64,000 nt of DNA from an uncultured cyanobacterium (GTDB lineage Bacteria > Cyanobacteriota > Cyanobacteriia > PCC-6307 > Cyanobiaceae): the NCBI GenBank assembly GCA_903935205.1, contig CAIZQU010000117.1:1-64000 (forward strand). The letters run 5' to 3'. Position numbers and translations under genes: made by a program. Below, in pieces: positions 1-64,000 of this stretch. Under the pieces are notes generated by a model. It worked only from the letters and a program-made list of their open reading frames with translations, did no database searches and had not been told where the DNA came from. Position 1 is the stretch's first letter. Each line of letters begins with the position of its first letter.

Positions 1-537
1 GGCTCCTATTCCTTCACCGACCTCAGGCCGGGCACCTACACACTCAGTGAAACCCAGCCCCAGGGCTTCCTCGATGGCAAGGATTCCATTGGCAGCAGCG
101 GTGGCACGGTCGGCGACGATCTGATCAGCACCATCAACCTCTCCCAGAACAGCCAGGCCAGCGGTTACAACTTCGGCGAGATCAAGGCCGCCTCCATCGG
201 CGGCATCATCTTCCACGATCGCAACAACGATGGCTCCCAGGACGCCGGCGAACCGGCCATCAGCAGCGTCACCATCACTCTCAACGGCAGCGACGACCTC
301 GGCAATGCCATCAGCCTCAACACCCTCAGCAACGCCGCCGGCTCCTATTCCTTCACCGACCTCAGGCCGGGCACCTACACACTCAGTGAAACCCAGCCCC
401 AGGGCTTCCTCGATGGTAAGGATTCCATTGGCAGCAGCGGTGGCACGGTCGGCGACGATCTGATCAGCACCATCAACCTCTCCCAGGACAGCCAGGCCAG
501 CGGTTACAACTTCGGCGAGATCAAGACCGCCTCCATC
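1..537 (+). repeat. Near-identical 339-bp-period repeat in the SdrD-type gene
   Basis: Bases 1-186 reappear almost unchanged at 340-525, with differences at about 418 (C to T) and 487 (A to G). The period is 339 bp, exactly 113 codons, so the reading frame is kept. Similarity fades after about 198/537. Because copy 1 begins at the window edge, this is probably the downstream end of a longer array. Confidence 0.85.
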
Positions 538-3500
538 GGTGATCGCTTCTGGCTGGACAGCAATGCTGACGGGATCCAGAACGAAGCTGAGAACGGCCTC
601 GTCGGGTACTCCGTCACCCTGATCAGCGGTGGCAGCGACGGCCTGCTGAGCACCGCAGCCGACAACACATCGATCAGCACGGTGACCGGGGCTGATGGGC
701 TCTACGGCTTCGCCAACCTCCTGCCCGGGGAGTATCGGGTTCGCTTCGGCGACAGGCCTGCCGGCAGCGTCTTCAGCCCCGCCGATGCCGGCGCCAGCGA
801 TGCCCTCGACTCCGATGTCAACAGCAGTGGTGATTCGCCGGTGCTGTCCCTGCTGAGCGGCGAGGTGAACACCACCATGGATGCCGGCGTCTACCAGAGC
901 GTCAGCTTCGGCGATCGCATCTGGGACGATGCCAATGGCGATGGCATCCAGAACGGCAGCGAGCAGGGACTCGATGGGGTCAGGGTCTACCTCCTCGACG
1001 GCAGCGGCAACCGGATCAGCCAGAGCGGCGTGGCCATGTCCACCACCACCGCCAGCGACGGCTCCTACAGCTTCAGCAACTTGAAGCCAGGCAGCTACAG
1101 CATTGAAGTGGAAAGGCCAAGCGGCTACCAGTTCACCGCCAGGGATCGAGGTGTCGATGACAGCATCGATTCCGATGTTGATGGCAATACCGGCAAATCC
1201 TCAATCCTGACTCTTCTCTCCGGCCAGTCCAACGTGGATCTGGATGCCGGTCTGTTCCGTCCGGTCAGCCTGGGCGATCGCATCTGGCACGATTTCAATG
1301 CCAACGGCATCCAGGATGCTGGGGAGCCCGGAATCAGTGGTGTCACGGTCTATCTGACCGATAGCAGCGGCAGCCGCATTCTCCTGAATGGTCTACCGGT
1401 CCAGCGCACGACAGACAACAACGGCTTCTACAGCTTCACTGGTCTCACCCCCAGCTCCTACGGTATTGAAGTGATCAGGCCGAGCAGCGACTTCGCCTTC
1501 TCCAGCAAGAGAGAAGGCAGCGATGCGGCCCTTGATTCCGATCTGAACGCGGCAGGGAAGTCCGATCCGGTTGCTCTGATCTCAGGGGGCGGTGAATCCT
1601 CCATCGACGGCGGCCTCTTTAAGCTCGCCAGCCTGGGCGATCGGGTCTGGGCCGACACCAATGCCAATGGCATTCAGGATGCCGGTGAGGTCGGAACGGC
1701 CGGTCTGACCGTCGAGCTCTATGACCCCAGTGGCGCCAACCTGCTGCAAAGCACCACCACCAACCTCAGCGGCATTTACAGCTTCGCGGGCCTCACCCCC
1801 GGCGACTACGTGGTGCGTTTCAGCAAACCCGCCGACGCCTACTTCTCCGAAACGGGCAACGGCACCATGAGCACCGATAACGATGCCGGCGCCGACGGCT
1901 TCACCAGCGTGATCAGCCTGGCCTCTGGGGACAACACCTCCAGCATCGATGCCGGCTGGAACAAACTCGGTTCGATCGGCGACGTCGTCTGGCTCGATAG
2001 CAACGCCAATGGCCTGCAGGATGGTGGCGAGCTCGGCTACGGAGGTCTGCAGGTCGACCTCTACGATGAGAAGAGCAGCACCTTGCTGGCCAGCACCAGC
2101 ACGGCCAATGATGGTTCCTATCAATTCAGCGGACTGAAGGCGGCCAAGTATGTTGTTCGCTTCAGCAAACCTTCCGACTACCTCTTCTCCGACAGCAATC
2201 TCGGCGATAGCGATCTACTCGATTCCGACGCGGACAGCAGCGGACAGACCGTTGCGATCACGGTCAACTCCGGCCAGGCAGTGACCGATGTGGACGCTGG
2301 CATTTACAAGCTTGGAAGCATCGGCGATCGCATCTGGAATGATGTCAACAGCAATGGCATTCAGGATAGCGATGAGAGTGGCCTGGCCAATATCAGCGTT
2401 GGCCTATACAAAGCCGATGGCGTCACGCTGCTGAGCAGCACCAGCAGCAACAGCAGTGGCAGCTATAGCTTCGGCAGCCTTCGCCCCGATAACTATGTGG
2501 TCAGGGTCACCAAGCCCTTGGCCTATACCATCACCAGCAAGGGCAGCGATGCCAGCAGCGGCATCGATTCCAACATCGACGCCAGCGGCAAGAGCGACAT
2601 CATCACTCTTGGCTCCGGTGAGATCAACACCACCATTGATGCCGGCCTGTTTCTGACACCTGCGTCCACCACCAGCGATCTCCAGATCAGCAAGAGTGAC
2701 GGCCTCACCAGTGTGGTAGCAGGGCAGCAGATCACCTACACGATTGTGGTCAAGAATGTCGGCAGCTCGGCAGTCAGCCAGGTGCTGGTCAGCGATCTGA
2801 TGCCAACCAATCTCAGCGGTGTCACCTGGTCGAGCAAGGTGGATTACGGCACCGTGAGCGGCAACGACACCACCGGCAGCGGCACGATCAACGACACCAT
2901 CACCTCCCTGGGAGGAAACAGCTGCGTCACCTACACCGTGAACGCCACGGTGGTGAAACCCGGCAGCAAGGCGAGCACCGCCCTCACCAGCTTCGATTTC
3001 AAGGCCACCAGCGACAGCGCCAAATCCGGCACCGCCGCCAACAGCCGCATCGATAGCAGCGGTGGCGTGACCATCACCACCCGCGCCTTCAGTCGCGAGG
3101 CCCTCAGCAATGGCTCGGCGATCTGGGCCAATGCCTACCTCGGTTCCTACACAACCGGCCTCGGCATCACCAACAGCGCCGAAACGACCAGCGACTATCG
3201 CCTCGACAACAGCGGCAGCCGCAAGGATTACCTGCTGCTTCAGTTCAGCGAGTCCGTCGTTCTCGACAAGGCCTATCTCAGGTCCGTCTTCACTGACAGC
3301 GATGCCACGGTCTGGTTCGGCACCAGCGCCACCCTCACCAGCCTCAGCGACGCTGTGCTCACCGCCCTGGGCCCAGCCGAGCAGAGCATCGGCACCAGAT
3401 CAGACCGTACCGCGGACATCAACGCCGCCAACAAGGTGGGCAACACGATCGTGATCAGCGCCGCCAACAACGAAACCGGCAACGACAACTTCACCCTGGC

Positions 3501-4284
3501 CGGCCTGGATATCTACAAGCTGATTCTCTCCGGCTCGAGCATCAGCAACACCGCCACTGTCAGCGGCCCCTCCGGCTACCAGGACAGCAACGCCGCCAAC
3601 AACAGCGCCACCGATCTGACCGAGATTCTGACCGCCCCCGGCTGCCGCACCCCAGGATTCTGGGCCAACACGACCTGGCAGACCTTCTGGGATGGAATCA
3701 GCAACAACGAACCCAGCCAGGTAGGCTCGCCTGGTTTTGCCTCCGCTGACATCTTCAGCTCGCCTTACAAGAGCGGTGCCCAGGGCACGGTCAAGGATCC
3801 GATCTCGGGCAACAACCTCAATGGTGTGCTGCTTGGAGACCACAATCGCAATGGCCTCACCGATTCAGGTGAACAGACCATTTTCTATACCACAACTGAA
3901 GCCCTGAAGATTCTCAATTCCTCCCAGCAACCCGACAAAAGCGACGTGCGCTATACACTGTCACGCTCACTCTTGGCCAGCTGGCTCAACTACCAGGCCG
4001 GCAACCCCATCGATACCGCCGCCAGCGGCGACCGAGATGCGCGCTTCTGGATCAACCAGGGGATCAGCTGGCTGCAAACGTACACACCGGACGAGAACAA
4101 GGACGGCAAAGGCGATGGCATGCTCAGCAAACTCTCCTCGCTCAGCAGCCCCTATATGAAGGCCAGCAGCATCCATTGGACCAATGCCAATCTGGGCGGC
4201 CAAGTGATCAACACCAACCTCGACGCCTATAACAATGGTGCCTCAATCCTGGCTGACAACAATGTTTACGGCGGCAGCTGCTGA
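1..4284 (+). CDS. SdrD B-like repeat surface protein, 5' end outside window
   Basis: The frame is open from base 1 to a TGA at 4282-4284, so this is the C-terminal 1427 residues of a longer protein. It holds about eight SdrD B-type (Cna-B-like, prealbumin-fold) units of 110-125 residues. Each opens with a variant of GDRIWxDxNxNGIQDxxE, a calcium-site-like acidic motif, and carries a GxYxFxxLxPGxY strand; the first unit is cut by the window edge. A DUF11-like domain follows (near base 2690-3000, ITYTIVVKN), then a beta-rich stretch, then a C-terminal domain starting CRTPGFWANTTWQTFWDG at about 3640. Such repeats form rigid extracellular stalks in adhesins and S-layer-like proteins. No membrane anchor or sortase signal is seen at the C terminus, so how it is held at the surface is unknown. 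Function as adhesin or structural surface protein is inferred from domains only. Confidence 0.85.
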   Translation, partial: GSYSFTDLRPGTYTLSETQPQGFLDGKDSIGSSGGTVGDDLISTINLSQNSQASGYNFGEIKAASIGGIIFHDRNNDGSQDAGEPAISSVTITLNGSDDLGNAISLNTLSNAAGSYSFTDLRPGTYTLSETQPQGFLDGKDSIGSSGGTVGDDLISTINLSQDSQASGYNFGEIKTASIGDRFWLDSNADGIQNEAENGLVGYSVTLISGGSDGLLSTAADNTSISTVTGADGLYGFANLLPGEYRVRFGDRPAGSVFSPADAGASDALDSDVNSSGDSPVLSLLSGEVNTTMDAGVYQSVSFGDRIWDDANGDGIQNGSEQGLDGVRVYLLDGSGNRISQSGVAMSTTTASDGSYSFSNLKPGSYSIEVERPSGYQFTARDRGVDDSIDSDVDGNTGKSSILTLLSGQSNVDLDAGLFRPVSLGDRIWHDFNANGIQDAGEPGISGVTVYLTDSSGSRILLNGLPVQRTTDNNGFYSFTGLTPSSYGIEVIRPSSDFAFSSKREGSDAALDSDLNAAGKSDPVALISGGGESSIDGGLFKLASLGDRVWADTNANGIQDAGEVGTAGLTVELYDPSGANLLQSTTTNLSGIYSFAGLTPGDYVVRFSKPADAYFSETGNGTMSTDNDAGADGFTSVISLASGDNTSSIDAGWNKLGSIGDVVWLDSNANGLQDGGELGYGGLQVDLYDEKSSTLLASTSTANDGSYQFSGLKAAKYVVRFSKPSDYLFSDSNLGDSDLLDSDADSSGQTVAITVNSGQAVTDVDAGIYKLGSIGDRIWNDVNSNGIQDSDESGLANISVGLYKADGVTLLSSTSSNSSGSYSFGSLRPDNYVVRVTKPLAYTITSKGSDASSGIDSNIDASGKSDIITLGSGEINTTIDAGLFLTPASTTSDLQISKSDGLTSVVAGQQITYTIVVKNVGSSAVSQVLVSDLMPTNLSGVTWSSKVDYGTVSGNDTTGSGTINDTITSLGGNSCVTYTVNATVVKPGSKASTALTSFDFKATSDSAKSGTAANSRIDSSGGVTITTRAFSREALSNGSAIWANAYLGSYTTGLGITNSAETTSDYRLDNSGSRKDYLLLQFSESVVLDKAYLRSVFTDSDATVWFGTSATLTSLSDAVLTALGPAEQSIGTRSDRTADINAANKVGNTIVISAANNETGNDNFTLAGLDIYKLILSGSSISNTATVSGPSGYQDSNAANNSATDLTEILTAPGCRTPGFWANTTWQTFWDGISNNEPSQVGSPGFASADIFSSPYKSGAQGTVKDPISGNNLNGVLLGDHNRNGLTDSGEQTIFYTTTEALKILNSSQQPDKSDVRYTLSRSLLASWLNYQAGNPIDTAASGDRDARFWINQGISWLQTYTPDENKDGKGDGMLSKLSSLSSPYMKASSIHWTNANLGGQVINTNLDAYNNGASILADNNVYGGSC
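911..918. repeat. HIP1 octamer GCGATCGC (one of several)
   Basis: GCGATCGC is the highly iterated palindrome 1 of many cyanobacterial genomes. Other copies read directly are at 1274, 2324, 5836, 19743, 20966, 23742 and 39674. None was noticed in the lower-GC stretch 31.5-34.5 kb. Confidence 0.8.
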
Positions 4285-4604
4285 ACAGCAAGGGCGGGAT
4301 GGATGCCGCAGCCGTGAGGATCCAACGACCAACTTGGTCGCTCCTGCACGGAACGGCAACGTTCCTGAGCCCTGGCCCCGGCGACCCAGCGGGAGCCGAT
4401 GTCCCCTGTCCGAGCGGAGGCCAGCGAATCCTCAATGCTCCAGCCCGGGGCTCCTCCCAGAGCGCGCAAAGCAGGCCCGTCGATCAGGCGGATCGATGAC
4501 GCCGGACGGTCGATACGCAACTTTGCGCCTTGACGGCCTTGCAGACCTATGGTCCAACCGCCGTGCTACCCATAAGATCGATGCCAGTACGTTGACAGGA
4601 TTTC
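4285..4604. other. Gene-free stretch with one short inverted repeat
   Basis: No supported gene is seen here; the frames lack family features. A near-perfect inverted repeat, CGACCAA-C-TTGGTCG, lies at 4326-4340, about 40 bases after the preceding stop. It has no T-run, so it is a weak terminator candidate at best. Confidence 0.4.
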
Positions 4605-4949
4605 GTGGGTCGGAAACAAGTTCACCTCCTGATGCCCGAAGAGTTGCATGAGCTGGTCAAGGCCAGGGCCGATGAGGCCGGGGTCAGCCTGACCGCCTAT
4701 GTGCTCTCGGTTCTGGAAACCGATCTCAACACCGAGTCCCACAGCCGCTCCAGCCTCTCCAGCCTGGCCTTGCGGGTGCGTGCGATCGAGGTGCACCTGG
4801 GTCTGGATTCGCGACAACCGGGTTTCCTCAGACCCGAACTGAGAAAAGCAGCGGACCTGCCGAGCCTCCAGGCCAACGGCAGCGTGGCCGAGGCCGATCC
4901 ACCGGAGGCGGCCACACCGAAGCGCCGGGCCAACGACAAGAAGAGCTGA
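4605..4949 (+). CDS. Ribbon-helix-helix-like small protein
   Basis: A 114-residue protein starting at GTG 4605, preceded by ACAGGA ending 4 bases before the start. The first 40 residues read VHLLMPEELHELVKARADEAG then VSLTAYVLSVLE, the strand-helix-turn-helix pattern of CopG/Arc-type DNA-binding antitoxins and regulators. The C-terminal 45 residues are charged and probably disordered (KRRANDKKS end). No toxin partner adjoins it: the next gene is convergent, 6 bp away. It could be a stand-alone regulator or an orphan antitoxin. Family assignment rests on the pattern alone. Confidence 0.7.
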   Translation: MGRKQVHLLMPEELHELVKARADEAGVSLTAYVLSVLETDLNTESHSRSSLSSLALRVRAIEVHLGLDSRQPGFLRPELRKAADLPSLQANGSVAEADPPEAATPKRRANDKKS

Positions 4950-4955
4950 AGCGCC

Positions 4956-5804
4956 TCAAGCGGCTCCGCCCAGCTCGCGCCGGATCGCCGCCGCCAGGTC
5001 CTGGGGTTGGCTGAGGGGATCGACAGCCCTCAACCGTCGGGCCCGGCTGCGCAGCAATTCCAGGAAGCTGTCGCTGCTGAGCTCCGCCTCCCCTGCCACC
5101 CCCAGGGCCGCCAGGGTGCTGCGCAGATCGTGGAGTTCGGCGTCGAGCTCGCTGGCGGAGTAGTCGCGCTGGCCGGCCATCACCTCGGCGAAGCGCTCCC
5201 GCCGTTGGCGCCGGCTGACCGGATAGGCCGCGAGGAGCTGGTCGCGGCAGAGACGCCAGGGTCTGCCGGCGGTGAAGAGCAGGGCCAGGGCTTCGCTGAG
5301 CTCGGCGGCCTCGGCCTCATCGATGCGCAGATCGAAAGCGGGCGGGGGCTGGCGCAGACCGACGAACACCTCCAGCAGGTCGCCCGCGCCCAGGACCGTG
5401 CCGTCGGCGGCACGAACCGGTTGGGCGGAGTTCTGCAGGGCTTCCATGATCTCCGGATGCTGGCCGGCCAGCAGCTCGGCGGCGCGGGCCGGATCCAGGC
5501 GGCCGGAAGGGGCCTCCTCCGCCAGCCAGCGGTTGATGCCCCCCAGGGCGAAGAACACCTCCGGCCCCGGGGACGCCAGCTTGCCGTTGCGCAACATCGA
5601 GAGCTGGGAATTGTGGACCCGGCCCAGGTCGAGGGCGTCGGCCAGGGCGGGCAACACCCGGTGGGACCAGCCATTGCGGGCGTGCCACAGCCTGATCAGA
5701 TGGGCGAAGGCCACCCGCCCCGATGCGATGTCGTCTCGATAGCCCAAGCGATCGGGATCCGTATTGCTACCATCGTAACGACTGAACAGGAGTCGGTCCC
5801 CCAT
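4956..5804 (-). CDS. Conserved hypothetical protein, divergent from desC
   Basis: 282 residues if started at the ATG complementary to 5802-5804 (MGDRLLFSRYDGSN). The open frame continues upstream to 5936, but that part lies inside desC and looks like antisense read-through. The protein is rich in Ala, Leu and Arg and contains no membrane segment. Residues 30-75 (AFAHLIRLWHARNGWSHRVL, then LHNSQLS-like HNSQLSMLRNGK) look helical and resemble a helix-turn-helix-like region, but no named family is recognised. The chosen start shares the palindrome CATG with the start of desC, so the two divergent start codons overlap. A GTG at 5813 is an alternative start. It is convergent with the RHH-like gene. 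Confidence 0.7.
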   Translation of the reverse strand: MGDRLLFSRYDGSNTDPDRLGYRDDIASGRVAFAHLIRLWHARNGWSHRVLPALADALDLGRVHNSQLSMLRNGKLASPGPEVFFALGGINRWLAEEAPSGRLDPARAAELLAGQHPEIMEALQNSAQPVRAADGTVLGAGDLLEVFVGLRQPPPAFDLRIDEAEAAELSEALALLFTAGRPWRLCRDQLLAAYPVSRRQRRERFAEVMAGQRDYSASELDAELHDLRSTLAALGVAGEAELSSDSFLELLRSRARRLRAVDPLSQPQDLAAAIRRELGGAA

Positions 5805-6804
5805 GACCGCCACAATCCCTTCCCGCCCCAACGGTGCGATCGCCCCCCGGGACCGAACAGCCTCCGACCCCCAGGCCCAGCACACCCGCGCCGCAGCCCG
5901 AATCAGCGGCGGGTCCGATGGGATGCGCCGCGCCACATCCCTGCATCGCCCCCGCCGCGGCGAGCAGGGGAGCCAGAAGCCCTACTCCCAGCGCTGGGCC
6001 ACGATCCTGTTCATGGCCGCGATCCACGCCCTGGCCCTGGTCGCCCTGATGCCCCGCTTCTGGAGCATCACCGCCGTGGCCACGCTACTGGTGCTCTATT
6101 GGGTCACCGCCTGCCTCGGGGTGACGATCGGCTATCACCGCATGCTCAGCCACCGGGCCTTCCGGGTGCCCACCTGGCTGGAGCGCTTCTTCGCCACCTG
6201 CGGCGCCCTCAGCTGCCAGCACGGTCCGATCGACTGGGTGGGGCTGCATCGCCACCACCACAAATTCTCTGATACGGATGCGGATCACCACGACAGCAAC
6301 AAAGGCTTCTGGTGGTCGCACATGGGCTGGATGTTCCATGAGATCCCGGCCATGGGCGCCGTGCCCAGGCTCACCGGCGATCTGGCCCGCGATCCCTACT
6401 ACCGCTGGTTGAACTCCTGGTTCCTGAGCCTGCAGCTGGTGCTCGGTCTGCTGCTCTTCTGGATCGGCACCGTCAGCGGCGCCGGCGGCTGGGCCCTGGT
6501 GCTGTGGGGCATTCCCCTGCGCCTGGTCGTGGTGTACCACGTGACCTGGCTGGTCAACTCCGCCACCCACTGCTGGGGTGCGACCCCCCACGACAGCGGC
6601 GACCGCTCCCGCAACAACGCCTGGGTGGCCGCACTCACCTTCGGCGAAGGCTGGCACAACAACCATCACGCCTATCCCCATTCGGCACGCCATGGCTGGG
6701 GTCCCGGCCAGATCGATCTCACCTGGCAGCACATCCGCCTGCTCCGGGCCCTCGGCCTGGCCCGCCAGGTGCGCCTGCCCCAGGCCGCCTCGCCCCAGGG
6801 CTGA
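5803..6804 (+). CDS. desC: Acyl-lipid delta-9 fatty acid desaturase
   Basis: A 333-residue integral membrane di-iron desaturase that introduces the first double bond, at C9, into fatty acids esterified to membrane glycerolipids, using reduced ferredoxin. The three histidine boxes that bind the two irons are all present: HRMLSH (residues 112-117), HRHHH (149-153) and HNNHH (285-289). Hydrophobic segments flank them (about 70-105 and 205-255). ATG 5803 has AGGAG at 5788-5792, 10 bases upstream. The first 55 residues are Pro/Arg-rich and poorly conserved-looking, so ATG 5923 is an alternative start. A strong terminator follows at 6836. Confidence 0.93.
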   Translation: MTATIPSRPNGAIAPRDRTASDPQAQHTRAAARISGGSDGMRRATSLHRPRRGEQGSQKPYSQRWATILFMAAIHALALVALMPRFWSITAVATLLVLYWVTACLGVTIGYHRMLSHRAFRVPTWLERFFATCGALSCQHGPIDWVGLHRHHHKFSDTDADHHDSNKGFWWSHMGWMFHEIPAMGAVPRLTGDLARDPYYRWLNSWFLSLQLVLGLLLFWIGTVSGAGGWALVLWGIPLRLVVVYHVTWLVNSATHCWGATPHDSGDRSRNNAWVAALTFGEGWHNNHHAYPHSARHGWGPGQIDLTWQHIRLLRALGLARQVRLPQAASPQG

Positions 6805-6835
6805 AGCCAAGCCCCGCTCCAGTGGCACCAACGAT

Positions 6836-6861
6836 GGCCCGGGCTCCCACCCGGGCCTTTT
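6836..6861 (+). terminator. Rho-independent terminator after desC
   Basis: An 8-bp perfect stem GGCCCGGG (6836-6843) and CCCGGGCC (6850-6857) with a 6-base loop, followed by TTTT at 6858-6861. It lies 31 bases after the desC stop. Confidence 0.85.
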
Positions 6862-6945
6862 CCATGGCCCTCCCAGCTGTCCGCCCCCGCCTCCAGCCGG
6901 GGGCAGCCGCGCCCCCAGGAGTCAGCCGGGACCGCTACCGCTGAC

Positions 6946-6969
6946 CAGGGCCTGTGGCTCCAGGCCCTG
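6946..6969 (+). promoter_or_regulatory. Perfect hairpin in the rplI leader
   Basis: A 9-bp perfect stem CAGGGCCTG (6946-6954) and CAGGCCCTG (6961-6969) with a 6-base loop, about 90 bases upstream of the rplI start. There is no T-run, so it is more likely a leader structure than a terminator. Any regulatory role is inference. Confidence 0.45.
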
Positions 6970-7060
6970 CAGAGCCCCAGCCAGCAGCTGTTCCAGGAGC
7001 AAGTGGTGGTGACGTAGGCTGATCGATCGCATTTCTGTCGAACCAGCGGTTTACCCAACG

Positions 7061-7519
7061 ATGGCCAAGCGTGTACAGGTGGTGCTCAGCGACGACGTGC
7101 TGAGCCTCGGCAGGAGTGGCGACCTGGTCGAGGTGGCCCCCGGCTACGCCCGCAACTATCTGGTGCCCCAGGGCAAGGCGGTCCCGGTGACCGCCGCCGT
7201 GCTGCGGCAGGTGGAGCACCGCCGGGCCAAGGAGGCCGAGCGCCTGGCCGCCCTCAAGGCCGAGGCCCTGGCCTTCCGCACCGCCCTCGACACGATCGGG
7301 AGGCTGACGATCAAGAAACAGACCGGTGGTGACGACGTGCTGTTCGGCACCGTGACCAACGCCGATGTGGCCGAGGTGATCGAGGCCGCCACCAAGAAAG
7401 AGGTCGACCGCCGCGACATCGTCGTGCCCGAGATCCATCGCACCGGCACCTACAAGGTGCCCGTGAAGCTCCATCCGGAGGTCGTCGCCGAGGTGACGAT
7501 CGAAGTGGTCAGCCACTGA
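7061..7519 (+). CDS. rplI: 50S ribosomal protein L9
   Basis: A 152-residue protein of normal L9 length. The N-terminal rRNA-binding domain has the family pattern [19 protein letters not shown], where the GxxxxVxxGYxRNxLxP signature binds 23S rRNA. A long connecting helix (about 45-80, [19 protein letters not shown]) leads to a C-terminal domain containing [15 protein letters not shown]9 sits at the base of the L1 stalk and limits frameshifting. It is followed by two strong hairpins and then dnaB; the rplI-dnaB order is common in bacteria. Confidence 0.98.
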
Positions 7520-7552
7520 TCCCACCCAACCCCTGGTGGTCGCTGCCCTTGT

Positions 7553-7574
7553 CCGCCACCAGATCTGGTGGCGG
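7553..7574. other. 22-bp perfect palindrome downstream of rplI
   Basis: CCGCCACCAGA followed directly by its reverse complement (7553-7574). Flanking GCCCT and AGGGC can extend the stem past a small internal loop. There is no T-run after it. It may be an RNA 3'-end structure for rplI or a binding site for a dimeric protein. Confidence 0.6.
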
Positions 7575-7620
7575 CAGGGCTGGTCAAAACCTGAGTCACG
7601 GGCCAGGATGGTCCTCACCC

Positions 7621-7654
7621 GCCGCCGGATCCCCAGGGGTCCGGCGGCCTTGTC
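7621..7654 (+). terminator. Probable terminator between rplI and dnaB
   Basis: A 9-bp perfect stem GCCGCCGGA (7621-7629) and TCCGGCGGC (7640-7648) around a C4/G4-containing loop, followed by CTTGTCTT. It ends about 25 bases before the dnaB start. The tail is T-rich but interrupted, so partial attenuation of dnaB is possible. Confidence 0.6.
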
Positions 7655-7677
7655 TTCATCTGTAGCGGCCAACAACC

Positions 7678-9144
7678 ATGGTGAGCGCCCCCCTGGCCGG
7701 GTCTGAACCGGCTGCCCAGGAACCGCGGGTCCCGGCTGGCCGGGGGGGCGGCAACGGCTCCTCCGGACGCGGCCGCAACCGGGATCAGGACCAGGATCGC
7801 TCCGGCGATGAGGCCCGCTTTGAGGCCCTCCCCGATTCGGTGCCCCCCCAGAACCTGGAGGCCGAGGAGGCCGTGCTCGGCGGCATCCTGCTCGATCCTG
7901 ATGCCATCGGCCGGGTGGCCGATGTGTTGCGCCCGGAAGCCTTCTATCTCGGTGCCCACCGCGAGATCTACCGCACCGCCCTGATGCTGCACAGCCAGGG
8001 CAAACCCACCGATCTCACCGCCATGGCGGCCTGGCTGGCCGATACCGGCCAGCTGGAGAAGGTGGGGGGCAGCGCCAGGCTGGTGGAACTGGTGGAACGC
8101 ACCCTCTCCACCGCCTCGATCGACCAGGTGGCCCGCCTGGTGATGGACAAATACCTGCGCCGCCAGTTGATCCGCTCCGGCAACGAGGTGATCGGCCTGG
8201 GCTTCGATCAGAGCAAACCGATGGAGCAGGTGCTCGATGAGGCGGAGCAGAAGATCTTCGCGATCAGTCAGGAAAAACCCAGCCTCGGCCTCACTCCCAC
8301 CGCCGAGATCCTGACCCGCACCTTCGAAGAGATCGAGACCCGCTCCCTCGGCACAGCCGTGGCAGGCATCCCGGTCAACTTCTACGACCTCGATGCCATG
8401 ACCCAGGGGCTGCAGCGCAGCGACCTGATCATCGTGGCCGGCCGTCCGGCGATGGGGAAAACCTCGATCGTGCTCAACATCGCCCGCAACGTCGCCCAGC
8501 TCCACAACCTGCCGGTGGCCGTGTTCAGCCTGGAGATGAGCAAGGAGCAGCTCACCTACCGCCTGCTCTCGATGGAGGTGGGGATCGAGAGCGGCCGGCT
8601 GCGCACCGGCCGACTCCAGCAGGAGGAGTGGCCGCTGCTGGGCAAGGGCATCAGCAGCCTCGCCGCCCTGCCCCTGTTCATCGATGACAAACCCAACGCC
8701 GGCGTGCTGGAGATGCGCTCCCTCTGCCGCCGACTGATGGCCGAGCAGGGTCGTGATCTGGGCCTGATCGTGATCGATTACCTGCAACTGATGGAGGGCA
8801 GCGGCTCCGACAACCGGGTGCAGGAGCTCTCACGGATCACCCGCGGCCTCAAAGGCATGGCCCGCGAGCTCAACGTGCCGGTGATCGCCCTCTCCCAGCT
8901 CAGCCGCGGCGTCGAAGCCCGCACCAACAAGCGGCCGATGCTCAGCGATCTGCGCGAATCGGGCTCGATCGAACAGGACGCCGACCTGGTGCTGATGATC
9001 TATCGCGATGAGTACTACAACCCCGAAACCCCGGATCGGGGCATCACCGAAGTGATCGTGACCAAGCACCGCAACGGGCCGGTCGGCACCTGCAAGCTGC
9101 TGTTCGAGCCCCAGTTCACCCGTTTCCGCAACCTGGCGGCCTAA
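7678..9144 (+). CDS. dnaB: Replicative DNA helicase DnaB
   Basis: A 488-residue hexameric 5'-3' helicase that unwinds the chromosomal replication fork. The N-terminal helical domain begins at about residue 55 (PPQNLEAEEAVLGGILLDPDA). The RecA-like domain carries Walker A GRPAMGKT (residues 255-262), Walker B LIVIDYLQLM (about 363-372) and the late motif SDLRESGSIEQDADLVL. Length is normal and there is no intein, although many cyanobacterial DnaB proteins have one. The first 50 residues are a Gly/Arg/Asp-rich tail. No clear Shine-Dalgarno precedes the ATG. Confidence 0.98.
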   Translation: MVSAPLAGSEPAAQEPRVPAGRGGGNGSSGRGRNRDQDQDRSGDEARFEALPDSVPPQNLEAEEAVLGGILLDPDAIGRVADVLRPEAFYLGAHREIYRTALMLHSQGKPTDLTAMAAWLADTGQLEKVGGSARLVELVERTLSTASIDQVARLVMDKYLRRQLIRSGNEVIGLGFDQSKPMEQVLDEAEQKIFAISQEKPSLGLTPTAEILTRTFEEIETRSLGTAVAGIPVNFYDLDAMTQGLQRSDLIIVAGRPAMGKTSIVLNIARNVAQLHNLPVAVFSLEMSKEQLTYRLLSMEVGIESGRLRTGRLQQEEWPLLGKGISSLAALPLFIDDKPNAGVLEMRSLCRRLMAEQGRDLGLIVIDYLQLMEGSGSDNRVQELSRITRGLKGMARELNVPVIALSQLSRGVEARTNKRPMLSDLRESGSIEQDADLVLMIYRDEYYNPETPDRGITEVIVTKHRNGPVGTCKLLFEPQFTRFRNLAA

Positions 9145-9500
9145 CCGGAACCCGTTGCGCAAAGATCGACAGGTCAGGTCCTGAACAACGACAGATCCAA
9201 TCGACAGTTCCAATCGACAGATCCGATCGCCAGGATCCGATCGGCGGCCTGTCGCAGCCCCATCCCGAGACGCAGAGCATCAGGAACGCCTCAGCGCCTT
9301 GATCGCAAGATCTATTGCGGTGCAATCTTTCTGCCCATCGGCACGGCACCTCAGGCTCGATGCGGCTGGGATCCCGACGAGATCCTGGGTCGCTCAATCG
9401 CGCGATCTCCACAGGGATTAGGGGCCCATGGGGCCAGCGACACCAGGCTCCTCAGCGGATCCCCGAACCCCGTCACAGCCCGCCGATCCCGGCCCGGTCC
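9145..9500. other. Intergenic region between convergent dnaB and MscS gene
   Basis: No gene is supported. The stretch 9166-9225 holds a cluster of short direct repeats around the core ATCGACAG (for example CCAATCGACAG twice, near 9195 and 9207). No clear terminator hairpin with a T-run was seen for either convergent gene. Confidence 0.45.
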
Positions 9501-10553
9501 TCAGCCGGCGCCAGCCCTGGGATGGGCCGCCAGGGCAGCACCATGGCGCTCCACCACAGCCCCGGCCTGCAGCACCAGCCGCTGCTGCAACTCCAGGGCG
9601 GAGGCCAGATCGCTGGCGCTCCCATGGCAGAGCAGGGTCAGCCGCGGTCCAGCCTCACCGAAGTCGAGCAGGTGAACCCGGGCGGGCAGATCGGGATCCA
9701 CCGCCGGATCGGCGCCAAGGAGCTGGCGCAGTTCGGCGGTGATCGCGGCCACAGCCGGCAGGTCCTGGGGTCGCAGCTGCAGGTCGAAGGCAACGCGTCG
9801 ACGGTCGACCTGGCTGAGGTTCTGAACCGGTTGGGAGGCGAACAGGCCGTTGGGCACCACCAGGGTCTGCCGCTGGGGATCCCGCAACCGCGTGTAGAAC
9901 CAGCCGATCGCCTCCACCTCCCCCTGCAGCTGCTGGCCGGGCAGGCGGATCGCATCGCCCACCACGAAGGGCCGATGGAGATAGAGCCCCAGGCCACTGA
10001 GGCCGTTCTCCACCAGGGTGCGGGCCCCGAAGGCCAGGGCGGCGGCACCGAAGCCACCGGCGGTGACCAGGCCCAGCGCCGACACGCCAAGCAGCCGCAG
10101 AAGCTGCCAGACCACCAGCAGGGCGACCACCAGGCTGGTCAGCTTCTGGATGAGATTGAGCAGGGCCAGCCGCTGCCGCCCCTCCAGGCCCTCCATCGCC
10201 GCCATGGTGTCCAACCAGGCGATCAGGGGGCGCTGGCAACGGACCAGGGTCCAGACCAGGGCGACCATCACCACCAGCTGGCGTCCACCCTCGGGGCCTG
10301 GCAGGGGGAAGCCAGCCACCAGCGGCAGGGAGCGCAGCAACCCAAACAGCACACCGCCGATCAGGGGTGGCAGCGCCAGGCTGAGCCGGGCCCGCAGCAG
10401 CAGGGGGCGCAGCAGGGAGCTGGGGGGGAGGCGACGGGCCAGAAGGGTGCAGACCAGCCAGACGCCGCTGGCCAGCAGCAGGCCGAGCGATGGCGCCTGC
10501 AGGCCTGGAGGCAGGAGGGAATCCAGGGGAGCAGCCCATGGGGACAGGGGCAT
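9501..10553 (-). CDS. MscS-family mechanosensitive ion channel
   Basis: 350 residues from ATG 10553, with AGGG 8 bases upstream. Several hydrophobic helices (about 20-40, 50-85, 95-115, 135-165) precede the MscS core. The pore helix is Ala/Gly-rich (VTAGGFGAAALAFGARTLVENG) and is followed by the beta domain with PFVVGDAIRL, VEAIGWFYTRLR and LVVPNGLF, all typical of the family. These channels open under membrane tension and release solutes in osmotic downshock. An alternative start, ATG 10616, has a purine-rich GAGAGGGGAGG directly in front. A convergent neighbour (dnaB) suggests it is transcribed alone. Confidence 0.9.
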   Translation of the reverse strand: MPLSPWAAPLDSLLPPGLQAPSLGLLLASGVWLVCTLLARRLPPSSLLRPLLLRARLSLALPPLIGGVLFGLLRSLPLVAGFPLPGPEGGRQLVVMVALVWTLVRCQRPLIAWLDTMAAMEGLEGRQRLALLNLIQKLTSLVVALLVVWQLLRLLGVSALGLVTAGGFGAAALAFGARTLVENGLSGLGLYLHRPFVVGDAIRLPGQQLQGEVEAIGWFYTRLRDPQRQTLVVPNGLFASQPVQNLSQVDRRRVAFDLQLRPQDLPAVAAITAELRQLLGADPAVDPDLPARVHLLDFGEAGPRLTLLCHGSASDLASALELQQRLVLQAGAVVERHGAALAAHPRAGAG

Positions 10554-10851
10554 GATCGCAACCCTGAGCCGGCTGTGATGAGCCAGCAAGCTCCCCAGGC
10601 GAGGCGGGAGAATCATCCTCCCCTCTCGACAGATCCGATGGCGTCGCCGCTGTCGAACACGCTGCTCTGTCACGGCGGGATCGGGAAGAGCACCAACCCA
10701 ATCGAAGGGGGCCATCGAGACGGCCTGGCCCCGATCGTCCCGCCGCGCCAGAGGCTCAGCCCGTGAGCTGGCGCCTGGCCTGGTCCCGAGCGGATTGGAG
10801 CCCCGGCATCACGTCATCGCCACAAGGCCAGGTCTGCAGGAGAATCGGAAC

Positions 10852-12879
10852 ATGACGTTGCCGCTCACCCCGACCGAATCCTTCGAGCTGATCGTGGTGG
10901 GCGGCGGCCACGCCGGCTGTGAGGCGGCCCTGACGGCGGCCCGGCTGGGGATCCGCACGGCCCTGTTCAGCCTCAACCTCGACCGCATCGCCTGGCAGCC
11001 CTGCAATCCCGCCGTCGGCGGTCCGGCCAAGAGCCAGCTGGTCCATGAGGTCGATGCCCTCGGCGGCGTGATCGGCCGCCTGGCCGATGCCACCGCTCTG
11101 CAGAAGCGCATCCTCAACGCCAGCCGCGGCCCCGCCGTCTGGGCCCTGCGGGCCCAGACCGACAAGCGCCAGTACGCCCGCCAGATGCTGCAGCTGCTGC
11201 AGCACACCCCCAACCTGCACCTGCGCGAAGCGATGGTCACGGGCCTGGTGGTGGAAGGCGACCTCCCCCCAGCCCCGGCCAGCGGGGCAGAGCCGGGCGG
11301 GCCGGCCGCCGCCGCCGCCGCCGCCCCGCCCTGGGAGCCTGCCCAGGGTCCGCTGGGCAGGGTGCTGGGGGTGCGCACCTATTTCGGCAGCGTCTACGGC
11401 GCCGGCGCCGTGATCCTGACCACCGGCACCTTTCTGGGGGGCCGGATCTGGGTGGGGGACCGCTCGATGGCCGCCGGCCGGGCCGGCGAGCAGGCCGCTG
11501 AGGGGCTCACCGAGGCCCTGGCGGCCCTGGGCTTCGTCACCGGCCGCCTCAAGACCGGCACCCCGGCCCGGGTCGACCGCCGCAGCGTCGCCCTGGACCG
11601 GCTGGAGGAGCAGCCCAGCGACGCCCACGACCGCTTCTTCTCCTTCGATCCCAGCGCCTGGGTGAGCGGCGAGCCGATGAGCTGCCACCTCACGCGCACC
11701 ACCGCCGCCACCCATCAGCTGATCCGCGACAACCTTCAGCTCACACCGATCTACGGCGGCTTCATCGATAGCAAGGGCCCCCGCTATTGCCCCTCCATCG
11801 AAGACAAGATCGTGCGCTTCGCCGATAAGGAGAGCCACCAGATCTTCCTCGAACCCGAAGGTCGCGATACCCCCGAGCTCTACGTGCAGGGATTTTCCAC
11901 CGGCCTGCCGGAGCGCCTGCAGCTGGAGCTGCTGCGCACCCTGCCCGGACTGGAGCAGTGCGTGATGCTGCGCCCCGCCTACTCGGTCGACTACGACTAC
12001 CTGCCCGCCACCCAGCTCAAGGCGAGCCTGGAGACCAAGCGGCTGGCGGGCCTGTTCAGCGCTGGCCAGCTCAATGGCACCACCGGCTACGAGGAGGCCG
12101 CGGCCCAGGGTCTGGTGGCGGGCCTCAACGCCGCCCGGCTGCTGCGGGGCCAGCCCCCGATCGCCTTCCCCCGGGAGGGCAGCTACATCGGCACCCTGAT
12201 CGATGATCTGATCAGCAAGGATCTGCGCGAGCCCTACCGGGTGCTGACCAGCCGCAGCGAATACCGCCTGGTGCTGCGGGGCGACAACGCCGACCGCCGC
12301 CTCACCCCCCTCGGCCGCCAGCTGGGGCTGATCGACGACCGTCGCTGGGAGCTGTTCGAGGCCAAGCAGGCGGCGATCGCCGCCGAGACCCGACGGCTGG
12401 AAACGGTGCGGCTGCGGGCCGGCGATGGGGCCGCCGCTGCGGTGGAACGGGAGACGGGCGCCCCGATCCGCGGTTCGCTCACCCTGGCCGAGCTGCTGCG
12501 GCGCCCCGGTTTCCACAGCCATGACCTGGTGCGCCATGGCCTGGCGGATCGGGACCTGCCCAACGCCGTGCGGGAGGGGGCGGAGATCGACATCAAATAC
12601 AGCGGCTACCTCCAGCGCCAGCAGCAGCAGATCGACCAGGCCCGCCGCGCCGAGGGCCGCCCCCTGCCCGCACAACTCGACTACACCACGATCACCACCC
12701 TCTCCAGCGAGGCGCGGGAGAAGCTGGCGGCCATCCGACCGGCCACCCTCGGCCAGGCCGCCCGGCTGCCCGGGGTGAGCCCGGCCGATGTCCAGGCCCT
12801 GCTGCTCTGGCTCGAACTCGAGCGGCGTCGACGGGAGGCCCCCGCTACATTGACCGCTCCGCTGGGTCAAGCAACGTGA
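10852..12879 (+). CDS. mnmG: tRNA uridine-34 carboxymethylaminomethyl synthesis enzyme MnmG (GidA)
   Basis: A 675-residue FAD protein that with MnmE (not in the window) modifies U34 of tRNAs reading two-family-box codons. The Rossmann motif GGGHAG is at residues 17-22, followed by family stretches such as [22 protein letters not shown] and the C-terminal [16 protein letters not shown] 10852 is preceded by AGGAG at 10838-10842; the frame is open 57 bases further upstream but without support. A Pro/Ala-rich insert at about residues 138-170 ([15 protein letters not shown]) lengthens it over the usual ~630 residues. The stop overlaps the next start (GTGA). Confidence 0.97.
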
Positions 12880-13856
12880 GCGCAGCACGGGGGAGTCCCA
12901 GGGGCATTCCCACCTCGCGCGCCTATTGGGAGCTGCAGGCCGAGAAGCTGCTGAACCGCGTCTTTGAGCCCGCCACCGCCATCGACCTGGAGCCCCTGGC
13001 GGACGATCCGATCGCCCCGGGCGCCAGCCAGACCGCGGCCCAACTGCCACCCGCCGCCGCCGCCCCCGAGCCAACCACCCCTGCGGCCGACCGCCAGCGA
13101 CGGGCCCGTCGACCCAGAGCCTCGGTCTCCGCTGCCGCCCTGCGCCCTGCGCCACCGACCCCACGGCCCCAGCCGCCGCTGGCGCCCAGCCCGACAGCGC
13201 AGATCCGCCCGGCCTGGGCCCAACCGCTGCTCTTGGTGGCGGTGTTCGCCGGCGCCGGGCTGGTCACCGCCACCAGTGGCGTTCTGGCCCTCAGCCAGTG
13301 GAACCGATACCAGGAGGCGCTGCAGCAGGAACGCAACCTGTTGCTGGTGGAGCGGCTGCGCAGCTTCGGGCCGGCGGCCCAGCCGGCTCCTGTGGTGACG
13401 CCGCCGGCCCCGAACCTGGCCCCCCCCAGCACCACTGCCACGACTGCTGGATCCGCCAGCGGCGGCCCCGGCGATGAGGCGGCCCTGCCGCCACCGCCTC
13501 CGGCAGAGGCCTGGATCGAGGAGCTGGCCACCCTGCCCCAGTCGGTCCAACGGCCCGCCACCCTGCTGCGGGTGCCGGTCAGTGCGGCCCTCGGCAGCGC
13601 GGCTGTTCCGAGCCAAGCGCCGCCGCCCCCACGGCGCCGTGCGGCATCAGGTCCGGTGCCCCTGTTGGTCGGGGTGGTGGCGGTGCCCGGCAAACCAGGT
13701 TCGGCGATCTTCCAGATGGGAGGGAGCACGACCACCGTGTCGGTGGGTGAGAGCATCGGCGCCAGCGGCTGGCGGCTGATCGCCAGCGATGGGGACAGCG
13801 TCCAGATCGAGAACCAGGGCGAGGTGCGGCTGCTGAGCATCGGCAGCGGTGGCTGA
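12876..13856 (+). CDS. Single-pass membrane protein, hypothetical
   Basis: 326 residues from a GTG overlapping the mnmG stop by 4 bases, so translation is probably coupled. Layout: a cytoplasmic-looking N-terminal 110 residues rich in Pro/Ala/Arg, one membrane helix at about 112-135 ([20 protein letters not shown]), a short charged coiled segment ([16 protein letters not shown]), a Pro-rich linker, and a compact C-terminal domain of about 65 residues (from [13 protein letters not shown]). The end domain faintly resembles the small beta domains of GspC/PilP proteins, but this is not secure. It sits between mnmG and chorismate lyase with overlaps on both sides. Confidence 0.75.
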
Positions 13857-14571
13857 AGCACCCGCCACAGGCTCCAGGGGGCCCGAGCCCGGCAGCGGCG
13901 GTGCAGAGGCCGGGCCGATCTCTGCTGCGACCTGGTCCGGCGGCAGCAGCGGAGGCAGCGGAGGCAGCGGCACTGGCGAGCCGACGGCGGCCCTGCTGCC
14001 GTCGCCCCAGCCCCTCTGGCAGGCGCCGATGGCCGAGGTGCTGGAAGCCAGCGCCGGCGACCAGCTGAGCGGCCCCTGGAAATTGCTGCTGCTCGGCGAC
14101 GGCAGCCCCACCCGCCATCTGCAGCTGCTCACCGGCCTGCCCCTGGAGGTGGAATTGATCGCCATGGCCCCCGATCCCGGCGGCGATCCCCTCTGCCCAC
14201 GGGAGGTGCAGGAACTGGAGCAGCCCCTGCTGCGCCGCCAGGTCTGGCTGGCCTGCGGGGCTCTCACCCTGGGCTGGGCCGAGAGCTGGTGGAACCGGCA
14301 TGAGGCCGAGGCCCAGCTGCGGCGACGGGAGCAGCCGATCTGGCGCAGCCTCACCGAAGGGCGCACGGAGTTGTTCCGCGAGGTCGATGGCCTGGCCCAG
14401 GTTCAGGCCCCCTGGCTGGAACAGCGCTTCGGACGGCCAGGTCCCTTCTGGAGCCGCCACTATCGCTTTTTCCGCCAGGGGCGGGAGCTGACCGTGATCC
14501 GCGAGGTGTTCTCGCCGCTGCTGGAAACCTGGCTGGGCCCGGCCGAAGCCCATCGCCATAACAATTCATGA
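13849..14571 (+). CDS. Chorismate lyase, DUF98 (cyanobacterial) type
   Basis: 240 residues from GTG 13849, overlapping the previous gene by 8 bases. The family enzyme removes pyruvate from chorismate to give 4-hydroxybenzoate, the ring precursor of plastoquinone in cyanobacteria. Typical stretches are WKLLLLGDGSPTRHLQLLTG (about 77-96), LRRQVWL, SWWN, PIWRSLTEGRTELFREV and GPFWSRHYRFFRQG then VIREVFSP near the end. The first 60 residues are Gly/Ser/Pro-rich and likely disordered, so the true start may be later. Assignment is from family pattern; the symbol ubiC belongs to a distinct proteobacterial family and is not used. Confidence 0.8.
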   Translation: MAEAPATGSRGPEPGSGGAEAGPISAATWSGGSSGGSGGSGTGEPTAALLPSPQPLWQAPMAEVLEASAGDQLSGPWKLLLLGDGSPTRHLQLLTGLPLEVELIAMAPDPGGDPLCPREVQELEQPLLRRQVWLACGALTLGWAESWWNRHEAEAQLRRREQPIWRSLTEGRTELFREVDGLAQVQAPWLEQRFGRPGPFWSRHYRFFRQGRELTVIREVFSPLLETWLGPAEAHRHNNS

Positions 14572-14659
14572 ACTTGGTTACGGCTCGTTGGCGTTTCCAC
14601 TTGACGGATTGACGTCATCGGGGGTCTGGCCAGCATTCGCGTACTTCCCGGTCCACTCC

Positions 14660-15178
14660 ATGGCCAATCCCCGCCCAACCTCCACCGCCGGCAACCGCCG
14701 CCAGGGCGTCCGCTCCACGGCACCGCCGCCCCGGCGCCTCAGCCAACACCGCAGCAGCAACGGTCCCGCCCTCAGCAGCGACTGGCTCAGCCTCACCGAT
14801 CTCGGCCGGGTCTACGGCATCTCCGCCGTCCACACCGGCAAGCTGCTTCAGGCGGCTGGCCTGCGCCAGGCCGATGGCGACCCCAGCGCCGAGGCCCTCG
14901 CCGGCGGCCTGGCCCAGCGCCAGCATTCCGGCCAGCATCACCAGGCCCTCTGGCATCGCCAGGGTTGCGCCCCCCATCTCGAACGCCAGGGGCTGGTGCC
15001 CCAGAAGCAACAGAGCCTGGTGGGCCTCTGGGCCGACCTGCTCGCCGCCCTGCAGCAGGGGGCCCCAGACATCACCATGTCGGCGGAGGAGATGGCCGGA
15101 GAGATCCCTGGCGAACTGGTCCAGCCGGTGAACCTGGAACTCAAGGCCCGAGGCTGCAACTTCCAGGTGGGCGCCTGA
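14660..15178 (+). CDS. Conserved hypothetical protein
   Basis: 172 residues from ATG 14660; a TTG at 14588 would add 24 residues but lacks support. The N-terminal 40 residues are basic and Pro/Ser-rich. From about residue 42 the text WLSLTDLGRVYGISAVHTGK followed by LLQAAGLR looks like a helix-turn-helix of the kind used to bind DNA, and is repeated in style by HRQGCAPHLERQGL. The rest has no recognised motif. It stands alone between chorismate lyase and a convergent gene. A DNA-binding role is inference from one helical pattern. Confidence 0.6.
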   Translation: MANPRPTSTAGNRRQGVRSTAPPPRRLSQHRSSNGPALSSDWLSLTDLGRVYGISAVHTGKLLQAAGLRQADGDPSAEALAGGLAQRQHSGQHHQALWHRQGCAPHLERQGLVPQKQQSLVGLWADLLAALQQGAPDITMSAEEMAGEIPGELVQPVNLELKARGCNFQVGA

Positions 15179-15216
15179 GCGATCCCTGCCGCTGGGCCAT
15201 GGGCCCGCGGGCTCGC

Positions 15217-16248
15217 TCAGCGGCGCCGGCTGGAACGGGGCAGCGGCCGGCCGCCCCCCTCCTCGATCGCGCCAGCTGATGCGGCCGGCCGGGCCAAGGG
15301 ATCGGCCGGCCGCTCGGCGGCCGGCCGGCGCCAACGGGGAACGCTGAAACTGGCTTCATCGGGCCAATCGTCCTGATCGGGCCGGGGGGCTCTTGCATCA
15401 GGGGCCCGTCGATCCGACGCCGCAGCCACCCCTGAGGCCGGGACAGCCCCCTGCCGCCGCCATGGCCCGTCAGGGGGCTGTCCCGGAGGCGGCATCGCCC
15501 CGGCGGAGCCGTTGACCGGCGGATTGCCGCCTCCCCCGGTCGTGCCCCGTCGCGAGATCGCCTCCAGACCGCGGCGGGGGGCGCTGGAGGCGCCGGCGGC
15601 ACGGCTGGAGGCCGCACCACCGGCCTCGGACGGCGGCGCGGCGGCGGATGGGGGCGGGGGGGCCCCGTAGCGCTGCGGGCGCGACTGCCGCCAGCCCCCG
15701 GATCCATCGTCAGCGGCGACAGCCCCGGAGGCGGAACTCCAGGTCGATGGGCCCGTCGCTCCGGGGCGGGACGGGCCCTCCTGCCAGGGTTCCCGCCAGT
15801 CGTCCTCACCGTCCTCGTCGAGCAGCCAATCGAGACGGTCCTCCACCCAGCGGCCCAACCGCCCCGGATTGAACCCGCCGCCGACACCCTCCGAACGACC
15901 CTGGCGGGGCTGCCCCCCCGCCCAGGCTCCATCCCCCGCGCGGGATCCAGGGCCGCCGGCAACGGCGGCGACTTCGCTGTCACGGGCCCGTCCGCCGCTG
16001 AAGCGACCACCGGGCCGGGCACCGGACACGCCATCGACCAGATCGCGACCGCGGTTCACCCAGCGCTCCAGACGCTGATCCAGGGCTTCCGGGCCGCGCA
16101 GGGCGCCGCGCCCCTGGGACCGTGGGGCACCGCCATCCCGCAGGGAGGCACCACCACTCCAGCCATCGCGGTCATCGTCGCGGACGCGATCCCAAGGGGC
16201 GCCATTGCCCATGGGCGCTGCCAGGCGTTGGAAGCGGGCCTCCTGCAT
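15217..16248 (-). CDS. Low-complexity hypothetical protein, probably disordered
   Basis: 343 residues, very rich in Gly, Arg, Pro, Ala and Ser. Only three stretches look ordered: near residues 55-72 (ALDQRLERWVNRGRDLVD), near 127-153 (RLGRWVEDRLDWLLDEDG then DDWREPW) and near 292-305 (DDWPDEASFSVPRW). These short Trp/acidic motifs separated by disorder suggest a scaffold or adaptor peptide-binding protein. ATG 16212 (MGNGAPWDR) is an alternative start and no ribosome-binding site is obvious. In such GC-rich DNA a long open frame alone is weak evidence, but the ordered islands support a real gene. Confidence 0.55.
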   Translation of the reverse strand: MQEARFQRLAAPMGNGAPWDRVRDDDRDGWSGGASLRDGGAPRSQGRGALRGPEALDQRLERWVNRGRDLVDGVSGARPGGRFSGGRARDSEVAAVAGGPGSRAGDGAWAGGQPRQGRSEGVGGGFNPGRLGRWVEDRLDWLLDEDGEDDWREPWQEGPSRPGATGPSTWSSASGAVAADDGSGGWRQSRPQRYGAPPPPSAAAPPSEAGGAASSRAAGASSAPRRGLEAISRRGTTGGGGNPPVNGSAGAMPPPGQPPDGPWRRQGAVPASGVAAASDRRAPDARAPRPDQDDWPDEASFSVPRWRRPAAERPADPLARPAASAGAIEEGGGRPLPRSSRRR

Positions 16249-16376
16249 GGGGCCAGATTAACGGCGCCGGGCCGCCAACCAGCGCTCCCGGCCGAGTCCG
16301 ACCAGGGCGATGGTGACGCCGCTCCATTCCAAAGACCAGAGGAATGCAGCCATCGATACCGGGCAAGGCGCTGACC

Positions 16377-16952
16377 CTAATCAATCACCACCGAATCCAT
16401 CGCCTCGGCATCGATCGGCCCCGGTTCGAACAGCAGCTCGCAGCTGGCGTCCCAGCGGCCGCCATGGAAGCGCTCGCAGCACAATCGACAGGCCAGCCCC
16501 CGGCGACGGCGGCGATAAGGGGCGGACCGGCCGCAGCGGGGGCAGCGGGCGATCCAGCGGGCCGTCTGCCGGGGCAGGGGAAAACGATGGCGCACGCTCA
16601 CCTCAAACTCTCCCTGGGCCCGGTTGATCGCCTCCATCCGCTCCCGGAAGCGGGGGCCGTGCACCTCCCGCTCCCCCAGCACCCGATCGACCCAGGCGTG
16701 GATCATCTCGTGGCAGAGGGTGCTGAGGGTGGCCTGGCGGGGCAGGGGCTCCAGCAGCGGCCGCGACAGCACGATCTCGCAGAGCTCGGAGCCGTCGCCC
16801 TGGCGGCCGCGCCGATAGAGGCCGGCGGTGCGGGTCAGGCGGCCATCGCTCCAGCGCACCGCCACCAGGGACCGGCCGCCGGGGCTGAGGGCCCGATCGA
16901 AATGCTCCCGGTCGAGCCGGTGGAACAACGGCAACAGGGGTTCCAGGGGCAC
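16377..16952 (-). CDS. SprT-like zinc metallopeptidase-family protein
   Basis: 191 residues from GTG 16952 (MPLEPLLPLFHRLDREHFD). The central helix TLCHEMIHAWVDRVLG carries the HExxH-type zinc motif (HEMIH) and is followed by HGPRFRERM with the third zinc histidine, the SprT/Spartan arrangement. A C-terminal zinc ribbon has CPRCG and CRLCC pairs. SprT/Spartan proteases act on DNA-bound or misplaced proteins in some organisms; the role of this short bacterial form is not known. The frame is open upstream to 17192, antisense to the next gene, and an ATG at 17051 exists, but family-like sequence begins at 16952. Confidence 0.85.
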   Translation of the reverse strand: MPLEPLLPLFHRLDREHFDRALSPGGRSLVAVRWSDGRLTRTAGLYRRGRQGDGSELCEIVLSRPLLEPLPRQATLSTLCHEMIHAWVDRVLGEREVHGPRFRERMEAINRAQGEFEVSVRHRFPLPRQTARWIARCPRCGRSAPYRRRRRGLACRLCCERFHGGRWDASCELLFEPGPIDAEAMDSVVID

Positions 16953-17049
16953 GGGGGCCGATGGGGCGGCGGGGATCCGGCCGCAGTATCGCCACTGTCT
17001 GGCCGGGTCGTCGGTCAGACTCCCCCACGCCACAGCACAAGCACGCACC

Positions 17050-19753
<2,704 letters not shown>

Positions 19754-19839
19754 AGCACCGGCCCGGGTGACCAGGGCGGGCTGGCCGCAGCCGTCGCTCA
19801 CAGCGCTCCTGGCGGCCACTCCCCAGCGGCACGGCAGCC

Positions 19840-21060
19840 ATGGGGCGATGGGCGGAGGCGATGGCAGCGGCCGGGGGAGGCAGGGCCGGATCGGGCAGGC
19901 CAGCCGCGGCGCCACCAGCCGTGGCCGCATGTGTTGATCGCCCGGCAACGGATCACACCACAACCAGGGCCCTCAGGGCAGACTGGGCCCATCGCCATCC
20001 CAGCTGCGCGGACTTGACCGACCCCACCCCTGCGGACTCCGCGCCCGCGGCCGCTCCCCAGGCGGCTGCGGGCCCCTCGACGCCCTCCGCCACCTCAGCG
20101 CCCGCCGGTCAGCCCATGTCGGCCGGCCGGCCCTCGGTGCAGTCGCGCATGACGTTTGCCAGTCCAACGATCGAGCTGACGACCCTACCGTCGCCGCCCC
20201 CCATTCCCCCAACCGCCGCACCCCAGGTCGGGGCTGCCTCGCAGCGGGTTCCGGCCAGCGCTGCCGGTGTCGCCAGCAGCGTTCCAGCGGCGACCAGTGA
20301 GACCAGCAGCGAGGCCCCTGCCGCGCGTCTCTCCCGAACCGCCCTGCCCACCATTCCGCCGGAGCTCTGGCGCTCCCTGGCCCGCCACGGCCTGCTGCTG
20401 CCGCTGCTGCGCCAGAGCGTGATCACCGCCGCCGTGGCCGCTGTGCAGCTCAGCGAGGAGGAGAGCACGCAGGGCCGCCAGGGATGGGGGGCCGCCAACC
20501 GCCTGGGCTCAGCGGAGGCCGTGCTGCAACATCTGGCCAGCCACGGCATGGAGGAGGCCGATGCCCTCTGGCAGGCCGAGCTGCCGCAGCGGATCAGCCG
20601 CCATTGCCTGGAGCACTTCGCCCACCGGGCCGAGCAGCGCTTCCTGGCCCGCAAGAACCAGCTGGACCAGGTGATCTACAGCCTGCTGCGGGTGGAGGAC
20701 GGAGCCCTGGCCCGCGAGCTTTATCTGCGCATCGCCGAAGGAGAGGCTGATTTCGCTGAACTGGCCGCCGCCTATTCGCAGGGTCCGGAACGCTCCACCC
20801 GGGGTGTGGTCGGGCCGGTGCCGCTGCTGCAGGCCCACCCGAGCCTCGCCGAAGTGCTGCGCACCAGCCGACCTGGCCAGCTGCGGGTTCCGCTGCGCAT
20901 CGAACAATGGTGGTTGGTGGTGCGGCTGGAATCGCTACGCTCAGCCAGCTTTACCGATGAGATGCGCGATCGCATGGCCCGCGAACTCTTCGACGAATGG
21001 GTTGAAGAAGAGGTTCAGGGCCTGCTGGCCGCCCAGCCCCGCAGCGCTGTGCCGGCATGA
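19840..21060 (+). CDS. Parvulin-type (PpiC) foldase of a type I secretion operon
   Basis: Maximal frame of 406 residues, but the first 150 are Ala/Pro/Ser-rich. Conserved-looking sequence starts at about PPELWRSLARHGLLLPLLRQ, so ATG 20116 or 20149 may be the true start. A helical SurA-like section (about 155-285) precedes the PpiC rotamase domain (about 290-380, YLRIAEGEADFAELAAAYSQ then GVVGPVPLLQAHP). Peptidyl-prolyl isomerases of this form occur beside peptidase-like ABC exporters in cyanobacteria, where they are thought to help secreted substrates. The stop overlaps the next gene by 4 bases (ATGA), so the three genes form one operon. No signal peptide is evident. Confidence 0.8.
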   Translation: MGRWAEAMAAAGGGRAGSGRPAAAPPAVAACVDRPATDHTTTRALRADWAHRHPSCADLTDPTPADSAPAAAPQAAAGPSTPSATSAPAGQPMSAGRPSVQSRMTFASPTIELTTLPSPPPIPPTAAPQVGAASQRVPASAAGVASSVPAATSETSSEAPAARLSRTALPTIPPELWRSLARHGLLLPLLRQSVITAAVAAVQLSEEESTQGRQGWGAANRLGSAEAVLQHLASHGMEEADALWQAELPQRISRHCLEHFAHRAEQRFLARKNQLDQVIYSLLRVEDGALARELYLRIAEGEADFAELAAAYSQGPERSTRGVVGPVPLLQAHPSLAEVLRTSRPGQLRVPLRIEQWWLVVRLESLRSASFTDEMRDRMARELFDEWVEEEVQGLLAAQPRSAVPA

Positions 21061-24023
21061 CCGCCTCCCTGCAGGACTCGCCGGACGCGATCACGGCCCT
21101 GGCCCCTTTCGACCGCCTCTCGCCACGGGGCAGGCAGCGGCTGGAAGCCGCCACCAGCCTGGTGCGCTTCAGCGAGGGCCAGCTGATCAATCCCGATGCG
21201 GTGGTGCCCGACCGCATCCTTGTTCTGCTTCAGGGCCAGGCGCGCCTGCTGGGCGAGCGTGACGGCCAGCCCTTCACCCTGGAGCGCCTGGGCCCTGGAG
21301 CGATCATCGGCCTGGCCTCGCTGCTGCGGGCCGAGGGCTGTGAGGGGGTGAGCGCCGCCGCAGCGGTCCAGGCCCTGGCGATCCCGGACGCCGTGATGCT
21401 GGAGCTGCTGCAATCGGAGCCGGAGCTGCGCCGCTGGTGCGCCGGCCAGGTGTGGACCGGCGAACTGCACGCCCTGCTGCGCCAGGCCGAAACCAGCCAG
21501 GCGGGAGCCCTGAGCACCGATCCGGCCCATTGGCGGGAGCGGCTCGAGCGGTTGCGCCAGGCAGCCAGGGCGGCGGAAGGCCAGGGCGGCGATCGACCGC
21601 CCGCGGCCCCTGCCGGTGCCAGCTGGCGGCTGGCCAGCGCCAACGTGCCGGGCCAAGCGATCGGCACGATCCTGGCCGCCGGCGCAGCGCTGCCCAGGCC
21701 CCTGCCCCCCCTGCCTCTGCGGCTGCTGGCGGTGCCCGAGGCCCTGCTCCATCCCGGCCTGGAGCCCGCAGCGGCGCAGGAGCGGCAGGGCGATGCGGAA
21801 ACGGGAGCCGACCTGGCCTCCGCCCACAGCACCCCCAACCAGCCCACCAGCCTCGACCTGGGCGGCAGCAACCGCAGCCGCGGCCTGCAGCTGATCCGCG
21901 CCAAGGGAACCCTGGAGGAGACCCTGGCCTGCTTCCAGATGCTCGGCCAGATCCTGGAGCTGCCCTACCGGCGTGATGCGATCGACAAGGTGCTGCGCGA
22001 CAAGCTGCGCCGCGGCCTCGAACCCGATCTGCAGCTCTGCGGCCAGATCGCCGCCATGCTCGGCCTGCTGGTGACCGGCGCGAAGGTGATGCCGGCCTCG
22101 GCCACCCGCCTGATCACCCCCTGCCTGATCAGCTGGAAGGGCAGCTTTGCCCTGGTCACCGCCAGCGATGCCAAGGGGCTGCGGCTGGCCTCACCGGCGG
22201 AGGGCTGGGTGCAGCTGTCGCCGGCTGAGATCAGCGAGACCTACCCGGAAGGATTGGAGGTGCTGCTGTTTGAACGCAGCGTCAGCACCCCGGATCAGAC
22301 CTTCGGCCCCGGCTGGTTCTGGCCGGCCCTGAAGCGCTATCGGGGGATGTTGCTGCAGGTGCTGCTGGCCTCGTTCGTGGTGCAGCTGTTCAGCCTGGCC
22401 AACCCCCTGCTGATTCAGGTGATCATCGACAAGGTGATCTCCCAGCGCAGCCTCGACACGCTGCAGATCCTCGGCATGGCCCTGGTGGTCGTGACGTTGA
22501 TGGAGGGGGTGATCGGTTCGCTGCGCACCTTCCTGTTCACGGACACCACCAATCGCATCGATCTGCGGTTGGGGGCGGAGGTGATCGACCATCTGTTGCG
22601 TCTGCCACTCGGTTATTTCGATCGCCGGCCGGTCGGCGAACTCGGCACCCGCATCGCCGAGCTGGAGAAGATCCGCAATTTCCTGACCGGCCAGGCGCTG
22701 ATGACGCTGCTGGATGCGGCCTTCTCGGTGATTTACATCATCGTGATGGCCATCTACAGCTGGCTGCTCACCCTGATCGCCCTGGGGGTGCTGCCGATCC
22801 AGATCGCCCTGACCCTGCTCGGCGCCCCCCTGTTCCGTCGCCAGTACCGCCAGGCCGCCGAAGAAAACGCACGCACTCAGAGCCATCTGGTTGAGGTGTT
22901 GACCGGCATTCAGACGGTGAAGGCGCAGAACGTTGAGATGGTGAGCCGCTGGAAATGGCAGGACTTCTACGCCCGCTACATCGCCCGCACCTTCGAGAAG
23001 ACGATCACCGGCACCTTCCTCAATGAATCCTCCCAGGTGCTGCAGAAGCTCTCCCAGCTGCTGGTGCTCTGGGTGGGGGCCTCGCTGGTGCTCAAGGGTG
23101 AACTGACCCTCGGTCAGTTGATCGCCTTTCGGATCATCAGCGGCTACGTGACCCAACCGCTGCTGCGCCTCTCCTCGATCTGGCAGAACATCCAGGAGCT
23201 GCGGGTGTCATTCGAGCGGCTGGCCGATGTGGTCGACACACCGGAGGAATCGAGCCCGGCGGATAAGGCGAACATCCCGTTGCCCTCGGTGCATGGCGAT
23301 GTCGTGTTCGAGAACGTCAGCTTCTCCTTTGCACCCGGCAGCCCGGAGGTGCTCAAGAACATCGATCTCACCATTCCCCAGGGCACCTTCGTCGGCGTCG
23401 TCGGCCAGAGCGGCAGTGGCAAGAGCACGCTGATGAAATTGCTGCCGCGGCTCTATGCACCGAACCAGGGCCGGATCCTGATCGATCAGTACGACATCGC
23501 CAAGGTGGAGCTCTATTCTCTGCGCCGCCAGATCGGCATCGTGCCCCAGGATCCTCTGCTCTTCTCCGGCACGATCAGCGAAAACATCGCCCTGACCAAC
23601 CCCGAGGCATCCTCCGATGCAATTGTGCGGGCAGCTCGCATCGCCGCCGCCCACGAGTTCATCATGCAGTTGCCCAGCGGCTACAGCACTCCCGTCGGTG
23701 AACGGGGCGCCTCGATCTCCGGTGGCCAGCGCCAGAGGATCGCGATCGCTCGCACCCTGCTCAGCAACCCCCGTCTGCTGGTGATGGACGAAGCCACCAG
23801 CGCCCTCGACTATGACACCGAGCGCCAAGTCTGTGACAATCTGCGAGCTGAGATGAAGGACAGCACCGTGTTCTTCATCACCCACCGCCTCTCCACCATC
23901 CGCCGCGCTGATTTGATCGTGATGATGCACCAAGGGGCGATTGTTGAGACCGGCAGCCACGATGAGTTGATGGCCCTCAAGGGCCGCTACTTCGCGCTGT
24001 ACCGCCAGCAGGAGGCCTCCTGA
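21057..24023 (+). CDS. Type I secretion ABC transporter with cNMP-binding and C39-like domains
   Basis: 988 residues. Residues 1-140 form a cyclic-nucleotide-binding-type domain (GQARLLGERDGQPFTLERLG then GAIIGLASLL). About 285-420 is a C39-peptidase-like domain that lacks the usual QxxxxDCG-cysteine and active-site histidine patterns (GSFALVTA where HFVV is expected), so it probably recognises rather than cleaves substrate, as in HlyB. Membrane helices span about 430-720. The ATPase has Walker A GQSGSGKST (783-791), signature SGGQ (888-891) and Walker B MDEATSALD (D911, E912). It exports proteins across the inner membrane with the HlyD protein encoded next. No outer-membrane TolC-type gene is in the window. 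Confidence 0.93.
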   Translation: MTASLQDSPDAITALAPFDRLSPRGRQRLEAATSLVRFSEGQLINPDAVVPDRILVLLQGQARLLGERDGQPFTLERLGPGAIIGLASLLRAEGCEGVSAAAAVQALAIPDAVMLELLQSEPELRRWCAGQVWTGELHALLRQAETSQAGALSTDPAHWRERLERLRQAARAAEGQGGDRPPAAPAGASWRLASANVPGQAIGTILAAGAALPRPLPPLPLRLLAVPEALLHPGLEPAAAQERQGDAETGADLASAHSTPNQPTSLDLGGSNRSRGLQLIRAKGTLEETLACFQMLGQILELPYRRDAIDKVLRDKLRRGLEPDLQLCGQIAAMLGLLVTGAKVMPASATRLITPCLISWKGSFALVTASDAKGLRLASPAEGWVQLSPAEISETYPEGLEVLLFERSVSTPDQTFGPGWFWPALKRYRGMLLQVLLASFVVQLFSLANPLLIQVIIDKVISQRSLDTLQILGMALVVVTLMEGVIGSLRTFLFTDTTNRIDLRLGAEVIDHLLRLPLGYFDRRPVGELGTRIAELEKIRNFLTGQALMTLLDAAFSVIYIIVMAIYSWLLTLIALGVLPIQIALTLLGAPLFRRQYRQAAEENARTQSHLVEVLTGIQTVKAQNVEMVSRWKWQDFYARYIARTFEKTITGTFLNESSQVLQKLSQLLVLWVGASLVLKGELTLGQLIAFRIISGYVTQPLLRLSSIWQNIQELRVSFERLADVVDTPEESSPADKANIPLPSVHGDVVFENVSFSFAPGSPEVLKNIDLTIPQGTFVGVVGQSGSGKSTLMKLLPRLYAPNQGRILIDQYDIAKVELYSLRRQIGIVPQDPLLFSGTISENIALTNPEASSDAIVRAARIAAAHEFIMQLPSGYSTPVGERGASISGGQRQRIAIARTLLSNPRLLVMDEATSALDYDTERQVCDNLRAEMKDSTVFFITHRLSTIRRADLIVMMHQGAIVETGSHDELMALKGRYFALYRQQEAS

Positions 24024-25189
24024 TGGCCCCCCGCATCCCTACTCCGCTGGATCTGATCCGCAGCGCTCAGAATGGCCTGGAGCGTTCGATCCACAACGAC
24101 AGCTCCGATGTGGTGCTGCAGCAATCGCGCTTCTGGGCCCGCAGCATCAGCTGGGCCCTGATGGGTGTCACCGGCTTCGGCCTGGCCTGGTTGGCCCTGG
24201 CCCAGACCGAGGAGATCGTGACCGCCCCGGGCAAGCTCGAACCCCTGGGGGTGGTGAAGGATGTGCAGATGCCTGTCGGTGGCGTGGTCGATGCGGTGCT
24301 GGTCAAGGAGGGCGACCGGGTCAAGAAGGGTCAGCTGCTGCTCAAGCTCGACACCGAAGCCACCCTCGATCGCAAGGAGAGCATCGAAAAGACGATCGAC
24401 TACAAGGATCAGCAGCTGCGCCTCAAAGAGGAGGAGCTGGGCCGCTACCTGGCGGTGAACGACACCGAACAGCAGGTGTTGCGCGAGAGTCTCGGGCTGG
24501 AGCGGGAGGTGCTCAGCCGCCTGGAAAAGCTGAACCGTGAGGGGGCGACGGCTGAATTGCAGTATCTGCAGCAGCGCAACAAGGTGCAGGAGGTTGAAGG
24601 GCAACTGCAGCAGTCCAAGGTGGAACGGCTGCGACAGCAGGCAATTTTGCAGCAGGGGGTGCGGGAACTGCAGAGTTCTCTGGCTGAGTTGCGCAGCAAA
24701 CTGATCGAGTTGAATGTCAACATCCGCTACCAGGCGATCCGTTCGCCCGAGGCGGGTCTGGTGTTCGAACTCAAGCCCAAGGCGAAGGGATTCGTGGCTG
24801 AAACCAGCGAGCCGGTGATGAAGATCGTGCCCTTCGATCGACTCGAAGCCCGGGTCGAGGTGCCCAGCACCGATATCGGCTTCGTGCAGGTCGGCAAGCC
24901 TGTGGACATCAGCATCGATTCCTTCCCCGCCACCGATTTCGGCGTGCTCCAGGGCACGGTGCGGCGGATCGGCTCCGATGCGCTGCCGCCCGATCAAATG
25001 AAGCAGTTCTATCGCTTCCCTGTGGACGTGAAGCTCAACAGCCAGCAGCTCAAACTCAAGAGCGGCGTCAACCTGCCGCTGCAGGTAGGAATGTCGCTGA
25101 CCGCCAACGTCAAGCTGCGCAAAGTGACCTATCTGCAACTGCTGCTCAGCGACTTCAAGGACAAGGCGAAATCCCTGCAGCGGATCTGA
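24023..25189 (+). CDS. HlyD-family membrane fusion protein
   Basis: 388 residues, start overlapping the ABC stop (TGATG), with AGGAG at 24010-24014. A short cytoplasmic N terminus is followed by one membrane helix (about 42-62, ISWALMGVTGFGLAWLALA), a lipoyl-like half (PGGVVDAVLVKEGDRVKKGQ-like text), a long coiled-coil hairpin (about 110-225, dense in Glu/Gln/Leu/Lys) and a beta-barrel end. It is the periplasmic adaptor linking the ABC exporter to an outer-membrane channel. Length and layout fit type I secretion adaptors. Confidence 0.93.
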   Translation: MAPRIPTPLDLIRSAQNGLERSIHNDSSDVVLQQSRFWARSISWALMGVTGFGLAWLALAQTEEIVTAPGKLEPLGVVKDVQMPVGGVVDAVLVKEGDRVKKGQLLLKLDTEATLDRKESIEKTIDYKDQQLRLKEEELGRYLAVNDTEQQVLRESLGLEREVLSRLEKLNREGATAELQYLQQRNKVQEVEGQLQQSKVERLRQQAILQQGVRELQSSLAELRSKLIELNVNIRYQAIRSPEAGLVFELKPKAKGFVAETSEPVMKIVPFDRLEARVEVPSTDIGFVQVGKPVDISIDSFPATDFGVLQGTVRRIGSDALPPDQMKQFYRFPVDVKLNSQQLKLKSGVNLPLQVGMSLTANVKLRKVTYLQLLLSDFKDKAKSLQRI

Positions 25190-25193
25190 ACCG

Positions 25194-25457
25194 ATGTCCC
25201 CCTCGGCCCCAGCAAGCTCCGCCAGCGACCCGGCCCCCCCGGTGGTCCAGCCCCTGGCGCCCGAAACCACCCCGGGGCCGCCGCTGCCGGAAGCTCTCGC
25301 CTTCTGGATCCGCACCCCCTGCGGCCGCGCCAAGTACGCCCGCCTCGCCGCCCGTCGCGGCCCGGTGGCGCAGCTGCGGCTGGCGTGGTTTGTGCTGATC
25401 GCGGCGCTGCGGGATCTGGGGCAGCCCCGGCCGGACGACGAGCTGGGGGGTGGGTAG
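25194..25457 (+). CDS. Small hypothetical protein downstream of the secretion operon
   Basis: 87 residues from ATG 25194, 4 bases after the HlyD stop, so probably in the same transcript. The N-terminal 35 residues are Pro/Ala/Ser-rich. Residues 36-75 (LAFWIRTPCGRAKYARLAAR then AWFVLIAALRDLG) look like an amphipathic helix plus one weak hydrophobic helix. No family is recognised. It could be an operon-specific accessory peptide, or a chance frame in GC-rich DNA. Confidence 0.45.
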   Translation: MSPSAPASSASDPAPPVVQPLAPETTPGPPLPEALAFWIRTPCGRAKYARLAARRGPVAQLRLAWFVLIAALRDLGQPRPDDELGGG

Positions 25458-25499
25458 GGAGGCCGGACCTGGCGACGAGCCACCCAGTGGCCTGAGCGA

Positions 25500-26132
25500 T
25501 CAGGCCGGCCCCTCCGGATCAGCCGCCTCGCCGGGCTCGCCGGCCAGGGCCCGCCGCGCCACCCGCGTCACCAGCACCGTGACCGCCACGGTGGCGGCGA
25601 GGCCCAGCAGCCGCAGCGCCCAGGTGGGCCCATCGGCCTGCCCGGCCAACACCGTCTGGAAGCGGGCCACATCACCGGCCAGGGCGCCGAGGGCGCAGAA
25701 CAGCACCGTGCCGGGCAGGATGCCGATCAGGCCGATCGTGTAATCGCGCAGGCTGACATCGCTGAGGCCATAGGCGAGGTTGAGCAGGCTGAATGGGAAG
25801 GCCGGTGAGAGGCGGGTGAGCAACACCAGCCGCAACCCTTCACGGCTCACCGCCTCCTCCACCGCCAGCAGCTTCGGCGCCGCCGCCAGCCGCCGCCGCG
25901 CCCAGGGCCGCAGCCAGCCCCGCCCCAGCAGAAACACCAGCTCGGCCCCCAGGCAGGCCCCGAGAAACACCAGCAGCGACCCCCAGCCGGTGCCGTAGAG
26001 GGCCCCGGCCAGCATCGATGCCCATACCCCGGGCAGCAGCAGCGTCACCCAGAGGGCATAGAGGGGAACGAAAGCCGCCGCTCCCCAGGGGGAAGCCAGG
26101 GCCGGCAGCCATGCCTCAGACCAATGCACCAC
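25500..26132 (-). CDS. TVP38/TMEM64-family membrane protein
   Basis: 210 residues from GTG 26132 (VVHWSEAWLPALASPWG). Several hydrophobic helices and the family text are clear: VTLLLPGVWASMLAGALYG, FLGACLGAELVFLLGRGWL and RLSPAFPFSLLNLAYGL then IGILPGTVLFCALGALAG. The family belongs with DedA-like transporters/scramblases of the VTT fold; substrate unknown. The open frame extends to a TTG at 26309 that would overlap the upstream gene's stop by 4 bases, but the extra 59 residues are Pro-rich and unconvincing. Confidence 0.88.
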   Translation of the reverse strand: MVHWSEAWLPALASPWGAAAFVPLYALWVTLLLPGVWASMLAGALYGTGWGSLLVFLGACLGAELVFLLGRGWLRPWARRRLAAAPKLLAVEEAVSREGLRLVLLTRLSPAFPFSLLNLAYGLSDVSLRDYTIGLIGILPGTVLFCALGALAGDVARFQTVLAGQADGPTWALRLLGLAATVAVTVLVTRVARRALAGEPGEAADPEGPA

Positions 26133-26305
26133 CGCCCCACAGCCCACCGGGATCGGGCCAGTCTGGCGAGCGGGATCCAGGGGCGGGGCGATGGCCTCGG
26201 CGAGGGGATGCTGGCTCAGGCCAGGGCCCACGCCGGGGGCGTGGTGGGCCAAATCCGGAGGGGCCAGACCAAACGGCCGAGGCCAACCAGCCGCCAGGCT
26301 CCGGC

Positions 26306-27004
26306 TCAAGGCCGCGATCCTTGGCGGCCGGCGCCGGCCGCAATCAGCCGGCGGCGCAGCCGCAAGCGGCGGCTCCAGCCCAGGGCTACGCCGGCGCCGA
26401 GCAGGGGCAGGGGACCGGGGGTGCCTTGGATCGCGTAGGCGGGGCCGAAAAAGCCCTGGGGCACACCTTCATCCTGGGTGGGGAAGGCGACGACGGAGCC
26501 GCTGCCGATCTCGCTGAGGGACGCACCGATCAGCATTCCATCGATCACACCTTCGGCCGTGGTGTCGTACAGGAACGGGTCGAACAGGGAGGGATCACCA
26601 CTGCTGGTGGCGGCGATCATGTAGGAGCCGCTCGACAGGGCAAGGTTGGGGATGGACACCCAACGGAAGCCGTTCTGCAGCCAGCTGCCGTCCCCGGCGG
26701 GCACGGTGGCGCTGGCCAGGAGGGTCTGGCTGGTGGCCTCATAGAGACCGATCCCGTGGGAGGAGAGCAGGCCGTCCTCGTCGGCGTCGTAGAAGCCGAG
26801 GGCGCTGATCGTCTGGGGTTGGCTAAGGCTGAAGCCGTAGCCGACGGAACCGCTGAAGCTGGAATCACCGCCGAGGTTGCCGCCACTGAACCCGGGCACG
26901 GACGGCCGCAGGTTCAGGGCAAGGGCGGGTGCGGCCAGCAGCATGGCGCCGCCGAGCAGGGAGGTGCAGGCGAGAGAAGAAAGCCTGTGGCGAAGGATGG
27001 CCAT
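26306..27004 (-). CDS. Secreted DUF4082-like protein with PGPLPL C-terminal tag
   Basis: 232 residues from ATG 27004. The signal peptide is clear: RHRLSSLACTS then LLGGAMLLAAPALALN. The body (about 45-190) has the beta-sandwich pattern of DUF4082: SLSQPQTISALGFYDADEDG, then IGLYEATSQTLLASATVP and PNLALSSGSYMIAAT. The C terminus is a sorting-type tripartite tag: PGPLPLLGAG, a short hydrophobic stretch, then Arg-rich WSRRLRLRRRL. The same tag occurs on the protein at 60483-61706. This resembles PEP-CTERM exosortase substrates in layout. Surface location is inferred; ligand unknown. Confidence 0.75.
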   Translation of the reverse strand: MAILRHRLSSLACTSLLGGAMLLAAPALALNLRPSVPGFSGGNLGGDSSFSGSVGYGFSLSQPQTISALGFYDADEDGLLSSHGIGLYEATSQTLLASATVPAGDGSWLQNGFRWVSIPNLALSSGSYMIAATSSGDPSLFDPFLYDTTAEGVIDGMLIGASLSEIGSGSVVAFPTQDEGVPQGFFGPAYAIQGTPGPLPLLGAGVALGWSRRLRLRRRLIAAGAGRQGSRP

Positions 27005-27123
27005 GGGTCGGAGGAAGTTCGGAGGAAGTGAAGGAAGGAAATGGGGGCGCCTCGGAGCGGGGTGGCGGGCCATGGGGCGAACGGCGATCCGATGCCGCGC
27101 CCGACGTCCGCCCTGGAGAGATC

Positions 27124-30100
27124 TCAGGGGAGAGCAACCTGGATCAGATCGATCTGACCTCCTTCCACCAGATAACCGCTGCCCTGCAGGTTGCCGTTGC
27201 GCAGGCTGTGGGCCTGCACATTGGCGATGAACATCGATCCAGCCGCGGTCCCATAGAGGGAGGAGACATCGATGATGCCGGAAGATTCCCAGTTGCCGAT
27301 ATCCGTATCCGTGGGGCTGGTCACCGGGCTGGCGTCGGTCTGGCCATAGGACGTGGGCACCGAGCTGCGGTCGATCTGGGCCCAGCGGCTGGCCGCCCCC
27401 GTGGAGTTGCCGGTGACCGGATCGATCGCCAGCTTCCAGATCGAGGCCTCCTCGGTGCCGAACTGGCCGGTGCTGATGTTGGTGCCGCCACCGTTGGCCC
27501 GATCCTCCTGGAGGTAGGCGTAGCCGTTGGCGCTGATCGTCATGTTGTCGGGATTGCGCAGGCCGGTGGTCGGGTCGGTGAGCAGGTCTGCGTCGTAGAC
27601 GACCTTCAACTGCGAGGTTCCAGTGCCGGAAAGCAAGCCGTTGCTGGCGAAGGCATTGGCCAGATTGAGGGTATACACATTGCCGTAAAGATCACCATTG
27701 CTGAAGTCGGACGTGCCGGTCGAGACGAACACGGCCTGCTGGCCATTGAGGGGGTTGACCTCACCATCCTCGATGCGGCTGAGCTGCAGTGCGCCGGCAT
27801 CCACGGCCAGCTGGCGCAGGGCTGGGGCACCGAGCTGGGCGTAATTGGAATTGAGGCTGGCGAGATTCAGCCAACTGCCATTGATGGCGGTGTTCAGACC
27901 ATTGGCCTGAGTGAAGCTCAGCAGATCGGAGGAATCCGGACCCACGGGACTCACACCGTTTTCCGGCAGGGCCGTGGTCACGAAGGCGTGCAAGCTGCCC
28001 TGGTGGGCGGCCAGGCCATTGCGCTCCAGGAAGCTGGCCCCGGGGGCATTGCTCTTGGTGCCCACCCAGAGATAGAGGGGCGCCTTGGCATCATCGAACA
28101 GCAACACAGCCACCGTGCCGGCATGGCCGGTGTCGAGGATTGTGGCCGACTCCCAGGTGCCCTTGCCGAAGCCCACCAGCTCATGGATGGCACGGCCGTT
28201 GACATCAAGGGCGAAGAAGGAACCGCCGTCGCCGCTGAACTCCTCCTCACCCACCAGATAGGTGCGATTAGCGAAACCGCGGCCCGAGCCGAAGCTGTTG
28301 GCTTCCACCAGATTGGCGGCACAGAAGCGGCGGAACCCGGCAGATCCCAAATCGCTCACCGATGTGATCGCGGTAGCCGAACCATCGAGGTGGATGCTGT
28401 CGTAGGCCAGACCGCCCGCCAGGACGCGGCTCTGGTAGCCATTGGCAGGGTTGTTGTCGACATCCTTGGCGATCACCAGGCTGCTGACGCGGGCGCCGGT
28501 CAGGCCGCCGCTGACACCGGGCAGCACATAGCCGTAGCCGCTGGTTGCGCCGAGTTCGCTGTTGACCAACAGGGTGTAGGTGCCATCACCGTTGTCATAG
28601 GCCCCCTGGCCATCGAAGATGCCCGTGGGCGTGAACACACTGCTGCCGGCTGCCAGGCCATTGGTCACCTCACCGGCGGTGATCAGGCTGCTCAACTGCA
28701 GCGCATCGCCGCCGGCCACATCCTTGAGCATGGTGGGGCTGAAGGCACCGGCCGTGGCCACACCCTGGCTGCGCACCAGATCGCCGAGATCGAGATAGTC
28801 GAGCGTGTTCGACACCTCATTGGAGACCACCAGCATCGGCCGACCTGAAGGGCTGCGGTTGGCCTCGATCACCGCCAGACCCTCCGGGGAGAGGCTGTTG
28901 GGCAACACCACGCTGGTGACGAAGGCCACGGCGGCGGGGTTGGTCACATCAAACACCACGAGCATGCTGCTGGTGGTGCGCTCCTGGCCCACGATCGCGT
29001 AGGTGCGGCCCTCGAGCTTCGCCACGGCGACTCCTTCCGGCTCGGTGCCCTTGTCGTCACTGCGGCTGTCGTCGTAGACACCGGCCGCAATCGCCAGGGT
29101 CTGGAAGCTGTTGCCGCTGTCCCAGAGCAGGGCACCCGTGGTGGCATCGAACAGGCTGGCGCTGCGGCTGCCGAAGGAGGTGTAGGGAGTGGTGGTCAGC
29201 TCCGCAAGGGTCTTGAGGCGGCTGCTGATGCCCGTATTGCGGCGGACTTCATCGTTGAAGCTGCCAAAGTCGCGCCCGTCGCCTTCATTGGCGGTGATGA
29301 AATAATCATTGCCGGCGGCAAAACGGCCGGGGGTATTGAGGGTGAAGGCGGCGATGCCATCGGCCATGCGCAGACCGCGAACATTGTTGCCGATCACCGG
29401 CTTGAATTGAGTGCCAGTGCCGGCCGTGTTGTCTCGATCGGAGATATCAACAAGCTGCCGCGAGAAATCAACAGAGCCAAGATCGAACACCCGCTCGATC
29501 GTCTTGTTGCGCAGGTTGATCTTGGCAACGCCGTTATTTTCCTGCAGGGTCACATAGGCATAGTTGCCATTGATGCTCACAAATTCCGGTTCAATGTCGG
29601 TGGCCTGGGTGGAAAGGCCGGCCTGGCCGCTGATGCGGATCCCCGTTGGCAGGGAAAGTCCAGCGAACCCAAGCTCGGTGTAGCTGAAGCTCGGCGTACC
29701 GCCGGGGTTGCGGATATCGATGATGCCGATGCTGCCGGGCCGGTCGACCGGGGCGCCATTGACGGTGTAGTTGTAGGTGGGTTCACCCTCATTGGCCACC
29801 ACCAGCTGGGTGCCGGTGCTGTTGAAGGAGATGCCGTCGGGCAGATAGCCCACGATCACATCCTGCAGGAAGGTGAGACTGCCGTTGGCGCCGGCCCGGT
29901 AGAAGCGCACCACGCCCCGGCCACCCTGTCCCGGATTGGAGGCATTGCCGCCGTAATCGGAGGGCGAGAGGGCCACCGCCACCAACGTGCCGTACGTCGC
30001 CACCGCCTGCGACACCCAGGGGGCCTGGGTGGGCGAAACCGCGAGGGGGGCATTACCGAAACTGAGCCGCTGCACCAGGGCCGGAGCGGTCACGGCCGGA

Positions 30101-30327
30101 TTGGTGGAGCTGCTGACCTGCAAGGTGGTGCCACCGCCGGAGGAGATGGTGAAGCGCTGACCGCCCACCATCACCACGCTGGAGATCTCCGTCTGGAAGT
30201 TCTCGGTGGGCTGGGGGTTTGTGGTGGAAAGGTTGAGGCTGGCCTTGAGGGGCGTGACGCTGGCGCTGCGGCGCGCCGCGAGGTTGAACAGGATCGAGAG
30301 CCAGGATCCCGGGGTCGGCGAAGGCAT
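27124..30327 (-). CDS. Choice-of-anchor I protein with PhoX-like C-terminal propeller
   Basis: 1067 residues. The N-terminal half (about 80-520) is a choice-of-anchor I beta-propeller: LPDGISFNSTGTQLVVANEG, DIEPEFVSINGNYAYVTLQE, then GTEPEGVAVAKLEGRTYAIV. The C-terminal half (about 560-1067) resembles the DUF839/PhoX alkaline-phosphatase propeller (YTLLVNSELGATSGYGYVLP, RVSSLVIAKD, acidic EEEFSGDGG and late EDRANGGGTN). PhoX enzymes are calcium/iron phosphomonoesterases; activity here is inferred and the metal ligands were not mapped. No signal peptide is seen. A tandem SphR-type box lies 59 bases upstream (30386-30404), supporting phosphate-starvation control. Confidence 0.82.
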   Translation of the reverse strand: MPSPTPGSWLSILFNLAARRSASVTPLKASLNLSTTNPQPTENFQTEISSVVMVGGQRFTISSGGGTTLQVSSSTNPAVTAPALVQRLSFGNAPLAVSPTQAPWVSQAVATYGTLVAVALSPSDYGGNASNPGQGGRGVVRFYRAGANGSLTFLQDVIVGYLPDGISFNSTGTQLVVANEGEPTYNYTVNGAPVDRPGSIGIIDIRNPGGTPSFSYTELGFAGLSLPTGIRISGQAGLSTQATDIEPEFVSINGNYAYVTLQENNGVAKINLRNKTIERVFDLGSVDFSRQLVDISDRDNTAGTGTQFKPVIGNNVRGLRMADGIAAFTLNTPGRFAAGNDYFITANEGDGRDFGSFNDEVRRNTGISSRLKTLAELTTTPYTSFGSRSASLFDATTGALLWDSGNSFQTLAIAAGVYDDSRSDDKGTEPEGVAVAKLEGRTYAIVGQERTTSSMLVVFDVTNPAAVAFVTSVVLPNSLSPEGLAVIEANRSPSGRPMLVVSNEVSNTLDYLDLGDLVRSQGVATAGAFSPTMLKDVAGGDALQLSSLITAGEVTNGLAAGSSVFTPTGIFDGQGAYDNGDGTYTLLVNSELGATSGYGYVLPGVSGGLTGARVSSLVIAKDVDNNPANGYQSRVLAGGLAYDSIHLDGSATAITSVSDLGSAGFRRFCAANLVEANSFGSGRGFANRTYLVGEEEFSGDGGSFFALDVNGRAIHELVGFGKGTWESATILDTGHAGTVAVLLFDDAKAPLYLWVGTKSNAPGASFLERNGLAAHQGSLHAFVTTALPENGVSPVGPDSSDLLSFTQANGLNTAINGSWLNLASLNSNYAQLGAPALRQLAVDAGALQLSRIEDGEVNPLNGQQAVFVSTGTSDFSNGDLYGNVYTLNLANAFASNGLLSGTGTSQLKVVYDADLLTDPTTGLRNPDNMTISANGYAYLQEDRANGGGTNISTGQFGTEEASIWKLAIDPVTGNSTGAASRWAQIDRSSVPTSYGQTDASPVTSPTDTDIGNWESSGIIDVSSLYGTAAGSMFIANVQAHSLRNGNLQGSGYLVEGGQIDLIQVALP

Positions 30328-30385
30328 CGGCAGGGGTGCCGTGAAGGCATGGGTTGCCCACAGGCTCGCCAGCCGGAACAGCGAA

Positions 30386-30404
30386 AGGTTAGGCTGAGGT
30401 TAAA
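30386..30404 (-). promoter_or_regulatory. Candidate Pho box (SphR/PhoB site)
   Basis: On the minus strand two 8-mers TTTAACCT (30404-30397) and CCTAACCT (30393-30386) are separated by 3 bases. This matches the cyanobacterial Pho-box layout of tandem YTTAACCT-like repeats spaced by 3. It lies about 59 bases upstream of the start of the PhoX-like gene. Confidence 0.65.
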
Positions 30405-30489
30405 ACCCCATCAACAACTGGATAAGGGAGCAACCGCATCCCGGCACGGGCCAGGGCCTACCCGCCCGTGCCAACCCCCACCCAGCCGC

Positions 30490-31215
30490 TCAGCGCCCCT
30501 GGCGGAAAGCCGAAACGTGGTTGGCGATGGCATCGAGCGGCAGCACTTGGCGCACCGGCGGCGGGCCGCTGCGCGGCAATAGCCGCAGCGAGGCGTGGCC
30601 CGGCAGGGCGATCCACATCGCCAAACCCTGACCGCGAGCGAACTCACGCCCATCCCGGTAGCCCGAGCTGGCGGACTGCCAGCAGGCGTCCGTGCCGCCG
30701 ATGCTCACATACAGACGGGCGGGCTGCCATCGATGCGGGCGGCATCAATCCCGTTGGCGGCGGCGTTGTCCTGGGGGTAGAGGGCTCTGCCGGCATGGAC
30801 GCCAGCGCGTTGGCGGGCGTGGATCGGGGTGCAGAGCAGGGCTGCCGCTGAGCTGCCGATTGGAAATGGTGCTCCCAGTAGTCGTTGGTAAGGCCGGGGT
30901 GGGTGAGGATCTGGGAGTAGGCCTGCTCCACCACAGATCCCCTGGCGAGGCTGTCGTGGCGATGGCCCTCCTGGGGGGTGACGTCCTCGTTGATGCGGAA
31001 GCCGCTGTCGCGGTTCTCATCGAAGGTCACGGCGCGGCTGCGCCACGGCATCCCATCGATGTGGTCACCCACCAGCCCGATACCATGGCCTTGGCCGCAC
31101 AGGCTTGGCGGGCTGGCCGCCGCTGATCGCCTCCCCGAGCCGGAAGAAGCTGCTGAAAACAAACACATGGCAGCAGGTTGCCGGAGGCCCCGCCGAGGCT
31201 CGACCGCCGGCCGTT
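30490..31215 (-). pseudogene. Decayed 3' copy of the alpha-amylase gene
   Basis: The minus strand matches the 3' portion of the amylase at 47841-49451, in the same orientation, but in several frames. Shared text includes PWRSRAVTF, TPQEGHR, VEQAY, QILTHPGL in one frame and GGTDACW/ASSGYRDGRE and RQV near 30490-30708 in another. At least two frameshifts are needed (near 30830 and near 30720). The catalytic ENHDTG motif has become ENRDSG, so the transition-state histidine is lost. The catalytic domain upstream of about 31215, with motifs I-III, is absent. The nucleotide match is clear, for example in the shared ACTCACGCCCATCC-type stretch near 30645 and 47995. Confidence 0.85.
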
Positions 31216-31458
31216 GAAATGGCTGTGCGCCGCGGATGAGCCTGCGGATTGGAGAAGTGGGATGGAGATGTGGGATGGAGATGTGGAAACAACAAATTGC
31301 GGCAGAATCAATACTGAGCCTGGAGTTCGTCGGAAATCCATGTTTCTGCCGGCTGCGACAAGAAGCACATGGCACAGCTGGGGAGAAACAGAGCGTCTAG
31401 AAGGACAGACCGAACGGTCGAGGCAAGCTCAGGGGCGATCGAATACTACAGGACGTGA

Positions 31459-34400
31459 TCACAAAACCCGAGCGAAGTCAAAGCCAAAGACAAGATCATC
31501 GAAGTCGAGATCACCACCGCCAAAAAGATCTTCGAGACCGATCAAATTAGTGCCCAAGCTGCGAAAATGAGAAATGCCATCAGCATTAGCCGCAGAATAG
31601 GCAAAATAGGTATCATCATTAACCTTGGCAAAAGGAGCGGCAACGCTGGATTCATTCAGATCAAAGGAACGGCTAGAAGCCTGTCGGTTGGCAACTTGCA
31701 AAGAAGAAATAGCATCGATTATGTTATCGGGCCTTAATGCCTCAGCTTGATAGTTGGGATCGCCGGGACGCACAATGGTGATGCCATCGGAAGCACGAAC
31801 AGCACCGCTTACATCCAAACAGCGATAGAAGCCGGTCACCGAGTCATACATAGCCTCGCGAGCGAAGGACACAGATCCCTGGACTGACTGCGAGGTTCGA
31901 AACGCAGTAAAGTCCAGAACGGGAGCCAGGCTCTGCTGCTGACCCACGAGCGCGTTCAGCCCCTGATCACCATCGACAAGGCTAAGATCAAGAGAAATGC
32001 CGGAAGGAGAGGTATATTGAGACTCTTTCTCCGTGACCGTTGCAGCGTCCAGGAAGCGAAGGCGTGAATCATTAATGGTGCTGATCTCAGCCAGGCTTAC
32101 ATCGGCAACTTCAAACAAACGCACCGCTTGACCATTAAGCATTAAGATTTCCCGCCGGAAGTCAACACCAGAGGGCAGGGTTATATCCGTACTTTCAAGA
32201 GTAGAAACAAGCAATCGAGCGCGTCCACGGAGGCTCTCGATATCATCAACAACAGCTCCAGAATCGGCCAGCTCAGACTGATTCAGGACGATGTAATAGA
32301 TATTGGTAGAGACCTGGGTGCGGCTTGATATGTCAACACGAAGGGCCACGCTGGCGGGCAGGAGAGGAGAGGCTGAGTCAACAACACTGAGAAACCCACC
32401 AGCTGCCTGGCTGAAACCTGCGTGGATATCTGCATAGGCAGCGAAGGATGGATCGTCAAGAACACCATTGACCACACCATCTTTATCACCATAGCCGCCA
32501 TCCATGAGCGCCAGACTAAAGAAGTCGGGAACACCATTTCCGGAAAGGTTATAAAAACGCGCACCAGCCCACTGAATAGGGTCAAAGCTCAAAGGCGAGA
32601 TCTGACCAAAGCTGTCATAAGCATAATAGAGAAATTGGCGGTTAGGGATGCGTCCGGAGTTATCGCTCAGCGACGCCAGCAGATCAGAACCAACCAGTTC
32701 AAGCGACGAATTAAGAGCGGCAGAAGTCAATCCAGGCGTTAGACTTAGGGAAAAATCAATACTCCTGTCGCTTAATGTGACGCGTTGATCGTCAAGTTTT
32801 TGCCGCACTCCCTGCTGAAGAGTAAAATTAGACAGTATTTGAACAGTGCTGGAAGGAAGAAGATCACCTCCCGTAAATGTGATGGGGATCTGTCTCCGGC
32901 CGCCGAACTCTGTTTGAAGAGTGAAATCAAGCTGGCCGCGCTCACGCTTAAGTCCAGGGGTAATCTCTAGTTCAAAAGAGGCATTCGCCTGCTCAATAGA
33001 ATCGGCAATATCTCTATCATCCAAGACAATTTTGAGGCGATAGTTGCTTCGAACACTGGCATCCAGTGCCACTGCCTGGCGCAGGAACAAAGACCCGTCG
33101 CGAATCTCAAATAGAGAGGCATCTTGACCGGATAATAATGGGACATTATTGCCAAGGCGATCATCCGATATCACAAGATCAGCAAGGCGCAACGGCGTCG
33201 CTGTGCTTATGGTGTCGGGAAGAAAGGTGATGCGATTTACAAGGCGAACACTCGTCGCTGGCTCATTGATATCCCTTACAGCCAACGCAAGCTCCTGAAA
33301 GCGTGGCTTACTAGCAGGCAGTTCCGGATCAAGAACAGTTAAAGTGACACGATAAAGAGATTTAGATTCATGGTCGATGCGAACACCTGGTCTGAGATAA
33401 AGCGACTGATCAATAATCTCGAATGAGCTGGAGTCGGGCCCTGCTATCGAGACAACCACACTACCGAGTGCATCGTCCTCAATCGCAAGATCAGCGATCC
33501 GCAAGCGCTCTGCCAAGGGGGGTTGCTCGTCAATCGCTTCGACCCTGTTAATGAGAGATAGGCTTGATGGAGGCTCGTTAACATCAAGAATCTGCAGATT
33601 AAGCTCTGTAGTCAATGGTGCGCCAGCAACCAGATCGGGGTCCTGAGCGCTGATCACGACCTGATAGCTGGACTTTAGTTCGTAATCAAGAATAACGCCA
33701 ACGCCAAGGAATATCTGGTTGTCTTTAATAAAGAAGGAGCTGGAGTCTTCACCCGAAAGAGCCAGGAGAACACTGCCAATGGCATCGTCCGCAACAACAA
33801 TATCAGCAACCTTGAGCGCCGTGGACGTAGACGTATTCTCAGGCAATGGAGTCGTCGGCGTGAGCGTCACAGACGACGGCGGGAGATTAAGCGTTAAAGG
33901 CTGTTGGTATGGAGTCACAGCAGTACCGTCATATAAGCCAAGCGATAACACCAAGTCGTCCAGGTCAGCCTTACTGAAATTCGCGGGGGCAGTGGCTCGC
34001 AATACCGTCCCGCTCGTGCGGATCCAGTCCGGACCGTCAAGGATGATGATCTGCAGGGAGTCGCCGTCATCATCTCGAACGGCTTGTCCAAGATCCACCA
34101 CTACCTCCTGAGCCTGTTTAAGAGTGATTGGAGCAGGGATCTGTTTGAGTTCAGGAACGGCGTTAATGGAGATATTTAATGCCTGCAGCTGGGTACGCAG
34201 GGAAGACCAATCACCCATAGGCGACTGACCATCAAGCAGAAGCACATCGAGACCTCTTTCGAAGTCGAGAATGCGCAATGGCCCCCCCGACGTAGCATCT
34301 ACGGAAGAGCTGTCAATGAAGAAACGGTCGGGCTTTCTATCAGCCTCGGCGATGGTGCCGGATCCAAAAACAGGGGCGTTGCGAAGGAGCCGGCCGCCAA

Positions 34401-37400
34401 TCACCTGATCGGACAGCGGAATCAAGAACATCTGATCTGCATCAGCGCCACCAATCAGCAGGTTCTCTCCCTGGCTGTCGGTGTTGAACAGGTCATCACT
34501 GCCGCCGGCAGCATCGATCAGGGATCCGACCCCGGCAAAGATGCGGTCGCCAGCGTCTGAACCCTGAACGGTAACGTCAGCCAGTTGAACGCCAGAGCGA
34601 GGTAGGGTGGCGTAATCACTAGGGGAGAGGAGAACCTGGCCAGCGGAAGTATCAACGGCCATAGCGAGCACAAGGTCAAGTTCGTGCCAGCCTGGCTGCC
34701 AGCTGATGACCGGCAAAGCCTCGGGCTGGAGACTGATGCTGAGATCACTAGAAACGACGACACCCTCACTGGACCACTGGCCTGGAGCTGGATGAGAATT
34801 CACACCATTGAGAAACTGGAAGTTACCGACGACATGCTGAGGTGTAAGAGTGAGATCGAGAAAGCCGCGACGATTGGTATCGGCATAGCTCAGTCCGTTC
34901 ACATAGCCTTTGAACAGGCCATCGAGGCCATCCACGGCGGGATAGACCGCCCGGATGTAGGCGTCGGCGCTGGGAAGAACCCGTTCAAGGCCTGGTGATG
35001 TCACACCCGGGGTGGCGAATTCCACTCCCGCCACCGTGCCGGCCGGCCGGTTGCTGGGAGCCATGGTGTCGAGCACCCCGGCCCAGGCGTTGTGGGTGTC
35101 GCCGGCGAGGCTGATCAGTCGCTTGCCCAGAGCCAGGGCGCTCTGCAGGATCGTCTCCCGCTCCACGCCATAGCCGTCCCAGGCATCGAGGTTGTAGGGG
35201 ATCTTGCCAGCCTCGTCGAATAAGGCCTGCTCTGCGGGTGTGAGATCGGCAAAAGCGGTGCCGGTGGCCAGCTTCTGCAGCGGAGCGGCGTACTTGTCGA
35301 GCAGGCTGGGATCAGAGGCGTTGAGCAGCAGCTCGGCGGGAACGGCCATGCTCTGCATCAGGGTCTGCTGGCCCAGCAACTGCCAGGAGGCGCTGGAGCT
35401 GGCGAGCTGCCGCTGCAGCCAAGCCAGCTGACCGTCGCCGATCATGTCGCGGCCGGTATCCCCCAAGGCCTTCTGCACGGTGGCGAGCACAAGCTCCAGG
35501 GTGACGGCCGGCGCCAGAGCGGCGGCGAAGGCCGAAGTGACGGCGGGGTCGGCTGGTGGGGTAAGGCCGAGCTGAACGGCATAGGCAGCCACCTGGGCCG
35601 GATCGGCCAGGATGGCCGCGATCCGGGCCTGCACAGCAGCGGCGTCGGGGTAGGCCAGCTGCTCATCACGGGCGGTGAGCCGGGTTTCAAGCATGTGCAG
35701 GCTGAGCACATCGCCGAAGCTGAAGGAGCGGTAGGCCTGGCTGAGCGGCGAGAGGGCGCTGGCGTCGTCGCTGGCCTGGCGCTGGCGGGGCTCACGGATG
35801 GGCAGCCACTCGTAGTAGGCCTGGAGAGCGGCATCACGGCGGGCCGTCCAGTCGCCCTCCGTTTCGCTCTGATGGTTTTGGGCAGCGCCGCTCCAGCTGT
35901 TGTTGGCGGTCTCGTGGTCGTCCCAGCCGGCGATCAGCGGTGCGATGGCCCGCAGGTTCTGCAGGTTGCTGTCGGTGTGGTACTGGGCGTAGCGCTGGCG
36001 GTAGTCGTCGAGGGCGATGATCTCGCGATTCGGCAGGAAGCCCCGCTCTGCGGCGGCATCCTCGGCGGTTCCGTAGCCAGCGGGGCCGTACTCGTAGATG
36101 TAGTCGCCAAGGTGCAGCAGGGCGTCGTAAGGATTGAGGGCGTGTGTCGCGGCGGCGCGGCCGTAGGCGGCGAACCTTTCGGCCGCCGTGAAGTTGGCGC
36201 AGGAGAACACCGCCAGCCGAACCGGATCGCTTCCCAGCGGCAGGGTCTTGGTCTGCCCCACCATCGACACCGCATCGCCGGCGCGGAAGCGGTAGTAGTA
36301 GCTGGTGTCGGCGCTGAGGCCGTCTGCTTCCACCTTCACGGTCCAGTCGCGGCCGGCGCTGGTGGCGAACACGCCGCTACCCCTGATCGAGCCGGGCGCG
36401 AAGTCGGCGCTGCTGGCTAACTCCCACTGCACATCGAGCAGCCCGTGGAAACCGTCGGGCGTGGTGAGACGGGTCCAGAGGATCACCGAATCGGCGTAGG
36501 GATCGCCGGAGGCCACACCGTGGGCAAAGGCGAGCCCGACAGGTAAAGCGCGGCCCAGATCCAGATCGAGCAGAAGGGGGTCGTGGTCGGAGGTGCGGAA
36601 GGGATCGGCCGCGAAAAAGTCGCGTACCGACGCATTGCCGTTGCTGTTGGAGTCGAAGTTGTAGTCGCGGAAGGCGCCTTCGGCGGCATTGATGGTCCAG
36701 TCGAGGGCGCTGCTGGCCTGGGGAACCAGCGAGGCCGAGATCAGCATGTGATCGAGGGCGCCGCTCATGTCCACCGGGTTGTAGAAGGCGTAGCTCGACG
36801 GCGGCTCGGCCGTGAAGGTCGGCAGCACATTGCGGTAGCCGGCCGCTTCGATCACCCGGATCGGATCCTCCTTGGCGTAGGCATTAAGATCGCCAAGGAT
36901 CACCCAGTCACGGTCGCTGTTGCCGGTGGGAGCGGTGGCGATCCAATCGAGCAGTCGGGCGGCCGCCGCTGTGCGGGTGGCGTTGTAGGCCGCCTGGCCA
37001 TCGAGTTGATCGAGATCGGCGCCAGTGGCATCGGTGGCACCCTTCGACTTGAGGTGGTTGACGACCACATTCACGATTTCACTCGTCGCCAGTTCCCGGA
37101 ACGCCTGGGCCAGGGCCGGACGGTTCTTCGCAGTGCCACTGGCCAGGGGATCGACGAACGCCTGGCTGTTCAGCACCTGGGCGGCCCCACTCGGAGCCAC
37201 CGCCAGGTTGTTGTAGATCAGACCCACCTTGATCGCATCGGTGCCGATCAGGCCGGTGGGCACAAAGCTGTAGGAACGGCCCGAGCCGATGGGCTGGGCG
37301 GCGTTGAGCCGCTGCACGATCGCCGCCAGGGTGGCGTCATCGGCGTCGTTCTCCAGCTCCATCAGGCCGATCACATCCGCCTTCAGACCCACCAACGCCG

Positions 37401-39351
37401 CGGTGAGCTTGCTGAGCTGGCGCTCCAGCTCCTCGGCGCTGTTGGCACCGCGCGGCGGCTGGCCGCTGTCGGTGAGGGCGCCAGCGACATTGAGGGTGGT
37501 GAAGGTGTTGAGCACGTTGAAGCTCGCCAGCCTGATCTGCCCGGCCGCAGGGGCTGCCGGCGCCGCAGGCCGGGGGTTTGCACTGAGGAAGCTGAGCGGC
37601 GCGGTGGGGTGGAGCCTGTACTTGCTGAAGTCGTAGGCGAGCACACCCTCCACGGCCGTGATCGCGTCGCCGCGACGCAGCAGCTGATCGCGGACAGGCG
37701 CCGCTGCCGTGGCCGCTGAAGCGGGTCGGTAGCTGCTGTTGCTGCCGTCGTCGAGCACCAGCTCGCGCCGGGCGGTGGCCTGCTCAGCGGTGTAGGCCGC
37801 AGCGCCGGGCTCGATCACGTTGGTGGGCTGCTGCGGCAGGCCACCGGCACTGAGCTCGATCTCCCCGAAGCGGAACTGCCCATAGAGCCCATTCACGGAG
37901 AGGGTTTCCGGAAAGCGCACCCACATGCCCTCGTAGGGCTCGAGATCGAGGGAGGCGTTGCGCTGGGCCAGCAGGTCGGGGATGTCGAGGCGGCGGGTGT
38001 CGGAAAGACGTCCCTGGGCCTCCACGCTGAGCGCCGACACGCTGGTGATCACCGTCTGCCCGAAGCGCTCACCCACCAGGCCGCTCACCAGCACCCGATC
38101 CCCGAGCGCCACGTTGCCATTACTGCCGGAGTGGGGGTAGGCCACGTAGAGCCCTTCGGAGCTGAGGGCGCTGCTGTCCCAATCGCCGCTCTCCTCCTGG
38201 AGGAAGAAGCCCCCCAGCTCGCCACTGAGCTGGAAATCGCCCACGACCACGGCCCGCAGGGTCACGCTTTGGTCCAGCAGGGGGCTGCTGGCGCCGCTGC
38301 CCTGCACCGCCGAGATCAGGCTGATGCGGTCGTTGTCGAGCAGGGTGAGATCTACGATGGCTCCCGAGGCGGCCAGGTTGGTGCCGGCAGGCGCCGTGAT
38401 CTGGAAGCGAAGCGTTTCGGTGCCTTCATCGAGGATGTCGTCGAGCAGGCCGATCGCCAGATCCACACTGGCTGCGCCCACAGGGATGGTTAGGTTGGCG
38501 GGGAGCGGTGAACTGAGATCAGCGGCACTGGCAAGGCCGGGACCAGCCACGAGGCTGATCGGAACCACGAGCTCGGCCGCCGTGGAGCCGGACCGGCTGA
38601 GGCGAAGGAGGGCGCCATCGCCGGATTCCACGGCAGTGGCGTCGAGAGCCTGAAGCGTCAGCTCAGGCTGGACCGGCGGCGGGGCGAGGCTGATGGCGAA
38701 GTCATCGATCGCCAGACCGTGGTCGTTGCCGCTGTCGTTGGTCTCGATCCAGCGCAGCCAGAGGGTGGAGCCGGACGCCCAAGGGTTGGCGGAGAGATCA
38801 AGGCTGCCGCCACGAGCCGTCAGACGCCCGGCGCCGTTGCCATCCACCACTGCCGCCGTAGCTGTGGCGACGGGGGAGGACCAGTTGAAGTTACCGCCCG
38901 GTGATACCCAGGAGGTCACCTGATCAAAGCTGGTGCCGTAGCCATACTCGAGCACCATCGTCTGGGGGGTGGCGTTGCCGCCGTTGCGCCACTGCTCGCC
39001 GTTGAAGGAGAGGTTGAGGCTGCTGATCGCGCTGCCGCTGGCATTGCTGAGGGAGAGAGCAAACCACCCGGCCACTGCACCACTGGCCGGCGAACCGTAA
39101 TAAGAACCGCCAGAAGCGAGACCGCCAAGCGCCCGCTCGCTGCTACCGCTGGCGCCATAACTCACGAAGGCACCACCTGTGCTGGCACCTATGTCAGCGT
39201 TGTAAGTGGTGAGGGCAATGGGGGTTGGTGCTGGCTGGCGAAACAGATACCAGCCCGAAAGGGTTAAATCATTGGCCCAGGAATTGCCTGACCCAGTGGC
39301 CGCCAGCGAATCAAACGATTGGTTGTAGGTGCCGGTGAAGCTGGCTGGCAT
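31459..39351 (-). CDS. Giant NucH/ExeM nuclease - PhoD phosphatase - cadherin-like - DUF4114 fusion
   Basis: 2630 residues. Order: N-terminal beta region (1-220), Calx-beta-like (225-345), OB/lamin-like region of ExeM nucleases (350-600), endonuclease/exonuclease/phosphatase domain (604-935) with E665, H766, D821/N823 (GDLN) and H923 (SDHD); then a PhoD phosphatase (940-1510) with C1051, D1083 (HLGDYIYEYG), WDDHE (1143-1147) and GDTH (D1418, H1420); an RTX-like acidic patch (1600-1660); three cadherin-like repeats (about 1830-2150); and a C-terminal DUF4114 motif (LEDLFGGGDLDFDDLVFGFD). It could cut extracellular DNA and release phosphate from the products. GC falls sharply downstream of about 34.5 kb: 26/60 at 33001-33060 against 37/60 at 37201-37260. 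No signal peptide; type I export is inferred. Confidence 0.9.
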   Translation of the reverse strand: MPASFTGTYNQSFDSLAATGSGNSWANDLTLSGWYLFRQPAPTPIALTTYNADIGASTGGAFVSYGASGSSERALGGLASGGSYYGSPASGAVAGWFALSLSNASGSAISSLNLSFNGEQWRNGGNATPQTMVLEYGYGTSFDQVTSWVSPGGNFNWSSPVATATAAVVDGNGAGRLTARGGSLDLSANPWASGSTLWLRWIETNDSGNDHGLAIDDFAISLAPPPVQPELTLQALDATAVESGDGALLRLSRSGSTAAELVVPISLVAGPGLASAADLSSPLPANLTIPVGAASVDLAIGLLDDILDEGTETLRFQITAPAGTNLAASGAIVDLTLLDNDRISLISAVQGSGASSPLLDQSVTLRAVVVGDFQLSGELGGFFLQEESGDWDSSALSSEGLYVAYPHSGSNGNVALGDRVLVSGLVGERFGQTVITSVSALSVEAQGRLSDTRRLDIPDLLAQRNASLDLEPYEGMWVRFPETLSVNGLYGQFRFGEIELSAGGLPQQPTNVIEPGAAAYTAEQATARRELVLDDGSNSSYRPASAATAAAPVRDQLLRRGDAITAVEGVLAYDFSKYRLHPTAPLSFLSANPRPAAPAAPAAGQIRLASFNVLNTFTTLNVAGALTDSGQPPRGANSAEELERQLSKLTAALVGLKADVIGLMELENDADDATLAAIVQRLNAAQPIGSGRSYSFVPTGLIGTDAIKVGLIYNNLAVAPSGAAQVLNSQAFVDPLASGTAKNRPALAQAFRELATSEIVNVVVNHLKSKGATDATGADLDQLDGQAAYNATRTAAAARLLDWIATAPTGNSDRDWVILGDLNAYAKEDPIRVIEAAGYRNVLPTFTAEPPSSYAFYNPVDMSGALDHMLISASLVPQASSALDWTINAAEGAFRDYNFDSNSNGNASVRDFFAADPFRTSDHDPLLLDLDLGRALPVGLAFAHGVASGDPYADSVILWTRLTTPDGFHGLLDVQWELASSADFAPGSIRGSGVFATSAGRDWTVKVEADGLSADTSYYYRFRAGDAVSMVGQTKTLPLGSDPVRLAVFSCANFTAAERFAAYGRAAATHALNPYDALLHLGDYIYEYGPAGYGTAEDAAAERGFLPNREIIALDDYRQRYAQYHTDSNLQNLRAIAPLIAGWDDHETANNSWSGAAQNHQSETEGDWTARRDAALQAYYEWLPIREPRQRQASDDASALSPLSQAYRSFSFGDVLSLHMLETRLTARDEQLAYPDAAAVQARIAAILADPAQVAAYAVQLGLTPPADPAVTSAFAAALAPAVTLELVLATVQKALGDTGRDMIGDGQLAWLQRQLASSSASWQLLGQQTLMQSMAVPAELLLNASDPSLLDKYAAPLQKLATGTAFADLTPAEQALFDEAGKIPYNLDAWDGYGVERETILQSALALGKRLISLAGDTHNAWAGVLDTMAPSNRPAGTVAGVEFATPGVTSPGLERVLPSADAYIRAVYPAVDGLDGLFKGYVNGLSYADTNRRGFLDLTLTPQHVVGNFQFLNGVNSHPAPGQWSSEGVVVSSDLSISLQPEALPVISWQPGWHELDLVLAMAVDTSAGQVLLSPSDYATLPRSGVQLADVTVQGSDAGDRIFAGVGSLIDAAGGSDDLFNTDSQGENLLIGGADADQMFLIPLSDQVIGGRLLRNAPVFGSGTIAEADRKPDRFFIDSSSVDATSGGPLRILDFERGLDVLLLDGQSPMGDWSSLRTQLQALNISINAVPELKQIPAPITLKQAQEVVVDLGQAVRDDDGDSLQIIILDGPDWIRTSGTVLRATAPANFSKADLDDLVLSLGLYDGTAVTPYQQPLTLNLPPSSVTLTPTTPLPENTSTSTALKVADIVVADDAIGSVLLALSGEDSSSFFIKDNQIFLGVGVILDYELKSSYQVVISAQDPDLVAGAPLTTELNLQILDVNEPPSSLSLINRVEAIDEQPPLAERLRIADLAIEDDALGSVVVSIAGPDSSSFEIIDQSLYLRPGVRIDHESKSLYRVTLTVLDPELPASKPRFQELALAVRDINEPATSVRLVNRITFLPDTISTATPLRLADLVISDDRLGNNVPLLSGQDASLFEIRDGSLFLRQAVALDASVRSNYRLKIVLDDRDIADSIEQANASFELEITPGLKRERGQLDFTLQTEFGGRRQIPITFTGGDLLPSSTVQILSNFTLQQGVRQKLDDQRVTLSDRSIDFSLSLTPGLTSAALNSSLELVGSDLLASLSDNSGRIPNRQFLYYAYDSFGQISPLSFDPIQWAGARFYNLSGNGVPDFFSLALMDGGYGDKDGVVNGVLDDPSFAAYADIHAGFSQAAGGFLSVVDSASPLLPASVALRVDISSRTQVSTNIYYIVLNQSELADSGAVVDDIESLRGRARLLVSTLESTDITLPSGVDFRREILMLNGQAVRLFEVADVSLAEISTINDSRLRFLDAATVTEKESQYTSPSGISLDLSLVDGDQGLNALVGQQQSLAPVLDFTAFRTSQSVQGSVSFAREAMYDSVTGFYRCLDVSGAVRASDGITIVRPGDPNYQAEALRPDNIIDAISSLQVANRQASSRSFDLNESSVAAPFAKVNDDTYFAYSAANADGISHFRSLGTNLIGLEDLFGGGDLDFDDLVFGFDFARVL

Positions 39352-39376
39352 GGGTCAGGATGCGAAACAACTGAAA

Positions 39377-39393
39377 GACGACGTGACGTCGTC
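39377..39393 (-). other. Short perfect inverted repeat upstream of the nuclease-PhoD gene
   Basis: GACGACG and CGTCGTC with a 3-base spacer, about 25 bases before the start codon at 39351. On the transcript it would form a tight hairpin followed by TTTC. It may be a leader structure or a dimer-binding site; there is no direct evidence for either. Confidence 0.4.
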
Positions 39394-39419
39394 GAAATTG
39401 GCAGGGAGTGGCTAAATAG

Positions 39420-39462
39420 AAAAAGATGCCACCCACCCATCACGTGGAAAGTGAGCGGCATC
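39420..39462 (-). terminator. Terminator after the PhoA-RTX gene
   Basis: Read on the minus strand, GATGCCGCTCAC (39462-39451) pairs with GTGGGTGGCATC (39436-39425) over 12 positions, two of them G-U, and is followed by TTTTT (39424-39420). It begins 10 bases after the phosphatase stop and separates that gene from the nuclease-PhoD gene. Confidence 0.8.
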
Positions 39463-39472
39463 CGAGATCAAA

Positions 39473-42019
39473 TCAGACCAACCCAGCGAAGTTGGTTTGG
39501 CTATTGAGGCTGGAGGCACTGATGTTGGCGAAATGGCCCACCTCCACACCGGCCACCTTCATTAGGGTGTCGCCACCCACCTGGGTGAAGCTGAGGCTGG
39601 AGAAAGCCACGCCCACGAGGCCCACCTTGTCTTCGCCCACCTTGAAGTCCATCACGAACTGCTTGGCGGATGGGCGATCGCCTATCTCGCTTACTAGCCA
39701 GATCTGGTCGGCACCGGCACCGCCGTTGAGATGGTTGGTTCCGGCTCCTCCGAGCGCATAGAACTTGTCGTCGCCTGCGCCGCCGAGGGCGCGGTTGCCG
39801 GAGCTGCCGAGGACGAAGGTGTCATTGCCGAGGCCGCCGCTGAGGCGGTTGCCATCGCCTGCTTCGGCGCTGAACCAATCATCACCGCTGCCGCCGGTGA
39901 TCACATCGCGGGTACCAGCGAAGATGGTGTCTGCACCGGAGCCGGTGAAGATCGTGTTGCGGAAGCCGTTGTTAAGGGCACTGTCGACTTCGTCGGAGCC
40001 AGCTCCCGTGAAGACAGTGTTGGCCTTGAAGGTGAGCTGTTCGGCGGGTTGGGCGTCGAGCAGAAGATCGTCACTGCTGCTAGATGAAACCGTGGGACTC
40101 ACGATCGCATTCTGAGCGGTAACCAGGCGATCTTCGGCAGTTTCCCCCCCCAACAGCATGGCATCCATCGCCTTGGCCACATGAGCTTGGTCCACCATGC
40201 CGGGCACACCATTGATCACCGTGCCATAAGCCTCGATGCCAGTGCTCACGAATTCTTCGATGAGCTCGCTGTCTGCGCCCTGGTAATAGAGGGGTACGGG
40301 CCGCTGGGTGTGGGTCCACCAGCCATCGCCGATGCCGATGCTGCCGTCCTTGAGAGTGGTGGTGGTGCCCCAGAAGTGGCCCACCTTCTCTGCATCGCCG
40401 CTCACCCACTGGCTGGTGCCACTACGGGTGAGGGTTGGGGTGAGCAGCGTGTCGTAACCCTTGTTGCCGCCTTCGGTGGGTTCATTGGAGCCCTGCTTGC
40501 TGGCCAGAATCGATTCGGCCACTTCCTTGGGGAAGTTCGGCAGCAATGTGAGGTAATGGTCATGATCTGCTGTGACCATCACGGTGTTCTCATCCCAGCC
40601 ACCGTTGGCTTTGACCCAATCCGTCACGGTGGTGGTGACATCATTGAGGTCGTGCATGGTGCCGAGCATCAAATCCATGTTGTCGGCGTGGGCTGCCCAG
40701 TCAACATCACCAACCTCCACCATCAGCCAGAAGCCATCTTCATCCTTGCCAAGGGCTTCAAGAGCCTGGCCAGCCAGCTGGGCGACGGTGGGGTTTGCCT
40801 TGAGCTCTCGTGCCAGAGCATCACCCGAGAGGGCGGTGTTGGCGGAGGAGAGATTGGAGTTGGTGACATAGGCGCCAGTGCCCGTAGCCGAATAGTCACT
40901 ATCGGCGGTACGCCAAGGCAGGTTGCCGCCCTGGCCTTTAGCTCCATAGATCCCCATCAGGTGATCGGTCTCTGGATCAAAGGCATTGACAGCGGCCTCG
41001 AGGATTTCGAGAGCACTCTTCTGAGCGTTGGCGTCTGTGTAGTTGTCCGGTCTGGCGACGACAGTCCAGCCTTCCTGGCTGACGCTCGGGCCAGATGGAA
41101 TCTGAGTCAGGATGGGCTTTCCAGCTGAATCGGTTCCAGTCACTTCCTGCTGGCTGACCTTGTAGCTGCCGTCCATGAGTCGGTTCAGCGTTGCAGCATT
41201 CACATAGCTGCTGCCACCGGCCGGGTTACCTGCACCTAGTACAACCTGGGGTTGGGCGTGGAACAAGATCTCATCGAGAATGTTGTCGGTGAGATCGAGT
41301 GGATGACCGTCCACGCCAAACTTACCAGCGTTGGAGGACTCCTGGTACTTATTACGATTATTGACGTTGGCAACCGCTGCGGCGGGAGTGGCGTGATTAA
41401 TCGGCACAGATGTGACGACACCACCAGACTTACCCTGCTCCTGAGCCTCCATCAGGATGGATTCAAACCCATGCTCATGAATATCGACGGAGATGGCACC
41501 ATTGTACGTTTTGATGCCGCCGTAGAGAGTTGATGCCGTATTAGCAGAATCGGGATAGTCACCTTTGATGTACTCAGGATCAAAGCCCGGTGAAGTGGCG
41601 CCTCTGTTTTGGTAGTAGTTCGCGTCCCAAGGGAATTCGCCACCCTTTTTACTTTGCCAATTTACATAAGTAAGGGAAGGGTCAAAAACGAAGCCTTCTC
41701 GCAGAGGAGAGTCGCCAGTATTATGCGTGCGGGTATCTCCTTGTAAAGCACTATTGTCCACATCACCGTCGATCTTAGTCGAGCCAGTTGTTGCAAGCGT
41801 GAATCCCGTAAAGTCCTGATAAGGACTACCGAAACCTTTACCGGCAGTGTAATAATAGTCAAGGGTGCGCGTAGCGAACAGAGCATTGATCTCCGTTGTG
41901 GCCTTACCCTGCCCAATCAGGAGATCAATTTCGCTTTGAACATGCTTGTAAATGGCGCTGGCTCGGGACATTTCCCAGCCCATGCCATCGCCGATGATCA
42001 GAATGATGTTCTTGGACAT
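39473..42019 (-). CDS. PhoA-type alkaline phosphatase with RTX C terminus
   Basis: 848 residues. The alkaline-phosphatase fold carries metal and catalytic motifs: IIGDGMG (D11), the phosphorylated serine in YPDSANTAS (S158), EVGDVDWAAH (E435, D438, D440, H444), TADHDH (D485, H486) and a late H in KVGHFWGT. It hydrolyses phosphomonoesters. From about 668 to 790 there are RTX-like calcium-binding repeats (TIFAGTRDVITGGSGDD, LSGGLGNDTF, LNGGAGADQI), then an 60-residue beta end. Residues 690-848 are closely similar to the C terminus of the neighbouring 1805-residue protein. There is no N-terminal signal peptide, and RTX ends are typical of type I export. A terminator follows. Confidence 0.92.
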   Translation of the reverse strand: MSKNIILIIGDGMGWEMSRASAIYKHVQSEIDLLIGQGKATTEINALFATRTLDYYYTAGKGFGSPYQDFTGFTLATTGSTKIDGDVDNSALQGDTRTHNTGDSPLREGFVFDPSLTYVNWQSKKGGEFPWDANYYQNRGATSPGFDPEYIKGDYPDSANTASTLYGGIKTYNGAISVDIHEHGFESILMEAQEQGKSGGVVTSVPINHATPAAAVANVNNRNKYQESSNAGKFGVDGHPLDLTDNILDEILFHAQPQVVLGAGNPAGGSSYVNAATLNRLMDGSYKVSQQEVTGTDSAGKPILTQIPSGPSVSQEGWTVVARPDNYTDANAQKSALEILEAAVNAFDPETDHLMGIYGAKGQGGNLPWRTADSDYSATGTGAYVTNSNLSSANTALSGDALARELKANPTVAQLAGQALEALGKDEDGFWLMVEVGDVDWAAHADNMDLMLGTMHDLNDVTTTVTDWVKANGGWDENTVMVTADHDHYLTLLPNFPKEVAESILASKQGSNEPTEGGNKGYDTLLTPTLTRSGTSQWVSGDAEKVGHFWGTTTTLKDGSIGIGDGWWTHTQRPVPLYYQGADSELIEEFVSTGIEAYGTVINGVPGMVDQAHVAKAMDAMLLGGETAEDRLVTAQNAIVSPTVSSSSSDDLLLDAQPAEQLTFKANTVFTGAGSDEVDSALNNGFRNTIFTGSGADTIFAGTRDVITGGSGDDWFSAEAGDGNRLSGGLGNDTFVLGSSGNRALGGAGDDKFYALGGAGTNHLNGGAGADQIWLVSEIGDRPSAKQFVMDFKVGEDKVGLVGVAFSSLSFTQVGGDTLMKVAGVEVGHFANISASSLNSQTNFAGLV

Positions 42020-42203
42020 TGTCAGGATTAGCGAGGGTGAGTGAGTAGAGAGCTACGGCTAAAGGTTATAAGCAGCAAAATCGAATCCGGCACTTATGAA
42101 TCAAATCCTATGGGAGCCCACTCAGGGCGGCAGCGTGGCTTTTAGTTCAAAAGACACAGCTGCTACAGGCTTAGTATCGCAAGAGCCAAAGGGGCTTGCT
42201 GTG

Positions 42204-42232
42204 CCTGGAACACAGCGCTCATGTGTTCCAGG
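42204..42232 (-). terminator. Strong hairpin after the phytase/nucleotidase gene
   Basis: An 11-bp perfect stem CCTGGAACACA (42204-42214) and TGTGTTCCAGG (42222-42232) with a 7-base loop, starting 15 bases after the stop on the minus strand. No T-run follows on that strand, so it may protect the 3' end rather than terminate by itself. Confidence 0.55.
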
Positions 42233-42247
42233 TTGCAGAAATGGCAA

Positions 42248-45200
42248 TCAGGCGAACACAAAGTTGCCTGGATCGCTGAGGGTGCTGGCGTTCACGTTGG
42301 TGAACTGGCCGATGATGGCACCACCGAGACTGAGCAAGGTGTTGGCCCCAGTCTGGCTGAAGCTCAGATCGGTGAAGGCTGCGCCCTGCAGACCCACCTT
42401 ATCAACTCCGGCGGTGAAATCCATCACCACCTGATAGACGGCAGGCAGATCACCAGGGCCGCTCACCAGCCAGAACTGGTCATTGCCGGCACCACCATTA
42501 AGGTAGTTGGTGCCAGCACTCTCAAGCACGATGAACATGTCGTTCCCTGCACCACCGAGGGCACGATTACCTGAGGTTTCGATGTAGAAGATATCGTTAC
42601 CGATGCCACCGCTCATGCGGTTGCCATCGCCGGCTTGGGCATAGAACACGTCATCACCGCTGCCACCGGTGATCACATCGCGGCTGCCAGCAAAGATGCT
42701 ATCGACACCAAAGCCTGTGAAGATGGTGTTATCATAGCCGCTGCGTATTTCCACATCGACGACGTCGTCGCCAGATCCCGTAAATACTGTATCGAGCTTG
42801 CCATCGAAACCCGGGATCGTCGATGAATCCGGATCGGTGGAATCATTGCCAAAGCCACCGACCCGAACAGGATCAACCACTGTGTCTTCGCGCAGCGCAA
42901 TATTCTGAAGTCGTAGATCCTGGCTGCGAGGGGTTTCCTGCTGGCTGTAAGCCTGGGCAGCAGCGCCATGGTTGGCCTTCAGATATTCCGCCAGGGCATC
43001 CTGCTCGGTGCCATCACCGGCAAAGCTAGCGGCACCAGTGCGGGGAGCGGTGCTATCAAACAGATCCACACGGTTGACTGAGGCATCGGTGGGGAAGGGG
43101 TAGCTGTCACCGCCGCTGGCCAGGAAGTTGAGGGTCACGATGCGGTAGGTGCGGCTGGCGTCGCCCAGGAGAGAGCCGCCACGCACCACCACATCCAGGT
43201 CATTGCCCTGGCTGTCCTGAATCGCCAGATTGACGATGCGACTGCCGGCCGGCTTGGTGAGATCAAAACTGAAGGCCACACCGCTCACCTGGGGGAAGCG
43301 TCCCTGGTTGGGATAGAGGGCAATGCCGTGTTCCAGCAGCTCCTTGAGCTTGCTGGCCGTCACGGTCACCAGGGAGAGGTTGTTGTTAAAGCGCAGGGAG
43401 TTTTCAATGTCGAGGGTGGAAACACCGCCTGCGGGCTTCCCTGCAGCAGGGTTGGCGGAGGTAAGGCCCTTGGCCCCAGTCACCACATCAACGCCACCGA
43501 TCTGGGAGCGGATGCCGCCGCCGTTCTTCAGCGACAACACCACCGTGGGATCGATCCTGCGAGCGTAGTCGAGATTGGCGTCAGCAGTGAGATTGCCGAG
43601 GTTGGTTTCCTCAGAGCGAACGAAGGCACGCTCACCCTCAAGGTACACATTGGAATAGCCCCACACCTGGCCATCCTTGCTGCTGATCACCGCCTGCACG
43701 GCATCGGTAAGGTCCTGCACGTTCTCGCCTTTGCTGCCCTCGGCGAAGGCGGTGACGGCCAGCTGGGATTCACTCACATTCCAGGCTGCGGCCACGTTGG
43801 CTGGCGTGGCGGCATAGGCACCGCTCACCAGGGGATCGATGCTGGAGGGGATGATGCGGCCCTGGGCATCGAAATCGAGCACCAGACGACCGAGATAGGT
43901 GTATTCGTTGTCAGTGTTCACGATCAGCGTGGTGTTGCCGTCCGCCCCGGCGGTCAGCAGCGGGTAGGCATCCGCGAAGCTGGCGGCATGGCCGGGGAAA
44001 GCGACGGCCTGATCGTTGCCATCGCCCAGGCGGGTGTTGGAACCACCGGCGAGGATGATGTCGACACCGCGCAGCAGCGGCGCCAATTCCTTCTCGTTGC
44101 CAAGCTGCTGCAGGTGAGCCTGCAGGATCACTTTGTTCACGCCCTGACCCGTCAGGTCATCGATCACCGGTTGCAGCTGGCTGGCCAGCAGTGCCATGTC
44201 GTCGCGCTCGCTGCCGTCTCCGGTAAACCCCTTCACCTCCACCCCACCGGTGGAGCTGATCTGCTCGACGATCTGGGTCGTGGCACCCACCAGGCCGATC
44301 CTCTCGCCGTTCTTGGTCACCACGGCCGAGGGCACGATCCGACCCTTCTGGGCACTGGCCTCTTCGAGGCCTGCCGTGGCGATGGTGTTGGTGAAGCGGG
44401 GGTTGAGATCCCCATCGGCGCTGAAGTTGAGGTTGGCCGAGAGGTAAGGGAACTGGGCACCCACCCAACCGGAACCGGGTGTGATCGCATCGCGGAAGAC
44501 GCGCGAGCCCAGATCAAACTCATGGTTGCCGACCGTGGAGGCCTCAACGCCGATGAGGTTGTGGATGGCAATATCCACCGCCGCGATCGAATGGTTGGTG
44601 GTGGCAGACAGGCTGATCGTGGAGCCAGTGGTGGTGTTGAGCTCATCGCGCACGCTCAGATCGGTACCACCACTGAGGAAGGGTCCGGGAATGAAGTTGT
44701 CACCACCGGCGAGGATCAGCGTGTTGGCGTGGGTGTGATCAAAACCATCTACCAGGGCCGCCAGATAGGGCGCGGTCTGGGAGGCGAGCAGACCCGCCTC
44801 GCCATCGGCCAGATGGAGGAGCTGGAGGCGGTAGGGAATCGGGAAATCAACGATCGAGACCACATCATTACCTTCGCTGGAGGCGATCACGCTGCGGGCC
44901 GCGTTGGTGGCGGAGGTGAGGAAGGTGATGCCCTCCACCCGCGTGGCACCTGGGAAGATCACCGGCTCAACCGCCACCGGTGCATAGGGATTGGAGACAT
45001 CAAAAATCGCTGCCATGCTGGTGGTGGCGCGCTCCAAGGCAACGAAGGCGTAGGTGCGGCCGTTGATGCTGAAGACCTCCACCATTTCGGGTTCAACGCC
45101 CTTGGCATCTTCGCGATCGTTGAGCGGATAGAGCCCACGGGCATTGGCAAGATCTTCGAGAGCGACGCCGGAATCCCAGACCACGTTTCCCTTGGAATCG

Positions 45201-47665
45201 AAGATTCTCAACGAACGAGAGCCGGTGACATAGGCCTGGTCGATAAAGCCATCACCATCATGATCGCCGGTATTGGTGAGAATATTGAGCCTCTGCGAAT
45301 TAGCAGCGAGGAGCCCAGCCTGCTGCGCGGCAGTTGCGTTCGCAGCTGCCGTCAGCAGGGAGGAAACACGACTGGTTTCATCGGGATTGAGAAAATCGTT
45401 GCGGTCATCACCCTCGCCGGCTGCCATGATGAAATGTTCGCCGTTGAAACTAAAGGTCGCCAATCCATCGGGCATCACCAGGCCATAGACGTCGTGGTTG
45501 CTGGCGGGAGTAAAGCCCCCATTGGCATTGTCTTCGGTATCGAGCGCCGGGTTGCTGAAGCTGACTACGGTGAAGGCGTTGCCGCTGGCGCCTTCGGTGC
45601 CGAAGTCATTGTCGTAGTTGATCACCATCACACCGTCGTCGCGCAGGGTGAGACCTTCGGGCTTGTCGAAGCTGAGGCTGCCGCCCACGGAGGGCAGGTT
45701 GAACAGCTCCACCTTGTTCACCACCTTGATGCCGGCGGCCGCCAGTCGATCGGCGCTGGAACTGATATACAGCCCATCCACCAGCGTCAGGCTGTTGTCG
45801 AGTCGTTCGGGGCTGGCCACACCGAGGCGGGCCTGCCAGCCATCCACAGATTGAACGGCGGCCTGGGTGATCGGCAGCGTGTTGGTGGCACCGCGCAAAT
45901 CCACTTCATAAACACTCTTGAAACCGTTGCGGAGGCGGGTGCTGTCGCGCTCCATCACCAGGAAGACGTTGCGCCCCGGATCGAAGGCAACATCACCGAT
46001 CTTGTCCTGGCCGGCACGACCGCTGAGCAGATAAAGAAACTCCTTCTGGGGCGCACCTGTGGCCGGATCAATGGCAAGGATGCGGGTGAGCTGCGAAGGG
46101 CTGCGCTCAGCAGCAACACCATCGTTGTTGCTGTCGATGTCCAAGGGGCTCTGCATGAAGGCATACAGCATCCCGTCGATGCTGTTGTAGGCCATTCCTT
46201 CAATGCCGCGATTGGCCCAGCGGTCGCCGTAGACAGCAGGCAGGCTGTCGATGGTTTCGGCTCCGATCGGGCTGGCACCGGCGAGATTGTGCTGGGCTGC
46301 CAGCAGCGCCTTCTGACCGGCGGGGATATAGCGCTGAATGAGGTTGCCGGTGCTGAAATCAAACAGGGCAATCTGGCCGCGGTATTCATCGCCCACCGCA
46401 AACACTTTGCGTGGTATGCCGCCGATGGTGGTGGTCAACACCGACACGGTCTCCGAGTCGATGCCGAAGGGGTCGTAACTGAGTGGATGATTGGCAGCAT
46501 CCACTGGGACTTCATCCTTGCCCACCAGTTGTGGCAGGCCGGTAAGGGCGGTGCCATCGGTGCGATTGAGACCGATCTTGCCAAGTTCTGTTACAGCACC
46601 AGTGTCTCTATTGATACCAAGCTTGTAGATGGTGGGCTGGAAATCGGGATCCAGGAATTGGCGTTTTCCTGCGGTCAGAGGGCCATTTGGCCCACGATCA
46701 GTGATTGAGTAATAGATATCGAGCATGGTGCCTGATACCGTTTTCACGCCGTCAAACCACAGGCCCGAGAGGCCGCCAGGCTGAACACCAGCGGGCAAAT
46801 TGGCATTGCCAGCGGCATAGCTCAAGGTGTAGGAGATATTGGAGGCTGTTGCCTGGCCCCGGTCCCAGTCCTGGATACCGGCTGAGAAGATTGAGGTGAT
46901 CTTCGGGGTTGCGGCTCTGATGTCCAGAACGGCGATGGCATTGTTTTCCTGCAGCGAGATCACGGCGGTGTTGCCATCCGCCGTTATCGCGATTGCTTCC
47001 GGCTCGACATCCTGCGCCACGGTGGTGGTCACACCAGCCTTGCCGGTGATACGGATACCGCGATTGATTAATTCAGCGCGACGGTTGTTCCAGGCGCTGA
47101 AGTCAACGGTCTTCACCTGCAGCTGGGTCGGAGCCACGGGCGTGGGGGCAAGGTAGGCCGAGGTGTCGATCAGCGAGATCGAGCCGGAAGGATCGATGGT
47201 GTAAGTGGCATTAGGCTCGCCTTCATTGACCACCAACAGCTTGACTCCGTCGGTGCTGAACTTCACCATGTCGGGCAATGGCCCTACTGTCACCGTGCTT
47301 AGATGGACTGGAAGAGCTGGATTGCTAAGGTCGTAGAATTGCACAAAACCAGACTCAGTCTTGAGCGAGTTCTGCACTGCCACGGCCAAAAGCCTGCCAT
47401 AGACAGCCACACTCTGAAAAGTCTGGCTTCCGTCCACCTGAGTTGCCTTGGCCACAATTCGGGCGGCGCCATGATTGCGCAAGTCACTGACCAGTAGAGA
47501 TCCCGACCCCCCTCCCACTGTGTAGAGATATCCGAATGATGGGTTGTAGGCCGAAATTTCCGCATTAACCGACTGCAAAGCCGCATTAAGAACGCCGCCC
47601 TCCGCCATCAGATTGGGCAGTGCGGGATTCAACTCAACAAATTGCAGGGCCACGGAGGTAGGCAC
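42248..47665 (-). CDS. Phytase-like / choice-of-anchor I / 5'-nucleotidase / RTX fusion
   Basis: 1805 residues from GTG 47665, chosen because GGAGG at 47673-47677 sits 7 bases upstream. A choice-of-anchor I propeller is split: first part about 40-268, second part about 695-942. Between them (about 269-694) lies an 'esterase-like activity of phytase' domain (SITDRGPNG, RGIEGMAYNS, DKPEGLTLRDDGVMVINYDN). A UshA-type 5'-nucleotidase follows (945-1560): HLADGE, AGGDNF, GNHEFD (1047-1052), then the substrate domain with NGGGIR (about 1382). RTX repeats end the protein (about 1620-1805). The nucleotidase metal site has DGE where DxH is usual. It could release phosphate from nucleotides and phytate-like esters. 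A candidate Pho box lies at 47703-47721. Confidence 0.88.
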   Translation of the reverse strand: MPTSVALQFVELNPALPNLMAEGGVLNAALQSVNAEISAYNPSFGYLYTVGGGSGSLLVSDLRNHGAARIVAKATQVDGSQTFQSVAVYGRLLAVAVQNSLKTESGFVQFYDLSNPALPVHLSTVTVGPLPDMVKFSTDGVKLLVVNEGEPNATYTIDPSGSISLIDTSAYLAPTPVAPTQLQVKTVDFSAWNNRRAELINRGIRITGKAGVTTTVAQDVEPEAIAITADGNTAVISLQENNAIAVLDIRAATPKITSIFSAGIQDWDRGQATASNISYTLSYAAGNANLPAGVQPGGLSGLWFDGVKTVSGTMLDIYYSITDRGPNGPLTAGKRQFLDPDFQPTIYKLGINRDTGAVTELGKIGLNRTDGTALTGLPQLVGKDEVPVDAANHPLSYDPFGIDSETVSVLTTTIGGIPRKVFAVGDEYRGQIALFDFSTGNLIQRYIPAGQKALLAAQHNLAGASPIGAETIDSLPAVYGDRWANRGIEGMAYNSIDGMLYAFMQSPLDIDSNNDGVAAERSPSQLTRILAIDPATGAPQKEFLYLLSGRAGQDKIGDVAFDPGRNVFLVMERDSTRLRNGFKSVYEVDLRGATNTLPITQAAVQSVDGWQARLGVASPERLDNSLTLVDGLYISSSADRLAAAGIKVVNKVELFNLPSVGGSLSFDKPEGLTLRDDGVMVINYDNDFGTEGASGNAFTVVSFSNPALDTEDNANGGFTPASNHDVYGLVMPDGLATFSFNGEHFIMAAGEGDDRNDFLNPDETSRVSSLLTAAANATAAQQAGLLAANSQRLNILTNTGDHDGDGFIDQAYVTGSRSLRIFDSKGNVVWDSGVALEDLANARGLYPLNDREDAKGVEPEMVEVFSINGRTYAFVALERATTSMAAIFDVSNPYAPVAVEPVIFPGATRVEGITFLTSATNAARSVIASSEGNDVVSIVDFPIPYRLQLLHLADGEAGLLASQTAPYLAALVDGFDHTHANTLILAGGDNFIPGPFLSGGTDLSVRDELNTTTGSTISLSATTNHSIAAVDIAIHNLIGVEASTVGNHEFDLGSRVFRDAITPGSGWVGAQFPYLSANLNFSADGDLNPRFTNTIATAGLEEASAQKGRIVPSAVVTKNGERIGLVGATTQIVEQISSTGGVEVKGFTGDGSERDDMALLASQLQPVIDDLTGQGVNKVILQAHLQQLGNEKELAPLLRGVDIILAGGSNTRLGDGNDQAVAFPGHAASFADAYPLLTAGADGNTTLIVNTDNEYTYLGRLVLDFDAQGRIIPSSIDPLVSGAYAATPANVAAAWNVSESQLAVTAFAEGSKGENVQDLTDAVQAVISSKDGQVWGYSNVYLEGERAFVRSEETNLGNLTADANLDYARRIDPTVVLSLKNGGGIRSQIGGVDVVTGAKGLTSANPAAGKPAGGVSTLDIENSLRFNNNLSLVTVTASKLKELLEHGIALYPNQGRFPQVSGVAFSFDLTKPAGSRIVNLAIQDSQGNDLDVVVRGGSLLGDASRTYRIVTLNFLASGGDSYPFPTDASVNRVDLFDSTAPRTGAASFAGDGTEQDALAEYLKANHGAAAQAYSQQETPRSQDLRLQNIALREDTVVDPVRVGGFGNDSTDPDSSTIPGFDGKLDTVFTGSGDDVVDVEIRSGYDNTIFTGFGVDSIFAGSRDVITGGSGDDVFYAQAGDGNRMSGGIGNDIFYIETSGNRALGGAGNDMFIVLESAGTNYLNGGAGNDQFWLVSGPGDLPAVYQVVMDFTAGVDKVGLQGAAFTDLSFSQTGANTLLSLGGAIIGQFTNVNASTLSDPGNFVFA

Positions 47666-47702
47666 AAAGCAACCTCCACTGAAACAAATACCCCCCCGCC
47701 CT

Positions 47703-47721
47703 TGGCTAAGAACTCGTTAAC
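47703..47721 (-). promoter_or_regulatory. Candidate Pho box upstream of the 1805-residue gene
   Basis: On the minus strand GTTAACGA (47721-47714), 3 bases, then CTTAGCCA (47710-47703), about 38 bases before the GTG start. The spacing matches a Pho box, but each half-site departs from YTTAACCT, so this is weaker than the site at 30386. Confidence 0.4.
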
Positions 47722-47840
47722 AGAACAGTGCGTCGCATTGGCCGCCACACCGTCAGACAAGCAGCAACACAGCATCAAGCATCCGAGCGCACAGGCTGCA
47801 GCACCGCTGTTCGGACGGTTGATTGGATTGGCTGGCCTTC

Positions 47841-49451
47841 TCAGCCCAACGCGCACCATGGTGTGCGCGGCACTGGGATGTTCTCCGCCGCGATCACCTG
47901 GGGCACCGGCAGCGGGCCGTTGCGCGGCACCGGCCGCAAAGGGGCCTGGCCCGGCAGGGCGAGCCACACCGCCCAACCCTGACCGCGGGCGACCTCACGC
48001 CCATCCCGGTAGCCCGAGCTGGCGGGCTGCCAGCTGGCGTCCGTGCCGCCGATGCGCACATACAGACGGCCCCGGCTGCCATCGATGCGGGCGGCATAGA
48101 TCCCGTTGGCGGTGGCGTTGTCCTGCGGGTAGAGGAGGCTGCCGGCATGGACACCGGCGAGCTTGCGGGCGTGGATCAGGGTGCGGATCTGGGCCTGCAG
48201 CTGAGCTCCCCATTCGAAATAGTGCTTCCAGTAGACGGTCGGCAGGCCGGGGTGGGTGAGGATCTGGGCGTAGGCCTGCTCCACCGCAGGCCCCCTGGCG
48301 AAGCTGTCGTAGCGATGGCCCTCCTGGGGGGTGCCGTCCTCGTTGGTGCGATAGCCGGTGTCGTGGTTCTCCACGAAGGTCACGGCGCGGCTGCGCCATG
48401 GCAGCCCATCGGTGCTGTCTCCCACCATCCCGATGCCATGGCCGTATCCGCTCAGCTGGGCCGGCCGGCCGCCGCTGATCGCCTCCCTGAGACTGAAGAA
48501 ACTGGTGAAATCAAACAGTGACGAGGCACTGGCCAGGTGGTCGGCCCCCCTGAGGGCCGGCTGGCGGGAGCTGGCCCAGATCCAGCCCCGCTGCTCCGCA
48601 TGGGCGCCCCAGTCGTATTCGCCCACCGAGAAGCTGGGGTTGGTGGCGGCGTTGTAGCAGGCGATCCAGCGGGCTCCGTAGCCATGCACCATGTCGTAAC
48701 GCCAGCCGCGATAGCCCAGGGAGCGCAGCTGCAGCAGGTAGCGAAGGATGTCGGCCCGCAGGCGCGGATCGCCGTGGTTGAGGTCGCGGAAAGAGGGGTA
48801 GTTGTAGGTGCCGCCAGCCCTGTAAGGCACCTGCTCCTCACAGCGTCCGCGCTGGTCCTCCGGGGTGCCGGCGAGGCCGGATTCGCGGCGGCTGAAGGCC
48901 TCATCACTGCGACAGATCGCCCAGGGGCCCCAGGTGGGGTTGCGGAAATCAGCCCAGTCGCCGCTGCCATCGCGATGGTTGATCACGATGTCGGCCACCG
49001 GCTCGATGCCCGCCTGCAGCAGGGCCACCAGCAGGGCGCGATGCTGCAAAGCATCGCCGTAACTGTTGCTGAGATTGAATAGTTGTTTGGGGTTATAGCC
49101 GGCGCTGCGCTCACCCGCGAAGGATGGCGGCGGCAGCCAGAGCAGATCGAAACCACCGGCGGCGATCGCGGCCACCCGCTCCCGCACGAGCGCATACCAG
49201 CGGCGATGGCCATAGCCGGGCATCAGGCCATGGCGATGGGATTCCCAGGTGAAACCCTGCAGCATCACCCGTCCATCGGCCAGCCCGTCCCGGCCAGGGG
49301 CGGAGGGGGCAGGGGCGCCGATGGCCCTGGCGGTCTGAAGGGCGATCGGCAGGGCCAGGAGCGGGGCAAGCCGCGCAGACCAACGCCTGGACCTGCGGAC
49401 CCTGGTCGCCGAACCACAGGGTCGGGGGATGGGCAGGGGCGGCGAAGCCAT
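47841..49451 (-). CDS. Secreted alpha-amylase, GH13
   Basis: 536 residues from ATG 49451. A signal-peptide-like start has RRSRRW followed by ARLAPLLALPIALQTARAIG. The GH13 barrel has all four signature regions: DIVINH (154-159), GWRYDMVHG with nucleophile D253, GEYDW with acid/base E278, and ENHD with H363/D364. The C-terminal beta domain ends RNGPLPVPQV. It hydrolyses internal alpha-1,4 bonds of starch or glycogen, probably outside the cytoplasm. The open frame extends to 49745 but that part is low-complexity. A decayed copy of the 3' part lies 17 kb away at 30490-31215. Confidence 0.92.
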   Translation of the reverse strand: MASPPLPIPRPCGSATRVRRSRRWSARLAPLLALPIALQTARAIGAPAPSAPGRDGLADGRVMLQGFTWESHRHGLMPGYGHRRWYALVRERVAAIAAGGFDLLWLPPPSFAGERSAGYNPKQLFNLSNSYGDALQHRALLVALLQAGIEPVADIVINHRDGSGDWADFRNPTWGPWAICRSDEAFSRRESGLAGTPEDQRGRCEEQVPYRAGGTYNYPSFRDLNHGDPRLRADILRYLLQLRSLGYRGWRYDMVHGYGARWIACYNAATNPSFSVGEYDWGAHAEQRGWIWASSRQPALRGADHLASASSLFDFTSFFSLREAISGGRPAQLSGYGHGIGMVGDSTDGLPWRSRAVTFVENHDTGYRTNEDGTPQEGHRYDSFARGPAVEQAYAQILTHPGLPTVYWKHYFEWGAQLQAQIRTLIHARKLAGVHAGSLLYPQDNATANGIYAARIDGSRGRLYVRIGGTDASWQPASSGYRDGREVARGQGWAVWLALPGQAPLRPVPRNGPLPVPQVIAAENIPVPRTPWCALG

Positions 49452-49876
49452 GGCGACGGCGCGGATCCAGCGAGTCCCCAGGATGCACGGGAACGTCAAG
49501 GCCTGGGGGCCGCTGAGCCCAGGCGGGAGCACCGCTGGCGGGTGAACAGGGCAGACGGCGAACAGCAAAGGTGGTGAACACCGCAGACGGCGAGCAACGC
49601 CAGCGGCGAGGGAGCGGAGGCTTCCGTCAGCGGGGGAGGCGAACGAGGAGGCGCAAGCGGGAGACGAAAGGAGGGGGCCCAAGGAGGGGAGGGCAGAGGG
49701 AGGCGGCACCAGGGACCGCCTGCGCAGGCCGCCCCTCTCCCCCATCGGGACGACGACCGCAGGGGGGTAGCGTTGTCTCTCTGCCGATCACCAGGGCAGC
49801 CCGCCAGCGGCAACGGATCTGCGGGGACGCCTCCAGAAATTGTCGGCTTGCGACACTGTTTCAAAAGCGCACGGGT
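49452..49876. other. Divergent intergenic region with a purine-rich tract
   Basis: No gene is supported. About 49600-49735 is strongly purine-biased on the plus strand (runs such as GAGGAGGCG, GGGAGACGAAAGGAGGGGG). A short direct repeat, GCAGACGGCGAACAGCAA near 49550 and GCAGACGGCGAGCAAC near 49584, lies just before it. Promoters for the amylase and the monooxygenase must lie here but no clear -10/-35 pair was picked out. Confidence 0.4.
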
Positions 49877-51037
49877 TTGCTTCGCCCGCCCCTTAGCCCT
49901 ATCCCTTACCGAACATGCCCTGCACCACGGGCGTTGCTTGTCGGCGGTGGCATCGCCGGACTGGCCGGCGCCATCGCCCTGTGCCGCAGCGGCTGGCACT
50001 GCACGATCCTGGAACAGCAGCTGGAGACGCGCCGCCATGGCCACGGCATGCTGCTGCCCCCGGCGGGCCGCCAGGCCCTGGAGAGCCTGGTGGGGGCGCC
50101 GTTGTGCCGGTTCAGCACAGAAGAAATCGACAGCTTTGAGCTCTGCAGCCGCGACGGCTTCCTGCGGCGACGATTCCCGATCGCCGGCTCCCTGAGCGTG
50201 CTGCACCGCGACCTGCTGAGCCTGCTCCACCAGGCCCTGCCGGCAAGCGTGGAGCTGCAGGAGGAGACATGCACCGCTCTGGAGCTGGGAGAAGGGGGCA
50301 GGTACCGGGTGGTGGGAGCCACGGGCCAGCGCTGGGAGGCGGATCTGATCGTGGCGGCCGATGGCATTCGCTCGGCCTGTCGGGCGAGCCTGTTTCCAGA
50401 GGCGCGGCTCACCCCGGAACTGGTGATGGAACTGGTGATGGTGGTACGGGACACAACTCTGGCCCAGGGGTTGCAAGGGCGCTGCCGCAAGTTCCACGAC
50501 CCGGCGGAGGGGTTGGCCCTGGGCTTGGTGCCCTGCCGCGATGGGCAGGTGGTGCTTTACACCCAGCTGGCCAGCCAGCGCCATCCAGCCCCGGCCCGGG
50601 ATGAGGTGCCGTCATTCCTCTGGGAGCGTTTCGGCCATTGGAATCCCGAACTGGGCGATCTGCTGCGCAACCTGGATGGCAGCAACGCCCACCTCTGGCG
50701 CACCGCCGACCTCGATCCCCTGCCGCGCCTATACGCCCGCAATGCGGTGCTGGTGGGGGACAGCGCCCATCCGATGCTGCCCTTCACCAGCCAGGGGGCC
50801 GCCTCCGCCCTGCAGGATGCCCTGACCCTGGCGGCAGCCCTGGCCTGTCCCACCACCCTGCCGCAGGGGGGGCTGGAGGATGCCCTGGCCGACTACAGCG
50901 CCACCCGCCTGCCCCAACTCCAGCCCCTGCTGCTGGAGGGTCGGGCCCTGCGGCGCCGCTTCCTGGATCCGGAAACCGCGACCGACGGCCTGGAGGTGCC
51001 GCTGGCGGGGGTGAAAACCGCAGCGGCAGGGGGATGA
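49877..51037 (+). CDS. FAD-dependent monooxygenase-type oxidoreductase
   Basis: About 386 residues from TTG 49877. The FAD Rossmann motif VGGGIAGLAGAIAL starts about 20 residues in. Later motifs are the central ADGIRSACR (DG motif) and the C-terminal GDSAHPMLPFTSQGAASALQ (GD motif), as in the salicylate-hydroxylase/UbiH group of aromatic-ring and related hydroxylases. Substrate unknown. The start is uncertain: no ATG lies close in frame, while ATG 49915 (MPCTTG) is one base out of frame, so a one-base indel near GGG 49928-49930 is possible. The stop overlaps the aminotransferase start (ATGA), which suggests one pathway. Confidence 0.82.
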   Translation: MLRPPLSPIPYRTCPAPRALLVGGGIAGLAGAIALCRSGWHCTILEQQLETRRHGHGMLLPPAGRQALESLVGAPLCRFSTEEIDSFELCSRDGFLRRRFPIAGSLSVLHRDLLSLLHQALPASVELQEETCTALELGEGGRYRVVGATGQRWEADLIVAADGIRSACRASLFPEARLTPELVMELVMVVRDTTLAQGLQGRCRKFHDPAEGLALGLVPCRDGQVVLYTQLASQRHPAPARDEVPSFLWERFGHWNPELGDLLRNLDGSNAHLWRTADLDPLPRLYARNAVLVGDSAHPMLPFTSQGAASALQDALTLAAALACPTTLPQGGLEDALADYSATRLPQLQPLLLEGRALRRRFLDPETATDGLEVPLAGVKTAAAGG

Positions 51038-52452
51038 ACGGAACGATGAACGCCTGGTTTGGCGATGATCAGGTGCCCCTGGCCGCCCTGCGCCGTCAGG
51101 CCTTCAACCTGCGCTGGGCAACGCTGCCGGAGGATGTGATCCCGCTGACGGCCGCCGATCCGGATTTCGCCGTGGCGCCGGCGGTGCGGGAGGCGATTGC
51201 CCGCCAGGCGGCCGAGGGGTTGTTCAGCTATGGCCCCGCCGGTGGCCTGCCGGCCTTCCGCCAGGCCTGCGCCCGCTTCTGCCGCGAGCGGCGCGGCATG
51301 GGCGGTGGAGCGGAACGGATCCTGGCGGTCGATGGGGCGGCGGCGGGGATGCTGCACGTCTGCCGGCTGCTGTTGCGGCCCGGCGATGAGGCGATCATCT
51401 TCGATCCGGTGGATTTTCTGTTTCAGGCGGCGGTGGAAGCAGCCGGAGCGTCGGTGCTGCGGTTGCCGGTGGATCCCCTCAGCGGCCGGCTGGAGCTGGA
51501 GCGGTTGGAGGCGCTGGTCACAGGCCGGACGCGACTGCTGGCGGTGTGCAATCCGCTCAACCCCGTGGGCCGGGTGCTGCGGCACGACGAACTGATGGCC
51601 CTGGCGACCTTCGCGATCCGCCACGACCTGGCGATCCTCAACGATGAAGTGTGGTCGGACATCGTGTTTGCAGCGGAGCCCGATGGCAGAGAGATAACCG
51701 CAGAGAAAGGCAGACAAACAGGTGAAGAAAGAGCCACAGAGATCGACGCAGTGAGCGGGGCCGAACCAGCAACGCAAGCGGCGGCGGTGGCGGCGCCGCA
51801 AAAGCCTGCGGTTCGCTTCCAGAGCCTGGCGGCCCTCGCGCCGGAGGTGGCAGCCCGCTGCTGGACGGTGCACGGGTTCTCCAAGAACTACGGCCTGGCC
51901 GGCCTGCGGGTGGGCTATGTCCACTGTCCCGATGGCGCTTCCTGCGAAAGACTGCTTAAGGCCAGCCTGGCCGACACCACCATCCACGGCGTGGCCACCC
52001 TCTCCCAGATCGCGGCGCTGGCGGCCCTGGAGGAAGGCGAAGCCTGGCTGGCGTCCTGGCTGGCGCACCTGGAGCGCCAGCGCAACCTGGCGGTGGCGGC
52101 GCTGGCCACCATGCCCGGCACCAGCGTGCGTAGCCCCGAAGGCACCTATGTGCTCTTCCCCCGCATCAACCACCACGGCCTCAGCGCCACGGCCCTGACC
52201 GAACGCTTGCTGCAGCGCCAGCGGCTGGCGCTGGTGCCGGGAGCGCCGCGCTGGTTCGGCCCCGGCGCCGCCGGTCACCTGCGCCTGGTCTTCTCCACCT
52301 CCGAAGCGATCCTGCGCGAGGGGCTGGGGCGGCTGCGCAGGGGGTTGGAGGAGCTGGAGCAGGAGCTGGGGGGTGGGGCGGGAAGCGAGGCGGGGGGCTT
52401 GGGTGGAGAGGGTGGTGCTGACAGGGCCGAGGGATTGAAGGGTCTGGGCTGA
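51034..52452 (+). CDS. PLP-dependent aminotransferase, class I/II
   Basis: 472 residues from ATG 51034, overlapping the previous stop; ATG 51046 is an alternative. Fold-type I features: substrate region ADPDFAVAPAVREAI, CNPLNPVGRV, NDEVWSDIVF with the PLP-binding Asp, the lysine in GFSKNYGLAGLRVGY that forms the Schiff base, and a C-terminal Arg region (GHLRLVFST). The sequence is close to the cystathionine beta-lyase (MalY/PatB)-like and aspartate-type aminotransferases; substrate is not clear. An in-frame polar insert (about residues 218-260) interrupts the chain before the lysine. The last 35 residues are Glu/Gly-rich. Confidence 0.88.
   Translation: MNGTMNAWFGDDQVPLAALRRQAFNLRWATLPEDVIPLTAADPDFAVAPAVREAIARQAAEGLFSYGPAGGLPAFRQACARFCRERRGMGGGAERILAVDGAAAGMLHVCRLLLRPGDEAIIFDPVDFLFQAAVEAAGASVLRLPVDPLSGRLELERLEALVTGRTRLLAVCNPLNPVGRVLRHDELMALATFAIRHDLAILNDEVWSDIVFAAEPDGREITAEKGRQTGEERATEIDAVSGAEPATQAAAVAAPQKPAVRFQSLAALAPEVAARCWTVHGFSKNYGLAGLRVGYVHCPDGASCERLLKASLADTTIHGVATLSQIAALAALEEGEAWLASWLAHLERQRNLAVAALATMPGTSVRSPEGTYVLFPRINHHGLSATALTERLLQRQRLALVPGAPRWFGPGAAGHLRLVFSTSEAILREGLGRLRRGLEELEQELGGGAGSEAGGLGGEGGADRAEGLKGLG
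51685..51815 (+). other. In-frame low-complexity insert in the aminotransferase gene
   Basis: Between the conserved FAAEPDG and VRFQSLAAL about 43 residues of Glu/Thr/Ala/Gln-rich sequence are added. The DNA contains imperfect repeats of ACCGCAGAG/GCCACAGAG/GACGCAG type and is visibly richer in A than the flanks. This looks like a short dispersed repeat that has kept the frame open. Confidence 0.5.
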
Positions 52453-52497
52453 GTCCGGCAGCATGGCTGGCGGTCGCCTGTTGGCAAGCTCGAACGA

Positions 52498-54294
52498 TTA
52501 ATCAGCAGCTGACAGAGAATCGAGATACATCGTCAAAAGGCATAGGCGATGGTATGCGGTTGGAGAGTTTTCAGGCGTGTTATTGGATGGCGGGGGGATC
52601 GGCCAGTCGTCCTGGGAAGGCGGGACTGTGTTGCCTGAATTGGAAGGCGGCACGGTGACCAGATCAGCACCAGAAGGGGGCCCCAGGTGTTTGCGACTTT
52701 CCTTGATCCATGTTTTAAAGCCTTTAAGTTTTGTCTTCGCAGGGTCATCATGGTTGCATTCGGCGAGATGCTCAAAGATGCAAACGCACAACCAGACAAT
52801 GTCGTGGGTCAAGAAATCGGGAAATGCGGACTCGGCGGATTTCTCATCAAAAAGGTTCAAGATCTGGTCGGGGATTTTCTTTGCCCAACGCTTCTTATCG
52901 GCGTCAGGCAGAGTGCCGCGAGTGGAACCATCGGCGTACCCTGGAAGCCCGAGTGTTTGGCACAAGTAGGAGCCAACGCCTTTAAGCGCTGCTTGTTCAG
53001 CGTTAGCCCGGGAACCTTCGTTGCCTCGAGCATCCATGCGCGCATATGCAGCATAATCGATTCCGTCAAGAATCTTCGCAAGCTCCCCTAAATCAGGTGA
53101 TTCAGGCCAATCTTTTTTTAGCCGCTTATTCCTAGAATCTTCCCATATTCGCCATTTCATCAGTGCTTCAGGAATGAGATTCTCGATCTCCTTGCCCGGC
53201 AGGATTATGAATCTGTCTCCTAGCTGCTCCTCAAAGGCTATGGCCCTGGATGGTTTTTCTCTGAGATCTCCATCCGCGATCACCAGAGCCTGGGCACAAA
53301 GCCGATTGGCATTGACAGACGGTGCGGCTGAACGTTCAGCAGCGGGATTGCCTCCATTTTCGCTCTGCCCATCAACGAAGCTAAAGTGGGACAAATTGGA
53401 CCCATTGTACTCGACAAAAGCATAATGGCGATCCTCCCTATAACGCTTCAGCTGCCCAGCCAGATCCTCCCCCCAGCCACCGCCGCAGCTTTCGAGATAA
53501 TAGATCAAGGCCTTCATGTAGGCCCGCAGATAGGAGCAGTCCGTGGTGCCCTCAACCCAGATCGTGGCATTGGCAAGATAGGTTGACGAGGGGCGCACGC
53601 CGAGCTGGGCAAGAGCTTCTCGATCACCGGGGGAATTCAGACGTATCCGAAAACGAGGTGCTGGCACTGATTGCCCAGAACCTGGCTCAGCAACAGGCGG
53701 GCTATGTTCCGAATCACGGAAATCAGCAGACTCAATTTCGGAAAAGGAGAAAATGCTGACCAGCTGATCGTCCTCCAACAGATCGAGAAGGTGATTGGAA
53801 TGGGTGGTGAGAAAGAATTGATGGCCCATCCTGAGGTGATACTCCTTCAGTACATCCAAGAAAATGCGTTGCAGCGATGGATGCATGCAAAGGTCAGGCT
53901 CCTCCAAGAAGAACAGACTGGCTTGCTGGCTTTCGGTAATGATGGGATAGGTGCAGATAATCAGACTCTGCATGCCATCACCAAGTTGATGGATTGGATA
54001 ATCATCCCCATCGCCAATCTTAATATGTACTACATCATTGGTCTCCGCGTCCCTAGAATACTCAGCAGGAACGAGCACCACACGCTTTCCTGGAAAGAAT
54101 CTATCCGACAAAAAGCGCTCATAGCTAGGCACTGTATTGCGCTCTACATGCGACGGAGCCAACAATCGCTTTCGCAAGTCGCGATAAAGTGACAGGCCAG
54201 TGAAAATAGAATGCTTGGTGTCATTGGCGTCACAGAAGCCTCGAGCTATACCATTGCCAGAGAAGTAATCCTGAAGGGCCGATCTCGATACCAA
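52498..54294 (-). pseudogene. OLD-family ATPase/TOPRIM protein, C-terminal fragment
   Basis: A 598-residue frame that begins inside an ABC-type ATPase: QLGDGMQSLI resembles the signature region, FFLEEPDLCMHP is Walker B with catalytic Glu, and LTTHSNHLLD holds the switch histidine. A TOPRIM nuclease-like domain follows with IWVEGTTDCSYLRAYMKAL (metal Glu) and LVIADGDL (DxD). This is the OLD-family order. The Walker A half is in another frame just upstream (54246-54890), with 49 bases of overlap and a TGA directly before the TTG at 54294. The last 70 residues are Pro/Ser-rich. Such proteins often act in phage defence; no GajB-type helicase or other partner gene is adjacent. Confidence 0.75.
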
Positions 54295-54890
54295 TCATCG
54301 CCGCACTTCAGTCCTTGTCCATCAAGGGATCCTGATCGCATTGGCGGACGCATCCCACGCAACATGGGTATGTAGCAGCGCTTATGGCTGTCAGGAGCGA
54401 GGATAGATTCATTGATTCCCAGAAGGTTGAAAGATGTCCGCACTCTGTCCCATCGATAATCGTTAGCCCTAGTCACATTACGCCTATACCTAGGCAGATT
54501 TTCCTGCATGAAGCTATTCAATGAGCCTACATCAACGATCCAACCCTCCTGAAATGCATCCCAGAAGCTGCGACCTGGCTCCAGTCTGGCACCTCGGATT
54601 GCAATTCTCATCTCACTAGCCAGATCAGCCGCTTCATCTCCCTGTCGCATGCCAATTCTAAACCCCGAAAATGATTTCGCTTTAAATATTTCCCGCAGCA
54701 ATCGCGACTTCCCAGAATTATTAGCCCCCACAAAGATCGTGATCGGCGCCAGGCCATCCAATTCCAACACTGCCGGCCCTCCGCTGGCAGCTTGGTCCTT
54801 GCTGACAGCACGATCCAGCGCATACTGCCCAGCCAGCTCCCCCTGCAACCGCAGGCCGCTGAACCAGGGGTGGTTGACATCACTGGTCAT
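54246..54890 (-). pseudogene. OLD-family ATPase, N-terminal fragment with Walker A
   Basis: A 214-residue frame with Walker A GANNSGKS at 55-62 (preceded by LAPITIFV). It ends in a frame-shifted tail (RDRPFRITSLAMV) just where the other fragment begins in the next frame. The two together would make a protein of about 810 residues, the normal size for the family. The shift must occur within 54246-54294; no classic slippery heptamer was seen there. Either the gene is broken, or the base is a sequence error, or it is expressed as two interacting chains. Confidence 0.75.
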
Positions 54891-54962
54891 CAGCAGCAGC
54901 AGCTCTCAGTCCCCCCACTCTGACGCCGATGAGCTAGCGATGGTCACCCCAGCAGCAGGCTG

Positions 54963-55781
54963 GTGGCTCCATCCCATCCCGTCAGCCGCCAGCCAACGGC
55001 ACAGGGATTCAGCCACGACCACGGCCCACCAGCAAGCGCCCCCTCAACCATCCACCACCCAGATCCCCAGCCCGTTCGTGGAGAGCACGGGCTTAATGGC
55101 GCCAGTCACCCTACCCTGGAGCCCAGATCACAGTCGTTCGCCATCGCCCGCCCCAAACCCGACGGCAAGGACTCCAGCGGCCAGGGCCAGGGCCAGGGCC
55201 AGGGCGGCCGTCGCAGCCAGCGGGGCTTCGGTGGAGCGGCAGGCGGGGGGAGCAGCGGCGCGGGCCGGGACCATGCGGGTTCAGCGCGTTCCGCCACCAG
55301 CGCGGCCAGCAGTGCAGAGGAGCAGCTGGTGGAGAAGCTGCGCCGCATCGAGGCACTCCATGTCCGAGCCGGCAGCGAGGGGGAACGGCAGGCGGCGGCC
55401 AGGGCCCGTGAACGGATCCAGGCGCGGTTGCAGCAGCTGGAGGCCGAGGATCCACCGATCGAATTTCGCTTCACCTTGGCGGATCAATGGTCGCGCCATC
55501 TATTCGTGGCCCTGTTGCGTCGCTACGGCATCCCGCCCTACCGCTACCGCGGCCAACGCCGCACCACCGTGATGGCCCGCCTGAGCCGCAGCGTCGTGAA
55601 CGACACGCTCTGGCCTGAATTTCTGGAACTGCAGAGCACATTGGCGGCCTACTTCGATGCCCTCACCGATCGGGTGATCGAACAGGCGCTGGAGGTGAAG
55701 GCCGGAGATGCCGAGGAGAGAAACCAGAGCGCCCCCCAGCTGCCGCCTCAGGACCATCAGGGAACGCTGCTGTCCACGTGA
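54963..55781 (+). CDS. Conserved hypothetical protein, DUF2786-like
   Basis: Up to 272 residues from GTG 54963. The N-terminal 115 residues are disordered-looking with a Gly/Gln run (GQGQGQGQGG, from a CCAGGG repeat at about 55181-55203). The conserved part is about 118-240: EKLRRIEALHVRAGSEGERQ, then IEFRFTLADQWSRHLFVALL and RYGIPPYRYRGQRRTTVMAR. The first segment resembles the helical start of DUF2786 proteins. Function unknown. The start is uncertain; GTG 55329 at the edge of the conserved part is an alternative. It is divergent from the split ATPase gene. Confidence 0.72.
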   Translation: MAPSHPVSRQPTAQGFSHDHGPPASAPSTIHHPDPQPVRGEHGLNGASHPTLEPRSQSFAIARPKPDGKDSSGQGQGQGQGGRRSQRGFGGAAGGGSSGAGRDHAGSARSATSAASSAEEQLVEKLRRIEALHVRAGSEGERQAAARARERIQARLQQLEAEDPPIEFRFTLADQWSRHLFVALLRRYGIPPYRYRGQRRTTVMARLSRSVVNDTLWPEFLELQSTLAAYFDALTDRVIEQALEVKAGDAEERNQSAPQLPPQDHQGTLLST

Positions 55782-56443
55782 ATGGGCTGACGGCAAAGCC
55801 GCCGAGAATTCCCTTGGCCGCGATCCCGTCAGGGCCCAAGCAATCCGCAGGTTTCTTGAGCCCCTGACGGAAGAGTCCTCGCCGTAAAGTTCCGAGCCTG
55901 GAGACTCTATGGCGTGCTCAGATTCACGCTCCATCGCGATCCTGGCGTGGAGGTCCTGATGATGACGGAACCTTGTCTTGCTGCCGTGGCACCGACCTGC
56001 CTGGGGCTCGGCCTGGCAAGCGCTACGGCAACGATGGAATGGTCGGTGCTTGACAATCTGCCGCTGCTGAGCGATCAACAGGATCAGCAGTGGTCAGGAG
56101 TGATCAGGAGTGGCTTAAGGATCTGGCATGGATGGGCATCCATTCCAACAGCAACCTCCTGACGGCGGATGAGCTGCCTCGGCACTGGCGCAACGATGGG
56201 CAGTGGCGCAACATGCCGCGAACCATCGACAACGAACAGCGGAGCGAATGCGAGGAGGGTGATGCCCAGCAACCCGAATGCTCGACCGCATGAAGAGTTC
56301 CACCCGCTGCCGCCGCCGATGGCAGCGGCCCGGCCCCAGCGGCACCTCCCAGACCGGCCGTCGCGTGCCGGACCCTGTCCCGGCAGCCACCGCCGCCAGG
56401 CCAGCGCACCCCGACCGCCTCCAGCCCCCTGCCAGCCGCCCCC
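55782..56443. other. Gene-poor stretch of about 660 bases
   Basis: Short open frames exist (for example plus strand 55914-56162 and 56090-56293), but none shows a recognisable motif or a convincing start site. A 10-base tandem repeat, TCAGGAGTGA then TCAGGAGTGG, lies at 56094-56113. It may hold the remains of a lost gene. Confidence 0.4.
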
Positions 56444-57076
56444 TCAGCCATCATCCTGTGGATCCAGCTGGGGGGTGATCAAGGCGAGGAAGGCTTGCCA
56501 TCGTCGGCGGTTGGCGGGGCTGGGGTCGAGATGGAATCGGGCGGAAAGCAGAGCTGATCGACGCAGCTCAGCAAGGCTCTGCCTTTGGCGTTCAGCTCTT
56601 TCAGCCTGGCGTTCTCTTTCCTCAGCTGCTCGGTTTCGTTCTCGATCAGCTTCGTACGCTGCTCGATCAGCCTCGTACGTTGCTCGATCTCGCGCACGGG
56701 TCGCCAGTTGAGCATCGATAACAATGATCGCCACCGAGGCAACGATGCAGGGGATGCCCCATTGCTGCTGGAGGGCGAGGCGGTAGCCGGCGAGGGTGAG
56801 GTGGTCATAGGAGGAGAAGAGGGCGATCAGGCCCACGGCCAGACCGCCTGTGGCCTGGAGGACGGCCAGGCGATCCAGGCCCGGCCAGAGGCGTGGCGGA
56901 GAGGACAAGTCTGGCGGAAGCGGGGGGGCTTCGCTGTCGCCGGCTCCGCCATTGGCCGGGGTGGCTGGTGAGGCGGGGGTCTGTGGATCGGCGGGATTGT
57001 CTGGATTGGCTGGTGGCACGGTGCAGCGCTGAATGCGGGCCGGGAGCCCCTGGGAGGCCCCCCAGACCAGTGCCAC
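56444..57076 (-). CDS. Two-helix membrane protein with a coiled-coil tail, hypothetical
   Basis: 210 residues from GTG 57076. A Pro-rich N terminus is followed by two hydrophobic helices (about 70-90, VLQATGGLAVGLIALFSS; about 107-127, GIPCIVASVAIIVIDAQLA) and then a highly charged helical tail. The tail has heptads RATYEADRAAYEADRERN encoded by a 21-base DNA repeat (56641-56682), so it probably forms a coiled coil. The final 30 residues (FHLDPSPANRRRWQAFLALI) look ordered. No family is recognised. It lies 100 bases downstream of valS on the same strand and may share its transcript. Confidence 0.6.
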   Translation of the reverse strand: MALVWGASQGLPARIQRCTVPPANPDNPADPQTPASPATPANGGAGDSEAPPLPPDLSSPPRLWPGLDRLAVLQATGGLAVGLIALFSSYDHLTLAGYRLALQQQWGIPCIVASVAIIVIDAQLATRARDRATYEADRAAYEADRERNRAAEERERQAERAERQRQSLAELRRSALLSARFHLDPSPANRRRWQAFLALITPQLDPQDDG

Positions 57077-57086
57077 CCCCTGGCAC
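57070..57086 (-). other. Hairpin between valS and the downstream gene
   Basis: GTGCCA (57070-57075) and TGGCAC (57081-57086) with a C5/G5 loop. The GTG start of the downstream gene (57076-57074) lies within it on the minus strand. There is no T-run; it could hinder translation start rather than terminate valS. Confidence 0.3.
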
Positions 57087-57176
57087 GGAGGCTGCGGCGG
57101 CAGGTCCGAGCCCTTGGCAGGCCGGCGGCCCTGTTCCGCCGTCCTGGCGCCAACTCGCAGACCAGGCGGACAGGTC

Positions 57177-60100
57177 TCAGCCCAGCTCCGCCAGCCGCCG
57201 CTTGGCCAGTTCCGCCTGAGCTTCCGCCTCCGCCAGATTGGCCCGGCATTCGGCCACCACCTCCGGCGGTGCCTTGCCGGCGAAGTTGGGATTGGCCAGG
57301 CGGCCGGCCAGACCCTGGATCTCCTTGGTGGCCTTGGCGATGTCCTTCTCCAGCCGGCCGCGCAGGGCGTCGAGATCGACCAGGCCGTCGATCGGCAGCA
57401 GCACCTGCAGCTCGCCGCTCACCCCGGCCAGGGCCCGCTGCGGGCCGGCCGCGGCACGGGCGGCTTCGGCTTCGGCGGGAGTGAGCACGCTGACGCTGGC
57501 GGCGCGGGTGAGGGCGGTGATCTCCGGCGTCGCCTGGCGCAGCAAGGCCGCCAGGGGTTCGCGGCCGCTGATGAACTGCACCGGCGCCGGCTGGGCCGGC
57601 TTGAGGCCCGCCACCGCCCGCAGGTTGCGCACCACCCGGATCGCCTCGATCAGCGCCGCGAAGGCTTCTTCCAGCTCGCCATCGAGGGCCGCTTCGTCGA
57701 GGGTGGGCCAGGGTTGCAGGGCAAGGAAGGCAGACGCTGCCGCCGAGCCTGGCGGACCCGAGGCCAGCGATCCAGCCTCCGCCTGCTCGCCCGGGGTGTC
57801 GGCAGAACCATCGGCCGATGCTTCGAAGGCCACCCCATGCACCCCATGCCACAGCTCCTCCGTGAGGTGGGGCATCAACGGATGGAGCATCACCAGCAGC
57901 TCGCTGAGCACCTTGGCCAACACCTGCCGCGCCGTGCGCTGATCGGCCAGGGCCGCCGTGCGGGCCGCACCCTCCAGCTCGCCGCTCACCTGCAGGCGGC
58001 GCTTGATCAGCTCCACATACCAATCGCACACCTCATTCCAGGCGAATTCGTAGAGGCCCTTGGCGGCTTCGCCGAGGCCATAGCTGCCGTAGCGCTCGGC
58101 GGTTTCGCGGTTCACCCGGGCCAGCCGGGCCAGGATCCACCGGTCGGCCAGCTGCAGCGGCCGGCCTTCGCGCTCCAGCGCCGCCGCGATCGGTTCCCCC
58201 AGGCTCGCCGGTGTCTCACCCCCCAGGTTCATCAACGCAAAACGGGTGGCATTCCAGAGCTTGTTGGCGAAATTGCGGGCCGCCTCCACCGTGGCAGAGG
58301 TGTCGGACTTGCGGTCGTAGTCGAGGCGGATGTCCTGGCCGGCGCCGGCCACCTCACGCACCAGGGCAAAGCGCAACGCATCGGCGCCGTAGCGCTCGAT
58401 CAGCAGCAGCGGATCGATGCCATTGCCGGCTGATTTGCTCATCTTGCGGTTGTTTTCATCGCGCACCAGGCCGTGGATGTAGACATCCCGGAATGGCATC
58501 CAGCTGTCGCGGCCGCCCGCAGGCTCCTCGCCCTCCTGCAGGAAGGCGCCGGCCAGCATCGTCATCCGGGCCACCCAGAAGAAGATGATGTCGAAGCCGG
58601 TCACCAGCACGCTGGTGGGATACCAGGTGGCCAGATCGGCGGGCTCCTGGCCGTCCTCCCCCGGCCAGCCGAGGGTGGAGAAGGGCCAGAGGCCGCTGGA
58701 GAACCAGGTGTCGAGCACATCGGGGTCCTGCTCCAGCTGCAGGGGCCGCCCGGCCGCCCGGGCCGCCGCGCCGAACTGCGCCTCGGCCTTCGCCCGGGCC
58801 TCGGCTTCATGGCGCGCCACCACATAGGGCGTGGCTTCGGTGATCACACCGCCGGTCTCGCTGACCACAAACCAGGCGGGGATGCGGTGGCCCCACCAGA
58901 GCTGGCGGCTGATGCACCAGTCGCGGATGTCGGTGAGCCAGTCGCGGTAGACCTTGCTCCAACGCTCCGGCACAAAGCGCGGCTCGCCTTGCTCCAGGGC
59001 GCCGCGGCAGCGGGCCGCCAGCGGTTCGGCCCGCACGAACCACTGGGTGGAGAGCAGCGGCTCCACCGGCACCTTGCCCCGGTCCGAAAACGGCACGCTG
59101 TGGCGGTGCGGTTCGGTCTTGACCAGCAGCCCCTCGGCCTCCATCGCCGCCACCACCGCCTTCCTGGCCTCGAAGCGATCCAGGCCGGCGAAGCGGCCCG
59201 CGGCTTCGTTCATCGTGCCGTCCTTGGCCATCACCGTGATCTGGGGCAGGCCGTGGCGCTGGCCGATCGCGAAGTCGTTCGGGTCGTGGGCGGGGGTGAC
59301 CTTCACGCAGCCGGTGCCGAAGGCCGGATCCACATGGGGATCGGCCACGATCGGGATGCGGCGGCCCACCAGGGGCAGCTCGATCGTGCGGCCCACCAGC
59401 GCCGCATAGCGGGGATCGCCGGGGTTCACCGCCACGGCGGTGTCGCCGAGCATCGTCTCGGGGCGGGTGGTGGCCACCACCAGGTGGTCGATGGGGGGCT
59501 CAGGCTCCGAGGCGCCGGCGGCGGCCCCGGCACCAGCGGCAGCGCCCTGCTCCGGCAGCGGCGTGAGCGGATAGCGCAGGTGCCAGAGGTGGCCCTCCAC
59601 CTCCTTCATCTCCACCTCCAGATCGCTGACCGCCGAACCCGAGGCCGGGCACCAGTTGACCAGATATTCGCCGCGATACACCAGGCCCTGTTCATGCAGG
59701 CGCAGGAAGGCCTCCACCACGGCCTTGTTCAATCCCGGATCGAGGGTGAAGCGCTCGCGGCGCCAATCCACCGAATAGCCGAGGCGCCGCAGCTGGCCCA
59801 CGATCGTGCCGCCGCTCTCCGCCTTCCAGGCCCAGGCGCGCTCGAGGAAGGCGTCGCGGCCCAGGTCGTCCTTGCTGCCACCCTCGGCCTTGAGCTGCCT
59901 CTCCAGGATCGTCTGCACGGCGATCGAGGCGTGGTCGGTGCCGGGCAGGCAGAGCACATTCCGGCCCTGCAGCCGCTGGAAGCGGACGATCGTGTCGATC
60001 AGGGCCGTGTTGAAGGCGTGGCCCATGTGCAGGCTGCCGGTCACATTCGGCGGCGGGATCACCACGGAAAACGCATGGGCCCGGGGGCCGGGATCGGGAT

Positions 60101-60251
60101 GGAAGGCGCCGCTGCTCTCCCAGGCCTGCTGCCAGCGGGCCTCGGTGCCCGCTGGGTCGTAGGTCTTGGGCAGGGCGTCCGGGCCCGCGAGGGTGGGGGC
60201 GGAGCTGGCGGGCTCGGGCACGGCGGGGGCTTGGGGCTGGGTTGGCCCCAT
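57177..60251 (-). CDS. valS: Valyl-tRNA synthetase
   Basis: 1024 residues from ATG 60251. A class Ia synthetase charging tRNA-Val. The HIGH motif is HMGH (residues 75-78, in [14 protein letters not shown]) and the KMSKS loop is KMSKS (603-607). The editing domain (about 170-400, including [17 protein letters not shown]) removes mischarged Thr. The C terminus has the coiled-coil arm typical of ValRS ([20 protein letters not shown] then [15 protein letters not shown]). The N terminus has about 25 extra Pro/Ala-rich residues, and a polar insert is present near residue 800. Length is slightly above the usual ~900. Confidence 0.98.
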
Positions 60252-60482
60252 CGTCTCAAAGGGGTGCCAGCAGGAAGCGCTGCCGCCGCTGCCCCCGGAA
60301 CCCAGGGGCTGCGGCCTGGCCCTGGCGCCGGACAGAGCAGCCCGGGCGGATCGCCGCAGCCGGCTCGCTCAGGAGACGGAGCAAAGCCGATGGCATCGCA
60401 CAACAACGGGTGAGGATTCAAGCATCAGCAAGTCAGGGCAGAAAACGGACTTCTAGATTCATCGACTTCCAGTTTTCCGGCC

Positions 60483-61706
60483 ATGGTAGAATCAACAATT
60501 AACGGCCAACTCTCCTTGCAAAAGATAGGATTTAGCCCTTTGCTCGCCAGCGCAGCGCTCCTGGGCGGCCTCGCCGTCGCCCCCGCCGCCAGCCAGGCGG
60601 CGCCGCGCTATCAGAGCCAGGTGGTCGTCAGCGATCTGCTCAATCCCCGCGGCCTCAGCCTCGACAACACCGGCCGGGTGCTGGTCGGCGAGGGTGGCTC
60701 CGGTGGCAGCAGCTGCGATGTGGAGGGGGCGCCTCCGGGGCCGCCCACGGCCCTGCGCTGCTGGGGCACCACCGGCGCCCTGGGCCGCTACGACCCCGCC
60801 AGCAGCAGCTACAGCCGGCTCTGGACCAACCTGGAATCGATCGCCCGCGGGCCCGGCGCCCTCTCGCCGGTGGCCGGCCTCCAGGATGTGGCCTTCAGCG
60901 GCGACGGCCGCCTGCTCGCGGTCTTCGGCTTCCGGGGCAACCCCGCCACCCGCCCGGCCGGCACCAGCCAGTTCGCCCGCCTGATGCAGTTCGACTACAA
61001 CGCCCCGGGCTCGGCGCCGCTGGCCCTGGCGGATCTCGGCGCCTTCGAGGCGGCCAACCCCAGCCATGCAGCACCGTTCACCAACCCCTTCGCCCTCGTC
61101 TGGTCCGCCGGCAACGCCTACATCACCGAGGCCGGCGCCAACCGCCTGCTGAAGGTGGCCGACACCACCCCCTCCCAGGTGGAGCTGCTCGAAAACGTCC
61201 CGCTGGTCGCCACCACCACACCGCCGGCGGAGGGCGTACCCACCGGCCTGACGGTCGATCCGCTCGGCAGCCTCTATTTCACCCAGCTCCCCGGCTACCC
61301 GTTCCAACCCGGCAGCGCCTCGATCTTCCGCTCCAACGGCAGCGCCGGCGACGCCACCGCCATCACCGGCGGCTTCACCAATGCCATGGATCTCTCCCTC
61401 GGCGCCGACGGCTGGCTCTACCTGGTGCAGTGGGCTGAATCCTTCAGCAGTCCGGTCGGAACCGGCAGCCTCTGGCGCTACAACCCGCTCAGCAACGAGC
61501 GCCAGCAGCTGGCCAGCGGCATCGACCAGCCGACCGGGGTGCTGGCGATGGCCGATGGCAGCATCTATGTGGCCGCCGGCGGCAGCACCACCAGCGGCTC
61601 GCTGCTGCATTTCACGGTGCAGACCCCCGGCCCGCTGCCCCTGGCCGGTGCGGCGATGGCCTGGCGCCTGTCCCGCCAGCTGCGGCGGCGCCAACGCCAC
61701 GGCTGA
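60483..61706 (+). CDS. ScyD/ScyE-family secreted protein with PGPLPL tag
   Basis: 407 residues. A signal peptide is present (FSPLLASAALLGGLAVAPAA then SQAAPRY). The body is an NHL-like beta-propeller of the ScyD/ScyE type: LLNPRGLSLDNTGRVLVGEG, SPVAGLQDVAFSGDGRLLAV, YITEAGANRLLKV and DQPTGVLAMADGSIYVAAGG. The name comes from genes in scytonemin clusters, but most family members occur without that pathway and their role is unknown. The C terminus, PGPLPLAGAAMAW then SRQLRRRQRHG, is a sorting-type tag like the one on the DUF4082 protein at 26306. Divergent from valS. Confidence 0.85.
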   Translation: MVESTINGQLSLQKIGFSPLLASAALLGGLAVAPAASQAAPRYQSQVVVSDLLNPRGLSLDNTGRVLVGEGGSGGSSCDVEGAPPGPPTALRCWGTTGALGRYDPASSSYSRLWTNLESIARGPGALSPVAGLQDVAFSGDGRLLAVFGFRGNPATRPAGTSQFARLMQFDYNAPGSAPLALADLGAFEAANPSHAAPFTNPFALVWSAGNAYITEAGANRLLKVADTTPSQVELLENVPLVATTTPPAEGVPTGLTVDPLGSLYFTQLPGYPFQPGSASIFRSNGSAGDATAITGGFTNAMDLSLGADGWLYLVQWAESFSSPVGTGSLWRYNPLSNERQQLASGIDQPTGVLAMADGSIYVAAGGSTTSGSLLHFTVQTPGPLPLAGAAMAWRLSRQLRRRQRHG

Positions 61707-61853
61707 TGGAGGCAGCGCTGGCCTGATGCAGGGTGGCCCGGGCCGCTGTTCACGGCGTCACCGCGCGCGTGCAACAGGAGCGGCGAACCATCGGGCGGGA
61801 AGATCAGCCGGCAGTGAGCTGGTGGCGCGCATCCATTAGCTCACTACGATCCG

Positions 61854-62774
61854 ATGGTGTTTCGGTGTCGATCCTTGGGAGCTGCCACCGATTTCTCTGG
61901 TTTCAGGGCTGAGCGGCTGCCAGAACAGGCCGACCCCCAGGGCCATGGGGGCGGCGATGACGGCACAACGCCTACAGATCATCGCCTTTATTACGTCAAA
62001 GGTGAAGGCGCGCCGCTGATCCTGCTCCATGAGCTGCCCGGGCTCTCACCTCAGACCTTCGCCCTGGCGGACTATTTCGTGCAGCGAGGCTTCCGGGTGT
62101 GCCTGCCCCTGCTGTTCGGCAAGGCTGGAGACTGCTCGGCACTTTCCGGGACCATCACCATCTGCCTGCGCCAGGAGTTGCGCCAGCTCTGGTTGGGCAC
62201 CGACACCGCCATCACCGCCTGGGTGAGGCAGCTGGCGGCGCAGGAGTTGAAGCGCTATCAGAAGCACCACCCCGAAGCCAGTCGCGTCGGTGTGATCGGC
62301 ATGTGCTATTCGGGCAGCATGGTGCTGGGCCTGATGCTGAAGGATGAAAACAACACAAAGGACAAAAAGAATCAAAACCATGCTCTTAAACATGAACATG
62401 AACAGCATGAAGATGCAGCTTCGCCGCTGCTGGCGCCCGTGCTCGCCCAGCCCTCCGCCCGTTATCCCCGCCATGCCCTGCAGCAGATCAGCGACCACGG
62501 GTCCCGAGGTCCGGCCCTGGCCCTGCGCTTTGAGAAGGACTGGATCTGTCGCGACAGCCAGCTGAGCAGCCTCGAGCAGGCCTTCGCGGCCTGCGCCGCC
62601 AGAGATCCCAGCCAGACGCTGACCGTGGTTGAGTTCGAAGGATCGCAACACTCCACCCTGGTCTACGACTACGACCAGAGCAACCCCTTCCGGCGCGACA
62701 TCCGCAGCGGCCAGTGGCTGGATGCCCGCGACGTCGTCTGCCGGTTTCTGCGCCAACAGATGGGAGTTCCCTGA
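61854..62774 (+). CDS. Dienelactone hydrolase-family protein
   Basis: 306 residues. The alpha/beta-hydrolase fold is visible: GAPLILLHELPGLSPQTFAL (oxyanion region), the nucleophile elbow VGVIGMCYSGSMVLGL with Cys in GxCxxG as in dienelactone hydrolases, and a late histidine in EFEGSQHSTLVYD. The substrate is not predictable. The N-terminal 40 residues are poorly conserved-looking, and the start is uncertain. An AT-rich, in-frame insert (about residues 163-188) follows the nucleophile helix; see the separate entry. Confidence 0.85.
   Translation: MVFRCRSLGAATDFSGFRAERLPEQADPQGHGGGDDGTTPTDHRLYYVKGEGAPLILLHELPGLSPQTFALADYFVQRGFRVCLPLLFGKAGDCSALSGTITICLRQELRQLWLGTDTAITAWVRQLAAQELKRYQKHHPEASRVGVIGMCYSGSMVLGLMLKDENNTKDKKNQNHALKHEHEQHEDAASPLLAPVLAQPSARYPRHALQQISDHGSRGPALALRFEKDWICRDSQLSSLEQAFAACAARDPSQTLTVVEFEGSQHSTLVYDYDQSNPFRRDIRSGQWLDARDVVCRFLRQQMGVP
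62338..62420 (+). other. AT-rich in-frame insert in the hydrolase gene
   Basis: Between the conserved VLGLML and SPLLAPVLAQPS about 25 polar residues (DENNTKDKKNQNHALKHEHE and on) are added. GC is 19/60 at 62341-62400 inside an otherwise GC-rich gene. The DNA holds ACATGAACATGAACAGCATGAA-like short repeats, so slippage expansion is plausible. Confidence 0.6.
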
Positions 62775-63007
62775 GGCAGACGACCCGGCCAGCGCAAGCC
62801 GAAGAACAAGCGGCGGCAGATCACGATGTCAAGGATGATTGCGGCGATGCTCGGCCCTGCAGTGATGGAGCCGATCATGCCAGCAAAGGACACGCTGACA
62901 TCTGCCGACCCGAGGTTTCCTCTGCCGTTCTTGCAGCAGTTGCGCTGAGCTGTCAGGCAACGCATCATCGCGAAAAGCCGCGTCGATCCAGCCATCAACC
63001 AACCCCC

Positions 63008-64000
63008 ATGACCTATCGCCATCCCAGCCTCAACGACCACTTCATGGCCCCAGGGCCCAAGCGGATCCTCGCCCTGGATGGCGGAGGAGTCCGCGGCATT
63101 CTCAGCCTTGGCTTTCTGGCGGAGATCGAGGATGTGCTGCGCCGCCGCCATGGCAACAGCCCAGACTTTCGACTCTGTCACTACTTTGACCTGATCGCCG
63201 GCACCTCCACAGGATCGATCATTGCGGCCCTGCTGGCCCAGGGCAACACGGTCCAGAGAGTGATCGATCTCTACCTCAGGCTGGCCGGCGAGGTCTTTGC
63301 ACCCCGCTGGTGGGAGTTTCGCTACGGCCTGCTTCGCCCCCGCTACAAGATCGAGAAGCTGGAGGGGTTTCTGCAGGAGATTCTCGGCTCCGATTGCCGG
63401 ATCGGCGATCCCGACAAGCTCAAGACAGGCCTGTTGGTGATGTGCAAACGCATCGACAGCGGCAGCCCCTGGCCGATCAGCAACAATCCTGAGGGTCGCT
63501 ACTTTCAGCCGAATCCCAAGAAGCCGGAGATGATCGCCAATAAAGACTACGAACTCTGGAAGATTGTGCGCGCCTCCACCGCCGCACCAACCTTCTTCCA
63601 GCCCCAGAGGGTTGAAATCGCCCGACCCCAGACCCCCGCCCAGAGCCCCAAGGAGGCCTGGTTCATGGATGGTGGCGTCAGCCCGCACAACAATCCAGCG
63701 CTGCAGGCCTACCTGCTGGCGACCCTGGAGGGCTTCCGCCTGCGCTGGCCATCCGGCAAGGATCAGCTGCTGATCATTTCCGTGGGCACCGGGCGTCTGC
63801 CTTCCAATCGCACCCTCAGCCCGGTTGCCGCCCTGCAGGGGATCACGGCCCTGCAGAGCCTGATGGACGATTGCGCCGCGTTGGTGGAGAGCCTGATGCA
63901 GGGCATGGGCCATTGCCTGAGCACACCACGCATCATCGACCCCGAACTTGGCGCACTGAGCCCCCATGAACTCACGCTCGCCGAACGATTCAGCTATGCC
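63008..64000 (+). CDS. Patatin-like phospholipase, 3' end outside window
   Basis: 331 residues are visible from ATG 63008; the frame is still open at the window end. The catalytic dyad is present: oxyanion DGGGVRG (24-30), nucleophile S67 in GTSTGS, and Asp D221 in MDGGVSPHNNP. Other family text is LCHYFDLIAGTSTG, GSPWPISNNPEGRYF and VRASTAAPTFFQP. Such enzymes hydrolyse acyl chains from membrane lipids. Patatin effectors (CapV) occur in CBASS defence, but no cyclase or partner gene is visible, so a defence role cannot be judged. No signal peptide is seen, so it is probably cytosolic. Confidence 0.92.
   Translation, partial: MTYRHPSLNDHFMAPGPKRILALDGGGVRGILSLGFLAEIEDVLRRRHGNSPDFRLCHYFDLIAGTSTGSIIAALLAQGNTVQRVIDLYLRLAGEVFAPRWWEFRYGLLRPRYKIEKLEGFLQEILGSDCRIGDPDKLKTGLLVMCKRIDSGSPWPISNNPEGRYFQPNPKKPEMIANKDYELWKIVRASTAAPTFFQPQRVEIARPQTPAQSPKEAWFMDGGVSPHNNPALQAYLLATLEGFRLRWPSGKDQLLIISVGTGRLPSNRTLSPVAALQGITALQSLMDDCAALVESLMQGMGHCLSTPRIIDPELGALSPHELTLAERFSYA

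Follow-up and report, generated by a model that had tools for sequence, protein, structure and literature searches.

Campbell-type single-crossover insertion-duplication yields integrated DNA that is flanked by direct repeats, and partial tandem duplications are common in their own right. For the amylase that is duplicated at the locus described here, the nearest solved structures are barley-amylase-like GH13 enzymes (best PDB matches 2qps, 3bsg, and 1ht6). For the phosphatase genes that lie between the two amylase copies, the closest described arrangement is found in relatives from the same genus, in which the set A-(B)-C lies between psaB and psaL, without an amylase (genomes G013, G023, G149, G004, G183, G279, and G002).

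The present locus lies within a window of 64,000 nucleotides, i.e., the whole stretch of DNA that was analysed, from an uncultured member of the Cyanobiaceae. As in a Campbell-type insertion, a complete copy and a 5'-truncated copy of one gene (amy and amy') point the same way and flank DNA that differs from them in composition; unlike in such an insertion, neither a donor circle nor a recombinase was found here, and the decay of the copies hides the crossover point. The enclosed cassette has the same genes in the same order and orientation as the psaB–psaL set, whose representative in G013 has a full B in the middle position. In contrast to that set, it occupies the spot between gene D and a gene for a FAD oxidoreductase, near type I secretion genes. 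From a comparison of gene order with relatives, the most plausible reading is that the entire block amy'-C-B-A-amy was gained between D and the FAD gene in the lineage of the window. Literature searches returned nothing specific to this arrangement, which represents a gene duplication with cassette gain of an ordinary type that can be read with ease, and the general principle is well known.

Layout of the locus and the intact amylase

The features of the region are collected in Table 1. The sequence-only reading described a phosphatase island bracketed by the two amylase copies; this holds for the three genes C, B, and A (31.2–47.84 kb), whereas the fourth phosphatase-type gene, D, lies outside the bracket. 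The RTX-type C-terminal regions of B (39581–40018) and A (42353–42790) are 71.5% identical in DNA and 62% identical in protein over 180 residues, and are, judging by this similarity, a common secretion tail. Neither a second full copy of B or C nor a third copy of the amylase was found in the 3.82 Mb assembly.

Table 1. Features of the region between gene D and the FAD oxidoreductase gene, with positions in the window
Feature	Position	Strand	Basis and remarks
D: choice-of-anchor I and PhoX-type gene	27124..30327	-	Pfam PF22494, PF05787; resident neighbour to the left of the insertion
Conserved upstream region of D	30328..30429	-	67.7% DNA identity with G001 (L086) over 30200-30429
amy': decayed, 5'-truncated amylase copy	30490..31210	-	Clear similarity ~30541-31210
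Phosphatase cassette C-B-A	31211..47840	-	G+C 0.55-0.60 vs 0.69 in amy' and amy
C: 2630-residue PhoD-type protein; Exo_endo_phos, cadherin, and DUF4114 domains	31459..39351	-	Domains; relatives
B: PhoA-type alkaline phosphatase, RTX C-terminal region	39473..42019	-	G334, G013 relatives at 78-79%
A: choice-of-anchor I, phytase-like, and 5'-nucleotidase C domains	42248..47665	-	Domains; relatives
amy: intact GH13 alpha-amylase ORF	47841..49745	-	PF00128, PF07821; true start probably near 49457
FAD oxidoreductase ORF, resident right neighbour	49571..51037	+	PF01494; homology from ~49916; adjoins D in G334, G339

On its domain content, amy belongs to the GH13 alpha-amylases and carries an Alpha-amyl_C2 domain, since both domains score above their curated cut-offs (PF00128, 25.3 bits against a cut-off of 22; PF07821, 34.6 bits against 27). 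By inspection, the catalytic D, E, and D positions are kept (GWRYDMVH, VGEYDW, and ENHD), and the gene is complete to its stop, with a C-terminus of the type that is usual among relatives. Homologues begin at about residue 90–155 of the ORF, which is the reason for the probable start given in Table 1. The amylase is patchy in the family, being present in three of the 400 sampled genomes besides that of the window, and in the amylase tree the window sequence groups with those of G111, G334, and G339 (SH-aLRT 99), next to Acidobacteriota. No viral contig holds a close relative of the amylase, and neither does the plasmid collection, in which the sole match is distant and lies in a Prevotella replicon; a donor of the cassette with an amylase piece may, however, be missing from the sampled sequences.

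Extent and decay of the truncated amylase copy

A blastn comparison of positions 30001–31800 with the window gave a single other match, in which 30544–31165 aligns with 47895–48517 in plus/plus orientation with 86.2% identity over 624 bases (728 bits); the best score after shuffling the fragment 20 times was 35.6 bits. The match of 30490–31215 with the 3' part of the intact amylase on the same strand, which had been noted from the letters of the sequence, was thus reproduced. A looser alignment carries the similarity to about 31210. The coding strand of amy' is the minus strand, and the fragment spans codons ~393 to 621 in the 3' part of the gene, and perhaps continues to the stop. At its 5' end, on the cassette side, the copy is cut off abruptly at about codon 393 (31210). 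At the opposite end, clear similarity ceases at about codon 617–621 of 634; beyond codon 621, the copy stays in register to a TGA at about 30490 with weak similarity, and 26 of the 57 bases of this tail match in register, as compared with 12–20 in eight other registers among those tested. It is therefore likely that amy' extends to its own stop at about 30490, although the lack of a clear alignment past codon 621 may point to a truncation at both ends. While amy and amy' are 86% identical in DNA, the nearest other amylase found reaches about 63% protein identity at best; the two copies are thus much closer to each other than to any other amylase, which argues for a duplication within this lineage.

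The decay of the copy is evident from several kinds of change. The frameshifts and the H-to-R replacement that the sequence-only reading had listed were recovered, with a +1 shift near 31103 and −1 shifts near 30842 and 30721, and further indels occur near 31165–31187. Unlike GH13 amylases, amy' is without the first two catalytic residues as a result of its truncation and has ENRD in place of ENHD in the third motif (codon 461). The substitutions between amy and amy' number 36, 32, and 27 at the three codon positions (0.164, 0.145, and 0.122, respectively), and the differing codons comprise 64 nonsynonymous and 16 synonymous cases; this even spread across codon positions, together with the ratio of nonsynonymous to synonymous changes, shows that amy' decays unconstrained. 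Among the replacements that could be polarised, 46 of 51 fall on the amy' side; selection acting on the intact copy shifts this count in the same direction. By the homology beyond chance, the disabling changes, and the absence of selective constraint that its sequence presents, amy' is a decayed gene duplicate (pseudogene). Such a dead copy beside an intact one offers a small internal yardstick of unconstrained decay.

Third-position changes between amy (47841–48517) and amy' (30490–31210) are not in excess, which suggests that the intact amylase has accumulated few synonymous changes since the two copies separated. The longest identical run between the two copies is 32 bp. Loss of the island by recombination between them, which had been raised earlier, is possible in principle, and nothing shows its occurrence.

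The insertion site and the cassette in relatives

In G334 and G339, D and the FAD gene are adjacent, roughly 300–400 bp apart, with neither cassette nor amylase between them, and the same gene follows the FAD gene as in the window (50893–52464). The 800 bp around the D–FAD junction are 84% alike in these two genomes, and their amylases are found on other contigs, where DUF1611 and alanine-racemase-like genes adjoin them. In four further genomes (G149, G004, G003, and G256), D directly adjoins valS, again without an amylase. The expectation that relatives lacking the island would carry a single amylase at the junction therefore failed in these genomes, although a D-amy-FAD intermediate may have existed outside the sample. 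This also bears on the direction of the change, because a loss by recombination between the copies would leave one amylase at the junction, and none is present there; the block was thus most probably gained in the lineage of the window rather than lost in the relatives. A decayed amylase copy was not found in any relative, so that the arrangement named earlier as refuting a duplication of, or recombination at, the amylase locus, a decayed copy without the island, was not encountered. Altogether, an insertion followed by decay of the truncated copy is highly probable.

Two genes past the FAD gene, the window encodes an AAA ATPase of the AAA_21/AAA_15 type (52498–54294), with no match in the stretches read from the empty-site relatives.

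The limits of the cassette were drawn from base composition. The G+C fraction drops from 0.69 to about 0.55 at 31.2 kb and rises from about 0.57 to 0.8 at 47.84 kb, which places both limits at the repeat edges; composition by itself is a weak basis for such limits. The exact bases of the junctions have been lost with the age of the event, and the intergenic DNA of the relatives is too diverged to fix the junctions to the base. The G+C of the amylase resembles that of the host, whereas that of the cassette differs. Pfam scans of the large genes (and of part of the small ORFs) detected no transposase or integrase at the cassette limits, and there are no strong inverted repeats at either junction; these searches thus gave no sign of the recombinase genes or terminal inverted repeats of a composite transposon or integrative element at the limits.

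In other members of the genus, the amylase and the cassette occur independently, as separate units. Six of the genomes with the psaB–psaL set (G013, G023, G149, G004, G183, and G279) were compared with the window ORF by ORF, in place of tblastx synteny, which was too noisy in this G+C-rich DNA, and only the cassette genes were common to both; the contig of G149 ends within C, and its psaL side is outside view. Gene A of the window is closest to those of G317, G290, G383, G370, and G010 (77–81% over most parts), as compared with about 57–61% for the psaB–psaL set, of which the first part of the G002 gene reaches 71%. At the ligA/type I secretion locus of G010, a gene A adjoins VTT; G317 has one between ligA and VTT, and its FAD gene follows about 8 kb beyond. 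These placements indicate that the neighbourhood of the window repeatedly hosts such genes. Accessory phosphorus-scavenging cassettes thus occupy different fixed chromosomal spots within one genus.

Routes to the present arrangement

What the data settle is that an insertion and a decay took place; they do not settle the route. As an explanation of the whole, we favour a gain of the cassette by a single recombination at the amylase, followed by decay, and our confidence in it is evenly balanced. The single-crossover route, the decisive step of which we infer, is offered more tentatively. An amylase gene would already have sat at the D–FAD spot before the cassette, and a donor carrying the cassette together with a 3' piece of an amylase (from about codon 393) would have integrated by a single crossover. 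The crossover would have left the complete gene on the promoter side and a promoterless, 5'-truncated copy on the far side, whereupon the truncated copy would have decayed unconstrained and the complete one would have been retained. Direct copies that flank the inserted DNA are consistent with this route, as is the coincidence of the cassette limits, placed by composition, with the repeat edges, which one event would predict. Against it stands the absence, from the data examined, of a D-amy-FAD intermediate (sought among 42 genomes of the genus), a circular donor, and an integrase or transposase at the junctions. The earlier proposal that the island arose by duplication or recombination at the amylase locus therefore survives in part: it agrees with the direct copies and with the limits at the repeat edges, but the pre-existing amylase that it presumes is unsupported, as D and the FAD gene are adjacent in relatives.

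The direct orientation of the copies would also follow if the amylase at the D–FAD spot had first been partly duplicated in tandem and the cassette had been inserted between the copies later. However, the cassette would then have had to land precisely where the truncated copy ends, and a relative that carries two amylases but lacks the cassette was not found, which makes this order of events somewhat unlikely. It is unlikely, too, that the block was assembled elsewhere, as amy'-C-B-A-amy or amy-A-B-C, and arrived as a unit from another lineage: the empty sites, which lack amylase and cassette alike, and the patchiness of the amylase in the family would fit such an arrival, but no genome examined links the amylase with the cassette, and the G+C of the amylase is host-like while that of the cassette is not. 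An assembly artefact, which a draft genome of 169 contigs might invite, is very improbable, since copies that are 86% identical are not easily collapsed or misjoined, the outer flanks are true old neighbours in relatives, and the cassette order is the same as in G013. A large segmental duplication of amy-A, with D as the diverged second copy of A, is scarcely credible even though the choice-of-anchor I regions of D and A share 32–35% protein identity and each gene lies directly downstream of an amylase copy, as these two genes have diverged from each other far more than amy and amy' have. D was rejected as a second gene A because it is long established at its site, and its neighbours are conserved in many relatives that lack an amylase at this position.

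Beyond this locus, a broader reading would hold that a secreted-phosphatase cassette moves home repeatedly in the genus (psaB–psaL or ligA/type I secretion/FAD), with the amylase serving as a homologous landing site and the truncated copy remaining as a scar; we regard this as decidedly improbable. The present locus illustrates that a flanking duplicate, even when decayed, can mark the event by which a cassette was placed, and its value is local.

Two contigs of this genome, C2 (L127, after psaB) and C99 (L130, after psaL), end about 700 bp beyond those genes and have a 24 bp motif in common. The C2 end resembles the start of a transposase (MNRIQFQPGMSLSQFLELYG), which may be IS1595-like, and the contig end on the psaL side gave no match to a transposase family. 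A transfer mediated by an insertion sequence was considered and rejected for the window, where the motif occurs only with three mismatches (10577 and 36027) and not at the junctions.

In the same genome, positions 1–3741 of L122 (contig C118) hold a second ligA 3' end, 82.8% identical in DNA to window positions 19490–19698, along with a piece resembling 25320–25415 and the initial third of a further gene A (74% in DNA); L122 represents a second locus or else comes from a related strain within the assembly. At the left end of the window, positions 1–200 and 340–539 form a direct repeat of 200 bp that is 98.5% identical, upstream of a protein (682–4284) with SdrD_B-like repeats.
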